In this document: piece after piece, positions 1 to 61,735 of the stretch
How the letters are laid out: each line of letters starts with the position of its first letter
Position numbering within the stretch: position 1 is the first letter of the stretch
NCBI GenBank assembly: GCA_028717785.1
Contig: JAQUND010000006.1
Span: 29,530 to 91,264, forward strand
DNA: 61,735 nt
From: Candidatus Nanoarchaeia archaeon
GTDB taxonomy: Archaea; Nanoarchaeota; Nanoarchaeia; SCGC-AAA011-G17; JAFCDX01
Direction of reading: 5' to 3'
Notes under the pieces: generated by a model
Seen by the model: only the letters and a program-made list of their open reading frames with translations
Database searches by the model: none
What the model was told of the DNA's origin: nothing
Made by a program: the position numbers and the translations under genes

Positions 1-63
1 TTCGGCTTCATTTGTATCTGATTCGGCTTCATTTGTATCTGATTCGGCTTCATTTGTATTTGA
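1..63 (-). repeat. 21-bp tandem repeat encoding ESDTNEA heptads
   Basis: Three consecutive copies of a 21-base unit, nearly identical (one C/T change in the third copy), run off the window edge inside the 3' end of the gp32-like gene. Each unit encodes the heptad ESDTNEA in the acidic tail; a degenerate fourth copy (ESEA) follows at about 64-75. Copy number beyond the edge cannot be seen. Confidence 0.9.
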
Positions 64-948
64 TTCAGCTTCAGATTCAGTTTCTTGAATTTTTTCTTGT
101 TTTTTATTTCTTTTTGATGTCGAACTTTTTCTTACAGTTTCATCAATTTCTTTTTCTACTTCTTCAACAGTGTTGTCGTCTCCCGTGTTTTCTGAAACGT
201 CTTTTTCAACATATTGTAAAATTTCATTATAAGGTGTTTTTGCATTTTCTAAAACTTTTTCGATTTCAGCAACTGTCGAATATCTTCTTAATTCTTTTAA
301 GTTATAAGTTTTACCAATTAGTTCTTTTTCATCACTTGTAAGAGGAGAAGCATCTCTATTAGGAATTATTCTATATTCTCTTCTGTCTTTTGAACCTGTT
401 GTTTCAATCTCAAGATCATAACCTGTGTCCTCATTAGAAGGACTTCCCCATTTTTTAGCAAAGCTAAAAATCTCTTTGTAAATAGTTGCACCTGCACACA
501 TTCTTTTGGGCATTGCAACTTTTTCTTTTGTCTCTTCTGAGATTTCATATAAATCTTCACGATGTATTACGTTCATATCATATCTTGTTTTAGCAGAAAC
601 TTTAGAAATTTTATCTAAAATTGCCTTTACTTCAGGACTTTTGTCTGTCATATCTTCTTCATCTTTTAAGCGATGAACCTCATCCCACTGTACTGACAAC
701 CATTCGCACACAGGACAACGTTCATCAATACCATGAGTAACAGGTCTTCCTGTTGTTGTATTATTTTGTGGTATCCAGTGTTGTTTATAACCAAAAAAAG
801 GAAATTCACCTGGTTTTTTAGAAGGTAAAACTCTTATGTTATGTGAAGAATTATCTTGAAATTTCAAATCTCTTACATTTTGTTTTTTCTTTTCATCTTG
901 GTCATAACGAGAACCTTCGTCTAACCATGGGTTCTTTTTCTCTTGCAT
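1..948 (-). CDS. gp32-like single-stranded DNA-binding protein (3' end outside window)
   Basis: Open reading frame of 316 visible codons with no stop before the window edge, so the C-terminus is missing. The ATG at 948 follows a strong GGAGG site six to seven bases upstream. The N-terminal part carries the pattern typical of T4 gp32-type proteins: a segment reading NIRVLPSKKPGEFPFFGYKQ, then a likely zinc site in HGIDERCPVCEWL (His plus two Cys; further ligands not certain). The tail is acidic and ends in tandem heptads ESDTNEA, which fits the acidic protein-interaction tail of gp32. Inferred role: coating single-stranded DNA in replication and recombination, together with the UvsY-like gene just upstream and the helicase and primase genes of the same cassette. 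Family call fairly sure; exact zinc ligands are not. Confidence 0.7.
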   Translation of the reverse strand, partial: MQEKKNPWLDEGSRYDQDEKKKQNVRDLKFQDNSSHNIRVLPSKKPGEFPFFGYKQHWIPQNNTTTGRPVTHGIDERCPVCEWLSVQWDEVHRLKDEEDMTDKSPEVKAILDKISKVSAKTRYDMNVIHREDLYEISEETKEKVAMPKRMCAGATIYKEIFSFAKKWGSPSNEDTGYDLEIETTGSKDRREYRIIPNRDASPLTSDEKELIGKTYNLKELRRYSTVAEIEKVLENAKTPYNEILQYVEKDVSENTGDDNTVEEVEKEIDETVRKSSTSKRNKKQEKIQETESEAESNTNEAESDTNEAESDTNEAE

Positions 949-965
949 AACTAACCTCCAAAAAA

Positions 966-990
966 TTGTTTATAAAAGTTGTTTATAAAA
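966..990 (-). repeat. Direct repeat in the leader of the gp32-like gene
   Basis: Two identical 12-base copies separated by one base (966-977 and 979-990). On the coding strand each reads TTTTATAAACAA. They sit directly before the GGAGG site of the gp32-like gene, in the expected 5' untranslated leader. T4 gp32 represses its own translation by binding an unstructured AU-rich leader with short repeats; the position here fits a similar operator, which is inference. Confidence 0.6.
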
Positions 991-1010
991 TCATTTATGT
1001 AGTTCTATTA

Positions 1011-1038
1011 ATTCTATATATATGACACTTATTTCTAA
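1011..1038 (-). promoter_or_regulatory. Possible sigma70-like promoter for the gp32-like gene
   Basis: On the minus strand TTAGAA (1033-1038) and TAGAAT (1011-1016) are separated by 16 bases, matching the consensus hexamers at four and five of six positions. Initiation near 1004 would give a leader of about 55 bases holding the direct repeats. In DNA this AT-rich such matches arise by chance. Confidence 0.35.
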
Positions 1039-1072
1039 CTTTTTTAATAAGTAACTTGTTTTTATTTTTTAA

Positions 1073-1678
1073 TTATGTAGGCCAACCATCATTAACATTA
1101 ACATTGAGTTTCTCTTTAGTATCAAAATCTCTTTTAATATGATGATATTCCTTCTTCGAACTTAAAAATTTATTATTACCTAAATTGTCAGCTTCCCATT
1201 TTAACATAGAAGCAATGGTAACTATTTTATCGCCTTTTTCTCCTAAACCATTAGATATTGCAAAAATATGTTTCATATTTTTTTTAGCTAAAGCAATATC
1301 ATCAGAATATTTTTTAAAATCAGGATCAACTTTTAACATGTCGTCTACCATTTTGTCTGTCACTCTGTTTTTAGAAACTTTTTCAAGTTCTTTTCTATAT
1401 TGACTAGACTTTTTTGATATCCATACTTCAAATTTTGTCTTCAATAAATCATAATCATACACAGATTCATTATAAATAATATTCCATCTTGCATGTAAAA
1501 CTGGATTTTCAGCGAGCATTTTTAAAACAACAGGAAAAGTAAGTTTATCTATAGAAGGTATAGACAAAGATTGATCAAGATCTTGTTCTACTAATTGATC
1601 GCCTATTTTTACTATAACTTTTACGAAAAAATCAAAATCTTTCTCTGTCGATTGTTGTTGCATTTTTCTTATAATCAT
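1073..1678 (-). CDS. UvsY-like recombination mediator (tentative)
   Basis: A 201-residue, charged, mostly helical protein with no strong motif. Its second half has the layout of T4 UvsY: a helical segment with ARWNIIYNES, a basic coiled stretch, MLKVDPDFKKYSDDIALAKK, and an ending similar to the UvsY C-terminus (IVTIASMLKWEADN beside UvsY's I..M..FEAG). It is longer than T4 UvsY (137 residues). It lies immediately upstream of the gp32-like gene, the natural partner, since UvsY helps load recombinase onto gp32-coated DNA. Start could be the ATG at 1678 or the one at 1663 (residue 6); neither has a strong binding site. It overlaps the end of the preceding gene by 47 or 32 bases. It could instead be an unrelated helical replication accessory protein. 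Confidence 0.4.
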   Translation of the reverse strand: MIIRKMQQQSTEKDFDFFVKVIVKIGDQLVEQDLDQSLSIPSIDKLTFPVVLKMLAENPVLHARWNIIYNESVYDYDLLKTKFEVWISKKSSQYRKELEKVSKNRVTDKMVDDMLKVDPDFKKYSDDIALAKKNMKHIFAISNGLGEKGDKIVTIASMLKWEADNLGNNKFLSSKKEYHHIKRDFDTKEKLNVNVNDGWPT

Positions 1679-2348
1679 AATTTACATCAAGCTTCTTTCT
1701 TGTAATTTTTCTACTGACACCAGCTATAACAAACATTTTTATTAACCTATCATACATATAATAACAATTTGTTTTCTTATTTAGCTCTCTAAAAAAACCA
1801 TCTATCATGTAAAACCTTATTCTATATCTGTTTATATTTTTTCCTCCATATTTTTTAGAAATACACATTTTTTCGTAAGCAACTTCTTCAAGAACAAAAC
1901 TTCCAAATCTTGGAATTTTAAAAATCTTATATTTTAATAAATAGATCGGAACACAATAAAAAAACAACTTTGATAAATATTTAACATCATCAATTTCATA
2001 CCCAAACAAATCGGATATAACTTTAAACTCTTTATCTGTAAAATTACAAAATTTTATGACATCATTTCTTGTTCTTTTAATTCTCTCTTTAAAATCATCA
2101 CAAGAAACAAAATGTACTATATCATATTTTTTTTTATAGATTCGTAATGCATGATGTCTAATAAAAAATCTTCCTAAACCATAAATATAAATATGACCAG
2201 TTTCAATTAGAACTTTCCTGATAAAAAAAGAAAAAGCATCGATCAATAACAATAAATCGTTTGGTTTAATTCCTGTCTTAACATACATTAAATCTAATGT
2301 ATCTGAAAAACTAGCATTTGAAGGTTTTTTTCCAAAAGTCAAAATCAT
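1632..2348 (-). CDS. HU/IHF-like protein with two divergent domains
   Basis: 238 residues. Two segments resemble the HU fold: about residues 27-75, with a helical pair followed by IYIYGLGRFFIRHHALR (compare the HU element GFGTF and following basic arm), and about 103-155, ending in FKIPRFGSFVLEE. The same order of helices, hydrophobic strand and G-x-G-x-F occurs twice, so this reads as a fused pair that could act as an intramolecular dimer. Inferred role: DNA bending or compaction in replication or recombination. The start at 2348 lies inside the 3' end of the exonuclease gene (38-base overlap) with a GAGAG-like site upstream. Sequence is lysine- and tyrosine-rich and divergent; the family assignment is from pattern only. 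Confidence 0.45.
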   Translation of the reverse strand: MILTFGKKPSNASFSDTLDLMYVKTGIKPNDLLLLIDAFSFFIRKVLIETGHIYIYGLGRFFIRHHALRIYKKKYDIVHFVSCDDFKERIKRTRNDVIKFCNFTDKEFKVISDLFGYEIDDVKYLSKLFFYCVPIYLLKYKIFKIPRFGSFVLEEVAYEKMCISKKYGGKNINRYRIRFYMIDGFFRELNKKTNCYYMYDRLIKMFVIAGVSRKITRKKLDVNYDYKKNATTIDRERF

Positions 2349-3204
2349 CTATAAGTCTCTCAAATTCAAGAGTCTCAAATATATTTAAAACTCTTTCGAA
2401 ATCAGGCTTTATTACTTTCTCTAATTCGTTTTTTATATTAATGTCAGTACAAATTTTTACAAGTTTATATGATATTTTTATATTATCTATATTTGATTTT
2501 ATTTTTTGTTTTAATTTTTCTTTAGCATCAACTTTATCGCCTTTATTATTCAGAATTTTTAAATAGTCGACGTTTTCTAACATTTCTTCTAAAGAATTAT
2601 TTGCTAGAATAAGTTTTGCAGCAGTTTTATCACCTACACCATCAACACCCGGAATATTATCTGTCGGATCACCAGTAATAGCCATAACTTCTGGTAATCT
2701 ATTAGGCATAATCTTATACTTATCTAAAACAAAATTTATATCTTTAATAATATTATTGTTCATAGGATGCAAGATTTCAACATGTTTAGTTATAAGTTGT
2801 TCAAAATCATGATCAGAACTTACTATTAAAACTTTATTTCCTGATTTTCTGTAATTATATGTTAATGTCCCTATAATATCATCAGCTTCAACATCAGCAT
2901 AATGAAATTGTTTTACACTTAATAAATTTAAAATTTCTCTTAATCTATCTAATTGAGAATAAAAAGCGTTTTCAAACTTTTTTCTTCCAGCTTTATAATC
3001 AGGGTAAATAGTTTTCCTTTTTGCATTCCCGCCATCCCAAGCAATTAAAACTGTAGCATTTTTACAATAATCTATTATCAATTTCTTAAATGAAACTAAA
3101 AATCCATAAACAGTTTCTGTCCTCTCACCTCGTTTATTAGACAATTCATCAATAGAAAAATAACACCTACATGCTAATTGATTTCCATCTATAATTACGA
3201 CCAT
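2311..3204 (-). CDS. 5'-3' exonuclease / flap endonuclease
   Basis: 297 residues, the usual size for phage FEN/RNase H proteins and the N-terminal domain of DNA polymerase I. Acidic metal-binding motifs are in order: VIIDGNQ near the N-terminus, ADVEADDIIGTL, VSSDHDFEQLI and ITGDPTDNIPGVDGVGDKTA, the last being the helix-3-turn-helix that grips the DNA backbone. Expected activity: removal of RNA primers and 5' flaps from Okazaki fragments during phage replication. The ATG at 3204 has a GGAG site five to six bases upstream and overlaps the 3' end of the small upstream gene by ten bases. High confidence in family; whether it also has endonuclease activity cannot be read from sequence. Confidence 0.9.
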   Translation of the reverse strand: MVVIIDGNQLACRCYFSIDELSNKRGERTETVYGFLVSFKKLIIDYCKNATVLIAWDGGNAKRKTIYPDYKAGRKKFENAFYSQLDRLREILNLLSVKQFHYADVEADDIIGTLTYNYRKSGNKVLIVSSDHDFEQLITKHVEILHPMNNNIIKDINFVLDKYKIMPNRLPEVMAITGDPTDNIPGVDGVGDKTAAKLILANNSLEEMLENVDYLKILNNKGDKVDAKEKLKQKIKSNIDNIKISYKLVKICTDINIKNELEKVIKPDFERVLNIFETLEFERLIDDFDFWKKTFKC

Positions 3205-3413
3205 TCGATCTCCGGAACAGGTTTTTGTTTCTTATTAATTTTCAAAAGGCCAAGAGAATTTAGAATACGTATACCACTCTCAGTTATTATATTGTATCCA
3301 CAACTTCTACTTACAAAATCTTGCTTTACTAATTCATCGCGATCAAATTTCGAAATTAAATCACCATCACATGTTACTGTAGTAAGTTGCTGAAGTTGTT
3401 CGATCCGTTGCAT
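3195..3413 (-). CDS. Small protein, possibly winged-helix DNA-binding
   Basis: 72 residues lying between the XPD/DinG-like helicase and the exonuclease, with a ten-base overlap into the latter. The second half, DELVKQDFVSRSCGYNIITE followed by GIRILNSLGLL, has the spacing of a winged helix (recognition helix, then the TxxGxxxLxxLG hairpin and helix often seen in phage and archaeal regulators). No catalytic motif. A regulatory or DNA-binding role is a guess. The gene is kept because it fits the tight same-strand operon and its end overlaps a well-supported start. Confidence 0.5.
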   Translation of the reverse strand: MQRIEQLQQLTTVTCDGDLISKFDRDELVKQDFVSRSCGYNIITESGIRILNSLGLLKINKKQKPVPEIEWS

Positions 3414-3443
3414 ATTTTTCCTCGTTTTTATAATAAAACATAA

Positions 3444-5000
3444 TTAATTTTTTATTGCTGAAATAAAATATTTAGGAAAAAATTTTAAATTTCGTTTTAA
3501 GAAATAAGAAAACTGACTATCCATTATATAAATAGTGCAAAAATCTTTATTATGTCTAACACCTCTACCTGCAGCTTGAACAAGTGTTAATGCAGTTTTC
3601 CAATTATACCATTCAGGATCTATTTCCATTCTTTTTTTCACTTGTTTGTCACCTAAAAACATATAGGGAAGTTTTATAATAACAACAAATCTTGCTAAAT
3701 CATCTTTTAAGTCAATACCTTCTGTCATAGAAGGAGTGACAAGAACTTTCGGGTCTGTAGATTCTAAGAATTGATTCAAAGTTTTCATTCTAGATTCACT
3801 ATCATGGAATATAAACCTATTTATATAGTCATTTCCTATATTATTTTGTATATAATTTGAAATTTTATAAGTATGAGCATGAATTAAACCATGTTCAGTG
3901 TCATGGTAATCAAGTATTTTTCTAATATCTTCAATAATTTTTGGTAAATTGTTGTCTATATCGTTTTTTCCTAAATTACCAGATCGCGTTAAAATTATTG
4001 GTCTTATTTCATTAGAAAAAGTAGAATCTACTTGTATAAATCTTGTTTTTAATTTATCTAGTCCTAAATTATTACAAAAATTTTCTTTATCAAGAATTGT
4101 CGCAGACATAAACAACTTTTTTCTTGCATATTTAAAAATTAATTTTTGAGCGAAATACCCAATAGTTAAAGGTTTAAAAATAATAGATTTTGAACGTAAT
4201 TTTAAATTTGTAGTTATATCAAAAATCCACTCGACTTTATTATAACTTTCTAAGAAAGAACATATTTTTTGTTCTTGTGTTTCTAAATCATTCAGTTCTT
4301 TTTGTAATTCAGAAATTTTTTCTAAGCTTAAAAGTTTATCTTTAAGTTTTTCAGACGCAATTGCTTTTAGTTCTTTAACTTTCTCTAAAATCATTTTTAA
4401 CCAACAAACATAATCTAATAGATTATCATAAGTTGGTATTTTTGAAGTAACTCCAAGTTTAGAGAGATAAATTGACGAAAAACTAAACTCGACAAACGAC
4501 ATACATTCGTCATCAAGTCTATGAGCTTCATCACAAATAAGCAAACTTCTTTCTGAAAAAGCTTTTGTATAATTCATAGTACATAAATAATACTTATAGT
4601 TCATTAATAAAACATGAGATAATAATGCTTGACTTTTCGCTATTTCATAAAGACAACTAGATTTTACTGGACATGGTTTTAATGAACAATAAGAGTCTTC
4701 ACATGTAAGTTTAGGCATGAAAACACAAGGATAATTGTTTCTTCCTTTGATAATTCTTGTTTTATCAGATTTGTAATCTTTAAAATATTGATCTTGTAAA
4801 ATTTTTTGTGAAGTTAACAAAAATGAAGACTTAAAATAAAGACCAAGACAAATTGCTATTGCACTCTTCCCAGAACCTGTAGGACTCTCTAAAACAATAT
4901 TTTCGATTTCTTCAGACTCTATATAATCTTTTGCTTTTAATATAGTTTCTTTTTGGAACTGTCTAAAAGATTCATGTGGAAAATAATCAAAGACATTCAT
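3444..5000 (-). CDS. XPD/DinG-type superfamily 2 helicase with iron-sulfur cysteines
   Basis: 518 residues. Walker A is ESPTGSGKS (about 38-46), the DEAH box is CDEAHRLDDE (about 156-165), and motif VI is QAAGRGVRHNKD near the C-terminus. Between motifs I and II lie cysteines 92, 100, 105, 110 and 116, in the place of the 4Fe-4S cluster domain of XPD, DinG and related 5'-3' DNA helicases. Expected role: unwinding recombination or repair intermediates, R-loops or flaps. The ATG at 5000 overlaps the stop of the NusG-like gene as ATGA, so translation is probably coupled. Five candidate cysteines are present; which four bind the cluster cannot be told. Function within the phage cycle is inferred. 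Confidence 0.85.
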   Translation of the reverse strand: MNVFDYFPHESFRQFQKETILKAKDYIESEEIENIVLESPTGSGKSAIAICLGLYFKSSFLLTSQKILQDQYFKDYKSDKTRIIKGRNNYPCVFMPKLTCEDSYCSLKPCPVKSSCLYEIAKSQALLSHVLLMNYKYYLCTMNYTKAFSERSLLICDEAHRLDDECMSFVEFSFSSIYLSKLGVTSKIPTYDNLLDYVCWLKMILEKVKELKAIASEKLKDKLLSLEKISELQKELNDLETQEQKICSFLESYNKVEWIFDITTNLKLRSKSIIFKPLTIGYFAQKLIFKYARKKLFMSATILDKENFCNNLGLDKLKTRFIQVDSTFSNEIRPIILTRSGNLGKNDIDNNLPKIIEDIRKILDYHDTEHGLIHAHTYKISNYIQNNIGNDYINRFIFHDSESRMKTLNQFLESTDPKVLVTPSMTEGIDLKDDLARFVVIIKLPYMFLGDKQVKKRMEIDPEWYNWKTALTLVQAAGRGVRHNKDFCTIYIMDSQFSYFLKRNLKFFPKYFISAIKN

Positions 5001-5449
5001 AAATATCTAATATCTTTAATATTTATTTGTATTATTCTATCTAAAAACTCTGGTTTTATTCTTACTATTTTTTTTCTTATATCGACTATTTCGCCTGATA
5101 TATCAGAAAAATCACCTTTCTCAATAATTATAAAATCACCCTTTTTAAAAACACTTTTTTCTTTATTTAAATCAGTATTTTCTAGACTTAACTTTTTAAT
5201 TTGAACTGTGCTAAATTTTTTAGGCCCATATTTTTTAGTACCAATAAATTTCAATACTCCATCAAAAACTAACAAACAATCAGATTGTGACTTTGTTATT
5301 TCATAAGAGTGTATTAATATATAACCGGTTAATTCATTAGAAGTAATAACTTCTTTTATATTTAACTCAGTTTTTTTTTGATTTATTTGGTTTTTTACTG
5401 TTTGTTCATAGCCTTGTCTTACTAAAAGAACATACCATGTTAATCTCAA
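4997..5449 (-). CDS. NusG-like transcription elongation factor
   Basis: 150 residues with both NusG domains. The NGN domain starts TWYVLLVRQGYEQTVKNQI (residues 4-22), has the strand TGYILIHS (41-48), and the FIGTKKYGPKKFS segment (68-80) that corresponds to the NusG FVG...P..LS element. The KOW motif is FKKGDFIIIEKGDFSDISGE (101-120). NusG binds RNA polymerase at the clamp and controls pausing, termination and coupling to ribosomes; a phage copy may redirect or antiterminate the host enzyme. There is no ATG: the only start in this reading frame is TTG at 5449, one codon after the in-frame TAA that ends the sigma-like gene. A weak GGA lies upstream. Slightly shorter than bacterial NusG (about 180). 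Confidence 0.8.
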   Translation of the reverse strand: MRLTWYVLLVRQGYEQTVKNQINQKKTELNIKEVITSNELTGYILIHSYEITKSQSDCLLVFDGVLKFIGTKKYGPKKFSTVQIKKLSLENTDLNKEKSVFKKGDFIIIEKGDFSDISGEIVDIRKKIVRIKPEFLDRIIQINIKDIRYL

Positions 5450-5452
5450 TTG

Positions 5453-6649
5453 TTATTCCATCCCTTTTAGTTTTGTTTTAACTGATGATATAAATTGATT
5501 TCTTATTTTAATAATATGTCCTGTAGAACGTTTAAACTTTTTTGCAAGTTCTTCGTCAGCATTTATATCATATTTCATATACGTTATAATATCACGTAAA
5601 ATAGTATGCTTAAAATTGTCTCTTAATTTTTTTTCTAGATAAAAAACTTCTTCTATTGTAACATTATGCTTTTTTGCTAAGTTATAAAGAGATGTTGTTA
5701 CAATAGATTTGTCTTTAATAGCTTCTAAAATATCTTTTTTTAATTCTTCTGGTGCATTTATCTCCTTTAATTCAAGCATGTTCTCAATTTGTCGACATAA
5801 ATTTTGATTATAAAATTCATCTTCAAAACTATTTTGATGTATCAATAATTTTTCTGAAGAAACATCAAAGTTGTTCTCTGGATTGTCTAAATCGATATTT
5901 TTCGTTGTGGGTAAACTTCGTTTTTGAGTAGAAAGAGTTTGCAAAATCCTATTAAAAGCACAATTAATTACATGCCAAGCATAAGTCGAAAAACAAAAAT
6001 TTAATGATACATCAAACCATTTAGAAACTTGCTTGTGCAAAGCAGCAACTATTTCTTGATAAAAATCTTCTTCAGTTCTATCATTAAAACAATTAAATTT
6101 ATGTTTATTAAAAGAAATATAACTTTTAATTATTTGTGACCAAGTCTTATTATTAACACCACGCTTAAATAATATAGTTCTAAATATTTTATCTTTTTTC
6201 TTATTATTTGTTTCTAACCTATATTGTTTTATGAGTTCTATTTCGTCTCTATCAGATGGTAATAAATTAATTTTCAATTCATTATCTTTTTTAACTTCTC
6301 TTTTTTGTTTTTTAATTTTATCTTTTTTATAGACTTCAACTTCAACTGGAGCAATATAATTTTGCGATATATCAAAACAAAAATACTTAGATAACAAAAT
6401 CAGTAATTCATATTCATCAGAAACAATTCCAATACATCGCATTTTTCCAAGATGTTTATCTTTAGCTTCTTTTTCTGATACTTCTATGAACTTTACGCCA
6501 AACTCTGGATTAAAATGTAAAAGTTGAACTTTTTTTCCAGATAAACAAACTTTTTTCCCGTCTTTATCTTTAAAAAAAACAAAATGTTTTGTTGTGTTTG
6601 ATGAAATATGATTAGGCAAGACTGACAAAAAACTTTCTGACAGTTCCAT
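5453..6649 (-). CDS. Divergent RNA polymerase sigma-like factor
   Basis: 398 residues. Residues 192-250 match sigma region 2: EEDFYQEIVAAL, then FDVSLNFCFSTYAWHVINCA (compare DLIQEG..GL..AV.KF...G..FSTYA.WWI), then a helix ending QKRSLPTTK at the place of region 2.4/3.0. Two possible helix-turn-helix segments follow, about 318-345 and 364-392, the latter at the place of region 4. The first 130 residues are not recognised. Inferred role: directing host RNA polymerase to phage promoters, probably late genes. The ATG has a GGGAGA site. It is preceded by a 148-base non-coding stretch with phased repeats, unlike its tightly packed neighbours, suggesting its own control. The downstream NusG-like gene is in the same frame. 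Confidence 0.65.
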   Translation of the reverse strand: MELSESFLSVLPNHISSNTTKHFVFFKDKDGKKVCLSGKKVQLLHFNPEFGVKFIEVSEKEAKDKHLGKMRCIGIVSDEYELLILLSKYFCFDISQNYIAPVEVEVYKKDKIKKQKREVKKDNELKINLLPSDRDEIELIKQYRLETNNKKKDKIFRTILFKRGVNNKTWSQIIKSYISFNKHKFNCFNDRTEEDFYQEIVAALHKQVSKWFDVSLNFCFSTYAWHVINCAFNRILQTLSTQKRSLPTTKNIDLDNPENNFDVSSEKLLIHQNSFEDEFYNQNLCRQIENMLELKEINAPEELKKDILEAIKDKSIVTTSLYNLAKKHNVTIEEVFYLEKKLRDNFKHTILRDIITYMKYDINADEELAKKFKRSTGHIIKIRNQFISSVKTKLKGME

Positions 6650-6730
6650 GAATGTTCTCCCTACATCAAATATTTTTAAATGTTAAATTGTAAAATAGTA
6701 GAGAGTAAAAAAGAAATTAAATTTATAGTA

Positions 6731-6769
6731 TCTCATAATTTACTCAAATGCTCTCATATATAATCTCAT
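6731..6769 (-). promoter_or_regulatory. Four phased ATGAG-type repeats upstream of the sigma-like gene
   Basis: On the minus strand ATGAGA occurs at 6764-6769, 6752-6757 and 6731-6736, with a TTGAG variant at 6742-6747. The steps are 12, 10 and 11 bases, so all copies face one side of the helix. They lie in the 148-base gap before the sigma-like gene, with a TATAAAT element (about 6723-6729) just downstream. This looks like a binding array for an activator or repressor; no classical promoter spacing was found here. Confidence 0.45.
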
Positions 6770-6797
6770 ACGTAAAAACAACTAAGAAAATAATAAT

Positions 6798-7922
6798 TTA
6801 ATGTAGATCTAAAGTAAATACGTTTTTTAGTTTTTTTGAATTGTCAAGAGAATCATTAAATTCATCTTCAGAACAATCATCAGGGTCTTTTCCTTCAGGT
6901 AATACTAAGTTAAAAACATCAATATCAGAAAAATACTCTTTTATCATTTTTTGAGCAGCTTCTTGGCCAGGATTAAATTTTTTCCCAAAACTATCTATTT
7001 TATTGTCATTATCTAAAACAACAAAAATCTTTTTAAAATTTTGTGCTAACCTTTTTGCTTTATAACTATTTAGATGACAGCTTAATAGAGCTAAAGCATT
7101 ATACCCAAATTTTAATATTTTTAATGCATCAAAAATACCCTCACAAAGAAATACATCTTCTTTATGTTTTATAGCTTCATCCCAATTAAAAAATAAATTA
7201 CTCATTGGAGTACCACAAGGGTATAAAATTTTTTTATATAAGTATTTATCTATAAACTTTTTTTTATCTTCTTTTTTTAATCTCTTTTGTTTAAGAATAT
7301 TTTTGACTTTTAACCATGTATCTGACTTACCCGACATGTCTCTTGCTGCAAACGAAACTAACTTATTTTCCATATAAATTGGGATTATAAGACGATGATG
7401 ATATACAAAGTCATCAATACAATATCTCATACCATATTTTACTACATCTTCAATACAAACTCTTTTTTTCACTATATCAAAAAACTTTTCAGCAGGTTCA
7501 CTTTTAGGTAGTTTAACTTCACAAAATTCAGGCTCTATTTCAATTTCATTTTCATTTTCTTTATCAAAAAAATTAAAAGAAGAATCGCTTATTATAGAAA
7601 AAACATCGCTATTCTCAGTTATTCCAACCTGATGTTTAATAAACTCTATTGTCTCTTTTGTTGTATTTAAATTCTCTAATTTTTTAATAAATTTTATAAA
7701 ATCACCACCACCACATACAAAACAATTATAAACACCTGTTTTTTGTTGGATTGAAAAGGAAGGAGTAGTATCATCATGAAAAGGACAAAGGCACATAAAC
7801 TCTTTACCTTTTTTTGTATGATATGTTTTAAAATCAATATTATATTGTTTAAATATGATTTCTAAATTGATTTTTGAATATATTTGATTATAAATTTTCT
7901 TATAATCTTCTATCATCTTCAT
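6798..7922 (-). CDS. DnaG-type DNA primase
   Basis: The frame is open from 7958 but I choose the ATG at 7922 because AAAGG lies about seven bases upstream and it reduces overlap with the nuclease gene; a second ATG follows at 7916. Counted from the longest frame, a CHC2 zinc finger (C58, H61, C79, C82, in CLCPFH and NCFVCGGGDFIKF) is followed by a TOPRIM domain with VFLCEGIFDALK and the acidic VVLDNDNK. This is the fold that makes RNA primers for Okazaki fragments. At about 374 residues it is much shorter than bacterial DnaG (about 580), lacking room for the usual C-terminal helicase-binding domain. It sits downstream of the DnaB-like and DnaC-like genes. High confidence. Confidence 0.9.
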   Translation of the reverse strand: MKMIEDYKKIYNQIYSKINLEIIFKQYNIDFKTYHTKKGKEFMCLCPFHDDTTPSFSIQQKTGVYNCFVCGGGDFIKFIKKLENLNTTKETIEFIKHQVGITENSDVFSIISDSSFNFFDKENENEIEIEPEFCEVKLPKSEPAEKFFDIVKKRVCIEDVVKYGMRYCIDDFVYHHRLIIPIYMENKLVSFAARDMSGKSDTWLKVKNILKQKRLKKEDKKKFIDKYLYKKILYPCGTPMSNLFFNWDEAIKHKEDVFLCEGIFDALKILKFGYNALALLSCHLNSYKAKRLAQNFKKIFVVLDNDNKIDSFGKKFNPGQEAAQKMIKEYFSDIDVFNLVLPEGKDPDDCSEDEFNDSLDNSKKLKNVFTLDLH

Positions 7923-8676
7923 GACAAGACCTTTGATATTGACAAAAAAAACAATCATTAATACGCATATTAACTTTAGGTTCTTTTATAAAATCAGTCT
8001 TATGTACTCTTTCTAACATATTGTTAATTTGTCTAAACAAACAAGAAAAATCATTTTCTGTTCTTTGAGAAAATAAAATTTCACCATCAATAGGATATGC
8101 AAGTGCTCCAAAAATATTTTCAACAGAATATTTATATAATTGTTTTACAAAAAACATATAAAAAGTTAATTGAATATTTTCGTCAATATTGTTTTCTTTA
8201 GATTTAGAAGACTTCCAATCAAGACAAATAATATTTTCTAAATTTTTTAATAACAAATCTATTTTCCCAGTCAAAAAAACATTATCAAAATACTTGTTTT
8301 CAAAACGTATTTTAATATATTTTTCAACGTCTAATATTGTATAATCTTTCCATCTTTCTTTCATCTTTTTTACATTACTAATTTGTAACATGCCTTTAAC
8401 AAGATATTCCTTAAAAACAGACTCACTTGGAAATTCAAAATTTTTTTCTTCAGAAAAATAATGTGTTAATAAAATATTTAAAGACGAACAAATTTCATCT
8501 AAAGACAAATTATATTTAAAATGTAATTCTAACGCTTTATGTAAAACAGACCCAAATATAGTATAAATAGAAATTTTATCTGGCACTTTACCATCAATGA
8601 ATTGCCATTTATACATAAATGAACATCTAAAAAAAGAAGAAAGAGATGATGCTGAAATAGATATATAATCCTTCAT
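7900..8676 (-). CDS. PD-(D/E)XK nuclease of the Cas4/RecB type with iron-sulfur cysteines
   Basis: 258 residues. Motifs in order: SFFRCSFMYKWQF with Cys18, GSVLHKALE with His46, TGKIDLL with Asp140, CLDWKSSK with Asp153-Trp-Lys155, and a conserved Gln169 before TFYMFF. The C-terminus has CFFCQYQRSC (Cys242, 245 and 251). One N-terminal and three C-terminal cysteines flanking the nuclease core is the pattern of the 4Fe-4S Cas4/AddB group. Expected role: single-strand exonuclease in recombination or DNA end processing. The start overlaps the trigger factor stop as ATGA and the 3' end overlaps the primase start. There are no CRISPR genes around, so a replication or recombination job is likelier than spacer acquisition. 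Confidence 0.8.
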   Translation of the reverse strand: MKDYISISASSLSSFFRCSFMYKWQFIDGKVPDKISIYTIFGSVLHKALELHFKYNLSLDEICSSLNILLTHYFSEEKNFEFPSESVFKEYLVKGMLQISNVKKMKERWKDYTILDVEKYIKIRFENKYFDNVFLTGKIDLLLKNLENIICLDWKSSKSKENNIDENIQLTFYMFFVKQLYKYSVENIFGALAYPIDGEILFSQRTENDFSCLFRQINNMLERVHKTDFIKEPKVNMRINDCFFCQYQRSCHEDDRRL

Positions 8677-9974
8677 TTATTAAACTCATTTCCTAAAAAA
8701 TCTATTACTTTCTCATTTATAGTTGCTGTTTTCATTAAATTAAATTGACCTTTATTATTTTTTAATTCTTCTTTTACCTTTTCTTCTCTATCTTTTGAAA
8801 ACTTAAGAATATTAGTTACTTTCATTAAATGTTCTGCAACTTCATCTTCATTTACAGTAATATTAAATTTTCTTGCTATTTCTTCTAATACAAGAGAAGT
8901 TTTCAAAACTTCTATTGATTTTTCAGTTGTGTTTTCGAAAAAAATATTTTTTGTTATTTTACGCTCTTTTTCTAGTTGCGCTTCTGTTTGACCCAAACGT
9001 TTTAAAAAACTATTCCATTCTTTTTCGTTTTCTCTGTCTATCATTATCTCTGGTATTGGTGAAATAACAGAACTATTAACTATATTGCATATAACTTGCT
9101 TTTTAAAACTTTCATCTTCTTTCTTTATCTCAGATTTTAAAATTTCGTCTCTTAAAAATTCTTCATATAATTTAATATTGTCAAAACCTTTACTTTTTAC
9201 AAAATTTTCATTATATTCTGGCGTAATTTTTGTCTTAATTGATTTCAAAGTCACGACAAATATAGATTTTTTACTTGCTAAAGACTTTTCTTTATAATCA
9301 GAAGGAAATGACACTTTCACTTCTCTTGTCTCATTAATTTTCATACCTATTAATTGATCTTCAAAATTGTCAATAAATTGTTTTCTTCCATTAACAATCT
9401 CATTTATTCTTAATTGATACCCTTTTGCTATTCCACCCTTAAAAGGCTTTTCTTCGCCCTCAATACGTCCTTCAAAATCTATAACAGCAACATCTAAATT
9501 CTCTAAAACTTCTTTTGAAGTATCTTTAATTTCTTCACTCAATTTTATTTCATTTGTTATTCTATTCTTAATATCTTCTTCTGTAACACTTATTGTTTTC
9601 TTACTAATTGTTTTCTTGACTTCATTAAAATCTGGCAAAACAACACTCGGTTTTACATTAGCAATAAATTCTATAGTAAGCGGGAATTTCTTTTTAAGAT
9701 CTCCAAAAAACTTATAATTCGATGTTTCTACAATTGACGTATCAGCAAAAAAGATGTCATTAAATATTTCATCGATCATGTGTTTATATAACTTTTCTAT
9801 TTCTAAATTAGATTCAGCAACATTTCTCGGAACATTTCCTTTTCTAAAACCAGCAATATGTATATTATGCTTTATTTTATTATAAGCTTTCTCTTTTCGA
9901 TCTTCTAGTTTTTCAGCGTCAATTGTTACACAATATTTCACTGGTGTAGCTAATTTTTCTGTTTTAATTTTCAT
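8673..9974 (-). CDS. tig: Trigger factor, ribosome-associated chaperone
   Basis: 433 residues, practically the length of E. coli trigger factor (432), with all three domains in order. Residues 1-110 form the ribosome-binding domain and hold GFRKGNVPR at 42-50, the signature loop that docks on ribosomal protein L23. Residues about 160-248 form the FKBP-like prolyl isomerase domain (DVAVIDFEGRIEGEEKPFKG, FIDNFEDQLIGMK). PEYNENFVKSKGFDNIKLYE at 252-271 and the helical remainder match the C-terminal substrate cradle. Its ATG overlaps the DnaB-like stop as ATGA, with GGAGG five bases upstream, and its own stop overlaps the nuclease start as ATGA. It is thus built into the replication operon and probably made early. 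Inferred role: folding abundant or aggregation-prone phage proteins on host ribosomes. Confidence 0.92.
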   Translation of the reverse strand: MKIKTEKLATPVKYCVTIDAEKLEDRKEKAYNKIKHNIHIAGFRKGNVPRNVAESNLEIEKLYKHMIDEIFNDIFFADTSIVETSNYKFFGDLKKKFPLTIEFIANVKPSVVLPDFNEVKKTISKKTISVTEEDIKNRITNEIKLSEEIKDTSKEVLENLDVAVIDFEGRIEGEEKPFKGGIAKGYQLRINEIVNGRKQFIDNFEDQLIGMKINETREVKVSFPSDYKEKSLASKKSIFVVTLKSIKTKITPEYNENFVKSKGFDNIKLYEEFLRDEILKSEIKKEDESFKKQVICNIVNSSVISPIPEIMIDRENEKEWNSFLKRLGQTEAQLEKERKITKNIFFENTTEKSIEVLKTSLVLEEIARKFNITVNEDEVAEHLMKVTNILKFSKDREEKVKEELKNNKGQFNLMKTATINEKVIDFLGNEFNK

Positions 9975-11434
9975 TTTTCCTCCACATCCTTTTCTATTAT
10001 ATTTGAATCTTGATCGACACGATCATCATATTTAAATCTCATAATATCAAATTGCTTTACAAAAAATAATTTTGTAAGTCGAGAATCTCTTGTCTTAGGA
10101 AAATATAAACATGCAGTTTCTTCATCTCCTGTTATTCCTATCATATTATCTGTATTATAGCCTAATTTATCAGTGAAAGCAGCATCCATAGAATCAACAT
10201 CTTTTCCATGTAAGTGTCTTTTATGAGACTCTCGATTAAATTGACTTGCACCAATAACAGGAACACCTCTTTTTCTCGCTAAAATCTTTAAATCCCATGA
10301 AATAACACCAACTGGATCATCTGTTTTCTTTTCGCTCGGAGTCATTAAATAAACAGGATCTATAATAATAAGGTCAACTTTTTTACCTGTTGTATTTTCC
10401 CAAGCTGTTACTCTAGAATCTATAAACTGACTATTACAGTTTTGAGGTGCATCGACTAACCAAAAATAATTATTTTTATGTTTTACTTTTAATTTTTTTA
10501 AATGTCCTTCTAAAAAACTTATTTCATTTTCGCTTAATAAATGCGGAAGCTTTATTTTATTATATGCAATTTTTGTAGCTAACGAATTAAATCTTGCACG
10601 TTGTTGTTTTAATGGCATCTCTATAGTAACATATATAACATTATAATTTAATTCGTAAGCATTATATCCAAAATTCAATAATAAGATAGATTTTCCCATT
10701 GATGGACGTCCAAGTACTAAAGAAAATTCACCAGGTTGCCATCCACCTGTAGCTTGATCTATTTTTTCATAGCCTGTAGGTATTCCACGATATTTTTCAG
10801 GGTTTTCTTGTTTATCTTTTAACTCAGCAATATCTCTGTCAATATCATGTAACATGTCTTCTTCTTCAACTTTATATTTACCTGTTGTAAGAAGAATTTT
10901 GTTTACTGAATCTTGTATGTTTTGAGCTAATGAAAGTGCTTCATGTCTTTCGTCAATAAAATCTTGTTTTAACTGATCATTTATTTTTAAATTTATGTCT
11001 AACAAACTTCTATAAAAATATTTTTCTTTTAATTTATCAAATATAGGTTTGAAAGATTTTGTTTCGAACCTATATGAAAAAATTTTATCAAATGCTATTT
11101 TTTTCTGTTCATATTCATCTTTATCTTTATATTTATCGCGCAATTCGTCTAACAAGAATTTCTTAGAAATACATTCTGAAAAAGAAATAAAGTTCTCTAT
11201 TATCTTAGAAAACATCCACTGCTTAAATTCAGAAGTAAACACATCATTAGGCAAACCTATAAAAATAACATAAGATAAATTAGCATTAATTTCATCAATA
11301 TCAATTTTTTTATCAAAATCATTATCAAAAACAAGAAACCTTAATGCTTTAAGTTCTAAAGTTATATCAACAAAGGGTCTTTCTGTATTTTTAGAATTTG
11401 TTTTTTGAAAACTTGTTTTTCTTCTAATAATCAT
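9971..11434 (-). CDS. DnaB-like replicative DNA helicase
   Basis: 487 residues. A helical N-terminal region of about 210 residues precedes the RecA-type core. RGIPTGYEKIDQATGGWQPG is the classic DnaB linker, Walker A is GRPSMGKS (242-249), and Walker B lies in LIIIDPVYLM. IGASQFNRESHKR and the C-terminal KTRDSR match DnaB motifs H3-H4. Hexameric 5'-3' helicase for the phage replication fork, like T4 gp41. Start at 11434 overlaps the loader's stop as ATGA, with AGGAAAA upstream; its stop overlaps the trigger factor start. The canonical leading acidic residue of Walker B appears as IDP, as in other phage DnaB proteins with small changes. High confidence. Confidence 0.92.
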   Translation of the reverse strand: MIIRRKTSFQKTNSKNTERPFVDITLELKALRFLVFDNDFDKKIDIDEINANLSYVIFIGLPNDVFTSEFKQWMFSKIIENFISFSECISKKFLLDELRDKYKDKDEYEQKKIAFDKIFSYRFETKSFKPIFDKLKEKYFYRSLLDINLKINDQLKQDFIDERHEALSLAQNIQDSVNKILLTTGKYKVEEEDMLHDIDRDIAELKDKQENPEKYRGIPTGYEKIDQATGGWQPGEFSLVLGRPSMGKSILLLNFGYNAYELNYNVIYVTIEMPLKQQRARFNSLATKIAYNKIKLPHLLSENEISFLEGHLKKLKVKHKNNYFWLVDAPQNCNSQFIDSRVTAWENTTGKKVDLIIIDPVYLMTPSEKKTDDPVGVISWDLKILARKRGVPVIGASQFNRESHKRHLHGKDVDSMDAAFTDKLGYNTDNMIGITGDEETACLYFPKTRDSRLTKLFFVKQFDIMRFKYDDRVDQDSNIIEKDVEEK

Positions 11435-12174
11435 AATTTTCCTAATAAAGATTGGCCAATGATACTTCTATAATCTTCACCTAACAACTTTATTTCAATT
11501 AATCTTTCTTTAAAATTAGAATAAAGTGCATCACCTAACAAATCTTTATTTACTTCCAAAGGATGGTTTGCAGTAATAATAGTACAAAGATTAGAATCAT
11601 CACGTTTTGTAAATATTTCGTCAATATTAGCACGTTCAGATTTTGATATTTGGTCAAATAATCTTCCTATGTCATCTATAACAAAAAACTTGCAATTATT
11701 TACAACATAAGAAAAATATGCTTTTTTGTCATCGTTTTTCCAACCAGATCTTATAAATTCAACTATTTCTGTAGATCTACTAAAAAAAGAAGAAAAATAA
11801 TTATTTATTGCAGTCTTCAATATTATAATTGCTAAAGCAGTCTTTCCAACACCATGAGATCCTGATAAGTAAAGCCCAATGCCATTTTCTGCAGCTTTAT
11901 CGATAGAGTTAATATATTTTTCTATATTCTTTATTTGCTCTGTATTTCTTTCAGTTGTTTCAATCTTATCTTTAATTGTAGAAAACTCAAAATTAAAATA
12001 TTTTTCTGGTATATTAGCTAGCAGATAGTTTTTTTCTATAAAATTTTCTATTGAACTATAATTATTTAATTTGTCAATAATTTTTTCATTACCAAACGCT
12101 GATATATCAATCATTTTATGAAAATGTGACCAAAAGTTATATTTTACAGAACTATTTCTTTTTCTTAAAATCAT
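11431..12174 (-). CDS. DnaC/IstB-like AAA+ helicase loader
   Basis: The frame opens with a TTG at 12186, but the ATG at 12174 overlaps the upstream stop as ATGA and is the more natural start (247 residues). Walker A is GSHGVGKT, Walker B FFVIDDIGRLFD, and sensor I lies in TIITANHPLEV, with a final arginine-bearing segment NFKERLIEIK. This is the arrangement of DnaC, DnaI and IstB ATPases. Position directly before the DnaB-like helicase supports the loader role. The N-terminal 100 residues, which in DnaC bind the helicase, are not recognisable in detail. Confidence 0.85.
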   Translation of the reverse strand: MILRKRNSSVKYNFWSHFHKMIDISAFGNEKIIDKLNNYSSIENFIEKNYLLANIPEKYFNFEFSTIKDKIETTERNTEQIKNIEKYINSIDKAAENGIGLYLSGSHGVGKTALAIIILKTAINNYFSSFFSRSTEIVEFIRSGWKNDDKKAYFSYVVNNCKFFVIDDIGRLFDQISKSERANIDEIFTKRDDSNLCTIITANHPLEVNKDLLGDALYSNFKERLIEIKLLGEDYRSIIGQSLLGKL

Positions 12175-13058
12175 TGTTGTATCCAATCATAATCTTTTTT
12201 TATATCACTGCTTCTATTTTCCTCTATTAAAATTTTACATCCTATCTCAAATAATCTGTTTAAACCTTTAATATCTTTTGTTCTAAGATACGCCTGATAT
12301 GCTTTATTATCTTGAATCTTCCCTGAAGCTATTTTTATAGCTAATTGTCTGTTACTTTCTTCAAATTCTTGCTTGTATTGTTTTAAACTCAATGTCTTAA
12401 GATCTTCTTTATCTGTTGGCTTATCAGAACGTTCTTCCTGTATTTTTTTCATGATTCCATGAATGTACTGTACGGGCTTTTTAGCATAATAACTTGTAAT
12501 ATAAACATCACATGTTTTTTCCAAGACAATTTGAGGAACATCAAAAAACGGATCAGTCAAAAATTTTATATCTTGTAATTCTACTCTACCTTTTTCTCCA
12601 TAAAGATATTTTATATGTCCTGATATAAGTTCAGAAACTTTTTCTGATAATCTTGGATTAGTAAAACTTGAAACAATTCGCTCTATATACTTTTGAAGAT
12701 AGTCAGCTAAATTCCTTTTTCTTCTAATTTTTATTCCATCATCAGTTAAAGAAACTCTAAATTTATCTTCATTATTAAATATTTTTCCAATATTTAATTC
12801 ATAAGAATTCTGACCATAAACTCTCTTTACTAAATCCCAATAACTTAACTCTCCCCAAGCATATTCTACACGATCTTTATCGTCAGAAACTAATATATGT
12901 TTTTGAAACACTGTAGATGGTATAGAAATCTCATTACCTTTTTCTTTATTATCAAAATAAAAAAAGAAAAAACGAAGAAGTGTACAAAAACTGTCTGGAC
13001 TAAGAAGTTTTAAATATTGTTCTAAGAATTCTCTCGGTATTACACCTTCTACATGCAT
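12171..13058 (-). CDS. DnaD-like primosome / replication initiation protein (tentative)
   Basis: 295 residues. The N-terminal half (about 1-110) has helices and a likely winged hairpin near KIFNNEDKFRVSLTDDGIKI. A second helical part ends in DVYITSYYAKKPVQYIHGIM, resembling the DnaD domain ending (helix, short linker, Y-I-x-x-I-L). In low-GC Gram-positive bacteria and their phages, DnaD-type proteins act with DnaC/DnaI-type loaders to open origins; here the next gene is such a loader, with a 4-base overlap. The ATG at 13058 has only a poor ribosome binding site. The C-terminal third is charged and unrecognised. An unrelated phage replisome organiser remains possible. Confidence 0.5.
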   Translation of the reverse strand: MHVEGVIPREFLEQYLKLLSPDSFCTLLRFFFFYFDNKEKGNEISIPSTVFQKHILVSDDKDRVEYAWGELSYWDLVKRVYGQNSYELNIGKIFNNEDKFRVSLTDDGIKIRRKRNLADYLQKYIERIVSSFTNPRLSEKVSELISGHIKYLYGEKGRVELQDIKFLTDPFFDVPQIVLEKTCDVYITSYYAKKPVQYIHGIMKKIQEERSDKPTDKEDLKTLSLKQYKQEFEESNRQLAIKIASGKIQDNKAYQAYLRTKDIKGLNRLFEIGCKILIEENRSSDIKKDYDWIQQ

Positions 13059-13083
13059 AACATTTTATAATATTTATTCAACT

Positions 13084-13383
13084 CTAAAATAACTTTTTAT
13101 GCAAGTTTATTTGTCTTGCTTTTAAATAAACCCTTAAATTAATTTCTCGTGCCCCTAATTGTATTGCTAATTTTCTTTTAGATTCTACTATATCATAATG
13201 AGGGAAGTTTTTTATATTTTTGAACCATTCTTTTTTTAAACCAAGTTTTAAAGCAAAATCATGTAATTCTTTCTCGTCATTATCTGAAAATAAATGCGAC
13301 CATTTTGTAAACAAATCATATCTTTTGTTTATATCACTTAATTGGTCGTTAGAATAAACTGCTAATTTATCTACGAAAATCAT
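13084..13383 (-). CDS. DUF4031 family protein
   Basis: 99 residues. The pattern FVDKLAVY near the start, WSHLFSDNDEKELHDFALKL in the middle, and PHYDIVESKRKLAIQLGARE towards the end is the hallmark of DUF4031 (conserved HYD-x-x-x-SKR-x-x-A-x-x-x-GA). These are short proteins of unknown biochemical function found in bacteria and phages. The conserved His, Tyr, Asp, Ser, Lys and Arg are all present. It sits between the UvsW-like helicase and the DnaD-like gene, two bases after the helicase stop. No function is claimed. Confidence 0.8.
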   Translation of the reverse strand: MIFVDKLAVYSNDQLSDINKRYDLFTKWSHLFSDNDEKELHDFALKLGLKKEWFKNIKNFPHYDIVESKRKLAIQLGAREINLRVYLKARQINLHKKLF

Positions 13384-13385
13384 TT

Positions 13386-14864
13386 TTAAAAATGTTTGAA
13401 TATTTCAAATTTAGGTTCAGATTCATATATTTTAATTCTTTTTTTTGAATGAGATGATAAATACCTAAGTCTATCGTAAAAATCTACTATGATTGCTTCT
13501 TTTTTTTCATTGTTCTCAGCTGATGGGTATGGTCTCAAAGATCTTCCTACTCTTTGTAAAGAACGAATTAAAGACTTACCTCCACCTGCCATAATAACTG
13601 AACCAAGAGCTGGTATGTCGACACCTTCATCGCAGACAACAGATCCAACAATAACTTGTAAATCTTTGTTTCTGATTCTATTTAATAAATCTTTTCTGGT
13701 ATTTTTATCGACTTCTCCTTTTATAAAGGCGACAGACTTAACTCCCGCCTTGTCTAGCATCTCACTTATAATATCACCATGGGGCAACTTGGTAACTGTT
13801 ATCAACACAGATTTGCCTAATTCTATTAATCGTAGTGTGCTGTCAACGACAATTTGATTTCTAAGACTATTATTGACAATCCAATTTTCATAAACGCTTC
13901 TAAACGATTTATGTAAATATTTATACTCAGAATGTTCATTAGGATCTAACATATAAATTTTAGGTGGAACTAAAAATCCTCTCTCAATTAAATATGAAGC
14001 ATTAATATTACATATTAATTTTCCGGAATAAGCATAAAGAACGTTGTCTATAGATTTATCTTTAAAAGGTGTCGCAGAGAAAAAATATTTATAATAAGCA
14101 TTTGTAAATAATCTTGACATCTGTATATATGTCGAACTAGTCGATCTATGACACTCGTCATAAATTATGATTTCAGCTTCTTGTACTACTTTACGTATTT
14201 CTTCTTTTCTCTCTAATACAGAACTATTAATCTTTTCTTTAAATAAATTTTCTTCGTCTATTGCAACATATTTTAAATCAAAAGCACTATGAAGAGTTTG
14301 AATTGTACAAATATTTATTTGTTTTAAATCACAATTTCCACCACCGATTTTTCCTACTTTTATATTAAACATATTTTCGAATTCGTCAGCAGTCTGTTCT
14401 AATAAGTCAACAGAATATACAATAAATAGTGTCTTTAAATTTAATTTAGCAACAATTGCAGCAGCAATTACAGTTTTTCCACCTCCTGTAGCTATTTTTA
14501 TGACACCTCTTTCAGATTTCAAACTATTATACACTACTTCTTCTTGATAATCTCTCAATTTCTTAGAATGCATTTTTAAAGAATGTTTAATTTCTGGTAT
14601 ATTTCTTGCGTCAAGAACATCAAAAGAATATTTATGTTTTATTAAAATTTTTTCTAAAAATGAAAAAAGACCTGTAGGATATCTTAGTTGTTCTCTATCA
14701 AACATAGAAAACTCTAATTCTACTATTTCTTTTCTAAAAGACGAATATTCTTCTCTTGCATAAGACATTGCTGAATCTATTTCTCTAATAAATTCTGGCA
14801 TTAATTTTATATTAGGTTTTATATATGTCCAAATATTGTCAATAATTAATTCAATATCAACCAT
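13386..14864 (-). CDS. UvsW/RadD-like superfamily 2 DNA helicase
   Basis: About 492 residues from the ATG at 14864. The frame is open from a TTG at 14918, but that would read through the terminator hairpin at 14884-14910, so the later start is preferred; AAGAAAGA precedes it. An unknown N-terminal part of about 100 residues is followed by LRDYQEEVVYNSL (Q-motif region), IATGGGKT (Walker A), IIYDECHRST (DECH box), FFSATPF (motif III), and QRVGRSLRP (motif VI). This is the order of T4 UvsW, RadD and XPB-type helicases, which branch-migrate or unwind recombination intermediates and R-loops. In T4, UvsW moves replication from origin-dependent to recombination-dependent mode. Confidence 0.85.
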   Translation of the reverse strand: MVDIELIIDNIWTYIKPNIKLMPEFIREIDSAMSYAREEYSSFRKEIVELEFSMFDREQLRYPTGLFSFLEKILIKHKYSFDVLDARNIPEIKHSLKMHSKKLRDYQEEVVYNSLKSERGVIKIATGGGKTVIAAAIVAKLNLKTLFIVYSVDLLEQTADEFENMFNIKVGKIGGGNCDLKQINICTIQTLHSAFDLKYVAIDEENLFKEKINSSVLERKEEIRKVVQEAEIIIYDECHRSTSSTYIQMSRLFTNAYYKYFFSATPFKDKSIDNVLYAYSGKLICNINASYLIERGFLVPPKIYMLDPNEHSEYKYLHKSFRSVYENWIVNNSLRNQIVVDSTLRLIELGKSVLITVTKLPHGDIISEMLDKAGVKSVAFIKGEVDKNTRKDLLNRIRNKDLQVIVGSVVCDEGVDIPALGSVIMAGGGKSLIRSLQRVGRSLRPYPSAENNEKKEAIIVDFYDRLRYLSSHSKKRIKIYESEPKFEIFKHF

Positions 14865-14883
14865 AAATTCTTTCTTAAAAACT

Positions 14884-14910
14884 AAAAACGTGACTTTTGT
14901 CACGTAAAAA
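14884..14910 (-). terminator. Intrinsic terminator after the virion cassette
   Basis: Perfect 7-bp stem (14888-14894 with 14899-14905), loop AAAA on the coding strand, followed by a run of T. It lies between the stop of the epimerase-like gene (14925) and the helicase start (14864). It marks the border of the structural and replication cassettes. Confidence 0.8.
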
Positions 14911-14924
14911 CTAAACAATTTTTT

Positions 14925-15752
14925 TTAAAATAATTCTTGCAATGTTTTTAAAGACTTCCACCACGACTTGTTGTCTTTATACCATTCAATAGTGTCAACT
15001 AAACCATCTCTTATATTTATAACAGGTTTCCAACCATATTGTTTATTAAGTTTATCGTTGTTATGACATAAACTTATTTTGTTATCATTATAATTATTTT
15101 CTTGAATATTTTCTATAAAACCAAGATAATTAGCAATAGATAAAGTTATATCATTATCAAAAACATCAGTTCCTTCTAAAAAATATGTTTCACCTACGGT
15201 CCCATAATGCATTAAAGTCTCTAAACCCCTACAATAATCTATTACATTTGATAATTTATGTCGACAAAAATTTTGTCGATATATTAAATTTCCCTCTAAA
15301 GCATTTATAATCATAGAAGGTATAAACTGATCTGGGTGTTGAAAACATCCGTAAATACCAGAATATCGATAAGAAACAACAGGAATTTTTAAAAATTGTT
15401 GAATTGCACTTGAATTATTATAAGCAGAACAAGATATTGCTTGTAAATATTTCTTTGTTTTATATTTTTGTATTATCTCTAATAAAATTTTTTCTTCTTT
15501 AGTATTATTTTCAGATATAAAATTAATTATAAAATCAAATCCATACCAAAATTTAAAAAAACTCAAAACATCAGAATATTTATCATTATCTATCCGATAA
15601 AAATAAAATTTCTTATAATCTTGTAAAAACTGCGTATAATATTTTTTCTCGATTTTATCTATACAAATTATATTGTAATCTGTATATTTGTCTAACAGAT
15701 GCTGAATAAAATTAAAACTAATAAACTCTAACCCAACAACAAGAACATCCAT
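14925..15752 (-). CDS. Degenerate sugar-nucleotide epimerase/dehydratase-like protein (RmlB family relic)
   Basis: 275 residues. The C-terminal half follows dTDP-glucose 4,6-dehydratase (RmlB) closely: SYRYSGIYGCFQHPDQFIPS, IINALEGN, NVIDYCRGLETL, GTVGETYFLEG, then YGWKP, GLVDTIEWYKDNKSWW. The N-terminal half starts with a Rossmann-like strand, but the glycine signature is GLEFISFNF rather than GxxGxxG, and the region that should hold the catalytic Thr-Asp-Glu and Tyr-x-x-x-Lys is shortened to QAISCSAYNNSSAIQQF. The catalytic residues are therefore missing. It is the last gene before the terminator and overlaps the upstream structural gene as TAATG. Inferred: a pseudoenzyme, perhaps reused for sugar binding or as a virion component. 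An unusual active enzyme is less likely. Confidence 0.65.
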   Translation of the reverse strand: MDVLVVGLEFISFNFIQHLLDKYTDYNIICIDKIEKKYYTQFLQDYKKFYFYRIDNDKYSDVLSFFKFWYGFDFIINFISENNTKEEKILLEIIQKYKTKKYLQAISCSAYNNSSAIQQFLKIPVVSYRYSGIYGCFQHPDQFIPSMIINALEGNLIYRQNFCRHKLSNVIDYCRGLETLMHYGTVGETYFLEGTDVFDNDITLSIANYLGFIENIQENNYNDNKISLCHNNDKLNKQYGWKPVINIRDGLVDTIEWYKDNKSWWKSLKTLQELF

Positions 15753-18673
15753 TATTTTACCAAAACTCTTTCATATAAATGAAATATATCTACAAAAACA
15801 TTTCCTTCGCCTCTTACGTGTATACCTTTATTACCAATTTGTAACATAAGATATAATTGTCCAGTTACTTTATTTTTTACTAATAAAACAATTATGAACT
15901 CTGCATAAGTAGAATCAATTACAGGTTCTTCAAAAATAACTTCATAAACAGGTAAACCTAAAAATCCCCTTTGAGCAATTTCAGGCATTGAAGGAACAAT
16001 ATAATCTTCAGATACCAATGAACCACCAGTTCTATACCCGTAAATATCATAAGAAGCTGACATCCAGATATCAGAATCGAATCTTTTCTGTCCTGAACTT
16101 AAGATTTCTATTACTTGTCCGTCTCTCAAATAATCATTAAAACTTCCAGGTAATTTAGATGATAAGGGTGTATAAGAGATATTAGAAGTACCATCTGTTC
16201 CATAACTAATTGTTCCTCCACCAGTACCATTATTAAAAAATATTCCCTTCTCTCTTCTATGTATTAAAGATATTTCTTGACCTCCAACTGAACTACCTTG
16301 ATAAGGAGTATAAGAATATATCAATCTTAATTCAGCGCCTTTATGAGGTGCTCCAAAATAATCGCAATCAATCCAAAGTTGTTGTCTATCTGCCATAGTT
16401 GTAATCAAACCTGCATTATTTGAATCAGTACAATCTATTATCAAACCATTTAAATCATAACCGTAACCAGAATCTTGTCTGACTCTAATTCTAGTTCCTG
16501 ACCACTTAAACTGGTCATAAGTAGCACCCGAAGGAATAGTCCAAAGAACTCCTGAATTTGTATAAAGAGACACTCTAGAACCTATAGATTCACCTGTAAC
16601 TACAACATGTTCAAATACTGGATTATAAGTTCCAATTAATTCTACTTCTGAACCTGGTCCAGAAGGTATATATTGTAAAGATGTAATTATTGCTATGAAA
16701 TAATCTTCACTTAATAGAATTTTATTATTTATAATATCTATAGATGAAACAGTTTGCACAGTCTCTTGACGCATAGCTATTTCTGTTCCTCCTGTTGCAG
16801 AAGTATATACTCCCCTTAAATGCTGTAAAGGATATGGTACATAAATAGTTTTAGCTACATGGTCAAGAGTTTCTACTTCTAACGTTCTTGTAGGTCCATT
16901 TTTAATAGAAGTAGTTTGTATCATAGGAGTTATTTCTATTTGTTTTCTTTGAAAAGTGCTTTTTGATTCTACATAAGTATTATTATTATCTTTGTTTTGA
17001 TATGTGTGTCCAAAAATGTCTTGAAATCTATTTGATTTTGACTTAATTATATTTCCTCTAATTACATTACCATTTAGAAATGAATCGTAATTCGTATAAG
17101 TTACTTTTAATAATTCATCAGACACGTGTGATATTCCTTGACCAGCAGGTAAATTAATATCATAATAAACCCAAATATCATAACTCCCAAAAACAGTAAT
17201 ACTAGAATTAAATGTAAAAATAGCTTGATTCGTGTCTAAATTAGTCCAATTACCACAAGAACTTAAATTACTTATTGTCTTATCTTCAGCGTAAATACGA
17301 GGCGTAGAAAGTATAATAGAACTTACAGGTAATTTAGACGTAACTTTTACAACAATCGTATCTCCACTTGCCCATGGACCAGAACCAGTTCCTCTATAAA
17401 CATCAAGAGTGTCATCTACTGTCGTTATTTTCACTTCAGCGAAAATATCGTTCTGATTTGAAGAAGCATCAGACCAGATTCTTCTTTTTCCATTTGTTCC
17501 CATATTATCTAAAAAATCAGTATATCCTAAAACATCAGTGTCAGAAATAGAATCATAAGTTATCTTCTGTGCAATATTTGATCTTAACTGACCTCTAAAT
17601 AATTTGTCTAAATTAAATTCTAAAATTTTACTAAAATCAAATCCTGATAATGATATTTTATTTCTTAGATCAACAATATCTGAAGAATAAATTGCATCAT
17701 TGAATTTTTCATCTGGTCTATCAGACACAAGATCAGACATTACAGCAGAATTTCCTGTTTGATTGTATAATGCAGTTAATAAATCACTCCCTGTGTCATT
17801 ATAAACAGTTGTACTTCTTCTATATATCTTAAACATAGGAATAGCATAAGAATATCCATCTACAGATTGCAAAGCAACTTGAGAGGCTTCATTACCGCTT
17901 CCTGCTCTCCATAAACCAGGATCGCCAAGTTCTTCAGCCATGTTAACAAAATTATAATTTATTGTTTGGGGTGTTGTTCCTCCACCCTGACCACGAACAG
18001 ATGCGTCCTCAAAACCAGAAGAATCTGTATTTGTAAAAACAACACCAGAAACTACACGTATTCTATATTGGATTTGGACTCTTTCAGAAATTTCTTCATT
18101 AAAAACAGGATCAATTACGTCATCAACAATATTAGTTCCACCAAACTGAACATTACCAAATTTCCAAATATAATCACTTGATGGCTTATTTTGAGCAATT
18201 GGTAAGTTTTCTGTATCTCTAGATCTCAATTGTGCTCTCCACACTTCTAAAAACACAAAATCAAATCTTTCTATAGCTCCTGATGGTTGTAATTCTATTA
18301 AATTTAAAGATGAATCTGTATAGTTTGAACCTCCTATTAGAACAGGCCAGCCATTAACTATAGCATTTGGGATTACAGCTTCATTTTCATTTTCTTGTGA
18401 ATAATATTCAATCGTATTCTGAATATTAGAACATAATTCATTTCTATTTTTCCCTAAATTTAACCAACCGCTATATGTAGTAGAAAAAATAGAATTTCTT
18501 GTTATTTCTGTAGCCATATCATTGATAAGATTCCATTCAGAATCCAATGCCGGCTTTCCCGTTCTCCAGATTACATTAGAAAAATTTCTATAGTTAGCTT
18601 GTAAAGTTCTACTTACAATTTCATCAGATGGTGTTAATTTAAATACACCATAGTTGTTTGTACCTTCATTCAT
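15752..18673 (-). CDS. Large virion structural protein, probably tail or baseplate
   Basis: 973 residues. The N-terminus (YRTGKPALDSEWNLI-like motif, here WRTGKPALDSEWNLIND) and the later ERFDFVFLEVWRAQLR resemble segments seen in tail-fibre-attachment or baseplate proteins of other large phages, but I cannot name the family. The rest is Ser/Thr/Gly-rich beta structure with repeated YYDINLP- and VYVPYPL-type strands, without catalytic motifs, signal peptide or membrane segment. It overlaps the 75-residue gene upstream (ATGA) and the epimerase-like gene downstream (TAATG). Position at the end of the baseplate cluster suggests an outer baseplate or fibre-linking role; that is inference. Confidence 0.6.
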   Translation of the reverse strand: MNEGTNNYGVFKLTPSDEIVSRTLQANYRNFSNVIWRTGKPALDSEWNLINDMATEITRNSIFSTTYSGWLNLGKNRNELCSNIQNTIEYYSQENENEAVIPNAIVNGWPVLIGGSNYTDSSLNLIELQPSGAIERFDFVFLEVWRAQLRSRDTENLPIAQNKPSSDYIWKFGNVQFGGTNIVDDVIDPVFNEEISERVQIQYRIRVVSGVVFTNTDSSGFEDASVRGQGGGTTPQTINYNFVNMAEELGDPGLWRAGSGNEASQVALQSVDGYSYAIPMFKIYRRSTTVYNDTGSDLLTALYNQTGNSAVMSDLVSDRPDEKFNDAIYSSDIVDLRNKISLSGFDFSKILEFNLDKLFRGQLRSNIAQKITYDSISDTDVLGYTDFLDNMGTNGKRRIWSDASSNQNDIFAEVKITTVDDTLDVYRGTGSGPWASGDTIVVKVTSKLPVSSIILSTPRIYAEDKTISNLSSCGNWTNLDTNQAIFTFNSSITVFGSYDIWVYYDINLPAGQGISHVSDELLKVTYTNYDSFLNGNVIRGNIIKSKSNRFQDIFGHTYQNKDNNNTYVESKSTFQRKQIEITPMIQTTSIKNGPTRTLEVETLDHVAKTIYVPYPLQHLRGVYTSATGGTEIAMRQETVQTVSSIDIINNKILLSEDYFIAIITSLQYIPSGPGSEVELIGTYNPVFEHVVVTGESIGSRVSLYTNSGVLWTIPSGATYDQFKWSGTRIRVRQDSGYGYDLNGLIIDCTDSNNAGLITTMADRQQLWIDCDYFGAPHKGAELRLIYSYTPYQGSSVGGQEISLIHRREKGIFFNNGTGGGTISYGTDGTSNISYTPLSSKLPGSFNDYLRDGQVIEILSSGQKRFDSDIWMSASYDIYGYRTGGSLVSEDYIVPSMPEIAQRGFLGLPVYEVIFEEPVIDSTYAEFIIVLLVKNKVTGQLYLMLQIGNKGIHVRGEGNVFVDIFHLYERVLVK

Positions 18674-18897
18674 ATATTCTCCCAGACATTAAAACCAGTT
18701 GCATTTTTAATTCTCTGTATTGCATAAACATTTAAATCAAAAATCACTCTAGAAGTAACATTATGTTCTACTTTTACTTTCTCTTGTAATTCGTTAAAAA
18801 TTTTGTCTCTAATATCTGTTCTTTCTTTAATTTTAGAAGGCAATTGGTCCCAGTTAAAAGAAAGTGTCCCGTCAGAAAAGTATTGGATTAGTTGCAT
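18670..18897 (-). CDS. Small protein of unknown function in the tail cluster
   Basis: 75 residues, mainly helical (DIRDKIFNELQEKVKVEHNV), no recognised motif. Starts with MQLIQYFSDGTLSF. It is translationally joined to the 973-residue structural gene by an ATGA overlap, suggesting that the two products act together or are needed in fixed ratio. Could be a small baseplate component or a chaperone. Confidence 0.6.
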   Translation of the reverse strand: MQLIQYFSDGTLSFNWDQLPSKIKERTDIRDKIFNELQEKVKVEHNVTSRVIFDLNVYAIQRIKNATGFNVWENI

Positions 18898-18932
18898 TAT
18901 TCTTTTTTTTCAATAAAAATTTTAATAAAACT

Positions 18933-19490
18933 CTAAAATATAAGTCTATAAAGAATTGTTAATTGACTTATTGATGTTTTATTTAATACAGAAAAATGTT
19001 TTGCATTTACTCTAGTTCCACTATTAGGTAAAAGAGCATCATTTCCACCAAACAAACCCATTTCTACAAGAGGACCATTAGCTTCAGAATAATCAAACAT
19101 TGTAGTAAAATCTACCATATTAGTTCTAGATGTTGTAGGATTATATGTTGGGTCTATATATGTCTTATTAGAAAAATGTTTTCTTGCAAGTTCACTATAA
19201 AGTAATTCTAAATCAGGAGTTTCTTCAGGAGGGTTTTGAATATCCCATCCACCTGCACCTGTACCAACTGCTAAAGAAATTATTCCTGGTACATGGTCTG
19301 ATACCAAGCCAATAACACCAGTAAATGCCCATTCAGCTATAAGATCACTGCAAATATCAACTATTAAATTTATTATATGTTTATCTGGCTTTTCTAAAAC
19401 TTGTTCTCTTGTAAGATTTTCGCCTAACTTCATCCATGCTTCACCTTTACAACGATAATTTTTAAAACCACAACAAATTGTTGGTTCCAC
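18933..19490 (-). CDS. Tail-associated protein of unknown function
   Basis: 185 residues. GTG start at 19490, placed by an AGGAGGG site five bases upstream that lies in the end of the preceding 40-residue gene. The C-terminal half (GGWDIQNPPEETPDLELLYS, NMVDFTTMFDYSEANGPLVE, MGLFGGNDALLPNSGTRV, then FSVLNKTSISQLTILYRLIF) has the look of a family common in phage tail clusters. The closing L-T-I-L-x-R-L-x-F strand is typical, but I do not know a name or function. A cysteine pair near the N-terminus (CCGFKNYRCKGEAW) may be a small metal site. Neighbour context points to the baseplate or fibre attachment. Confidence 0.6.
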   Translation of the reverse strand: MEPTICCGFKNYRCKGEAWMKLGENLTREQVLEKPDKHIINLIVDICSDLIAEWAFTGVIGLVSDHVPGIISLAVGTGAGGWDIQNPPEETPDLELLYSELARKHFSNKTYIDPTYNPTTSRTNMVDFTTMFDYSEANGPLVEMGLFGGNDALLPNSGTRVNAKHFSVLNKTSISQLTILYRLIF

Positions 19491-19613
19491 TTAAACCCTC
19501 CTCTTTATAATTTCTTTGCCTGTTTTATCTCTTAAAATTAATATTGCATTATCATTTGATGCTTTTAATTTTTTATATTCGTCAGAAAGCACTGGTTTTT
19601 TTTCTTTATTCAT
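19491..19613 (-). CDS. 40-residue protein between the giant adhesin and the tail-associated protein
   Basis: ATG at 19613 overlaps the stop of the 2727-residue gene as ATGA, and the TAA at 19491 touches the GTG of the next gene. The protein starts MNKEKKPVLSDEYKKLKASN and ends KEIIKRRV; it is lysine-rich with no known motif. The perfect fit between two genes supports translation, if only as a coupling device that carries the next ribosome binding site. Function unknown. Confidence 0.55.
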   Translation of the reverse strand: MNKEKKPVLSDEYKKLKASNDNAILILRDKTGKEIIKRRV

Positions 19614-22600
19614 TCTAATCTCCTTGTCAAAAATTCAAAAAGTAAAAAGCAATTATTAGAACTTTTTTCACAAGAAATATTGAAATAATTTCCTGTCTTA
19701 ACTATGTCATAATAGCTATTATACTCACTTTGAGAAATAATTTCTATTATTTCTCCACTTGTAACATCAAAAACATGAAAATATTTACTACTTGCTACAA
19801 AAATATATTCATTGTTTATAGCAATATTCATAACTCCTGTGTCTTCTTCAAACATATCAAAAGTATCTAACAAAACAATTTCGCTTCCAGTAAACTGTAA
19901 TAACATTGTATACCCTGAATTTATTGGCAATGTTCCATTAAAACACCCTGCAACAATAAAATTCTCATTAAAAATTCTTAATTTATTTATACTTGTACCA
20001 TAAGATTTAGGATCTAATTGAGGAGTTCTATATATTTCGTTAAAAATAGAGCCATTAAATCTAAGAACAGAAATATAAGAAGAAAAAGAAACAAATATAT
20101 CTTCTCCAACACAATCTACACTATAAAAAAATTCGCCTGGAACATAAAATTTATCAATATACACTGTTGAACCTGTAGTAGAATTAAAACTAAATGCATA
20201 AAGACCTTCAGTTCCACATGCAGCATATAAATACCCATTAACATCAACACACATATCGTTTGTATTTTGACTTGATGGAAACACAGTCGAAGAAACTATA
20301 GAAAAAGAACCATTAAAAGTCAATGTTATTAAATTAGAATTTAATCCTATGTCTTTTGCATTAACTAATAAAAAGCCTTCTTTACAAATAATAGAATTTG
20401 TCATAGAAAAACCCAATGTCGACAAATTTGCTACTTCAATTAATTCTTCTGAAACTATATTATAAGCTCTAATTTCACTTGATCCTGTCCAAGATTTATA
20501 AATATATGTTTCGTCACTTGAAGAATATCCAGAATAAATACCTCCTATATTCAATGTATACAATTCTTCTAAGAAAATTAAAATAGCAGCATCATGTTTT
20601 CTCCACATACTATTTATAAATGATGACGCATTTAATCTATATCTTATATCATTTAAGAAAGTAATAGAGCCGTTTATATCTCCCAACATTAAAGGTTCTT
20701 TAAAATCAGCTATCACTTTCAAATCTTCTTCTGTACCAGGAAATTCTTGTCCAACATACGGGTTTCCTATATACATTAACCTATGGTGTAAAGTAATTAT
20801 AGGAGTGTCTTGATGTCTCCATAAATGGTTTAATATTGAAGTACCATTAAGTCTATATCTAGTATCATTCATATATGTAACACGCCCGTCAATACTTCCC
20901 AACATTAAAGGCTCTTTGAAATCAGATATTCTTTTAAACTCTTCAGGAAAATCTGGTATTATATCAGGATCATCTTCTATACTACCAGGGAAAGAATAAC
21001 CTACATAGGGATTAACATTAAAACTCATACTTATAGCAATAAAATCTTGTTCGCATATATGAGCATGTAATTCTACTTCTGGAGGTTGTATCCTACCTAT
21101 GATATTTTCAAAATAATTTGTTCTTTTTTCTATTATGAAACCTTCTTCATCAGAATCTATAATAAATTCATTGACATTACTAGACAAAATATTAAAATAA
21201 CTACTACCATGACAAAAAATACTACCAAAATCGTTTAAAATAAACGTAACTGCTCTATAAACAAAATACTTATTATATTTATATGTTACAAGTACTATAC
21301 TGCCATAAGGAGGAACAATACCTATAATAATATGTCCAGTTAAAGGATTAATTTCTGTTATTGTCACTCCCACGCCATTTACAGTCACAAACACATCAAC
21401 TATAGTTGCAACATGAGTTTCATCACGTAATAAAGGATAACGATAAGTATAAAAAAAGTTTTCAATACCAGAAAATTGATAAGAAACATCTTCAGTATAA
21501 GTATCAATTCTTATTAAACTACCTAAACAATTATGTCTAACATCTTCAACAATAAAATTATTAAAAGAATATTTATATCTATCACATATAGCTGTATCTG
21601 ATTGAGTTTCAGCAGCTTGAAAACCATCAAGTGCAATAAGGGGTACTCTATTCCCGAACTGATCTATTACGTCATTCCCAAACTCATCTTGTTCCCATTT
21701 TAATATACAACCAGCTTGAAAATCAAACTCTTCTGACCACACAAAACGTTGTATAAAATAAACATGTGCTGGTTTTACTAAATTAAAAATATTAGCAAGA
21801 TTATTGTTTAAAGCAATAAGATCTATACTCTTAAATTGATCGTTTATTACCAAATCCGCTGTAAAAACAAATTGATCAGATATATCTGAACCTTTTGAAA
21901 AAACAACTTCTATTATCTTTATTTCTGAACCTATATATAAAGCAACACCAGATTCTAAAGACGTTTTTAATGAACCTTTAAAAAGTATGCTAATAAGAGA
22001 TTGCAATAAAAGTCTATAATCATTATGAGAAAAATCAACAGAGGGTTTAACATCAAGCATATAACCTAATTTAGTATATAAAAATTGAGGCCTAAGTGTA
22101 GAATAACTTCTATCTTCATTTAAATGACCAATTTCTTCTAAATGTCTTGCAAGTTCTAAAGATATTGCTTTATGATGTCCATAAAAACTAGTAGATCTAG
22201 ACCTTGTATAATTGCTTGCAATATTATTTCTAATATCATTTATATATGTTAAAGCAACTCGATTAAGATAATTACGCTTTTTTATCGAAGGTGTCGCGTA
22301 AATATGAGGTATGAAAACATAAGAAAACAAGTCCATTATGTTTCCTGAATAATCAGAAGCTGCAATAGTAACTGAAACTATTGATTTATGTTCGAAACTA
22401 AAACTCGGACTAGCAAAAACTAAATATCCATTATTTCTTTCTATAAAAGAAAAATTTTGGTTTTCTTCTGGTGGATATAAATCTAAAATATTAGAATCAA
22501 GAATGTCAAGATCAGTTACGTTAAGTAATAATGTACTTTCTTTTTGTTCGAATCTAATATCTAAAATTGTTGCTGTATAATTAGGCAAACTATTTAAATA

Positions 22601-25600
22601 TTGTTCTATTTTTTTTATTGTATTATAATTTGAGTCATAAAAACTAATAGATATATCTTTTACAGAATCAATATAAGTAAAAAGATTTTTATTGCTTACT
22701 TGACATATAGCAGATGAAGCTATTCCAGTATACTGTATTTCTAAAATATTTCTATAATTAATTTTAAATTCTATATCATTAATTGTTATAATTACGCTTT
22801 TTATATCTACACCTGATTGTGCATCATCAATATAAGCAATAACGTTTGAATTAGTAGAAACATCTTGTACGTTTGGTGCAGGATATACTTCTCTAACCCA
22901 TGGAGGTGTTGTATCTGGTGAAACTAGATTAAATTCAATTACTGGTGTTATGTTTCCAGCAAAATCTTCTATATTTTTTATTCTTAAAACTTCTACATCT
23001 TGAAAATTCAATAAACCTGTAATAGGAGTAATTCTTATTAAATATTCTTCTGGCGTACCAGCATAACTAAAATATGTCTCATTTTTTGACGTAGAATAAA
23101 CAATACCATCTACATCAACAATAATAGAGTCAATATCAACACCCGAAAGAACATCACCCACTCTAAAAGAGATTTCTGTTGTACTATCAGTAATTATACA
23201 ACCTGTTGGTAAAAAATCAGAAACTTCTGGATATTCTAAGTCTAACTTTATATCTTGAGTTTTTATAGACTCTATATTCCCAGCTCTATCGACAGAAAAG
23301 TATTTTAACACATAATCTGCAGAAACATTAAACTCTATAAATGTTCCTGTTTGAGACGAAAAATCTGGATCTGTTCCATCAGTAGTATAATAAGTTTCAA
23401 GTAAACCAGATGATTCGTCATTAACAATGAAACTTACAATATGATTAGAAACATAATCGACTGAATGTACATTAGTGGTAGTTACAGGAGTTATAGAATC
23501 ATATTTTAATATTGCAACTCTTTCTATTTCTATATTTCCTGCAACATCAACACTATAATATGTTATGCTAACTATACCTTGTTTAGATAAAAGAAATGGC
23601 GATGTATATTCAATAAAAGGTCCATCATCAATCTTATAAAAAGTTTGTCCAAGCCCAGAAAAATTATCAACAACAGTAAAACCAATTGTTGGTTGCGACA
23701 CAAACCACCAATTATCACCATCGGGTGTAATAGGTACAGTATATATTGATGTTAAAGGCGGGTCAGCATCAACATTAATAGAAGTAGTGTCTATTTTTAC
23801 TGATTCTATGTTTCCAGCTACATCAACAGAAAAATATTGTAAATTATAAACACCTGATACATTAAAAATTATGTTTTCTCCATAAGGAGACAAAATTGTA
23901 GGAGTAGAACCATCAGTAGTATAATGTGTTTTGTCAATACCAGATCCAGAAACATTGTCTATTGCAATAAAATCTACAGTTACAGGTGCTTTTAACCATC
24001 CAGACTCTATAGGTAAATGTGTCGTTTCAGGCGCGATTTTATCTAATTTAAAACTTAATTCATATAGAAAACTTTGTTTTTTAGGAACACCAGTTCCTAA
24101 AACTGTATTATGATCAAAAACTCTTGCATAAATAGTATGTTCACCTTCTTCATGAAAAAATTGACTTGGAGAAGAAGGAAATGTTACTAAAAAATTCGCT
24201 CTATCATTTGACAAATCAACAAATTTAGAAATATCACCATAAATTGTTGTTGTTATATTTAATGTTGCAGTGTCTAACCCTAATTTTACATTATCAAGAC
24301 CAATATAATGAGTATAATCTACACATATTCTGTCTTTTATAGAATACAATGCTTTGTAATCATAAGAATCAACATAAAAAATAGTTACTTTATTAGTTAT
24401 AGAGTCATACCCATAATCAACACCTATAATTAAAGGTACAGAGTTTTTTGTAATTATCAAGGTTCCAGAAACAGGTTTATCGTCTAAATAATCGTAATTT
24501 CGTCCTCCGACGCCAGGTAAAATTTTTAATACTTGATTTACATTTATTGTTGATGGCAATGATATTGGACTATAAACCAATATCTCATTATAAAATCCAG
24601 GATTTCCTTTTAGTATCTCTACACATATCAATTGTTTATTAGAAATAGAAGTTTTAATATCTTCTACTGATTTAACAAAATAATTGCTTAATAAAAATCT
24701 ATAATAAATTGACGAATAAGAACTATAACCAATAGAATCTTGAACAGGATATAAAGGATTTGAAGAACTAAAACCTATTGTTTTTGCTATTGTTGTCAAA
24801 GAATTAGAACCAGTAGCCCATAAAATTTTAAAAACTCCACCTCCACCAGAAAGATCAGAATTTATTTCAAATCTTTGAGCTTCTGAAACATCATCGTCAA
24901 TTAAATTTACAATATAATTAGAATTTCCTGCTAAATTTAAAGCGTTTTCTATTTCTTGCGCTAACTGTACCCCTGTGTATAATCCTGGTAAAACTATTGC
25001 AGTTAATTCAACACTTGATGTTTCTTCAAAATCTATACAGTCGTTTATCCCAGCTTCAACTAAATAATTTGATATTTCGACAACATCTTCATTATATCTA
25101 TTTGTCTTATCTTCTGACCATAATGCAATATTAAGACTAAAATCATTTACATGCCAACCATTACTACCATCAGGTGGAGGCACTGTAGTTATCTCTAAAG
25201 CAGGTATGTGTTTGTCAATTATTATATCATATAAAGCTGTTTTTACAGGTTCTATATTACCAGCAGAATCTATAGAAAAATATTTAAGCGTATATGTGCC
25301 GGGTTCATTAAGATTAACAGATGTTCCTTGCGTTGAATCAACAGTGGGTTCTGACCCATCAATAGTATAAAAAGTATGTACTACGCTTGAAAAAACATCA
25401 ATAGGTAACAAATTTATTGTTATATCATAGTCTATCACATAAGGTTGAACAATAGGTTCAATTAAAGAATAATTAGTAGAATTTAAAGGTTGAGGATCAT
25501 GCGAATTATCAAAAGCATAAGAAAGATTTATAATATCATTAACAGAAAGAGGAACTCCAGAAAAACTATAGTCTACAGATAGTATATCGTTTTCGTTTAT

Positions 25601-27793
25601 AGGTTTATCACCTTTTAAAAATAGATTACCATTTAAATCTGATAATTCATAATCTATCCTATAATAAACATTACTTGACCTATTATAAATTTTAGAGACG
25701 TTTCCAAAATTTGGTAAAATAAAACTTCCCAAACCAGTTAATTGTATATTATATGCATCTAATCTATCAGAGTTCTCATTTCTATTAATAGGTAATAGAA
25801 TTAACTCGTTTTTATTAACACCTGTTATTTGAGACAACACATATTCTTGTGATTTAGTTATGTTATAAATATAAGGTGCAGCAACTACATTCAAGTTTCT
25901 CGTTTGAATTGTATAAGGTCCTATAACTGTCGGATTTTCTTCGCCTATTTGTTGATGTCCAGAACCTTTTGATGTAAAAATAACACCTTGGTAATTAAAC
26001 GTATCATCAGTAGTTACAGGTGATGATTGATCAAATTTATATTCAAATATTTTTTCTGTCTCTTCATTTCCTGCAACATCAATTGAATAAATATTGAGAT
26101 AATGAACACCTTCGCTTGGAATTTGAATTATGTCGTCTATAAAATATTCAATCCATGGATCTGTATTCCAACGATAATATGTTTTAAAAACACCTGAAAG
26201 ATTATCTGCAACTTGAATTGATATATTTGGATTTGTTACATACCAACCATTATTTCCATCTGGTTCATAACTATTAATTACTGATGAAATTGGTTTTTCT
26301 GTATCAAGCTTATAAAGTTTTGAAAAAATATTACTTTGATTATCTTTGTTGTCTACAGAATAAAATTCAATATTCCAATATTCATCGTATGGTATATTAA
26401 ACGAATTTGTATAGGGTACAAAAACAACAGTTTCTGTAAAAGTGTGAGGATAAGAAGTTTCATCTAAACCAAAAACTTCACCTGTTATATCATTACTTAA
26501 TACTTGTAAAAATTTTATTTCAGAAGAAGCATTACCTGTACCTGCAGTTGGTGATGTAAGAGTAATATAACCATTTCCATCATTACCATCAGATCCTGTT
26601 TGAGTTGCAATTACTTGGCCAACAATACCATTAATATTATTTATAATTTCTACTATTGTAGTTTGTTCCGGTATTACGCCTCTTAAATTTATTTCAAATG
26701 GTTCTTCGCTCTGATCAATTTCTATATTAATATAATGATTTATTGACATATCTACACTAGAAGAAATATCGACAGTACTTGTATATTTAGCAGTAGTATC
26801 TTTTCCTACAGGATGTAATTTATATTCAATTTCTTTTATACCAGAAAGATCTACAGCATCAATAGAAATATCTGGTGATGAAACATACCAACCCTTATTC
26901 CCGTTTATAAGAAAACTCTCGCGAATGTACACATTTGGTGCTTCAGTATCAATAAGAACTTCTATTTGACAAGATTTTACTGTTTCTATATTTCCAGCAA
27001 AGTCTATAGAAAAATATTGTATAGTATAAAAACCAGTATCAGAAATAACTACAGAAGATCCAGAGGTTGAACTTGTCGTTGGAGTTGAACCGTCAATAGT
27101 AAAATAAGTTTTATCAACACCTGAATACAAATCGGAAACAAAAAAATTAATTGTTACAGGTTCTCTATATAAATCATCTAAAGAATCGTCTTGAGTAAAA
27201 GGCGAATTATAATCAAATTTAAAAAATACAGTTTTGACTTCTTCTACATTGCCCGCAACATCTTCTGAAAAATATTGTAATTGATGAATACCTTCACCAG
27301 GTATAGAAAAAACAGAAGCAGGTATGTATTCTTGAAAAGAATCAGAATTAAATCTATAATATGTTTTTAAAACTCCAGATGATTCGTCTGTAGCAATAAA
27401 AGATATATCAGGATTTGTTTTATACCAACCATTTAAACCATCAGGGCCTTCAACAACACAATTAGTTACAGGTGGCACATCATCTAATTTTATAATAACT
27501 GTTTTTGTACTTTCAGTATTACCTAAATTATCTACTGAATAAAAAGATATTGGAATTTCACCTTGACCTGAAACAATAAAACTTGTAATATTATCAGGTT
27601 GGTTTGGACCATAACTAACAGGAGAACCATTTATTGAATAATAAGTCCTATAAACACCTGAAGGCGTATCATGTTCAGTGTTTGCATAATCTACAGCATG
27701 TAATTCTATAAATATTTGTCTGTGTCTATTCCAACCACTAGATATATTACTATTAGTAATAGGAGGTATATTGTCTGTTATTGGCATTTTCAC
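19610..27793 (-). CDS. Giant tail adhesin with Ig/OmpL47-like repeats and C-terminal beta-propeller
   Basis: 2727 residues from a GTG at 27793 (GTGA overlap with the upstream stop); an ATG at 27787 is an equal alternative. Residues 1 to about 1720 hold roughly a dozen modules with SGVxKTYYxxDGS and YFSxDxAGNIE, the pattern of OmpL47-type and chitobiase-C-terminal-like beta domains. Around residues 900-1010 a flagellin-hook-IN-like module is inserted. A copy of the EDVSxQFxG module lies near 2100. Residues about 2280-2320 and 2360-2395 are a tandem duplication (DFKEPLMLG...RYRLN). The last 300 residues contain repeated strands such as DVNGYLYAACGTEGLYAFSF, resembling LVIVD/YVTN propellers. Read as a long stalk carrying a receptor-binding tip. 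Host specificity is not deducible. Confidence 0.7.
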   Translation of the reverse strand: MKMPITDNIPPITNSNISSGWNRHRQIFIELHAVDYANTEHDTPSGVYRTYYSINGSPVSYGPNQPDNITSFIVSGQGEIPISFYSVDNLGNTESTKTVIIKLDDVPPVTNCVVEGPDGLNGWYKTNPDISFIATDESSGVLKTYYRFNSDSFQEYIPASVFSIPGEGIHQLQYFSEDVAGNVEEVKTVFFKFDYNSPFTQDDSLDDLYREPVTINFFVSDLYSGVDKTYFTIDGSTPTTSSTSGSSVVISDTGFYTIQYFSIDFAGNIETVKSCQIEVLIDTEAPNVYIRESFLINGNKGWYVSSPDISIDAVDLSGIKEIEYKLHPVGKDTTAKYTSTVDISSSVDMSINHYINIEIDQSEEPFEINLRGVIPEQTTIVEIINNINGIVGQVIATQTGSDGNDGNGYITLTSPTAGTGNASSEIKFLQVLSNDITGEVFGLDETSYPHTFTETVVFVPYTNSFNIPYDEYWNIEFYSVDNKDNQSNIFSKLYKLDTEKPISSVINSYEPDGNNGWYVTNPNISIQVADNLSGVFKTYYRWNTDPWIEYFIDDIIQIPSEGVHYLNIYSIDVAGNEETEKIFEYKFDQSSPVTTDDTFNYQGVIFTSKGSGHQQIGEENPTVIGPYTIQTRNLNVVAAPYIYNITKSQEYVLSQITGVNKNELILLPINRNENSDRLDAYNIQLTGLGSFILPNFGNVSKIYNRSSNVYYRIDYELSDLNGNLFLKGDKPINENDILSVDYSFSGVPLSVNDIINLSYAFDNSHDPQPLNSTNYSLIEPIVQPYVIDYDITINLLPIDVFSSVVHTFYTIDGSEPTVDSTQGTSVNLNEPGTYTLKYFSIDSAGNIEPVKTALYDIIIDKHIPALEITTVPPPDGSNGWHVNDFSLNIALWSEDKTNRYNEDVVEISNYLVEAGINDCIDFEETSSVELTAIVLPGLYTGVQLAQEIENALNLAGNSNYIVNLIDDDVSEAQRFEINSDLSGGGGVFKILWATGSNSLTTIAKTIGFSSSNPLYPVQDSIGYSSYSSIYYRFLLSNYFVKSVEDIKTSISNKQLICVEILKGNPGFYNEILVYSPISLPSTINVNQVLKILPGVGGRNYDYLDDKPVSGTLIITKNSVPLIIGVDYGYDSITNKVTIFYVDSYDYKALYSIKDRICVDYTHYIGLDNVKLGLDTATLNITTTIYGDISKFVDLSNDRANFLVTFPSSPSQFFHEEGEHTIYARVFDHNTVLGTGVPKKQSFLYELSFKLDKIAPETTHLPIESGWLKAPVTVDFIAIDNVSGSGIDKTHYTTDGSTPTILSPYGENIIFNVSGVYNLQYFSVDVAGNIESVKIDTTSINVDADPPLTSIYTVPITPDGDNWWFVSQPTIGFTVVDNFSGLGQTFYKIDDGPFIEYTSPFLLSKQGIVSITYYSVDVAGNIEIERVAILKYDSITPVTTTNVHSVDYVSNHIVSFIVNDESSGLLETYYTTDGTDPDFSSQTGTFIEFNVSADYVLKYFSVDRAGNIESIKTQDIKLDLEYPEVSDFLPTGCIITDSTTEISFRVGDVLSGVDIDSIIVDVDGIVYSTSKNETYFSYAGTPEEYLIRITPITGLLNFQDVEVLRIKNIEDFAGNITPVIEFNLVSPDTTPPWVREVYPAPNVQDVSTNSNVIAYIDDAQSGVDIKSVIITINDIEFKINYRNILEIQYTGIASSAICQVSNKNLFTYIDSVKDISISFYDSNYNTIKKIEQYLNSLPNYTATILDIRFEQKESTLLLNVTDLDILDSNILDLYPPEENQNFSFIERNNGYLVFASPSFSFEHKSIVSVTIAASDYSGNIMDLFSYVFIPHIYATPSIKKRNYLNRVALTYINDIRNNIASNYTRSRSTSFYGHHKAISLELARHLEEIGHLNEDRSYSTLRPQFLYTKLGYMLDVKPSVDFSHNDYRLLLQSLISILFKGSLKTSLESGVALYIGSEIKIIEVVFSKGSDISDQFVFTADLVINDQFKSIDLIALNNNLANIFNLVKPAHVYFIQRFVWSEEFDFQAGCILKWEQDEFGNDVIDQFGNRVPLIALDGFQAAETQSDTAICDRYKYSFNNFIVEDVRHNCLGSLIRIDTYTEDVSYQFSGIENFFYTYRYPLLRDETHVATIVDVFVTVNGVGVTITEINPLTGHIIIGIVPPYGSIVLVTYKYNKYFVYRAVTFILNDFGSIFCHGSSYFNILSSNVNEFIIDSDEEGFIIEKRTNYFENIIGRIQPPEVELHAHICEQDFIAISMSFNVNPYVGYSFPGSIEDDPDIIPDFPEEFKRISDFKEPLMLGSIDGRVTYMNDTRYRLNGTSILNHLWRHQDTPIITLHHRLMYIGNPYVGQEFPGTEEDLKVIADFKEPLMLGDINGSITFLNDIRYRLNASSFINSMWRKHDAAILIFLEELYTLNIGGIYSGYSSSDETYIYKSWTGSSEIRAYNIVSEELIEVANLSTLGFSMTNSIICKEGFLLVNAKDIGLNSNLITLTFNGSFSIVSSTVFPSSQNTNDMCVDVNGYLYAACGTEGLYAFSFNSTTGSTVYIDKFYVPGEFFYSVDCVGEDIFVSFSSYISVLRFNGSIFNEIYRTPQLDPKSYGTSINKLRIFNENFIVAGCFNGTLPINSGYTMLLQFTGSEIVLLDTFDMFEEDTGVMNIAINNEYIFVASSKYFHVFDVTSGEIIEIISQSEYNSYYDIVKTGNYFNISCEKSSNNCFLLFEFLTRRLE

Positions 27794-30700
27794 CTATTTC
27801 CTGTAACAGTAGTGATAATCACTTCACCTAAAGATAAAAATTCTAAATTAGTAATATTAATATCGCTTGAATTTGTCTCCCCATTAACAACATAAGAAAC
27901 AGTATAAGTGTGTAAAGCAGGTTGATCGCTTGATATAGTAGAAATTATTATTTCACCAATAGAACTTATATAACCTTGACCAGGTGCAGAATCAACTTCA
28001 TCAGGTGAATTTATTAAAACCAAAGGTCTATCATCTTCAAAAATAGCATAAAATCCATCTGTAGCATTACTACCTAAAGTTTTACATAGAAGAGCACCTG
28101 CACCTGTTGTATATGAAATAACTGTATTTGTCTGATAAATTGAAAAAGAAGAACCTACAATTTCTCTATTTATTTGCGTGCCATTTGCTTTTACCATTTT
28201 AGCTAAAGGAACGACTAATGATTTCACGCTTGGGACTTCTTCTATTGCTCTTATAACATCACTTTGCGCAATGCCTTCACCAAGTTTTAAATTATTAAAT
28301 AAATTAGAAAGCGCAGTTCTAATGTCTGATGTTGATGTAAGAACATCAGAATTATATAAAAGAATTACAGATATATCTAAGTCTACTTTTGTTTCTAAAA
28401 CTTGTTTAACTAACACATCAGCAGTAATGTGTCTTGTCGTATCAATTGTATTTTGAACAGTTGTTATTAATTGGTTTGTTTCATATATAATTGTTAAAAT
28501 TTCTCCATAACTATATTGAACTTCAACTTCACTGCCATTTATTATTGATGACATTTTTGATCTTGCAATACTTACTTTTTTTCCTTCAGTTTCTGGTAAA
28601 ACAAGATAATCATTGTTTTTCAAAAAAATATCATCACCTTGTCTAACTACAATAGATTCAATATCAATCCCATATTCATTCAACTCTCTATACTCGTTAT
28701 TTATCATTACTAAATTTTCTGTAGACAGTGTTAACTCACCTGTTGGTATATTATTTGCATATATAATTGTAACAGAACGAGAAGCTTTACTTGAATTACC
28801 CTCTAATAGAATGTCGTCAATTTTATTCAATACATAATTAACATTAGGTACTAAATTTCCACTAATAGAACCTGTGATAGAAATAATTTCATCAACGGGT
28901 TGTTTTGAAAGCGCTATCGGAAAACTGTCTCTATATCTATAAGTGACTGTAATAAGAGACGTAGAGAGCATACCTATAGAAGCATTTATTTCATTGTTTT
29001 TGTCTAAATATAATGTTATTCCATCTTGATCTATCAATAAACTTTCTAAGACATTACCATTTAATAAATTAGCTGTTATTTCTCCTCCTGTTGCTGTCAA
29101 CACATGTTCATCGACAATAGCAATTATATAATCATAACTAGATATAAGCACATCACCTAATTGTAAACCCGACCCAATTAGATGTAAAAATCCGTTTACT
29201 AAATTTATTGTATAGTCAGTATTTTCTACAAGAACAACACCATTTTTTATTAAAACAAAAGAATTTTTTGCTATAGGATAATGTTCTAAACTAAAATTAA
29301 CATCACCCACGTCACCACTACCAGCAGGATTAACTATGTCTTCTTCAATTATTGTAGATTTATATTGATAATTAGCTAAGATTACATCATCTAGTTCTAA
29401 AGGAGAATTAAAAGAAATTTCACCTGTTAAAAGATTTAATGTGACTTGATCTTTTAGTAAATTAGTTCCATTTTTCCTAAGCATCCAATTACCTAATAAA
29501 TCATAATTTTGTCCTATTGAAACATTTCTTATATTATTTACATTATAAATTGGTTTGCTAATTGAAACAAGAGAATTAGTAGTCTGAATAATCATTTCAT
29601 AAGTATCTATTATATTAAATTCTTCATTAATTATTTGTTTGTATAAGAAACCTACATCTTCTTCAGTTTGCGTATTTTCTCCACCTCTTATATAAATATC
29701 GACTTTTCCATAAACATGTTTTTTTCTTACGTCATCATAATCTCTTTGCATCAAAGTTTCACCAGCAGTAACTATTTTTACATCTCTAACACCCGGAATT
29801 TCAGCGCACGTTCTTTTATAACCATAAGTTGTTCCAACATCTAAACCAACAAAAGAAAGTTGAGCTCTATCAGCAAGATCAGCATTTGTTTCTTCATCTT
29901 CACCTCCAAAAGCTGATTCTGGATTTGTAACAGACAGTCCAGCAATATTAGTATTTATTATTGTATTTGCGTTAACATTACCTGATGTACCTTGTTCAAC
30001 AGCTTGAATAGACACGATTAGTTCGTATCTCTCAGTTATAGAATTATAATATTCATCTATTCTTGAAACTTCCATAATTTTACTAGATAAAGTAGAAAAC
30101 TGAATTGCAGATTGAGTCTCTGTAGGTATTGTGCTTACAATTTCGCCCAAAGGTATTATAATATCTGATGTAGGTAAAATTGTCGTATAAAAAACAGCTG
30201 AAGTAGAAGAGTTCGTTGCACCTTGTCTTGATTTACCATAATTTGAAGCTAATGCATCAAAAGAATCATCAATTAATTCTTGAACTTGTGAATCTGTATC
30301 TAAAAAAAATACTTGTTTTAATAATGTCTTATAAATTGATTCTGAAACTTCATCAGATATACCGTCGCCATCAGCATCATCTATACTTTTTAATGTCAAA
30401 AACGATTGACATTTCATTGCAAAATCTTCTCTAACATAAGCAAAAGACATTTCTCTACTATTAGGATCAATATGTAATTGTCTCATAACAGAACCAGGTT
30501 TAACATCCAAATTGGGTTCGCGTTCAAGAAGTTCTGTTATATAGTCAAGACTTACATCGTTCTGTGACCTTACTGTTGTTTCAAATATTTCTGAAGGAAT
30601 TGATAAAGGCGTGGATTCTACTTCTATAGACAAAGCACTTTCTTCACCTAAATTATTTACAGCAGTAATGATATAATATTGTTTTTTATTTTCAGTAATA

Positions 30701-30999
30701 TTCACATGTGTATACTTATAAATATAAGTATTAGTTATTTGTTCTACTATTGTTGTTGTTCTTGTTTCACTTGTTTCTTCAACAACTTCAGATGAATTTG
30801 TAGTTTCTTTTTTTACTTCACTATAATCTTCTATAATAGAATTATTTAATTTAACATATCCACTCAACCCGCCACCAGAAGTTGTAGAATTATAAACATT
30901 ATAACCCTTAACATCAGATTCAGGATTTTTAACCCAACTTATTTCAACTTTATTGCTGTAAGAAACAACATTAATACCTGTCGGAGGTGATGGTGTCAT
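27790..30999 (-). CDS. Baseplate J-like wedge protein with N-terminal fibronectin domain
   Basis: 1069 residues. Residues 1-110 form a fibronectin type III domain (PTGINVVSYSNKVEISWVKN, YNVYNST). A J-like core follows, recognisable by NPESAFGGEDEETNADLADR, GTTYGYKRTCAEIPGVRDVK, and, near the C-terminus, TALSNLFNNLKLGEGIAQSD leading into VIRAIEEVPSVKSL. These are the landmarks of phage P2 gpJ and T4 gp6-type proteins, which build the baseplate wedge ring around the hub. Between them several beta modules of the YxxxPIxxxSVxV... type expand the protein to double the usual length. The gene is two bases after the 496-residue gene and overlaps the adhesin start. Confidence 0.8.
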   Translation of the reverse strand: MTPSPPTGINVVSYSNKVEISWVKNPESDVKGYNVYNSTTSGGGLSGYVKLNNSIIEDYSEVKKETTNSSEVVEETSETRTTTIVEQITNTYIYKYTHVNITENKKQYYIITAVNNLGEESALSIEVESTPLSIPSEIFETTVRSQNDVSLDYITELLEREPNLDVKPGSVMRQLHIDPNSREMSFAYVREDFAMKCQSFLTLKSIDDADGDGISDEVSESIYKTLLKQVFFLDTDSQVQELIDDSFDALASNYGKSRQGATNSSTSAVFYTTILPTSDIIIPLGEIVSTIPTETQSAIQFSTLSSKIMEVSRIDEYYNSITERYELIVSIQAVEQGTSGNVNANTIINTNIAGLSVTNPESAFGGEDEETNADLADRAQLSFVGLDVGTTYGYKRTCAEIPGVRDVKIVTAGETLMQRDYDDVRKKHVYGKVDIYIRGGENTQTEEDVGFLYKQIINEEFNIIDTYEMIIQTTNSLVSISKPIYNVNNIRNVSIGQNYDLLGNWMLRKNGTNLLKDQVTLNLLTGEISFNSPLELDDVILANYQYKSTIIEEDIVNPAGSGDVGDVNFSLEHYPIAKNSFVLIKNGVVLVENTDYTINLVNGFLHLIGSGLQLGDVLISSYDYIIAIVDEHVLTATGGEITANLLNGNVLESLLIDQDGITLYLDKNNEINASIGMLSTSLITVTYRYRDSFPIALSKQPVDEIISITGSISGNLVPNVNYVLNKIDDILLEGNSSKASRSVTIIYANNIPTGELTLSTENLVMINNEYRELNEYGIDIESIVVRQGDDIFLKNNDYLVLPETEGKKVSIARSKMSSIINGSEVEVQYSYGEILTIIYETNQLITTVQNTIDTTRHITADVLVKQVLETKVDLDISVILLYNSDVLTSTSDIRTALSNLFNNLKLGEGIAQSDVIRAIEEVPSVKSLVVPLAKMVKANGTQINREIVGSSFSIYQTNTVISYTTGAGALLCKTLGSNATDGFYAIFEDDRPLVLINSPDEVDSAPGQGYISSIGEIIISTISSDQPALHTYTVSYVVNGETNSSDINITNLEFLSLGEVIITTVTGNR

Positions 31000-31001
31000 C
31001 T

Positions 31002-32492
31002 TTATCCCTTTATCTGTACATTTTCTGACACTGGAACTAAACGTCCCGATTGAGTTATAACATTGACATTTGTAAGATATAAAGTTGGTATTGATAAAAC
31101 TTCTTGAGTATCAATACTTGATATTACATCTAAAAACTCATTATCAGTAACTTTTTGATATTCTTCTTGTTGTATTTGCATAGACTTAAGTTTTGAAAGT
31201 GCTGTAACTATTTCGTTTGTTATTTTTGTTTTAGTTATTTCAGCAAACATTTTAGTGCCTATAATTGTTTCAAAACTAGTACCATACCAAAGAGCAATAG
31301 GGTCAGAACCTAAAATTGTTCTAATTATCTTTTTTAAATCCTGTATTAATTTATTTTCATCAAAAACTTTTTCATATAAACCCAATTTATTAATAGTATA
31401 ATCTAATAAATCTGAATACTTAGAACATTTATCACAATACGTTGATTCTACAAAATAGTCTAAAGAAATTCTGTCTGGTTCTATTACAGACTGATAATAA
31501 TAAGAAACTTGAACAATATCTGAAGACTTAGGTGTTTGATGTAAAGTTATTTCACCTGTATTGCTAGAAATATTAGCTATTGGTACTATTGTGTTATTTA
31601 CAAAAACAATTGCAGCATTATTAAGTGTCTCATCTATTGTTGTTTTGAACACTTGAAAAATAGGAAGCAATGGAAAATACTTAGTCTTAAAAGACTTTTC
31701 TGTTCCAGTAAACTGTCCAGAAACATTTTCTTTTTCTATAAAAAACCTATTAGTATTTTTAGGCTTATAAAAAACTACATCTTTTGATCTTTCAATTAAT
31801 GATCTTTTTGATTCTTTTAAATACCACCCATCATTTTGTTTGCTATAATAAGCTATATAAACTTCTTGACCTAATTTAGGAGTTTCTTTTATTACAATTC
31901 TACTTTGTAAAGAGTTCAATTCTACGACTTTAGCTCTATAATAATATGTAACAACAATATCACTTGAAGAATCTGGTACAATATTTAATTGTATTTTTCC
32001 AGATTTCGCATCAACACTTGTTATTTGATCTTCATTTAGCGTAACACCATCTATTTTTATTTGAACATCATTAACTGTAACAAAACTATTAAAATCAAAT
32101 TTGTTTTCTCTAAGTAAAGGCCTTCCTTGAGTATAAAAATAATTTTCAATTCCCGTAAATTGTTCTGTTACTACTTCTTCAACAACTTTTATCTTAACTA
32201 CTACATCTTCAAAATATGATGCTAATTTGTTTGCTTTCAATCCGCTATAAATAGGTCCTTGTGAAACAAAAAAGATTTTATTCGAACCAGTTACTTGATC
32301 TGAAACTTCTTCTTTCAATAAAGTCTCAGTTTGATGATTAGAAGATATTTTAAAATCATTTACCCTTACTATTAAATTAGTATTAGAAACAGGTACTCCA
32401 ATGATAACTGTTGTTAAGTCGTTCTCTACAATGTGATCATCATAAACAACATTATGGTCGCAAATCTTAGACAACTTGAAGTCATACGACAT
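31002..32492 (-). CDS. Baseplate structural protein with repeated EDVSxQFTG modules
   Basis: 496 residues. At about residues 61, 109 and 255 it carries the recurrent module header (DQVTGSNKIFF, EQFTGIENYFYT, SGQFTGTEKSFKT) followed by a beta domain ending in DIVVTYYYRAK or DIVQVSYYYQ. The same unit occurs in the sheath and the giant adhesin. The C-terminal 140 residues are helical after a CDKCSKY pair and contain KKIIRTILGSDPIALWYG. Catalytic motifs are absent. It lies between the 171-residue gene (11-base overlap) and the J-like gene, so a baseplate wedge or hub-surface role is likely. Not a known family that I can name. Confidence 0.6.
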   Translation of the reverse strand: MSYDFKLSKICDHNVVYDDHIVENDLTTVIIGVPVSNTNLIVRVNDFKISSNHQTETLLKEEVSDQVTGSNKIFFVSQGPIYSGLKANKLASYFEDVVVKIKVVEEVVTEQFTGIENYFYTQGRPLLRENKFDFNSFVTVNDVQIKIDGVTLNEDQITSVDAKSGKIQLNIVPDSSSDIVVTYYYRAKVVELNSLQSRIVIKETPKLGQEVYIAYYSKQNDGWYLKESKRSLIERSKDVVFYKPKNTNRFFIEKENVSGQFTGTEKSFKTKYFPLLPIFQVFKTTIDETLNNAAIVFVNNTIVPIANISSNTGEITLHQTPKSSDIVQVSYYYQSVIEPDRISLDYFVESTYCDKCSKYSDLLDYTINKLGLYEKVFDENKLIQDLKKIIRTILGSDPIALWYGTSFETIIGTKMFAEITKTKITNEIVTALSKLKSMQIQQEEYQKVTDNEFLDVISSIDTQEVLSIPTLYLTNVNVITQSGRLVPVSENVQIKG

Positions 32493-32997
32493 CGGTTATT
32501 ATGCCCTGAGAATAATTTTTCAATTCTTCTGTTGTTCTAAATAAAAAATTAGAATTTTTGTTAGTAAACATAGATTCCAACTCATTCATCAAAGAACTTG
32601 TTTGACTTTTTGCAATAGCTTTTCTATCTATATTTTCTTTTGTTTGTTCTATAGCATCTAGTAATTTTTTCATTTTATATTCATTTTTCTCTCGTTTATA
32701 CTTAATAGTCGAAATAAAAGGTTTTTTTATTTTGTACATTAAACTAGATGATATACTATCGTCTTGTTTAGGTGTCCTTACTACATCATGCATTTCATTC
32801 TCATAAAGAGTTCTAAACGCTTCACCACCAAAATGTAAGTCTGCTTGATTAAAACTAGCTAACGTCTGCTTTAAATTATTCATTTCAACATATAAAAAAT
32901 TTATTTCATCATCTAGATCAACTAATTGTTCTTCAAGAAAACTTCGCAGTTCTTGAAGTTGTGTTGTGCTCAATGTTCCCAAAAAATTAAATGCCAT
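32482..32997 (-). CDS. Coiled-coil protein of the baseplate cluster
   Basis: 171 residues, almost wholly helical with a heptad-like start (ELRSFLEEQLVDLDDEINFL) and a second coil (EYKMKKLLDAIEQTKENIDR). No known domain. The ATG at 32997 has no recognisable ribosome binding site; the nearest purine-rich element, GAGGGAG, lies about 50 bases upstream inside a possible RNA fold. First gene after a 174-base gap with a promoter-like site. Possibly a wedge connector or a baseplate assembly chaperone. Confidence 0.6.
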   Translation of the reverse strand: MAFNFLGTLSTTQLQELRSFLEEQLVDLDDEINFLYVEMNNLKQTLASFNQADLHFGGEAFRTLYENEMHDVVRTPKQDDSISSSLMYKIKKPFISTIKYKREKNEYKMKKLLDAIEQTKENIDRKAIAKSQTSSLMNELESMFTNKNSNFLFRTTEELKNYSQGIITDVV

Positions 32998-33047
32998 GTC
33001 ATTAATAATCAGATAAAAAGTGTAGAAAAAATAAGAATAATTTAATA

Positions 33048-33096
33048 ACGTTCTCCCTCGACTACTAAGGTCTATGAACGTCTTGAAGATGTAGTC
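33048..33096 (-). ncRNA. Possible pseudoknot in the leader of the 171-residue gene
   Basis: On the minus strand GACTAC (33091-33096) pairs with GTAGTC (33060-33065). Inside that loop ACGTTC (33076-33081) pairs with GAACGT (33048-33053) beyond the first stem, giving an H-type pseudoknot layout with loops of about 9, 10 and 6 bases; a G-U pair can extend the second stem to seven. GAGGGA lies between the arms. Either a pseudoknot or two alternative hairpins. Confidence 0.4.
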
Positions 33097-33113
33097 CTTA
33101 ATATAAAAAATAA

Positions 33114-33143
33114 ATAATAAAAACTTTATTTAATTATTATCAA
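33114..33143 (-). promoter_or_regulatory. Possible sigma70-like promoter before the structured leader
   Basis: Minus-strand TTGATA (33138-33143) and TATTAT (33114-33119), each five of six matches to consensus, separated by 18 bases. Predicted start near 33107, about 110 bases before the 171-residue gene. The region is very AT-rich, so chance matches are possible. Confidence 0.45.
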
Positions 33144-33171
33144 TATTTTTAGCATAGATTGAAACGAAATG

Positions 33172-36100
33172 CTAACCAAAAAACAATTTAAGAGCATTTC
33201 CCAGACCAGGTGTGCCATAAACTAACACAACACCTGCAGTATAAGCGTTATAATCGCTTTCTGGTCCATTTTCAGCATTAGAAATACTTGTTTTAAGATA
33301 CTCATTTCCTCCACTAGCATAAGGAACTCTTAAAAAGTATAAATCTGGTATAGTGAAATCTTCTTTAATTGTAACTAAAAATGATCTTATAGACTCTAAC
33401 AATTTTCTTAAAGAATCTATCTTTTTTTGCAATAAATCTATAAAATTAACAATTGCTGTTGACATTTTTTCTATACCTGCTAATAAAGAATCAAGTAAAT
33501 TTTGCATTATTTTCATTACTTCTTCTATCTTTGGAAATAAACCAATAGCTGATAATCTAACAGACGACCAATCAGGCCAAACTTTAGGAGAATATCTTGG
33601 AAATGTTTTTGAATAACCATCGCAACGTTGCTGCATAATACCATTCTGACATGAAATAGGATCCCAAAAAGACTTAAAAGAAATATCTTCAGAAATAAAC
33701 CCTTGACTTGTCAATACTTTTCTAGTAGATTTTTCTGTATTTGTACACTCAGAACCATTATTATAATAACAATTAGCATTATCATATCCTGTACATAATG
33801 TAGAACCAGCATCGCATTTTGCAACATCAAAAAAATACCTGCTATACTCGGGTTTTACACACTTTAAAAAATCGTTTTGATAAAAATCTGAATAAAAATT
33901 ATAATTTACAACTAATGAAGTTCCAGGAAGCCTATTAACCTTTACTCTTCCGTCTTTATCGTTTAAAACTGTCACCTCTGAATCAGGTAATGCGACGCTA
34001 TTATATGTAATTTTTATTGTAGAAGAATCTATAGGTCTCTTACTAGTCAAAAAAGTTTGACGTTGATCTAAAACGACTTTTTCTATTTTATTTGTTGTTT
34101 TTAAATCTTTTTTAAATTTATAAGTTATAGATAGTACGTCATTTGACCTAAAATAATATTTCGATTTTATAAATATTTTACTTGTTGTCGCTTGATAAGA
34201 CTTTATATTTTCTTTTATTTTAGGAGTATAATCAACACGATAACTATATGAACTTGCTGTGAAATTAGCTCCATTTCTTGAAACTTTTATTTTTACAGAA
34301 CCAGCAACAGGAGTATTTGATATAATAAAAAAATCAGGAACATCAGATGGTATAATATATGTATCTTTTGCTTCTTCTTCAAACCCGCATCTGAAATTCC
34401 TACATCTAGCAAGTCCTCCTAAAACTTCAAAACTTGCATTTATAGGTTTTGCAGAAATTTCTGAACTTAAAGAACCTATTGCTAATATTTTTGTTTCTGA
34501 TACGCTTTTAGAATTTATTTCTATTTCTATTAACTCTAATGTATCAGGGTCTACAGCAGAAACAAGTTTTTTGTCAAAATCTGATGATAAAACATTTTTT
34601 ATCTGTCCATAATCCTTATAACTTGGTAAAGAAGTGTATCCCGCAGCTACTACATAATAATAAGATCTATCATTTACTACATCAGTATCTTCATACACAA
34701 AACGAAAAGGATCACCATTCAAAAAAACACTTGACAACTCTTTAGCAGCATAACCAGCCTCACCTAAAATTGAATCAGCATTATTTTCGTCAATTCCTAA
34801 AATATCAGCAAGTTGTTTCCTTACATTTACAACTCCTATTAACTCGTAACTTTTTACTGGATTACCATTTTCATCATGACAAGGAAAGTTTTTCTTATTA
34901 TATTCATAAGACACAACATCACCACCCTGAACTTTACTTCTAAAAATAAAATAATCTTTAGGTAATACAGAACAACTTGGAGTAAAAGTAACTCTAACTA
35001 ATTTATTTGAAGCAAAAGCAGAAACATTAGAGGGTGGTTCGAATGCAACTTTAAATGGACTCCTAAAAATTTTCATTAATTTTTGTATTGAACGTATAAA
35101 TTTCGCTATATCATCAGGCCCAATAGTACCAGAATCAAACATCATAACATAAGCACCAACCATGGAAGTATCAGAAAATTGAGGTCTCCTACCATCTGCT
35201 GGATCATCAAAAGATTCTACAATTTTAGAAATAAATGAAGAATAACCTCCTTTTACGCTATCAAACCAACTTGGATTATTAATATCAAATATGTTAAAAC
35301 TACTTTTAGGTAATGACATAAAATATTGTGGATAAGTATATGGTGTTATACCAGGCTTACCAGGTAAAACATATAAAACATATAAACCAGTAGCAGAAAG
35401 ATCATTTATAAAATCATCAATTGTTTTTTTGATTTGCTCTAAAAGAATTGTCATCACATCACTAATATCAATAATAAAAATCTTTATTATGTCTAAAATC
35501 TGTTTTGTAAAATCTAAAGCTGAAATAAGAGGGTCTATGATTCCTGTCATGCTTGTTGCAATAGTAAAAATTTCATTAGGTACCCATGACATTGTATTTA
35601 TTTTATCCCAAGACAGTATAGCTTGCTTACCTGTTCCTTGTAAAGATATGTTCAAAATAGGCTCAGAAACATCATTTGATTGTATTTTTAAAGTCCCTTC
35701 CAAATCAGAAGGATCATTGGGTTTAAAAGTTATCGATAAAATAGATTGACTACTTATAGGTATTGAACCAGAGTTTGGTTCTGAAGAAAAAGTTGCATGA
35801 CCCGAAAAATTTACTGGGTTTTTTAAACTTGTAGTAAAATTCAGCATCATGCTTCCTTGATTATAAACAATTAAATCTAAAACCTGTGTGTTCCCTATCT
35901 CGACATCATTAAACCTTAATACTTTTGTATTTACATTAATTTTAGGTGAAACAACACCTACACCTAACACACTTAAAGTTTTTACAGGATTGTTCGGATC
36001 ATTAGAAGTTAATAAAATTTCACCAGAATAATTAATAGAAAATTCGGGCGAAAACATTATAGAAAAAGTTTGTGAAGAATTTTTTTCTACTGTTAAATTT

Positions 36101-37782
36101 GTTATTGATGTCGTAAAAAAACTAGAATTAGAAGAAATCACTAGATTTAAATTAGCTCTTCCAGTGTTATTTATTACAACATCTTTGCTTTTCATATTAT
36201 TTGCTACAACAGAACCAAAGTCTATTATAGACTCTGTGATATTTATTATTGGTAATGCTCCATATCCACTTACAAGTAAATCAATATCAGGAGTATCTGG
36301 ATCATTATTAGAAAAAGTTATTACACCTGTTGATTGAACTCCTCCTATTAAAGGAGAAAATTCAATCAATATGTTTTGTGATTTTCCAGGATTTATAATT
36401 AAATTATTTAAATTACAACTAAAAAAAATATTAGAAGAACTTATATTAGAAATTACTAACTGTCCTTGACCAGAATTTAAGATTGTTACTGTCAATGACA
36501 TTGTTTGTCCAACAGAAACATCAAAAAAATCTAAAGTATTAGGAAAAACAGAAATATTTGGATTTACGCCAGTTCCACTAACATTAACATAAACTATATG
36601 TTTTTCTATATCATTTGACGTTATGCTAAGCATAGCGTTTTTTTTGCCCAAACTTGTAGGAATAAAATCAACAATTACAGTTTTTGAAGAATCTATTGTA
36701 AAAGGTAGACTTTCGTTTATATGAAAATCAGAAGAACCTTCTACTTGAATATCTTGAATTATCAAATCAATGTCTGAATTATTACCAATATTAAATCCCA
36801 TTTGTTTGATTTCGTTAATATTCGAATTATTAAACTCTAAACTCGTTTGTCCTAGATCTATGTTAGGAGATAAACCTTTACCTTCTAAACTTATTTCAAA
36901 AATTGGTTTTTCTGGATCATTAGATGAAATCAATAATTTAGAAATTTGTTGAACGATTCCTAAAGGAAGAAAAGAGACATTTATAAGCAAAAATTGTCCG
37001 GGTAAAATAATAGCATTCTTGGGGGTAACACTAAATAAAGTATTATTAGTAAAAATATTAGACAGAGTCAAATTGATATCACCCGAGTTTGTTATTTTAA
37101 ATGTTTTAGTTAATAAATTTCCTATTTGTACGTTTCCAAAATTTATATAACTTGTAGAAGAAAACATATTTGGAGATAAAAATCCAACACCCGATAAATT
37201 TACTTCTAATATTGGTAATGAGTTATCATTACTATGTATTATTAATTTTCCTGTAGAACTAATTTGCGAAACAGGTAAAAAAGTTACCGGTATTTTAAGC
37301 GCTTCACCTTTTTCTATCTTAAAATTATTCAATGTTTCGCTAAAAACATTATTATCTGTAGTAACTGAAACCAGTAGTAAAACTACATCTTCAGTACTTA
37401 TATTAGACACAAGAATGTTTTCAGTCTTTGATGTTCGTACTGTTACAAAACCAAAATCTATAGAACTTCTGTCTACAAAAATACCTGCAGAAACACATAT
37501 ACCTGACAACTCTAACACGACATCTTCTAAATCATTTTTTATAGTCAAATAAGTTAAATATGAACTTATAGAACTTGGAGAAAAAGTGACAGTGATTGTT
37601 TTTGTCTCACCAGAATTTAAGACGAAACTTGTATCAGAGACGCTAAAATCAGCATTTCCAAGAATTATATCAGTCACTTCAACACTTGTTTCTTCAATAT
37701 TTGTGATAGAAAAAGTTGAAATCTTAGAATCTAAAAAACTAATTGTACCAAAGTTAATCGAAATTTTATTTACTATTAACAT
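33172..37782 (-). CDS. Large virion protein with seven ASH/HYDIN-like repeats
   Basis: 1536 residues. The first 700 consist of seven repeats of about 100 residues, each opening with a strand like INFGTISFLD, YINFGNVQIG or NTLDFFDVSVGQ, then xxTxxxxNxG, and closing with xIxFxPxxxG and SNDPxxPxxxLxLxG. This is the ASPM-SPD-2-Hydin (ASH) type of Ig fold. Then comes a helical part, a fibronectin-like segment (PPSNVSAFASNKLVRVTF), the module strand GRVKVNRLPGTSLVVNYNFY, and a Cys-rich stretch (CDAGSTLCTGYDNANCYY, CSN-type spacing). A helical end follows (VMKIMQNLLDSLLAGIEKMS). Starts at an ATG with AAGGGA. Likely an extended baseplate or fibre-network scaffold. ASH domains occur in cilia and some bacteria; use in a virion is by analogy. 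Confidence 0.65.
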   Translation of the reverse strand: MLIVNKISINFGTISFLDSKISTFSITNIEETSVEVTDIILGNADFSVSDTSFVLNSGETKTITVTFSPSSISSYLTYLTIKNDLEDVVLELSGICVSAGIFVDRSSIDFGFVTVRTSKTENILVSNISTEDVVLLLVSVTTDNNVFSETLNNFKIEKGEALKIPVTFLPVSQISSTGKLIIHSNDNSLPILEVNLSGVGFLSPNMFSSTSYINFGNVQIGNLLTKTFKITNSGDINLTLSNIFTNNTLFSVTPKNAIILPGQFLLINVSFLPLGIVQQISKLLISSNDPEKPIFEISLEGKGLSPNIDLGQTSLEFNNSNINEIKQMGFNIGNNSDIDLIIQDIQVEGSSDFHINESLPFTIDSSKTVIVDFIPTSLGKKNAMLSITSNDIEKHIVYVNVSGTGVNPNISVFPNTLDFFDVSVGQTMSLTVTILNSGQGQLVISNISSSNIFFSCNLNNLIINPGKSQNILIEFSPLIGGVQSTGVITFSNNDPDTPDIDLLVSGYGALPIINITESIIDFGSVVANNMKSKDVVINNTGRANLNLVISSNSSFFTTSITNLTVEKNSSQTFSIMFSPEFSINYSGEILLTSNDPNNPVKTLSVLGVGVVSPKINVNTKVLRFNDVEIGNTQVLDLIVYNQGSMMLNFTTSLKNPVNFSGHATFSSEPNSGSIPISSQSILSITFKPNDPSDLEGTLKIQSNDVSEPILNISLQGTGKQAILSWDKINTMSWVPNEIFTIATSMTGIIDPLISALDFTKQILDIIKIFIIDISDVMTILLEQIKKTIDDFINDLSATGLYVLYVLPGKPGITPYTYPQYFMSLPKSSFNIFDINNPSWFDSVKGGYSSFISKIVESFDDPADGRRPQFSDTSMVGAYVMMFDSGTIGPDDIAKFIRSIQKLMKIFRSPFKVAFEPPSNVSAFASNKLVRVTFTPSCSVLPKDYFIFRSKVQGGDVVSYEYNKKNFPCHDENGNPVKSYELIGVVNVRKQLADILGIDENNADSILGEAGYAAKELSSVFLNGDPFRFVYEDTDVVNDRSYYYVVAAGYTSLPSYKDYGQIKNVLSSDFDKKLVSAVDPDTLELIEIEINSKSVSETKILAIGSLSSEISAKPINASFEVLGGLARCRNFRCGFEEEAKDTYIIPSDVPDFFIISNTPVAGSVKIKVSRNGANFTASSYSYRVDYTPKIKENIKSYQATTSKIFIKSKYYFRSNDVLSITYKFKKDLKTTNKIEKVVLDQRQTFLTSKRPIDSSTIKITYNSVALPDSEVTVLNDKDGRVKVNRLPGTSLVVNYNFYSDFYQNDFLKCVKPEYSRYFFDVAKCDAGSTLCTGYDNANCYYNNGSECTNTEKSTRKVLTSQGFISEDISFKSFWDPISCQNGIMQQRCDGYSKTFPRYSPKVWPDWSSVRLSAIGLFPKIEEVMKIMQNLLDSLLAGIEKMSTAIVNFIDLLQKKIDSLRKLLESIRSFLVTIKEDFTIPDLYFLRVPYASGGNEYLKTSISNAENGPESDYNAYTAGVVLVYGTPGLGNALKLFFG

Positions 37783-37987
37783 TTTTTTCCCTTAGTTGTT
37801 TCATTTTTTCTCTAAGTTCTTCTAAACTACTATCGTTTTCTATAACACCCATTGAACACAAACTTTCAATCTTGCTATTAATATCATTCAATTCTGACAT
37901 TACAACATCATTCATTAAAGAATCTAATTTAGCAGCAAAATCGTTTTTTATCGAATCTTTTTTTTCCCACGTTATCTTTTCTTCCAT
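37766..37987 (-). CDS. Small helical protein in the baseplate cluster
   Basis: 73 residues, acidic and fully helical (SIKNDFAAKLDSLMNDVVMS, SLEELREKMKQLREKNVNSK). No recognised motif. It overlaps the start of the ASH-repeat gene by 17 bases and follows the 1868-residue gene by nine bases, so it is embedded in the structural operon. A chaperone or linker role is a guess. Confidence 0.6.
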   Translation of the reverse strand: MEEKITWEKKDSIKNDFAAKLDSLMNDVVMSELNDINSKIESLCSMGVIENDSSLEELREKMKQLREKNVNSK

Positions 37988-37996
37988 AAGCCCTTC

Positions 37997-40900
37997 TTAA
38001 GACAAAATAGAATCAATAGTAGCAATAAAATCATTATTAACATCAATTGAACTTTCATTATTTTCTTGTTGATTCAATTTTTCTCCAATTTTAACATAAG
38101 AACCTGTCTTTTTATTTAGTCTAATTAAAACTTTTTCTTTTCTAGAATCATAAACACTATAAGTTAATTCTGATAAAACATCAATAGACCTGTTAGTAAT
38201 TTGCATCTTTCTTCCTGGTATAAAAGACAAACGATTTGATATTATAGGTAGTCTTTCTACAATTTTTTGTTTGTCACAAGTACTAAAAACTATTCTTACA
38301 TTACCTTTTGAAACATCCCACCCTCTAACTGCATCATAATACGAACTTAAAATATCTTGATCAACTATATTTAATAAAGAAGAACTATTTGCAGAAGAAA
38401 GATCAGTTGCTGGATAAGAATCATCGTTCCAACCCGTATCAAAACCTAATTTTGATGCTAATTCACCTTCTAATTGTATTCTTGTAGAATCGCCAGATAC
38501 ATTACTAGAAATCTTTATATAATCTGTTCCAGAAACGTTTATATCAGTTAAAGAACTAAATTTTGCAACTAATTCACTTGCTGTAGCAAAATTATTATTA
38601 GAAACATCACCTGTACCCGGTGTCTCTACACCTCCATTTGCTACACCTAATTTTAAACTTGGTGCTGCACTATAATTGACAACAGACAAAGTCGAACTAG
38701 TACCACTATTTCCTGTAGATAGAAAATACCTTCCTGATAAATATTCGCATGTAAATCTAGAAAAAGTAGATTGAATTTCTATATCTGAATGAAATATTGA
38801 TCTAACTTCTTGTTGTATTTTTGATGCAATAGATTCTGGTGTCATTTGAGTCCCAATGACTATCTCATAATATGGTAAACCATTAAAAATTAATCTTAAT
38901 CTATCATTTACTCCAGAGAAAATTCTTGTACAAGGATCAACACCAGACACTGAAGAAGCATTTACTGCATCTATTGTAATCATATTATCTGGGCCACCAT
39001 TAACATTTACAATTAAAGAATCATTATGTTCTATTCTAAATTTACTTGGAATTCTTCCCAATAAAAAAGCAGGACTATACGTTATAGTATATGTATCATA
39101 AGAAAAAATTTCTTCGATTAAACCCTGTATTATATTAAAGGGCGATAAAGTAATATCAATATTAAAATCAATTCTACTTCCCCCACCGTTATCTAACCAA
39201 TGTATTGTTGAAATAACATTTGAATCTGTTATAGTTAAATTAGTTAAATCAAGAGAATGACCTGGCTCTATTGTTTGAAGGTTAAAACCAAGTTCTGTTA
39301 TACAAGAACATGTTTTAATATATCCTATACCTGTATAAGTCGAATTCCCTGAATAATCAATATTATAGAAACCAATAGTGTTACAAACGCTTTGAAGATT
39401 ATTTGATCCAGAACCAAATAATAAAGAAAAATTATAATCAGTATTTATAGTGACTTTATTAGACATATAAGAAACTTGATAAATATTAGTTCCAATTAAT
39501 TCTAGTTGAGTTTTTATCTCAGAACATAACGTAGAACTGTTATAAAAACCTTCAGAAAGAACGCAAGTTAATTCTCCCAAACCCTCATTAAAATCAATCT
39601 TATTATTAGAACTGGTAATTTTTATTGTCTTATCACTAACATTGACATAAGAGCTCAAACCATAAGTTCCAGAAATAATTCTAAGAGAATCTACAAAAAC
39701 TTGAAAAGCTGTAGTTTCATTAAAAGTGCAAATAGAATTAGAATATCCACTTGAACCAATAGCTCTAAGTTGCGTTTGTATACTTGAAGCCATTGTTTGT
39801 CCCAAAATACCTGTTCCAGTAATTACTTCTATTGGATCTTCTAATTCGTTAAAATCTATATCAACCTTAAGTTTATTATTTTGATCTTGTCCAAAAACTG
39901 TAGTAATATCTAAGCCCAAAACAATTCTACACGTACCTCCGATTATTTCTATTGAACTAACTGAACCTTTTTCTGATATAGTCGAAATTCTTATTTTATT
40001 ACCATCATTAGAAGCAGATATTCCAGAAATTTCTGAATTTAATACATTAGCAACTTCATTAGTAGTTACAGCAGAAATATCAGCTACATCACCTCCACCA
40101 ACGACAGGAACATCACCATCCATAGTTATAGTTCTTAAAAAATCATTTGTTCCTTCAAAAACTTCAATTGTAGAACCTATACCTAACATAGTTGAAGTTA
40201 TTCTAAATTTATTTGAAGGATATGTTATTGTAAAATCTGAAATATCAAAATTTATATCATTAGAAATTTTAGTTGTCATCTCAGAAATCAAATCAGTATA
40301 ACTTGCATAATTACCTTGATTTAAAACAATAGGCAAACTAGAATCAATACCATTTATCCTTATAGAAAACGTATCGTTTAAATTTGATAATACAGGAAAT
40401 GATGTCTGATTATCAGAAAAATATGTAAGACTTCCTGTTTTATCAACATTATTAAAACCTAAAGTATAACTTATTGACGTAGAACTATTCGTTCCTGACA
40501 ACAATAATAAATTAAATATTCCCGAACCTCCTGCACCATCAGAAAAAAACGCAAATCTTTTGGGTAAAACTGAATTATAATAACACTCATAAAAAGAACT
40601 ACCTGTTGAATTTAATAAAGTCGCAATTTCATTAGCTAAAGTTGCACCTGTATAATTACCTTCAGGTATTGTTATTGTAAACTCTGCGCCTATTGTTTCG
40701 CAAAAATCAAGTTTATCATTGACACCAGATTTTACTAAAAAACTATCTATTGTAGACAATCTGCTCTCAGTATAACCTGATGTAGCATCAAAAGTCGCTA
40801 TTTGAGTAAGTCCACCATCAACACTCAACTCAAGCACATTACCAGAGCTCATATTAAAAGGACCTATATTATTACCAATAATAGAAGCTAAAGTATTTGA

Positions 40901-43603
40901 AGAATATAAAATATTATAACCATCTGAATCGGAATGAGAATAACTATATCCATTAGTATTTGGTTGTGTTCTCTGTATTCTAAAAGCTGATCGAGATTCT
41001 GGAGTGTAAATAACTGATGTTGTCATTAAACCCGTATTATCAAATCTTCCTGGTATGTGTTTTGTTTCAACATTATTAATCACAAGAGGTGCAGGATTGT
41101 TATAAATTCTTCTATCATAAGAACCAGAAGAAATAGACAAAACAAGTTGATCTAAACTACCATTGCTAAAATCGGCTTCTGCAACATACTCTTCAATCAT
41201 AGGTATAACATTAAGGATAACATTATGATGTGCTAGACTGCCAACTAGATTGGTTCTATTTGGCAATAGATTGTTATATGCTATTGTTTTTGTAGTAATT
41301 ATTGCATCTGTTTCGCTTATATGATTTGCATAAGCTCCACGATGATACCTAATAGCATTATATTGTTGGTTTACTTTTGCAAGTTCAAGAGAAACAAGTT
41401 GTTCCCATGTATCAACTATAATCTCGTTATCATAAGTTGTAGCAGTATTCATTCTTAGTAAAAAAGAATTAGTATTTTCATCATTAAGATACTCTTCTTC
41501 TTTAATAATTGCAGATTTTTCATCTACTGTGTAATCTGGTACTAATGGCAAAGACACTCCTGTACCATCAAATTGGTTTGGAAATGCTGGATTAAAAAAA
41601 TCTTGCATTTGGAAAGTAACTTGAAAATCTGAAATATATGACCCTGAACCTGTTTTATCTATTGTTACATCATAGCCAAGATAACAACCTATGCTTGTTA
41701 TAGCATTTGCACCTGTTTGCCAAAGTAAAGAAAAGTTTCCAGAACCTTTAGAAATAGTAAATTTTTTAGCTTGAAAATTATATGTACAATTATAATCAGT
41801 ACTTGCACCTGCAATATTAAGAGAATAAGTTATTCCTTCTGCCAAGAAACTTTCATTATCATAAACTCCATGGGGTACTGTTGCTATTTTTTCTGTGTTT
41901 AAAACCTCAATAAAACATATTTTATCATTAGTATAATCTACAACAAGTTTTCCATTAGGATAAAGTCTTGGCAATCCTCTTGATGCATCATCATAAATCT
42001 TTGTAGTAGTTGCATCAAAATCTTGAAAATCAGAATGTATATTTACGCCATTAGACTTAGTATAAAGAATAGAATGGCTTAATCTCGATGGTTCTGTTAA
42101 ATTATAAGCTATCATATTTGTTATAGAATTAATTTTGTCATAAAGTTTCTGTAATGTCTCATAATATTCTTCATTTCCTCTTTCTTCTTGAGGAGTAGAA
42201 AAACCAACCAAACCTGAAGCATCTCTATTGACATCACTTGCAGGTAAAACATGAACAGAAGAATATAAACCCATAGTGCCACTATATATAACAAATACTT
42301 CTTCATCAGTAAAGTAATGAACAGTCGCGTTTTTAAATCCACCAGAACCAACAATTCTCAATTGCGCTTCGATTGATTTTGCTACGTCTTTTCCATTATT
42401 AAGTCCTGAACAAAATAAAGGTCCTAATTTGTCATAACCCACATATCCCAAAGGAGACGATAAACTACCAGACCAACTAAAACCTATATCATCATTATTG
42501 TAACCTCTTTCTGTATCTTCAAAACATAATCTAAAATCAGAGATTTTAATCTCTGCTGCTTGGCCATCAATCTCAACATTAAGTAAATTGTTTTGATATT
42601 TCCCTTGTATCATATATTGATCAGAAAAACCAAGAATACCCATAAGATCATATTCAGAAGCTGGTATTACTTCTACAGTAGATGTAGGACCTCCATGATT
42701 AGAAACTATAGTAAATGTCATTATTTCTTCATTGAAAACACACGATACATTTTGTAAAGAAGAATGTGATTGTTGTAGCAAAACTTGTATTGTCGATGCT
42801 AAAGCAGAAGCTTCTAATATTACTTGATTTTCATAATCTACAGATAATTCATAATCAACAACCAACGAGTTAAGAAAAGTTATTTCTCCAGTAGTATAAT
42901 TAATAGTATAGTCAATATTTCTTTCAAGAGGAAAAACTTCTTCTCCTGACATTATAACAGTTTCAGAATTTACTATAATTGGAGAATAATTCAAAATAGC
43001 ATTTGTTTCTGTTCCTGTAGTTATTGCAAATACAACTTCGCCTTCTTGAAATATATTTATAATACTTGAAATATCAATTTCAACATCTAAACTCTCATCA
43101 AATCGTACAGCAAGTTTTCTATTACCACCATCAATAGAAAATAAATTTGTAGAGTGTTTTGATGATGTCGTAGAGCCTAAACGATCTCTAGACCATATAT
43201 CGAAATTTAATCCACATTGTTGCGATTTACTAAATCCTCTAACAGGAAATAACGGTATATTAAGAATTTCTATATCGTTTTCTGTTATTATCATTCTTCC
43301 ATCGTTAATAGATAATCTTGCTGGATTACCAGAAGTATTTGATATAGTGAATCCAGCTTCTTGCAAAGGTTGTATTATAGACATTCCATTTAAACGTCTC
43401 AATTCTTCTTCAAATTCAAAAATGTCGACATGAACAGGATCTAATTGTTTTTTGAATGGTACATCAATTAAAAGAAGTTTTGCTATCTCAGAAGATATTG
43501 TAACATTAGATTCTTGTATAGACTGATTTAATGTTTGCGTATCTTCTTTAGAACTAACTAATAAATTAATATCTTCTTGTGTAAGAGGCAATATAAAAGG
43601 CAT
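37997..43603 (-). CDS. Very large virion protein with flagellin-hook-IN-like repeats
   Basis: 1868 residues from the ATG at 43603, chosen because AGGAG lies six bases before it and because the longer frame (from 43717) would run back into the upstream gene. Much of the length is built from units with GxYxGxxLAxEIxxxLNxxG, then a strand like FxLLWxSGxN and LGFxxxDxTG (examples: GNYTGATLANEIATLLNSTG, SLLFGSGSNNLQSVCNTIGF). Others read SxxxLxxKFSSLTDINVSGT. Each unit has the logic of the flagellin hook IN motif: a helix that sets up a beta hairpin. One module with IDYTINYTTGEITFLNSLVV resembles the sheath module. The N-terminus (LPLTQEDINLLVSSKEDTQT) and the C-terminus are unknown. Likely a baseplate-linked fibre or tail tip protein. 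Confidence 0.6.
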   Translation of the reverse strand: MPFILPLTQEDINLLVSSKEDTQTLNQSIQESNVTISSEIAKLLLIDVPFKKQLDPVHVDIFEFEEELRRLNGMSIIQPLQEAGFTISNTSGNPARLSINDGRMIITENDIEILNIPLFPVRGFSKSQQCGLNFDIWSRDRLGSTTSSKHSTNLFSIDGGNRKLAVRFDESLDVEIDISSIINIFQEGEVVFAITTGTETNAILNYSPIIVNSETVIMSGEEVFPLERNIDYTINYTTGEITFLNSLVVDYELSVDYENQVILEASALASTIQVLLQQSHSSLQNVSCVFNEEIMTFTIVSNHGGPTSTVEVIPASEYDLMGILGFSDQYMIQGKYQNNLLNVEIDGQAAEIKISDFRLCFEDTERGYNNDDIGFSWSGSLSSPLGYVGYDKLGPLFCSGLNNGKDVAKSIEAQLRIVGSGGFKNATVHYFTDEEVFVIYSGTMGLYSSVHVLPASDVNRDASGLVGFSTPQEERGNEEYYETLQKLYDKINSITNMIAYNLTEPSRLSHSILYTKSNGVNIHSDFQDFDATTTKIYDDASRGLPRLYPNGKLVVDYTNDKICFIEVLNTEKIATVPHGVYDNESFLAEGITYSLNIAGASTDYNCTYNFQAKKFTISKGSGNFSLLWQTGANAITSIGCYLGYDVTIDKTGSGSYISDFQVTFQMQDFFNPAFPNQFDGTGVSLPLVPDYTVDEKSAIIKEEEYLNDENTNSFLLRMNTATTYDNEIIVDTWEQLVSLELAKVNQQYNAIRYHRGAYANHISETDAIITTKTIAYNNLLPNRTNLVGSLAHHNVILNVIPMIEEYVAEADFSNGSLDQLVLSISSGSYDRRIYNNPAPLVINNVETKHIPGRFDNTGLMTTSVIYTPESRSAFRIQRTQPNTNGYSYSHSDSDGYNILYSSNTLASIIGNNIGPFNMSSGNVLELSVDGGLTQIATFDATSGYTESRLSTIDSFLVKSGVNDKLDFCETIGAEFTITIPEGNYTGATLANEIATLLNSTGSSFYECYYNSVLPKRFAFFSDGAGGSGIFNLLLLSGTNSSTSISYTLGFNNVDKTGSLTYFSDNQTSFPVLSNLNDTFSIRINGIDSSLPIVLNQGNYASYTDLISEMTTKISNDINFDISDFTITYPSNKFRITSTMLGIGSTIEVFEGTNDFLRTITMDGDVPVVGGGDVADISAVTTNEVANVLNSEISGISASNDGNKIRISTISEKGSVSSIEIIGGTCRIVLGLDITTVFGQDQNNKLKVDIDFNELEDPIEVITGTGILGQTMASSIQTQLRAIGSSGYSNSICTFNETTAFQVFVDSLRIISGTYGLSSYVNVSDKTIKITSSNNKIDFNEGLGELTCVLSEGFYNSSTLCSEIKTQLELIGTNIYQVSYMSNKVTINTDYNFSLLFGSGSNNLQSVCNTIGFYNIDYSGNSTYTGIGYIKTCSCITELGFNLQTIEPGHSLDLTNLTITDSNVISTIHWLDNGGGSRIDFNIDITLSPFNIIQGLIEEIFSYDTYTITYSPAFLLGRIPSKFRIEHNDSLIVNVNGGPDNMITIDAVNASSVSGVDPCTRIFSGVNDRLRLIFNGLPYYEIVIGTQMTPESIASKIQQEVRSIFHSDIEIQSTFSRFTCEYLSGRYFLSTGNSGTSSTLSVVNYSAAPSLKLGVANGGVETPGTGDVSNNNFATASELVAKFSSLTDINVSGTDYIKISSNVSGDSTRIQLEGELASKLGFDTGWNDDSYPATDLSSANSSSLLNIVDQDILSSYYDAVRGWDVSKGNVRIVFSTCDKQKIVERLPIISNRLSFIPGRKMQITNRSIDVLSELTYSVYDSRKEKVLIRLNKKTGSYVKIGEKLNQQENNESSIDVNNDFIATIDSILS

Positions 43604-43614
43604 TGTTTCTCCTG

Positions 43615-44208
43615 TCAAATAATTTTTCCTATATCTACACCTGTCATTGGAACTACTGGAAAACATCCTCCCACTATTACTGTTGTAACAATTCCTACTG
43701 ATAAAATTGTATTGCAAATACCATTTCCTATAGCATTAGACAATTGTAGGATTTTAGAACCTGTAAAACCAACAGAATAAAACATGTTTAGAATACTCAA
43801 ACTCATAACTTGACCTACAACTCCTAATAATTTTCCTACACCATTTCCTACTGCAACACCTGCACTTGAAGAATTAACAATACCTGTATATATAAAAGAA
43901 GAAAATGCATTTCCTATAGCACTAGAAAGCTGAAAAGTTTTAGTTCCTGTAAAACCCTGACTTAACATTGCAACTTGTATATTAGAAGTAGCTATAGAAC
44001 TTTCTATTCCTTTTATTGTTCCTGTACCAATACCAACACCTGGCCCTACACCCGTACTTACTCCCTGATAATAAGCTGAAGATAAAATATAGTTTGAAAC
44101 ACCATTACCTATAGCATTTGACATTTGTAACAGTTTTGCTCCTGTAAAACCCTGAGCAGCAAATTGTGATATAAGTAGACTCGAAAAAACAGGACCAGAT
44201 AAAGGCAT
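43615..44208 (-). CDS. Glycine-rich protein with three internal repeats
   Basis: 197 residues made of three copies of a unit of about 60 residues: QGFTGAKLLQMSNAIGNGVS (residues 18-37), QGFTGTKTFQLSSAIGNAFS, and VGFTGSKILQLSNAIGNGIC. Each is followed by hydrophobic and Gly/Val-rich sequence such as GVGPGVGIGTGTIKG. No catalytic motif; the hydrophobic stretches are short and interrupted by glycine. It lies directly after the spike gene (AGGAGTATA before the ATG) and before the 1868-residue protein. Possible roles: a tip or plug associated with the spike, or a membrane-active protein of the puncturing device. I know no name for this family. Confidence 0.55.
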   Translation of the reverse strand: MPLSGPVFSSLLISQFAAQGFTGAKLLQMSNAIGNGVSNYILSSAYYQGVSTGVGPGVGIGTGTIKGIESSIATSNIQVAMLSQGFTGTKTFQLSSAIGNAFSSFIYTGIVNSSSAGVAVGNGVGKLLGVVGQVMSLSILNMFYSVGFTGSKILQLSNAIGNGICNTILSVGIVTTVIVGGCFPVVPMTGVDIGKII

Positions 44209-44215
44209 TATACTC

Positions 44216-46354
44216 CTATATAGATGATTTAACTGTTTTACTACCCAGCAAAGGTAGACCTGTTAAAAAATCCAAATGTGAAGGTACCCCAGGAGTACCT
44301 GTAACAACTCCTCCCATTGCTGGTATTTGACCAATTGCAACTTGTGGTCCTGATAAATTTAATTTAACTCCACTCTTAACAGTGACAGTCAACATTCCAT
44401 TTATATCTACTGTCTGTGAAACAGAATCAAGTTTTATTTTTCCAGATTTTGTAACAATATTAATATTCCCTGCAACAATAGAAATCGTACAACTACCTGT
44501 TTTAATTGTTACATTTTTATCACCTGTCGTTATTGACTCAGTAGAACTTCCTACTCTTACTTCTTCTATTTTATTTCCACTTGTTACACTAGTTACATGA
44601 TCACCTATTTTTATTTCATCTTTAAAACCAACTTCTTTTTTAGTGATTATAGATCTTTTTATATCACCAAGAACAACATTTTCTTCAATATTACCATTAA
44701 GAATAGAAATTTTACGATTACCATTAATAAAAGTTTCTACTCTTGATCCTGTAGTCAACGAATATTCGTCAGAAGTTTCATTAGGCAAAGCTGGCGTAAA
44801 TACACCAGGCGCCCTTTCTATATTTCCAGTTATTTTTTGAACATTATTATAACCAATTTGTTCTTGTTTATCTTTTATTACTATTTTTTTATACGAACCA
44901 CCATATAAATTATTTTTATCATTAATATAACTTTCTTCTCTTGTTCCCAAAGATTCAACTTTATATTTACCATGTACAGTAACAGTATAATTTCCCGTTA
45001 CTTCTAAATTATAATTACCGTCAGAATACTCTACACGTTTTCCTGTTGTCTTTAACAGATAAGATGTTCCATCATTTGCGGGTCCCATCACTTCAAAATG
45101 TAAACCTTTTTGAGCAACTATATAAGAACTTTTTCCTTCGTTATCAAACCCTATAGTTCCTCTAATTCCACCCTTAGTATCTAAAAATAAAGATCTATTG
45201 TTTGTTTCCTCAGCTCCTATTACTAATTTAACAGAACCCCCAAACCCAGCTTCCCAACTTCTACCAGGACCCAAAGAATGTCTACCAGAAGATGCAGGAA
45301 AAAATGTAAATAAATGACCCTCTTTATCAATATCAAACTGAGCTCTTGATTGGTGTCTAAAATGTAATGTAGATGCTAAAAAAGAATTTTCTTCTGGCAT
45401 ACATTCTAAATAATCTAAAGAAAATTCAGTAGCAACTGGAGTACCAAAGATCTGTGGTCTAAGAACCTTTGCATATTTTGCTGTATCAGTTTTATCATTA
45501 CCAACTAGAGTTCCCATAACAAACGAAATATATGGAGCTAAACTATCTACATCATAACCAGAATTCACTTCGTTAGCTTTCATTATACCATCAGATAACT
45601 CGTACAACTCAACTCTATGTTCAGTAAATGCTTTTCCACCAAGATAAATAGGTTGTCCATTATTTGTTACAAATTGTATTTTTTGTCCATTGGGTAGAGT
45701 AACTGGTTGAAATGAAAAATCTAGATCTCCTGGTTCTCTAATTATCATTCCATTCCAAGTTCTTGATGCTTGTGTACTTGTATATATTTGATTTGATGAA
45801 AAACGTATAGATTTATCTGAAGATCTTATTTCTATTTCATTTAGTTTTGAATCTGAGATATAAACATCATCATCTAAATACAATTCTGAACCTTGTGTAG
45901 ATTCTATTTGTATTTCTCCAGGGTAAATTTTCCTTCGTTTACCTCTTGTGACGTTGTATCCAATCTTTTCTCTTATTGTTTTTAATTCTTTTAGATTATC
46001 TGGAGTTTTTTTGTTTCTCAAAAGACGATATTCTAAAAGGTGCTTAAGATTTGCATCTACAAAACCAAGAATTATAGGATCTTCCCAAGTCTGAGTTTGT
46101 CTAGACCAACCGCAAATTACTACACTTCCCTCTTCTGGCATGCCCCTTATACAACTTCTTAAAGAACTATGTGATGATGGCAACCTTATAAACTGCGTGT
46201 TTCCATTTCCATTATCTAACCATACAATATCGACATAACCTGTTTCATAATCTACTCTTGATACAACAGCAAGTCTTACGAATTTAGTTCTATCGACTTT
46301 TTTTCCTCTATAAGGATTTTCTCCCGTAAACAAAGGTTTTAATGGATAATTCAT
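44216..46354 (-). CDS. Baseplate central spike protein (gp5/gpV/VgrG-like)
   Basis: 712 residues. An N-terminal OB-fold is suggested by KFVRLAVVSRVDYETGYVDI, VWLDNGNGNTQFIRLP and PEEGSVVICGWSRQTQTWED. A long C-terminal region of short repeating strands (TVTVHGKYKVESLG, NGNRKISILNGNIEENVVLG, GSCTISIVAGNINIVTKSGK) fits the triple-stranded beta-helix needle of gp5 and VgrG. The end GVVTGTPGVPSHLDFLTGLP is like the tips of such spikes. No lysozyme domain is seen, unlike T4 gp5. Role: trimeric needle pushed through the host envelope when the sheath contracts. It starts with an ATGA overlap from the hub gene, which supports the pair. Confidence 0.8.
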   Translation of the reverse strand: MNYPLKPLFTGENPYRGKKVDRTKFVRLAVVSRVDYETGYVDIVWLDNGNGNTQFIRLPSSHSSLRSCIRGMPEEGSVVICGWSRQTQTWEDPIILGFVDANLKHLLEYRLLRNKKTPDNLKELKTIREKIGYNVTRGKRRKIYPGEIQIESTQGSELYLDDDVYISDSKLNEIEIRSSDKSIRFSSNQIYTSTQASRTWNGMIIREPGDLDFSFQPVTLPNGQKIQFVTNNGQPIYLGGKAFTEHRVELYELSDGIMKANEVNSGYDVDSLAPYISFVMGTLVGNDKTDTAKYAKVLRPQIFGTPVATEFSLDYLECMPEENSFLASTLHFRHQSRAQFDIDKEGHLFTFFPASSGRHSLGPGRSWEAGFGGSVKLVIGAEETNNRSLFLDTKGGIRGTIGFDNEGKSSYIVAQKGLHFEVMGPANDGTSYLLKTTGKRVEYSDGNYNLEVTGNYTVTVHGKYKVESLGTREESYINDKNNLYGGSYKKIVIKDKQEQIGYNNVQKITGNIERAPGVFTPALPNETSDEYSLTTGSRVETFINGNRKISILNGNIEENVVLGDIKRSIITKKEVGFKDEIKIGDHVTSVTSGNKIEEVRVGSSTESITTGDKNVTIKTGSCTISIVAGNINIVTKSGKIKLDSVSQTVDINGMLTVTVKSGVKLNLSGPQVAIGQIPAMGGVVTGTPGVPSHLDFLTGLPLLGSKTVKSSI

Positions 46355-48468
46355 TCAGATACCTCTGGCGTGTTCTTTTGTGCTTTTTGTGCAGCATCAG
46401 TTTTACTCCCATAACTTATCATTTTACCTGTAGAAGAATCTATTGTATACATCACATTATTGGGATCTATTTCTAATTGCATGTTCTGAGGATTCATTGA
46501 CAAAGTTTTATGAGCTGCACTATTTGCTTCTTCATAATCAATTAAATCTTCTATAGTTCCTTTTGAAGTATATGTTTTACCATAACCATAACTTATATAC
46601 GGTGGCAATCCAACTTGACCAATAATTTCATATCCATTAGTATCTGTAAGTTGATATTCAGTTTTTCCATTAGACCCTGCAATAATATTTGAAAATGTTT
46701 GCCATGTGCCTGTTTTATCTGAACTTACTTTTGTCAAATCAATAGAAAATTCGGGCTGTATTACTTGTACATGTTCTTTTGCTCTTGGAGTACAAATAGA
46801 TGGCATAGACACTTGTTTAACAAAATTATTCGTTTCATTAGGTTCAGCAATAGAATTACCAATAACAGTAAACTGTTCATCAGTTACCTCACCTACGTTT
46901 CTAAAAAAAGAATTTTTTTGTCCCTTTTGTACTCTCTCTGCTGACAATGTAAGTGTTGTCGTAAAAGTTCCCCCAAATGAGAATCTATTTTCTATTCCTT
47001 TAACATAATAAAAAGCGTCTCTTGAAGGAATGTAAACAGGATAACCAAGTCTTAATTCGGGTCTTCCAAGTATAGTAACAGAACCTTGACGAATTAAAGC
47101 ATTTTGACGAACAAGTTCAGCTCTACCCCAAAATTTACATTGTGTAGAAGTGTGTAACCATGGCATAGAACGTTGTACAGGTCTCTCACCAAATTGTAAA
47201 GCTAAAAGGGGATCGGACGCAATACCATTCACTATTTGACTATCTGAAACTACATCTGCTAGAGCACCTGAAACATCTACTCTAGTTATTACTTCAGACT
47301 CACTTTGTACAAAATTCCAATTAATAATATCCAAATCATTTATTATCGAATTAATATTTTTGCTAACATCTAAATTATAAAACGGTAATTTAAAAACTAA
47401 TTCTCCATTAACATCCATAAAGAACTCATAATGTATAGCTTCTTTTAATTCGTTTACTATTTCAAGTTGGCTTTTAAAATCACTTTTAGCAATACTTGGT
47501 GCTGATGGATATGATTGATATACAACAGAAGCTGATCCTAACATTTGTTTTATTGTTGTAAGATTAGAATTCTGAGACAAGGGTAAAGTAATTAATTGCG
47601 ACATATCAATATCTAGATATTTTCTACCTCTAGAACTAGTAAAATCTTTAAGACCATATATTTTAAGTCTTGTTCCTATATAATTTAATCTTTCTGACCA
47701 ATAACTCATTATTTCTGACAATTCAGCGCTAGATCTTAATTTTCCGTCAACTTGAACTGAATTATAACTGTAATTTAAATAATCATTAATTGGCACCATT
47801 TGAAGCATTGAAACACGAGAAATCTCTCTTAATATCTCAGGTATTGTAAGACCAGAAAAAATATTACCTGTTATAGATATAGTTCTCCCTCCTACTTCAA
47901 CAGAATCACCTTTAAGAAATTTAGCTATATCTTTAGATTCCATACCAATATTTTTCAAATAACCAGAAATAGATTCTGTTGATCCCATTATAGATGGATT
48001 CATTATTGTATTTGTTATTTGCCACCAACGTAAAATGTCAGCGCAAGACACAGAAATAGTATGCATTCCATCACTATAATTTTCTGTCAATGCAGTAACA
48101 ACGCCCCAAAAAGCTCTATAATAAGGATATTTCTTTTTATTATCTATAGTTTTTAAAAATCTTCCCCTAAAATATATTTCTACCTCAGACATTATTTTTA
48201 AACTAGAATACTTTGACGCTCCAGAATTCACTGTTTTAAATCGTCCGCCATTATGTTCTGGATATGAAATCGTAAAATTTGCAGTTCCTGGTACAGAATC
48301 TACACTCAAACTTGTGCTAATTTCTGTTATATCTTGTCTAATATCGAATTTATTACCTTGCGAGTCAGACAACAAATTAGATCCATTTATAAAAACAAGA
48401 GAATCAGGTGCAAGCTGTACTGTTTCTGGTTGTCTATAAATATTATTTATTTGATTTTGTGTACTCAT
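46351..48468 (-). CDS. Baseplate hub protein (gp27/gpD-like)
   Basis: 705 residues. Features typical of hub proteins: FDIRQDITEISTSLSVDSVP followed by FTISYPEH, an YYRAFWGVVTALTENYSDGM-type strand, SCADILRWW, a middle part with NDYLNYS, and RQGSVTILGRPELRLGYPVY (the common hub C-terminal strand with GYPVYIPSRDAFYYVKGIEN). This is the fold of P2 gpD and T4 gp27, a ring that holds the spike and meets the tail tube. Lies between the hub adaptors and the spike, with TAATG and ATGA overlaps on either side. Length is larger than usual because of a proline- and Asn-rich C-terminal extension of about 180 residues. Confidence 0.75.
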   Translation of the reverse strand: MSTQNQINNIYRQPETVQLAPDSLVFINGSNLLSDSQGNKFDIRQDITEISTSLSVDSVPGTANFTISYPEHNGGRFKTVNSGASKYSSLKIMSEVEIYFRGRFLKTIDNKKKYPYYRAFWGVVTALTENYSDGMHTISVSCADILRWWQITNTIMNPSIMGSTESISGYLKNIGMESKDIAKFLKGDSVEVGGRTISITGNIFSGLTIPEILREISRVSMLQMVPINDYLNYSYNSVQVDGKLRSSAELSEIMSYWSERLNYIGTRLKIYGLKDFTSSRGRKYLDIDMSQLITLPLSQNSNLTTIKQMLGSASVVYQSYPSAPSIAKSDFKSQLEIVNELKEAIHYEFFMDVNGELVFKLPFYNLDVSKNINSIINDLDIINWNFVQSESEVITRVDVSGALADVVSDSQIVNGIASDPLLALQFGERPVQRSMPWLHTSTQCKFWGRAELVRQNALIRQGSVTILGRPELRLGYPVYIPSRDAFYYVKGIENRFSFGGTFTTTLTLSAERVQKGQKNSFFRNVGEVTDEQFTVIGNSIAEPNETNNFVKQVSMPSICTPRAKEHVQVIQPEFSIDLTKVSSDKTGTWQTFSNIIAGSNGKTEYQLTDTNGYEIIGQVGLPPYISYGYGKTYTSKGTIEDLIDYEEANSAAHKTLSMNPQNMQLEIDPNNVMYTIDSSTGKMISYGSKTDAAQKAQKNTPEVSE

Positions 48469-49046
48469 TAAAAAGTACTACCTCTCAAAACAGACTCTAC
48501 ATTTACACGATTAATATCAAAAGTTTGAGTAACTTTATATTCAAAATTAAAATCAATATTAAATGGCATAGATTCATTTTCAGAAACAGAAAAACTTGTA
48601 AAATGACCTCTATAAATAAATTCATTATAACTTAGAATTACTCTACCAATTGTTTCAATAGTACATGGATTTATAGAACCATTAGGTTTAGTATTTCTAT
48701 TAGTTCCATTATTTCTATAAATAGCTATCAGTTTTTCAATATTCTCGTATCCTGCAGTTTTTATTCTTTCTATGCGAGTTAAACCCTTTTCATTAGAAAA
48801 AAACATTGCAGATTTTCCCGATGAAATTAGCACATCAAGTTCGTCATGATGAACTTGAAAAATATAAGGAATGTTTCCACCAGTCCATCTAACGCGTTGT
48901 TCCAATATTTTTGACACGCTTTTGTTTTCTAATGTTGATGGATTAATTAACAAAGTCAAAGGTGGTGGAGGATCGTTAATCTCCAATTCAAACACCATGG
49001 GTTTTACATTAGTTCTTTTTACTGTTATTTTATTGTGTATAGCCAT
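48468..49046 (-). CDS. Tail tube-hub adaptor, copy 2
   Basis: 192 residues. PLTLLINPSTLENKSVSK near the start (an FNP-S/T motif) and RVILSYNEFIYRGHFTSFSV with MPFNIDFNFEYKVTQTF near the end match the pattern of contractile-injection-system tube/hub-adaptor proteins and of the neighbouring 180-residue gene. No LysM domain is seen. The start at 49046 lies 17 bases inside the preceding gene, with no strong ribosome binding site, so coupling is likely; the stop shares a base with the hub start. Probably one of the rings joining hub and tube. Confidence 0.6.
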   Translation of the reverse strand: MAIHNKITVKRTNVKPMVFELEINDPPPPLTLLINPSTLENKSVSKILEQRVRWTGGNIPYIFQVHHDELDVLISSGKSAMFFSNEKGLTRIERIKTAGYENIEKLIAIYRNNGTNRNTKPNGSINPCTIETIGRVILSYNEFIYRGHFTSFSVSENESMPFNIDFNFEYKVTQTFDINRVNVESVLRGSTF

Positions 49047-49572
49047 TTTTTGTCACAGTCAATTGTCCTAAAATTCGCATAACTTTAAAAGTAAAAGAAT
49101 ATTCAAGATTAAAAGGATGTAAAGCATCTTCTGTGTATGAAAAATTCTCAAAATAACCTTCATATTGTCTACTATCAAAAACCATTGAAACAAACCCGAC
49201 GCTTATAATCTTAGATTGATTAGCTTTTGTCGCATTAGTATCAAAAGTAGATGAATATGTCTTTCCATTGTTTTTGTAAATATTAAGTAAAGTCATAAAA
49301 TATTGATATGACTCAGTAGATCTTGATTGTCTATTTGTCAGACCCTGTTCGCTATCTAAAAACATTGCAGTTTTACCTGTAGCTGATAATGAAGTCAGTT
49401 GTTCACCCCAATATTCATGTGCAAATCCACCAAGTGTTCTTGTCTCTGTTATCAAAGGAGAATAAGTAGTATCCATATTTGCTGGATTAATTAACATATT
49501 TAAAGATGGAACTTTTGTGTCACTCACTATACTCCAAGAAACCGGTAATTGCGTTTGTTTAGCTGTTTTCAT
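49030..49572 (-). CDS. Tail tube-hub adaptor, copy 1
   Basis: 180 residues, paralogous to the next gene. Shared landmarks: SLNMLINPANMDTTYSPLIT, SATGKTAMFLDSEQGLT (compare SSGKSAMFFSNEKGLT in copy 2), VFDSRQYEGYFENFSYTEDA, and PFNLEYSFTFKVM. This suggests duplication, each copy perhaps forming a separate ring between hub and tube. The ATG at 49572 overlaps the tape measure stop as TAATG. The family resembles the tube-like proteins of contractile injection systems, but the exact family name is uncertain. Confidence 0.6.
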   Translation of the reverse strand: MKTAKQTQLPVSWSIVSDTKVPSLNMLINPANMDTTYSPLITETRTLGGFAHEYWGEQLTSLSATGKTAMFLDSEQGLTNRQSRSTESYQYFMTLLNIYKNNGKTYSSTFDTNATKANQSKIISVGFVSMVFDSRQYEGYFENFSYTEDALHPFNLEYSFTFKVMRILGQLTVTKNGYTQ

Positions 49573-52500
49573 TACATTTTATCTGTATAAAGCGCATTTA
49601 AAACAATCTGTTCAACTTGACGTCTATCATTTTGATTAACATGAATATTTATTACTCTATTATCATTTATATTTTTTGTTTGTTCTATTCTACTTGTCTG
49701 AAAATCACTTGACTTACCAGATACAGCTTCTAAAATTTTATCCGTTGGCATTATGTTTTTCCAAATTGCTTTGGGCAAAACTAATTCACCAGAATTTAAT
49801 CCAGACAAAATTTTGTCACCTTGAAAATTAGTACCTGGTACTATACCACCATTACCAAAACTTGGAATTTTTTTACCAGAAAGTTGTTGCATTTGTTCAT
49901 CAGTTAATTTCACAGGCCCTTTACTTGCAATTTGTTCTTTTGTAAGTTTTGTTGATTGACCTACCTGATAACCACCTCCAAGCCCTAAAACTGCCTTTCT
50001 TTTTCTAACAGCAGGTGTTTCGAATTTTAATCCTTCAGCAATAGAACTCTTTGCTAAATCAGCTGCAATTGAGTTTCCTTTTTGAACTAATGACATATAT
50101 TTATCAGTTATTTTGCCGTTTGCTTCAAGCTCTTTTCTTTGAGCTTGTTGATTCTTCGAATAAGCATCTGTTTTATTAGATATACTTTCTAATATTTTTT
50201 GCTCTTTTCTAATTTCATCAAGTTGAGCTTTTGCAGTCTCATCACCTTTGTCAGCTTTTAAACCTGTTTCTATTTCGCTAATTTCTAGTTCACTTCTTTT
50301 TGACCTTATTCTCTGATTTAACTCTCCTAACACGCTTTCATTATTTGACAAAGACTCGTTTAAATCTTCGAATCCCTTCAATTTATCCTTGAAAATAAAA
50401 CTAAAGATATTAACAAACTTCTCTATTAAAACAAAAATATTTCTTAAAACTTTTGATATTGTGTTATTAAGCGCATCTTCTGTAGATTTTGTTTGTTTTA
50501 AAGCTTGAAGTCCTGCAGCTTTTTGTTGACGCTTCAATTCTTCTTTAACATTTTGTTTTTGTGTAGTGCTTAAAGATTTAAAATTCACGTCTAGTTTTGA
50601 AATAACTTTCGCTAAACCCTCAGCAGTAATATTACCTTGTGAATCTACAGCAGAGCTCAGATCACTACTAAGTTCAGGAAACTGTTCTATTAATGAATTT
50701 TTTATCTCTTTAAGATCTTTTCCTTTACTCTGCATTTTTAACAATTTTTCTGTAAGCTGACTTGTTCTACTATCAGAATCTGATACAGACGATAACACGT
50801 TAATCATGCTTTTTGCATCTTGTTCGCCAAAAGCAGTTTTTAAACCCTTTGAATTTGCAAGTAAATTTTCTGACAACCTCTTCATAGACATTACAGCTTC
50901 TCTACTTATTCCAAATATCTCTCCTATTTTCTCCATTTTATAGAAACTTTTCGACATTGAAGCATCAACTTTTTCAATATCGCCCTCAATATTTATACCA
51001 ACTTTTCCAGCAACAGCTTGCATTCTCATTAAAAATTCACTTGTAGGATCTAAACCTCTAGCTCTCATTAATTCAGCATTTAACCCCTTCATTTGATCCA
51101 TTTCTTGTAGAGCACGTTTTTTTGATAATAAACTCGATCTTTTACCAGTATCTTGTTCAGTTTTTAGCTGTCTATCTATCGCAGCAGTTTGCTCAGAAAA
51201 TGATTTCTTCCAATATTTATTTCCTTTTCCTAATCTATAAGTAGTAATCTGCATTTCGCTTGATACATCCTTAAAACTGCCAACAATACTTGTTGCTGCA
51301 TCTGTAGCAGCTTTTTCTGGTAGTCTCATATTCTTCACAAGACCACTAAAAAGACTACTAACATCTTCGACTTTTTTTCCATATAATCCTAAACCTGTAG
51401 CAGCATTGACAACTTTATCAAAAAAAATCGTAGTAGTTATACCAGCATTACTTGCATCTTTTTGCAATTGAACAAAACCAGTCCCTATCTCAGAAAGATT
51501 CATTCCAAATTCAGAACGTAAAACTCCCGATCTTGATGCCAATTCACTAACTTCTACACCCATAGAAGCAGCTATGCCCATCATATCTTCTAAATTTTTA
51601 AGAGAGTCATCAGCTCTAAAACCTGATTGTCTCAAATTTTCTAAATATCCTATTGCTTGATCCATAGAAACACCAAGAGACCAAGACCAACTTTCAGTAG
51701 TCTTTCTCATTTCCTCTATTGAAGATTCAGCTAACACACCCCCTTTTCTTATTTCATCAAACGTCTTTCCAGCAGAATGTGTATCTGCAGCCATAAATAA
51801 AACTTGTTTCCTTGCATTTTTAACTTGTCTCTCTAACATAAAAGCAGTTTTTACCATACCCAGAAAAGTAAACGCTCCAGCAAAAGGTGCTATAACTGCA
51901 CCTAAAACTTTAAATGCTCCTGTCATAGCTTTAGCAGCTATTAAACCAGTTTCACCAAATTTTGCTGTAGCCTGTATTGGTATATTTTGCTTATATACTT
52001 TCATTGCATCAATTAATCCGCCAAGGTTTTTTCTTTGACTTAAAACTTGACGTATATAAGCTTGATTAACTTTATTTTGTTCTCTTGCTCTTTGAACTGT
52101 AGCTGAAATTGAAGATTCTTCGAGTTTTTTTATTTCTTGTTGTTGATTTACTATTTTTCTTAATCGTATCTCTTCATTCTTCAATAATCCCATTTTTTCT
52201 CTAATAAGTTGATTAGAACCGTTTTCTAATAAAATAGTTCTTTGTAAATCATTACTCATTTGTTGAATTCTTTTATTTGCTTCTTCAAATTGTTTTCTCA
52301 ATTCAATATTAGAAATATCTTGCATTTCTTCATATACTTCGCTTGTCATTTTTGTTAATAAATTAAAAGCATCATTCACAGTTTTTGTTTCAGCTACAAT
52401 TTTTTCGTCAGCAGAAACAGCTAAATTTAGTTGTTCTACGTTTTCTTCTAATCTGCTTTTTATATCAGACAACTGTCCGTTCATTATTGTACTTGATTTT

Positions 52501-53348
52501 TCAGTATTGTCTGTTATCATCTCTAATTGATCTCTTAATTCTTCAATATCTTTTATGACATTCTGATAACTAGTTTTTGCTATATTATTCTTCATCGATC
52601 CTGATATGTCATTAGAAACAGATAACACTTTGTCAAAGTCTTTTGTTAAAGTTCCAATGTTGTTAGACATATTATCGTATTCTTTATTAACATTTGAAAC
52701 TTTATCTCTGACATCTTTTAGTTTCGAATCATAATCAGATAAAAGTGAACTTGATATTTTACCTTCGTTTTTAGCATTTTCTAGTTCAGTAGAAATACGT
52801 TTTGTTTGCCTTCTAACTTTTTCATATTCAGAAGCAATATCAGTAGTAGACATTCTAAATTTATCAGCATTTGCAACCAAGTTTTTATGAATTCTGCTTG
52901 AATCAGCTATTAATCTATTGTAAGCTTCAGATTTTTCTATAACTTTACTATGTCTAGATTCTAAGTTTGTTAATTCTGATGTAACTTTTCCAAATTCATT
53001 TACAATAGACTTTACTTCTTCAGCATCAAAAACTGTTTTACCTTGTAAACTTTTTGATGCACTAGAAATCAATTGTATTGTGTCAGTTAATTTTTCTAAT
53101 TCTTTCCTTGGAACTAATTCTATTTTTGACAATTCAGAAAGTTTTTTCATTGTCTTCGGAATAGCAGACATCATACTTATAAATTTGTTTTCTAAATCTG
53201 CATTCTTCTTCAATGACTTGTTGAAAGAATCAACAACATTTGGCATTTTAGAAAATTCAACATAATATTTCTTAAGTTGATCTAAAGCCTCTTGAATATT
53301 TGACTCTATCTCAAATTCGCTTACATACTTTCTTTTTGTATCAGCCAT
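49572..53348 (-). CDS. Tail tape measure protein
   Basis: 1258 residues. Long coiled-coil N-terminal region (residues 1 to about 460), then a hydrophobic segment (AAKAMTGAFKVLGAVIAPFA, about 468-510), a middle with helix repeats such as GVEVSELASRSGVLRSEFGM, and a C-terminal SGLNSGELVLPKAIWKNIMP, typical of tape measure ends. The length sets tail length: at about 1.5 A per residue this fits a tail of roughly 190 nm, an estimate only. It lies between assembly chaperone-like genes and the hub, as usual in contractile phages. ATG with AGGAA upstream. High confidence from position, size and helical pattern. Confidence 0.85.
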   Translation of the reverse strand: MADTKRKYVSEFEIESNIQEALDQLKKYYVEFSKMPNVVDSFNKSLKKNADLENKFISMMSAIPKTMKKLSELSKIELVPRKELEKLTDTIQLISSASKSLQGKTVFDAEEVKSIVNEFGKVTSELTNLESRHSKVIEKSEAYNRLIADSSRIHKNLVANADKFRMSTTDIASEYEKVRRQTKRISTELENAKNEGKISSSLLSDYDSKLKDVRDKVSNVNKEYDNMSNNIGTLTKDFDKVLSVSNDISGSMKNNIAKTSYQNVIKDIEELRDQLEMITDNTEKSSTIMNGQLSDIKSRLEENVEQLNLAVSADEKIVAETKTVNDAFNLLTKMTSEVYEEMQDISNIELRKQFEEANKRIQQMSNDLQRTILLENGSNQLIREKMGLLKNEEIRLRKIVNQQQEIKKLEESSISATVQRAREQNKVNQAYIRQVLSQRKNLGGLIDAMKVYKQNIPIQATAKFGETGLIAAKAMTGAFKVLGAVIAPFAGAFTFLGMVKTAFMLERQVKNARKQVLFMAADTHSAGKTFDEIRKGGVLAESSIEEMRKTTESWSWSLGVSMDQAIGYLENLRQSGFRADDSLKNLEDMMGIAASMGVEVSELASRSGVLRSEFGMNLSEIGTGFVQLQKDASNAGITTTIFFDKVVNAATGLGLYGKKVEDVSSLFSGLVKNMRLPEKAATDAATSIVGSFKDVSSEMQITTYRLGKGNKYWKKSFSEQTAAIDRQLKTEQDTGKRSSLLSKKRALQEMDQMKGLNAELMRARGLDPTSEFLMRMQAVAGKVGINIEGDIEKVDASMSKSFYKMEKIGEIFGISREAVMSMKRLSENLLANSKGLKTAFGEQDAKSMINVLSSVSDSDSRTSQLTEKLLKMQSKGKDLKEIKNSLIEQFPELSSDLSSAVDSQGNITAEGLAKVISKLDVNFKSLSTTQKQNVKEELKRQQKAAGLQALKQTKSTEDALNNTISKVLRNIFVLIEKFVNIFSFIFKDKLKGFEDLNESLSNNESVLGELNQRIRSKRSELEISEIETGLKADKGDETAKAQLDEIRKEQKILESISNKTDAYSKNQQAQRKELEANGKITDKYMSLVQKGNSIAADLAKSSIAEGLKFETPAVRKRKAVLGLGGGYQVGQSTKLTKEQIASKGPVKLTDEQMQQLSGKKIPSFGNGGIVPGTNFQGDKILSGLNSGELVLPKAIWKNIMPTDKILEAVSGKSSDFQTSRIEQTKNINDNRVINIHVNQNDRRQVEQIVLNALYTDKM

Positions 53349-53349
53349 T

Positions 53350-53781
53350 TTATTCCTTCAGTGTGTCAGTATCTTCTAACAAACCTTTTTCTTTTAATTC
53401 TTTATCAACTTCGCTTGTTAACTCTATCCACTTTGAATATAAAAAAGAAATCACAGTCTCATTCCACGAACCAATAATTTTACCCAATTTATCTAAAGTT
53501 TCTTGCTTTGCTTTTTTCAACTTCGATTCATCATCTATACCTTCATAGTCATCAAGATGTTTTCCATTGACGACTTTAATAGCATGTTTCAAAGTTTCTG
53601 ACTTTAATTTATAAAAATACGCATTACCTGTTAGATCAGAACAAGAAATAAACACGTTGCCCTCTTGATCAGAATCTAAAGTGCTCAAAGTTAAATTCAA
53701 TTCACCAATTTTTACATCTTTAGTTTTCTTTCCAAGCTTAGAAAGTTCACTTAATACAGAAAAAATATCTGTAGTTCCCAT
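53350..53781 (-). CDS. Tail assembly chaperone-like protein
   Basis: 143 residues directly before the tape measure, the usual place of tail assembly chaperones. Begins with a beta part (KIGELNLTLSTLDSDQEGNV) and ends helical (KLGKIIGSWNETVISFLYSK, DKELKEKGLLED). Own ribosome binding site AGGAG seven bases before the ATG. It is in a different frame from the preceding 76-residue gene, but no slippery heptamer is visible at the junction, so a programmed frameshift like that of lambda G/GT is not supported. Confidence 0.55.
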   Translation of the reverse strand: MGTTDIFSVLSELSKLGKKTKDVKIGELNLTLSTLDSDQEGNVFISCSDLTGNAYFYKLKSETLKHAIKVVNGKHLDDYEGIDDESKLKKAKQETLDKLGKIIGSWNETVISFLYSKWIELTSEVDKELKEKGLLEDTDTLKE

Positions 53782-53783
53782 AA

Positions 53784-54014
53784 TTAATCTCCTTTAATAT
53801 TCATTTGTTTTACTTCTACTCCGAAAAAATTTCTTTCTGTTTCTTCACGTGTAGGCACACCAGTTTCGTCTTGATAATCATAAATTTTCTGCATTGCTAT
53901 ATCTCTATCTTCTAATACTTTTTTCATTCTCTCTTTAGAATCAAATTCTTGCTCACCTTTTTTTCTTTTCCCCAAACTTGATCTTAAAACATTTGCTTTT
54001 TCGTTTAACTCCAT
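53784..54014 (-). CDS. Small tail assembly protein
   Basis: 76 residues, charged and helical (MELNEKANVLRSSLGKRKKG, RMKKVLEDRDIAMQKIYDYQ), ending RNFFGVEVKQMNIKGD. Strong AAGGAGG site before the ATG. It lies two bases before the chaperone-like gene. The place between tube and tape measure fits a tail assembly factor. No family recognised. Confidence 0.55.
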   Translation of the reverse strand: MELNEKANVLRSSLGKRKKGEQEFDSKERMKKVLEDRDIAMQKIYDYQDETGVPTREETERNFFGVEVKQMNIKGD

Positions 54015-54042
54015 ATAACACCTCCTTAATCAATATTTAAAT

Positions 54043-55479
54043 TCATTCGAACTTTATTACGTCTAAATTAGAGTCAGAATTTGTTTTTATTGTATTGTTT
54101 CTCATATTCATTACTTTAATTGCATTATTTATTTTATCTTGTTTTTGTTTTAGTAAATCAATACCTTTAATATCTATAGACATATTAGCTGCTTTATCAG
54201 CAAATGTTTTTATTATATTGTTTTCTTCACTGCTTGAATCAGACTCGCCTTCGCTAACATTCTCGATTTTATTGTCAATAGGATTTAATTTGTCTTTACT
54301 CAAACCTTCTCTATCGTCATCTTTTATTTTATCAGAAGATAAATCTTTTAGAAAACGATTAACCTCTGTTTTTACATTTTCATCAACGTCTTCACTCATA
54401 ACTTCATCAAATATTATTTGTTTTTCTTCATTAGACACTGCAACAAAATCTTTCATATTAACAATGTCAATATAACTAAAATCATCATGATAAAACCCAA
54501 GTCTCTTGTCTTCCTCTAATTGTATTTTAAGAGCTTCATTCTCTAAAGCTTCAACATTGTCAAATTTGTATCCTTGCTTATAACGTATTTCTCTTTCGAC
54601 TAACACTTGAATTCTTTTTTCTCTTAAAAACTTTTTCAAAAAATCTATTTCACTTTTTCTTACAAGTCTATCATGTTCATCAACTAATTCACCTTTCAAA
54701 GTTTTCTCTAATAAAGTATTAACTCTATATTCATATTCTTCATCAGTCTCTTCTTGTAATCTTTCTAAAGACGAAAACACATCATTTGATTCCACAACTT
54801 TTTTAACATTGTCTTCTTCTAACTCTTCAACAATTCGTTTTTTTGATTTATCTTCATACTGCTCCAAATGTTCTACAACACCAATTTGACTTTTTACTTT
54901 TCTAAAAGCTTTAGGATTAAGAAAAGCACAAATAGAATTAGTCATATACTCTGTTCTTGACCAACTCTTTTTTTCGTCATCCAAAGAATCTTTGAAAACA
55001 TTCATTACAATCCAATAAAACTGGTATTGATTAAAATTTCTAATAGAAAATGGTTCTTGTAATCTACTACAAATTTTAAAAACAGCCCACATATTACGAG
55101 ACTCTTTTGTTTCTATATAATAATCAACAAATCTTGAAGCATCAGCTATAGAAAGTTCTAAACTTTGGAACTCTGAATATAATTTCAATATCAACTTTGA
55201 ATTAAATTTATGAACAAAATATCCATATTTGTTTCTATCAAAAATATGACCATCTATATATAAAATCGAATAAGTAAGAATTTCCAAAATAAGTTTTATA
55301 TTAAATTTACTTGGCAAATATTGATATTTTCTAAATATTTCATCTCTTTCTTTTGTTGTCAAAGATCTAATAATAAAATGATGTTCTACTAATTCAATGT
55401 TTTGTTCAACATAAGAATTAAAAATTAGATCTGAAAGCAACTTTAGATCTTGTTTTGTTACTTTTCTAGCAATATTCAC
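54043..55479 (-). CDS. Tail assembly protein, unknown family
   Basis: 478 residues. The first 190 form a helical domain (SLTTKERDEIFRKYQYLPSK, LILEILTYSILYIDGHIFDR, NPKAFRKVKSQIG), like helical tail or baseplate assembly chaperones of other large phages. The remainder is strongly charged with a long coiled or disordered acidic end (SEGESDSSSEENN). GTG start at 55479 with AGGGG five to six bases upstream; an ATG alternative is lacking nearby. It lies between tube and tape measure. Since the C-terminal part is disordered and acidic, a scaffold or chaperone that leaves the mature virion is plausible, as inference. Confidence 0.5.
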   Translation of the reverse strand: MNIARKVTKQDLKLLSDLIFNSYVEQNIELVEHHFIIRSLTTKERDEIFRKYQYLPSKFNIKLILEILTYSILYIDGHIFDRNKYGYFVHKFNSKLILKLYSEFQSLELSIADASRFVDYYIETKESRNMWAVFKICSRLQEPFSIRNFNQYQFYWIVMNVFKDSLDDEKKSWSRTEYMTNSICAFLNPKAFRKVKSQIGVVEHLEQYEDKSKKRIVEELEEDNVKKVVESNDVFSSLERLQEETDEEYEYRVNTLLEKTLKGELVDEHDRLVRKSEIDFLKKFLREKRIQVLVEREIRYKQGYKFDNVEALENEALKIQLEEDKRLGFYHDDFSYIDIVNMKDFVAVSNEEKQIIFDEVMSEDVDENVKTEVNRFLKDLSSDKIKDDDREGLSKDKLNPIDNKIENVSEGESDSSSEENNIIKTFADKAANMSIDIKGIDLLKQKQDKINNAIKVMNMRNNTIKTNSDSNLDVIKFE

Positions 55480-55581
55480 TAGTATCCCCTAATTTTATTT
55501 TTTGCAAAAAACTAGAATCTAAGTATTCTCCTCTGAACTGCACAGAGTCAATGAACACTTTCGTAGAAATACAGTTTGAAG

Positions 55582-55612
55582 AATTAAGGAGAGTTATTTA
55601 CTCTCCTTAATT
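55582..55612 (-). terminator. Hairpin terminator after the tail tube gene
   Basis: A perfect 12-bp stem (55582-55593 with 55601-55612), loop of seven, starting two bases after the tube stop. On the coding strand the 3' side continues with TTCTTC, so the U-tract is weak; it may act as a transcript stabiliser or partial terminator. Confidence 0.6.
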
Positions 55613-55613
55613 A

Positions 55614-56228
55614 TTATAGAGTACCAGTAGAATGGCCTCTTAACGTGTTTTTATTGCTTTCATAAAAATCTGTAGAAGTCAAAGATTCTTTATTAGCATA
55701 AACATCAGATATCTGACATGTCATATCTTGTGTCACAGAAGTTGCACCAATATCAAATGTTTTAGCAAAATCTGACATCCAACAACCTTCATACCAAGTC
55801 TTTACCACTTTAACAGAACCCTCATCAACAGCGCCAGCTTTTGCTTGACCTTTAATATAGTCAGGAACAAGAATAGTTTCATAAACATCAAACGGCCACT
55901 GATGATGCTTTAAAGATCTAATCAAACCAGAACTTCCAGCTTTATAACCAAAAAGCTGTTGTATATCTCTAAGATACATCATCATGACTGTTGCAGTAGC
56001 TGAAAGATCAGTCACACCAACAGCAAGTTCAGCGATCTGATCGCCAAATCCTATTCCTCTTACAGGCTCTATTGCTCTTGTATCAGTCGGATTCCATGTC
56101 TGAATAAGACCAATAGGCTGAAAAGCAGAATCCTCAGCATCAATACTAAACACTCTTACTCGTTGAGGATTAAGAAGACGAGTATTAGGAGATACACCTT
56201 CTCTATAAATGTAAGCTTGACGAGCCAT
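55614..56228 (-). CDS. Tail tube protein
   Basis: 204 residues, directly downstream of the sheath gene and before the chaperone-like genes, the standard place. Features: GIGFGDQIAELAVGVTDLSA, TATVMMMYLRDIQQLFGYKA, a middle with VYETILVPDYIKG, and KTWYEGCWMSDFAKTFDIGA. The beta strands alternate with one helix as in gp19-type tubes. Own GGGAG ribosome binding site, a terminator behind the sheath, and a good promoter-like site before it. Likely highly expressed, since hundreds of copies are needed per virion. Confidence 0.75.
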   Translation of the reverse strand: MARQAYIYREGVSPNTRLLNPQRVRVFSIDAEDSAFQPIGLIQTWNPTDTRAIEPVRGIGFGDQIAELAVGVTDLSATATVMMMYLRDIQQLFGYKAGSSGLIRSLKHHQWPFDVYETILVPDYIKGQAKAGAVDEGSVKVVKTWYEGCWMSDFAKTFDIGATSVTQDMTCQISDVYANKESLTSTDFYESNKNTLRGHSTGTL

Positions 56229-56292
56229 ACTATACTCCCTTTTGATAAATTCTTTTTTTAATCGACATAATTATCATCCATATAAACACTTT

Positions 56293-56321
56293 ATAAAAAA
56301 CATAATTTAATTACTTGTCAA
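56293..56321 (-). promoter_or_regulatory. Sigma70-like promoter for the tail tube gene
   Basis: Minus-strand TTGACA (56316-56321, perfect) and TTTTAT (56293-56298, four of six), 17-base spacing, starting about five bases after the sheath terminator. Directs transcription to the tube gene start at 56228. Confidence 0.6.
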
Positions 56322-56325
56322 ACAA

Positions 56326-56349
56326 AAAACGGGAGAAAACTCCCGTTTT
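56326..56349 (-). terminator. Intrinsic terminator after the sheath gene
   Basis: Perfect 10-bp stem (56326-56335 with 56340-56349) with the core CGGGAG/CTCCCG, a four-base loop, and T-rich sequence on both sides, so it could work in both directions. Lies 21 bases after the sheath stop. Confidence 0.85.
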
Positions 56350-56369
56350 AAAACCATAATAAAATTAAA

Positions 56370-59075
56370 TTAAAATCTTACTCTTACTTGATATTCGACG
56401 TCACACCAGTTCAATCCCAACATAGGAATATAAAATCCAGTTACTTTTATATAATCAGGTTGAACAGAATCACGTTCAGCAACAACGCCTTTATAATCAG
56501 TAATTATTTGAGAATCTACAGCTGATGCAAGAGTAGAACCAAGAGTAGCAGAAATTTCTCCAGGTAAATTAGAAGTCATTTTTCTTCCAATAAAAGGTTC
56601 GAGAACTCTACGTGTCTCTTGATTAATGAAATCTCTTATTGTAATAACCATTATTTCTCTCGTCAAAGTATTCGTCATATTTGTAGTTAAACCATGACGA
56701 ACAATAAACGATGAGCTAACCTTCATTATTACTGTTAAACCCCTTGTTGCTACAAGATCCATTGTTACTTCATCCAAAGATCTTACCAAATTTTTAAACC
56801 CTAGCAATGTTTTTCTTGTCATAGGTGTTGCGACATCATATATAGGATTAACATTTAAACCACAAAATGCAGCTGCAATAAACGTTCCATCAATTACATG
56901 TTCGCTAACAGTTCCATCAGGTTCAACCAGTTCTATAACAGCACCATCTGGATAAACACCTATCATTCTTTCTGTATTTAAAGAAAGAGCAAAGTTACCA
57001 GCATCCATGGGTTCCGTACCAACAGAGAAACCAAAGAAACTAATTCTCTCTCTTTTATTTCTCTTTGATGATTGAACTGCACAATGTGTAGCAGTGTAAT
57101 TAATAATAGACTGTGAAGATGTAACTGGAAAAATAACTGACGGATTCACACCATTAACATCTTGCTCTAAACGTTGTAAAACTTCAATATAAGATGCGTC
57201 AGAAGCTAAATCGCTTCCTTCAACTTTCTGTACTTGACACAAAATAAGTGCTGTTGCGCCATTCAAAAACATTAAATATGATGAAAGAACAAGTGGATTT
57301 GATGCATTCAAATCACCATATTCATTAGTAATATCTTTGAATTTAGTAAATAATGCACAATCAAAATTGTCTTTTTCATAATAATATGAAACATAATAAA
57401 CATCACCTACATTTGGCTCATTACCAGATTTATCAAATGTTATTAAATCAGTAATATCTCCTGATGTTACATCAGTTGTATTATTCACAAACAAATACAT
57501 ACCCGGTATGCTTGTAACAGGCAGCACGCTTGTAATAAATGTAGCTTCAGCAGTAACATTAATTTCCAAAGTATCTCCTGATGCATAAAGAGGATCTACA
57601 GACAAAGTAAACATCAACCCTGTCTTTTGATCTACGTAAGTAGATCCTGTAATACCAAACCCTGACGAACCATTTATGGCATCTGTAGATGTTACTGAAA
57701 ATTGAGTATTTGAAGTAAAAGTTAATGTTACAGTCTCGTCAACAGTATAACCCTTCGAAACTGTAGGCCCTGTAATATAATTTGCCCCAGTAAACCCAGG
57801 GTTAGCTACAAATTCAGCACCTGGGATTGCAATCCCAAGACGACCATCTTCAAGAGAAGATATAGTATATGAACCAACACCAACACCACCTGATGTAACA
57901 ACTTCAAGACTATATGTATCGTCTTCCATTCTAGAACGCCAATAAGTAACTTTTACGACAGAACCCCCTGCAGGTGCAGTTTTAAGATATACAATTCCTT
58001 GTTCACCATCAACTCTGGTCACTATAACAGATGTTCCATTAACTGTTACAATTACGTGAGAAGGATCATTTGTCACAATATCTCTTCCTGTACCATCAAC
58101 AATAGGTGTATGAATAACAGTAAAAGACGTCTCAATTCCTGTAAACTGACTTGAAACATCTTCATTATAAATTTTGTCATCAACTAAAGTTGCTTGTATC
58201 TGATTGTCATCAAAAAACTCTCCCCCAGTAGTATGTATCACTTGACTAAGTTTATAACCAGTTCCCCACTGAATTTGATCGTTTATGATTGCATAATCAA
58301 CATTTTCTACAAAATCTGTTGTTTCTGGTGAAACACCTACTCTTATCATTCTTGTTAAACCAGAATAAGGCAAATCATCAGCTGTATTAAGATGAGTATT
58401 GAAATAGTAAGTAACAGTTAACGTGTCAGTTAATACTGGTGGAGTTGTAAGAGTAAAAGAACCCTCAACGCCGTCTAAATTTGAAACTTCAACAATAGAA
58501 TTATTAACTTTAACAATTATATTATTGATATTTGTCGAAGCTTTTCCCGCATTAGAACCATCAACAATAGGTTTATAATGTGCAAAAAAAGTCACGGTCG
58601 AACCGTCAACTTGATCAGAAAGATCTTCATCGGTTATTTTAGTGTCTGTTTTCTTATAAAAATAAGTAACAGTAACAACATCAGAATCAGAGGGTGCTAA
58701 CGCCAAATAAACTTTTCCATTCACACCTTCTACTTTTGCAACAATAACTTTCGTTCCATTCACTTTTACTTCTACATCGTTTGTATTGTTAGTAATTTGA
58801 CCTAAACCATCACCTATTACAATAGGAAAATTTGAGACAATAAAGTCTCTATTTGTACCAGTAAGTTGTGTAGAAACATCTTCGTTTACTTTTTTGTTGT
58901 CAAAATTGGGACTAGAACCACGAACTAATTCATAACCCTCAGTTCTTTTAATTTCTTCTGCTGTGCCAATGAGTGCAGGAATTCTTAGATTAGCAAGTAG
59001 ACCACCAATAGCAGAATCCAAAGTTGATGTTACATATACAGAGGGTGGTGCATACCCTTGAAAAGGACCAGCCAT
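56370..59075 (-). CDS. Tail sheath protein, oversized, with inserted beta modules
   Basis: 901 residues. The N-terminus (YAPPSVYVTSTLDSAIGG, LRIPALIGTAEEI) and the C-terminus (GLTVIMKVSSSFIVRHGLTT, TIRDFINQETRRVLEPFIGR, DYIKVTGFYIPMLGLNWCDV) are typical of contractile sheaths. Between them sit at least three copies of a beta module at about residues 64, 150 and 303, each headed EDVSTQLTG, EDLSDQVDG or EDVSSQFTG, with VNGTKVIV-like and VVTVTYFYKK-like strands. Another beta stretch lies around 390-530. Common sheaths have 400-660 residues, so this sheath bears large surface insertions. AAGGAG site before the ATG; its own terminator follows. Role: contraction drives the tube and spike into the host. 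Confidence 0.85.
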   Translation of the reverse strand: MAGPFQGYAPPSVYVTSTLDSAIGGLLANLRIPALIGTAEEIKRTEGYELVRGSSPNFDNKKVNEDVSTQLTGTNRDFIVSNFPIVIGDGLGQITNNTNDVEVKVNGTKVIVAKVEGVNGKVYLALAPSDSDVVTVTYFYKKTDTKITDEDLSDQVDGSTVTFFAHYKPIVDGSNAGKASTNINNIIVKVNNSIVEVSNLDGVEGSFTLTTPPVLTDTLTVTYYFNTHLNTADDLPYSGLTRMIRVGVSPETTDFVENVDYAIINDQIQWGTGYKLSQVIHTTGGEFFDDNQIQATLVDDKIYNEDVSSQFTGIETSFTVIHTPIVDGTGRDIVTNDPSHVIVTVNGTSVIVTRVDGEQGIVYLKTAPAGGSVVKVTYWRSRMEDDTYSLEVVTSGGVGVGSYTISSLEDGRLGIAIPGAEFVANPGFTGANYITGPTVSKGYTVDETVTLTFTSNTQFSVTSTDAINGSSGFGITGSTYVDQKTGLMFTLSVDPLYASGDTLEINVTAEATFITSVLPVTSIPGMYLFVNNTTDVTSGDITDLITFDKSGNEPNVGDVYYVSYYYEKDNFDCALFTKFKDITNEYGDLNASNPLVLSSYLMFLNGATALILCQVQKVEGSDLASDASYIEVLQRLEQDVNGVNPSVIFPVTSSQSIINYTATHCAVQSSKRNKRERISFFGFSVGTEPMDAGNFALSLNTERMIGVYPDGAVIELVEPDGTVSEHVIDGTFIAAAFCGLNVNPIYDVATPMTRKTLLGFKNLVRSLDEVTMDLVATRGLTVIMKVSSSFIVRHGLTTNMTNTLTREIMVITIRDFINQETRRVLEPFIGRKMTSNLPGEISATLGSTLASAVDSQIITDYKGVVAERDSVQPDYIKVTGFYIPMLGLNWCDVEYQVRVRF

Positions 59076-59148
59076 ATTAACTCCTTATGAATAGTGTTAA
59101 TAACCTTTATTTTAATATTCGCACCAACTAATGATGCGACAAGATACT

Positions 59149-59176
59149 AATTTAGAAAAATTTTTTAATGTTTCAA
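59149..59176 (-). promoter_or_regulatory. Weak promoter-like site before the sheath gene
   Basis: Minus-strand TTGAAA (59171-59176) and TAAATT (59149-59154), spacing 16, in the 140-base gap before the sheath ATG. The -10 match is only four of six. A small hairpin (TCGCA...TGCGA) lies at 59119-59139 in the presumed leader. Confidence 0.3.
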
Positions 59177-59215
59177 TCCGCGAAAATGCACCTTTTAATA
59201 AAATCAATAGATAAA

Positions 59216-59512
59216 TCAAGGTATTTCACTACTATATTCAATAACTTTTTGTCCACAATTACACACAAAACTTTCTTCAGGTATTTCTTCTTTATTTGCA
59301 TAAAAATATTCTACACCACAACTACATAATATGTAAACATAATGTTGACAATGAGGGGGCACATAAAGAGAATCTACGTAATCAGTAAACTCATTTTTTT
59401 TCTTCCAATTTCTATAACTTGTTTTCGACATTTTTTTTCTAACAATAGAAATATCAAGAAGAAATCTACTTTTAATTGATATATAACTTATTACTGATTT
59501 CTCAAATGTCAT
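59216..59512 (-). CDS. Small zinc-ribbon-like protein
   Basis: 98 residues. N-terminal half basic and helical (IVRKKMSKTSYRNWKKKNEF). The C-terminal half has C-x-C and C-x-C-G pairs: ILCSCGVEYFY and FVCNCGQKVIEY, a zinc-ribbon pattern; a further CQH lies before the first pair. Start at 59512 overlaps the upstream gene by 11 bases. Likely a nucleic-acid or protein-binding small protein; no family known. Confidence 0.6.
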   Translation of the reverse strand: MTFEKSVISYISIKSRFLLDISIVRKKMSKTSYRNWKKKNEFTDYVDSLYVPPHCQHYVYILCSCGVEYFYANKEEIPEESFVCNCGQKVIEYSSEIP

Positions 59513-59822
59513 CTCTTTTTCCTACTTGCATTGATAATTTTCTTTTTGTTTCTTCCTCTAATTGTTGTCTAACTTTTTTTTCTCTATAAGCGTTCGTTAT
59601 CTGTTGTATGTTCGAATCAAGTATATATGCAACTTTATCTCTTTTTAAAGTTGCAATAGTCACTTCAGCATCAGCTATCTTTTTGTCAAATTCTTGCAAC
59701 TTCAAACTAAAAGCTGTATTTAAATCAATTTCAATTTGTTCTTCATTATTTCTCGAAATTTCACTTCTTTTCTGTTCTTCATTATCTGTAAAAACTTTTT
59801 TTGTCTCTGTTTCTTCTGACAT
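59502..59822 (-). CDS. Coiled-coil protein of unknown function
   Basis: 106 residues, a single long charged helix (NNEEQIEIDLNTAFSLKLQE, FDKKIADAEVTIATLKRDKV, KVRQQLEEETKRKLSMQVGK). Strong AAGGAGAG site before the ATG. Position between the fibre and the zinc-ribbon gene. Possibly a fibre or neck assembly factor; nothing firmer can be said. Confidence 0.6.
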   Translation of the reverse strand: MSEETETKKVFTDNEEQKRSEISRNNEEQIEIDLNTAFSLKLQEFDKKIADAEVTIATLKRDKVAYILDSNIQQITNAYREKKVRQQLEEETKRKLSMQVGKRDDI

Positions 59823-59853
59823 AAACTCTCCTTAGTTAATTTTGTTTAATCTT

Positions 59854-61735
59854 TTATAACTTTACTTCAATAAGACCTATCTCATCGCTATTATAATTTT
59901 GTCTTGCAAGAGCAAACCACTCGTCATTATTAGAACTAATACAAGTTGCAACACCCGGAATATCTGAAATTACAAGTTTTTGACCCCTATTTATCGTTCC
60001 AACTACTTTACAGAGAACATGCCCTGTCATAGCAACCCTTTTAGCATTATATTTATTTTCAAGCTCATTTATATCAAGATTCATAAAATCTTCTCTTACT
60101 TGCTTATCGCAAATAGATTTATGAAATCCTCCACAAAAAGTAGCTCTATTAGTAACAATACCATAAACTGGTTGTCCTTTTGAAGCTAGTTCTACAAGCA
60201 TATCTGTAGATAGCGATTGTTGAACTATAACACCTTCGTCATAATTTTCTAATTTATCTTCTACTTCTGTCCATTCAGCAAAATCAGCAGGAGAACTTAT
60301 TGTTGTTCCCGCATCTGAATAAAACTGACCTGAAGAATCAATCTTTGCTTTTAAATCTGCATCAAACATAAAACGAGCTATATTAGCTATACCTTGTGAA
60401 TATACTACTAAAGTGCCACTGTCTCCTCCTGTTTGATTTAAAGATGCAGTACCAATTCCCGTTCTAAAACTATCACAAAGAACATCCTCGTCAGAATTTA
60501 AAATTACATTATCTTCACCTCTTATATGAACATAATCTGAAGCAGATACTGAAAAATTATGCGCTGAACCCAAAAAAATGTTACCTGAATTGCCAGCAAA
60601 CATAGTTAAATTTCCAGTATTTCCCGAAACATCATTACCATACAAACTAATAAAAGCACCATTAAATGAACTACCATACCTGCTACCACATATAGTTAAA
60701 TAACTATCATTTATTGTTCCTGTTATATCAGTTCCTATACCAATCCTCGAATTTATTGAATTAAATATAAACTCACTTGTACCATTATAATTACAAGTCG
60801 TACAATAATTCTCTATAGTAGTACCATAAATTTTAGTTTTTGTTCCAGCACTTTCACCAGATGAAAGAATTAAATCGCCAGCAAATCCTGTTTCAAGACT
60901 AATATCACCAGTTTCAGAATTCGTACTACCAGCAATTCGTATATAACCACCCTTAGCCCTATCCGGATGCCCTACTGATAAAGCATCATGACAAATATTA
61001 ATAGAATTATTTGTTCCAGGAGCAACAAAATCACATCTTGTAAAAGCATTAGTTATCTCTAGATCATTAACAGAAAGTTTTCCTCGTACTAAAGAATCAC
61101 CTTGAACATGAAGTCTAGTTAAAGGATTTGTAGTTCCTATACCTACATTGCCAGTTGTCAGCAGACCTGATGAATAATAATTTCCAGAAATATTGAAGTC
61201 ACCACCAGTTTGTGTAAGAGTTGCAGTTTTACTACCACCACCAGCAAATAAGTATAAATCACCATTACACGCAAACCCTTTACCATTAATAGTAGCAACA
61301 TAGTTACCGTTAGAGCGTACGTCATCATAAAAACGTCCTACACCCACTACGTCTAATGCATTCGTCGGTGTCGTCGTTCCAATTCCAACTCTGCCCAAAG
61401 TATCAATTCGGACTCGCTCTTTTATATACGGCGCAGATACGCTATCTGTCGTATAAAATGCCATTCCGCTGCGTGCCCCACTGCCATATTCATCTACTGA
61501 CACTATCCTACCAACAATATCATCTGTTGACAGTGGCGATGGATCTCCGCCAGACCTAAAATCTAACGAACAGAACTCGTCTCCAATAGCAGAGATAGTT
61601 TTATCTCCAGTAATTGTTAGTTTTACGGTTTCGTTAGTATGTGGACGAATTTCAACGTCAGTCAATGGAGAACTGGTTCCAATGCCAACTTTACCATCGG
61701 AAGTTATTCTCATCCTTTCAGATTCTGTTCCAGCA
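59854..61735 (-). CDS. Tail fibre or virion surface protein (5' end outside window)
   Basis: At least 626 residues; the frame is open to the window end and continues upstream of the ATG at 61713 (…TESERMRITSDGKVGIGT), so the start is outside. Repeats of RMRITSDGKVGIGTSSP, GRVGIGTTTPTNALDV and GNVGIGTTNPLTRLHV are typical of trimeric phage fibres and bacterial surface fibres. The end has SSPADFAEWTEVEDKLENYD, VYGIVTNRATFCGG, MTGHVLCKVVGTINRGQKLV and DEIGLIEVKL, resembling the conserved C-terminal domains (peptidase G2 or similar) that trimerise or mature such fibres. No S74 chaperone motif was found. It opens the minus-strand block seen here. Confidence 0.65.
   Translation of the reverse strand, partial: AGTESERMRITSDGKVGIGTSSPLTDVEIRPHTNETVKLTITGDKTISAIGDEFCSLDFRSGGDPSPLSTDDIVGRIVSVDEYGSGARSGMAFYTTDSVSAPYIKERVRIDTLGRVGIGTTTPTNALDVVGVGRFYDDVRSNGNYVATINGKGFACNGDLYLFAGGGSKTATLTQTGGDFNISGNYYSSGLLTTGNVGIGTTNPLTRLHVQGDSLVRGKLSVNDLEITNAFTRCDFVAPGTNNSINICHDALSVGHPDRAKGGYIRIAGSTNSETGDISLETGFAGDLILSSGESAGTKTKIYGTTIENYCTTCNYNGTSEFIFNSINSRIGIGTDITGTINDSYLTICGSRYGSSFNGAFISLYGNDVSGNTGNLTMFAGNSGNIFLGSAHNFSVSASDYVHIRGEDNVILNSDEDVLCDSFRTGIGTASLNQTGGDSGTLVVYSQGIANIARFMFDADLKAKIDSSGQFYSDAGTTISSPADFAEWTEVEDKLENYDEGVIVQQSLSTDMLVELASKGQPVYGIVTNRATFCGGFHKSICDKQVREDFMNLDINELENKYNAKRVAMTGHVLCKVVGTINRGQKLVISDIPGVATCISSNNDEWFALARQNYNSDEIGLIEVKL

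Follow-up and report, generated by a model that had tools for sequence, protein, structure and literature searches.

The stretch of DNA analysed here (61,735 nucleotides, called the window below) carries an open reading frame for a protein resembling trigger factor (TF) in the midst of replication genes, which raises the question of whether this protein is a genuine TF, whether it belongs to a phage or to a host chromosome, and what a phage would gain from it. The sequence-only reading of the locus had proposed a 433-residue TF with the loop GFRKGNVPR, an FKBP-like domain and a C-terminal cradle, encoded by a phage, and had given no strand for the frame. The features needed for the argument are as follows; the overlaps and the ribosome-binding site were read directly from the sequence.

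11431–12186, minus strand: DnaC-like helicase loader (IstB_IS21 of Pfam; phrog_50)
9971–11434, minus strand: DnaB-like replicative helicase, directly upstream of the TF gene (DnaB_C, 104 bits; phrog_19)
9979–9983, minus strand: GGAGG ribosome-binding site, 4 bases ahead of the TF ATG
9971–9974, minus strand: ATGA overlap of helicase stop and TF start
8673–9974, minus strand: phage TF, 433 aa, with ATG start and no internal stop; N-terminal ribosome-binding, FKBP-type PPIase and C-terminal cradle domains
9552–9974, minus strand: Trigger_N, residues 1–141 (Pfam, 75.7 bits)
9825–9851, minus strand: codons of the ribosome-docking loop G-F-R-K-G-N-V-P-R, residues 42–50
9246–9506, minus strand: FKBP-type prolyl isomerase domain (FKBP_C), residues 157–243 (Pfam, 42.5 bits)
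8694–9167, minus strand: Trigger_C, residues 270–427 (Pfam, 63.2 bits)
8673–8676, minus strand: ATGA overlap of TF stop and nuclease start
7900–8676, minus strand: PD-(D/E)XK (Cas4/RecB-like) nuclease, directly downstream of the TF gene (PDDEXK_1, 85 bits; PHROGs)
6798–7958, minus strand: DnaG-type primase (CHC2 zinc finger and Toprim of Pfam; PHROGs)

The TF frame was found intact on the minus strand, and all three Pfam domain scores exceed the curated cut-offs. The TIGR00115 "tig" equivalog of NCBIfam matches the window TF with 250.4 bits against a cut-off of 180.2, which is passed by all eight phage TFs scanned, and PHROG 26774, whose function is not labelled, matches residues 1–427 with 149.6 bits; chance is excluded as the source of the TF domain matches by the sheer size of the scores. 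As judged from the alignment with the E. coli protein, residues 42–49 (GFRKGNVP) correspond to E. coli positions 43–50 and represent the signature loop GFR(K/P)GxxP, in which F44-R45-K46 of E. coli TF presumably contact L23. At E. coli positions F168, F177, F198, Y221 and F233, which we take to be those of the active site, the window TF carries F, F, F, Y and F. Structure prediction yields a fold matching that of E. coli TF, including the C-terminal helical cradle and the whole-chain fold of Tig, with moderate full-length TM-scores of 0.49–0.60 by query length against the solved TFs 1w26, 2vrh, 3gu0 and 3gty. The agreement of frame, Pfam domains and equivalog bears out the proposed domain composition and confirms that the window encodes a genuine, full-length and intact trigger factor.

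The surroundings of the gene were also described correctly before, since the ATGA overlaps with the helicase and nuclease genes and the GGAGG site all lie at their proposed places within a replication operon. Its order on the minus strand is DnaC-like loader, DnaB-like helicase, TF, PD-(D/E)XK nuclease, CHC2/Toprim primase and a 398-aa protein without assigned function, followed by a NusG-like protein, a DNA helicase (PHROG 2488), an exonuclease (PHROG 107) and a weakly UvsY-like gene. The NusG-like protein (150 aa, positions 4997–5449, minus strand) matches a PHROG antiterminator and falls just below the Pfam NusG cut-off, and its counterparts hold the same place in the related loci L002 and L003. 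Elsewhere in the window, PHROGs identify genes for a tail sheath, a baseplate wedge, a tail fibre and phage DNA metabolism; the window is phage DNA. Two giant proteins are encoded on the minus strand. One of 1536 aa (33172–37782), located amid the tail genes, consists of repeated Ig-like domains of the ASH/HYDIN/Cep192 type, families known mainly from eukaryotic cilia and centrosomes. The other of 2727 aa (19610–27793) adjoins a baseplate gene and contains several CHB_HEX_C_1 and Fn3-associated domains, and small proteins with such domains adjoin the nuclease gene in the viral loci L125 and L151.

A tig gene next to phage genes might also have been picked up recently from a host, or might result from a host contig misjoined to phage genes, and would then serve no phage function. 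TF occurs widely among bacteria, and host tig contigs labelled as phage are indeed present in curated phage collections: tblastn searches of GenBank phage records with four phage TFs returned 27, 30, 31 and 29 records that overlap largely, with identities of about 20–36% except for two short matches at 42% and 49%. Among 12 records inspected of the 27 from the first of these searches, 10 carry clpP and/or clpX beside tig and are therefore host DNA labelled as phage; neither gene lies beside tig in an Enterococcus-phage record (L213) and in MT835501 (L217). Host chromosome deposited as phage, with tig next to clpP and/or clpX, is exemplified by CAKLQH020000005, OR844993 and MT835536. The window TF does not fit this pattern. 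A protein search gave 234 proteins at E 0.001 or better, and among the best 120 of these, 24 relatives (P0002–P0025, one of them a 299-aa fragment) share 38–60% identity with the window TF, after which the values drop to 33% or less; the named proteins among the latter matches listed are bacterial. Identity between the clade of the window TF and bacterial TFs is about 30%. When bacterial and archaeal genomes were scanned with the clade alignment, 522 matches were confirmed, and the best 80 of them are all at most 33% identical; no member of the clade occurs in host genomes among these 80. The closest homologues are thus no host chromosomal copies, as the tree discussed below also indicates.

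The genomic context of the relatives argues in the same direction. Four contigs in IMG/VR carry members of the clade of the window TF, and the order of loader, helicase, TF, nuclease and primase is kept in all four (TF identity 38–53%), with small extra ORFs inside the block in L003 and L005. Compared with L002 and L003, the window shows identities of 52–53% for TF, 69–71% for the helicase and 74–77% for the loader. In the 192-kb contig G002, collinearity extends to the structural genes of the window, with a tail sheath that is 64% identical. No ClpX zinc finger was found in G001–G004, and neither clpP nor clpX was detected in L002–L005 by tblastn. With these data a recent pick-up of the TF gene from a host, or a misjoined host contig, appears very improbable, and the proposal of a TF encoded within the replication operon of a phage lineage holds, the place being kept in all four related contigs and the flanks being phage. 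The profiles PF03354, phrog_2 and PF03237 revealed no terminase in G001–G004, so the terminase either falls outside these profiles or is missing from the contigs, and the phage identity rests on the tail and replication genes; matches to the tail sheath family PF04984 below the cut-off occur in 4 of 28 records. The nuclease gene following TF in L004 (L004:11296–12099) is divergent: its product has no BLAST match to the window nuclease, was identified by Pfam and reaches 36.5 bits with a profile of its four sister sequences, and the neighbouring genes are not divergent, as if the nuclease had been exchanged.

Further members of this clade (clade I) are found in L129, L134 (a 416-kb contig), L136 and L137, which lack a small insertion in the PPIase domain around the motif NEIVNGRKQFI that marks the subclade of the window. 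More distant phages with a related helicase or primase seem to lack TF, suggesting that the gene is optional: the clade I profile, which may miss clade II proteins, detected no TF in any of 17 such records (mostly fragments) of the 21 found, and an ORF search of all 21 loci found none either. In L110, loader, helicase and primase are directly consecutive, as are helicase and primase in L098.

Scanning with a broader TF alignment turned up 37 viral loci, several of which were excluded as host-like, partial or repeated. L120 was set aside because of the presence of tig-clpP-clpX and, like L141 and L154, gave no TF frame; L122 (which contains clpP), L124 and L126 group with the bacterial proteins P0068 and P0086 in the tree, and L135 groups with these three; L119 forms a long branch beside Bacillota; and L145 and L150 match the FKBP part only. 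The remaining loci fall into clade I and a second phage clade (clade II), in which the TF gene precedes that of DNA polymerase III alpha by a few genes. The polymerase is annotated in L125 and L151, and the same gene cluster recurs elsewhere. In L125, a protein with sigma-70 region 2 is encoded two genes upstream of TF (L125:4281–5144) and belongs to cluster c20, which is represented seven times in the loci compared. When 15 clade II and four outer clade I proteins were aligned and used as query, at least 1,513 database proteins matched, some of which may be bacterial; every fourth of the 120 matches listed was placed in a tree, where each of these 30 grouped with one or the other phage clade (one being identical to an existing row). 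The earlier statement that no common phage group carries a TF therefore fits the curated collections as inspected and is too narrow otherwise, as two clades of uncultivated large phages carry the gene, one of them with many metagenomic members.

The phylogenetic tree comprises 80 rows (19 of clade I, 21 of clade II and 40 bacterial or host-like), selected from 248 rows and, of 24 newly added bacterial loci, the 20 with a usable frame, E. coli not being among them. Clade I (support 100/96) is placed within one group (95/99) that also contains Bacillota proteins and L182, which comes from a Cetobacterium contig genome, while clade II appears elsewhere (62/99 with the long branch L155 included; 93/92 for the 15 rows that form its main part). 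A single origin of all phage TFs was considered and is disfavoured, as the tree separates the two clades; a tree constrained to one phage group is worse by 21 log units, with a borderline AU p value of 0.041 for groups that were named after a first tree. Judging from these sequence relationships, phages likely acquired TF twice, clade II probably representing a separate acquisition.

Conservation was evaluated in an alignment with E. coli Tig that contained 18 clade I, 20 clade II and 36 bacterial rows, leaving out L133, L155 and four host-like viral rows. The docking residues proposed for the window TF are indeed kept: G43, F44, R45 and G47 are invariant in all groups (18 of 18 in clade I, 20 of 20 in clade II, and also in bacteria), and K46 is a lysine in 17 of 18 clade I, 18 of 20 clade II and 18 of 36 bacterial rows. 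Positions 43–50 reach mean conservation values of 0.87, 0.94 and 0.85 in clade I, clade II and bacteria, respectively, compared with 0.39 to 0.68 for four larger regions of TF, and represent the best-conserved stretch in both phage clades. Because the bacterial value is equally high, docking appears to be kept rather than to be a special feature of phages. The isomerase residues F177, F198, Y221 and F233 are retained in all 18 clade I rows, in 10, 18, 7 and 15 of 20 clade II rows, and in 20, 30, 27 and 33 of 36 bacterial rows, so the loss in clade II is clearest at Y221. Since the site is intact in the clade of the window, the window TF probably accelerates proline isomerisation as well. All eight clade II TFs scanned contain Trigger_N and Trigger_C, and FKBP_C passes in four of them; a precomputed FKBP_C match is missing in 73 of the 120 proteins listed from the search with clade II and outer clade I proteins and in none of the window TF and its 24 relatives. 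These sequence comparisons point to an eroded prolyl isomerase domain in part of clade II, and the retention of Trigger_N, Trigger_C and the docking loop while FKBP erodes suggests that docking and cradle form the common core.

Fixed docking residues next to an eroding isomerase domain in part of clade II could also be expected if the phage protein acted as a plug, removing host TF as well as other factors from L23 and thereby disturbing host folding or targeting. The N domain would suffice for this purpose, yet Trigger_C is kept in the window TF and in all eight clade II TFs scanned, and the clade of the window retains the isomerase site, which makes blockage of the exit site a decidedly unlikely role.

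The main rival explanation arises from the gene order. Among the 28 viral loci with TF, which represent both clades, 26 encode a PD-(D/E)XK nuclease on the strand of TF and no more than three genes away from it, the remaining two (L133 and L155, both members of the phage clades) showing no nuclease in the stretch covered. Pfam (PDDEXK_1) confirmed the nuclease in all 25 loci scanned, L152 being a duplicate of L151 and not scanned separately, and a nuclease profile built without the L004 protein found it in 16 of the 28. The nuclease gene follows TF in clade I, where TF lies between helicase and nuclease, and precedes it in clade II, where the annotated loci show DNA polymerase III alpha a few genes downstream of TF. 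Some TFs help to assemble complexes, as also indicated by the title of the structures 3gty and 3gu0, and the phage TF might accordingly act mainly off the ribosome in folding or assembling the nuclease, helicase or polymerase. A purely off-ribosome chaperone would not need the docking loop, however, which is the most conserved part in both clades. Moreover, early genes of varied function cluster in huge phages, so that the linkage may reflect timing only, and the distant phages L110 and L098 manage with a related helicase and primase and no TF between them. A chaperone dedicated to the replication module is therefore regarded as rather unlikely.

Some of the TF phages carry further genes connected with translation. 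ARAGORN predicts 18 tRNAs and a tmRNA in G001 and 16 tRNAs in G002; no tRNA or tmRNA was found in the window itself. The tmRNA of G001 (L163:15991–16396, minus strand) scores 127 bits in Rfam against a gathering score of 47 and has an unusual predicted tag ending in TIVA. A tmRNA above the gathering score is present in 4 of 28 TF-carrying records (G001, G026, G029 and G034), and a peptide deformylase in 7 of 28, all of clade II; in six of these seven records, two of which repeat one TF, its gene precedes TF by about 9–13 kb. The records are fragments, so absences of translation genes from them mean little.

We consider it likely that a genuine TF was acquired long ago by large tailed phages and kept in the replication operon as a ribosome-docked chaperone for phage nascent chains. 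This reading is based on the full-length protein, the fixed docking loop, the intact isomerase site of clade I and the relatives with tRNAs and tmRNA. The TF would be made together with helicase, nuclease and primase, would dock on host ribosomes via the GFRKG loop at the L23 exit site, and would catch nascent chains in its cradle, aiding the folding of phage proteins as these are synthesised in a burst and either adding to the host trigger factor or displacing it. Several findings count against a ribosome-docked chaperone: the gene sits among replication genes instead of translation or virion genes, helicase and loader are better conserved between the phages than TF is, the docking residues are equally conserved in bacteria, only nine positions are invariant across 19 phage TFs (alignment A5), the TM-scores are moderate, and the window has no tRNA or tmRNA. 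The location with replication rather than virion genes also leaves the idea of virion clients without positional support; the window's giant beta-rich proteins could be among the clients, and nothing links them to TF. More tentatively, and with the odds somewhat against it, the data may be extended to a general scheme, in which TF was captured at least twice and fixed near a PD-(D/E)XK nuclease, and in which an exit-port kit of TF, in some phages with peptide deformylase and tmRNA, would replace host TF and steer folding toward phage proteins.

The sequences themselves are already present in the databases, as JGI annotation names some relatives "trigger factor" and PHROG 26774 exists without a label; their meaning appears to be unreported. 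A search of the viral structures in BFVD gave 258 matches, none at E 0.001 or better, and a full-text literature search, whose scope leaves out most subscription journals and bioRxiv, retrieved no published phage trigger factor; in the relevant passage of PMC12697855, TF serves as a solubility tag. Phage-encoded tRNAs, ribosomal proteins, translation factors and peptide deformylase are already known, and a ribosome-associated chaperone would add the step of co-translational folding, so large phages may direct the folding of proteins in addition to their synthesis. Whether viruses control the occupant of the ribosome exit port thus becomes a testable question, for which the phage TFs offer a natural series, with docking kept throughout and a prolyl isomerase domain that is retained in clade I and eroded in part of clade II.

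Compared with known systems, the window TF shares with bacterial Tig (TIGR00115; E. coli 1w26) the domain order, the GFRKG loop, the FKBP active-site residues, the cradle fold and the equivalog pass, but is at most 33% identical to bacterial proteins among the matches listed, contains the insertion in the NEIVNGRKQFI region, and is encoded in a phage replication operon instead of the tig-clpP-clpX locus of E. coli. Phage-encoded folding or assembly helpers are also represented by gp31 and gp40 of T4, which serve GroEL or head-vertex assembly and belong to families unrelated to TF; to our knowledge, neither is ribosome-bound. Phage peptide deformylase, which is among the genes named for huge phages in the text of PMC7162821 considered here, likewise acts on the nascent chain at the ribosome and co-occurs with TF in the seven records mentioned, but is an enzyme for the first residue and no chaperone, and none was found in G001–G004. 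The same text reports IF1, IF3, S4, S1, S21, L7/L12, EF-G/Tu/Ts, peptide deformylase, RF1/2, RRF, tmRNA and SmpB from huge phages, and the terms "trigger factor" and "chaperon" have no occurrence in its main text (PMC7162821). As far as described there, these translation genes resemble the phage TF in being phage copies of host parts thought to redirect host ribosomes, whereas the target of TF would be the nascent chain at the exit port.
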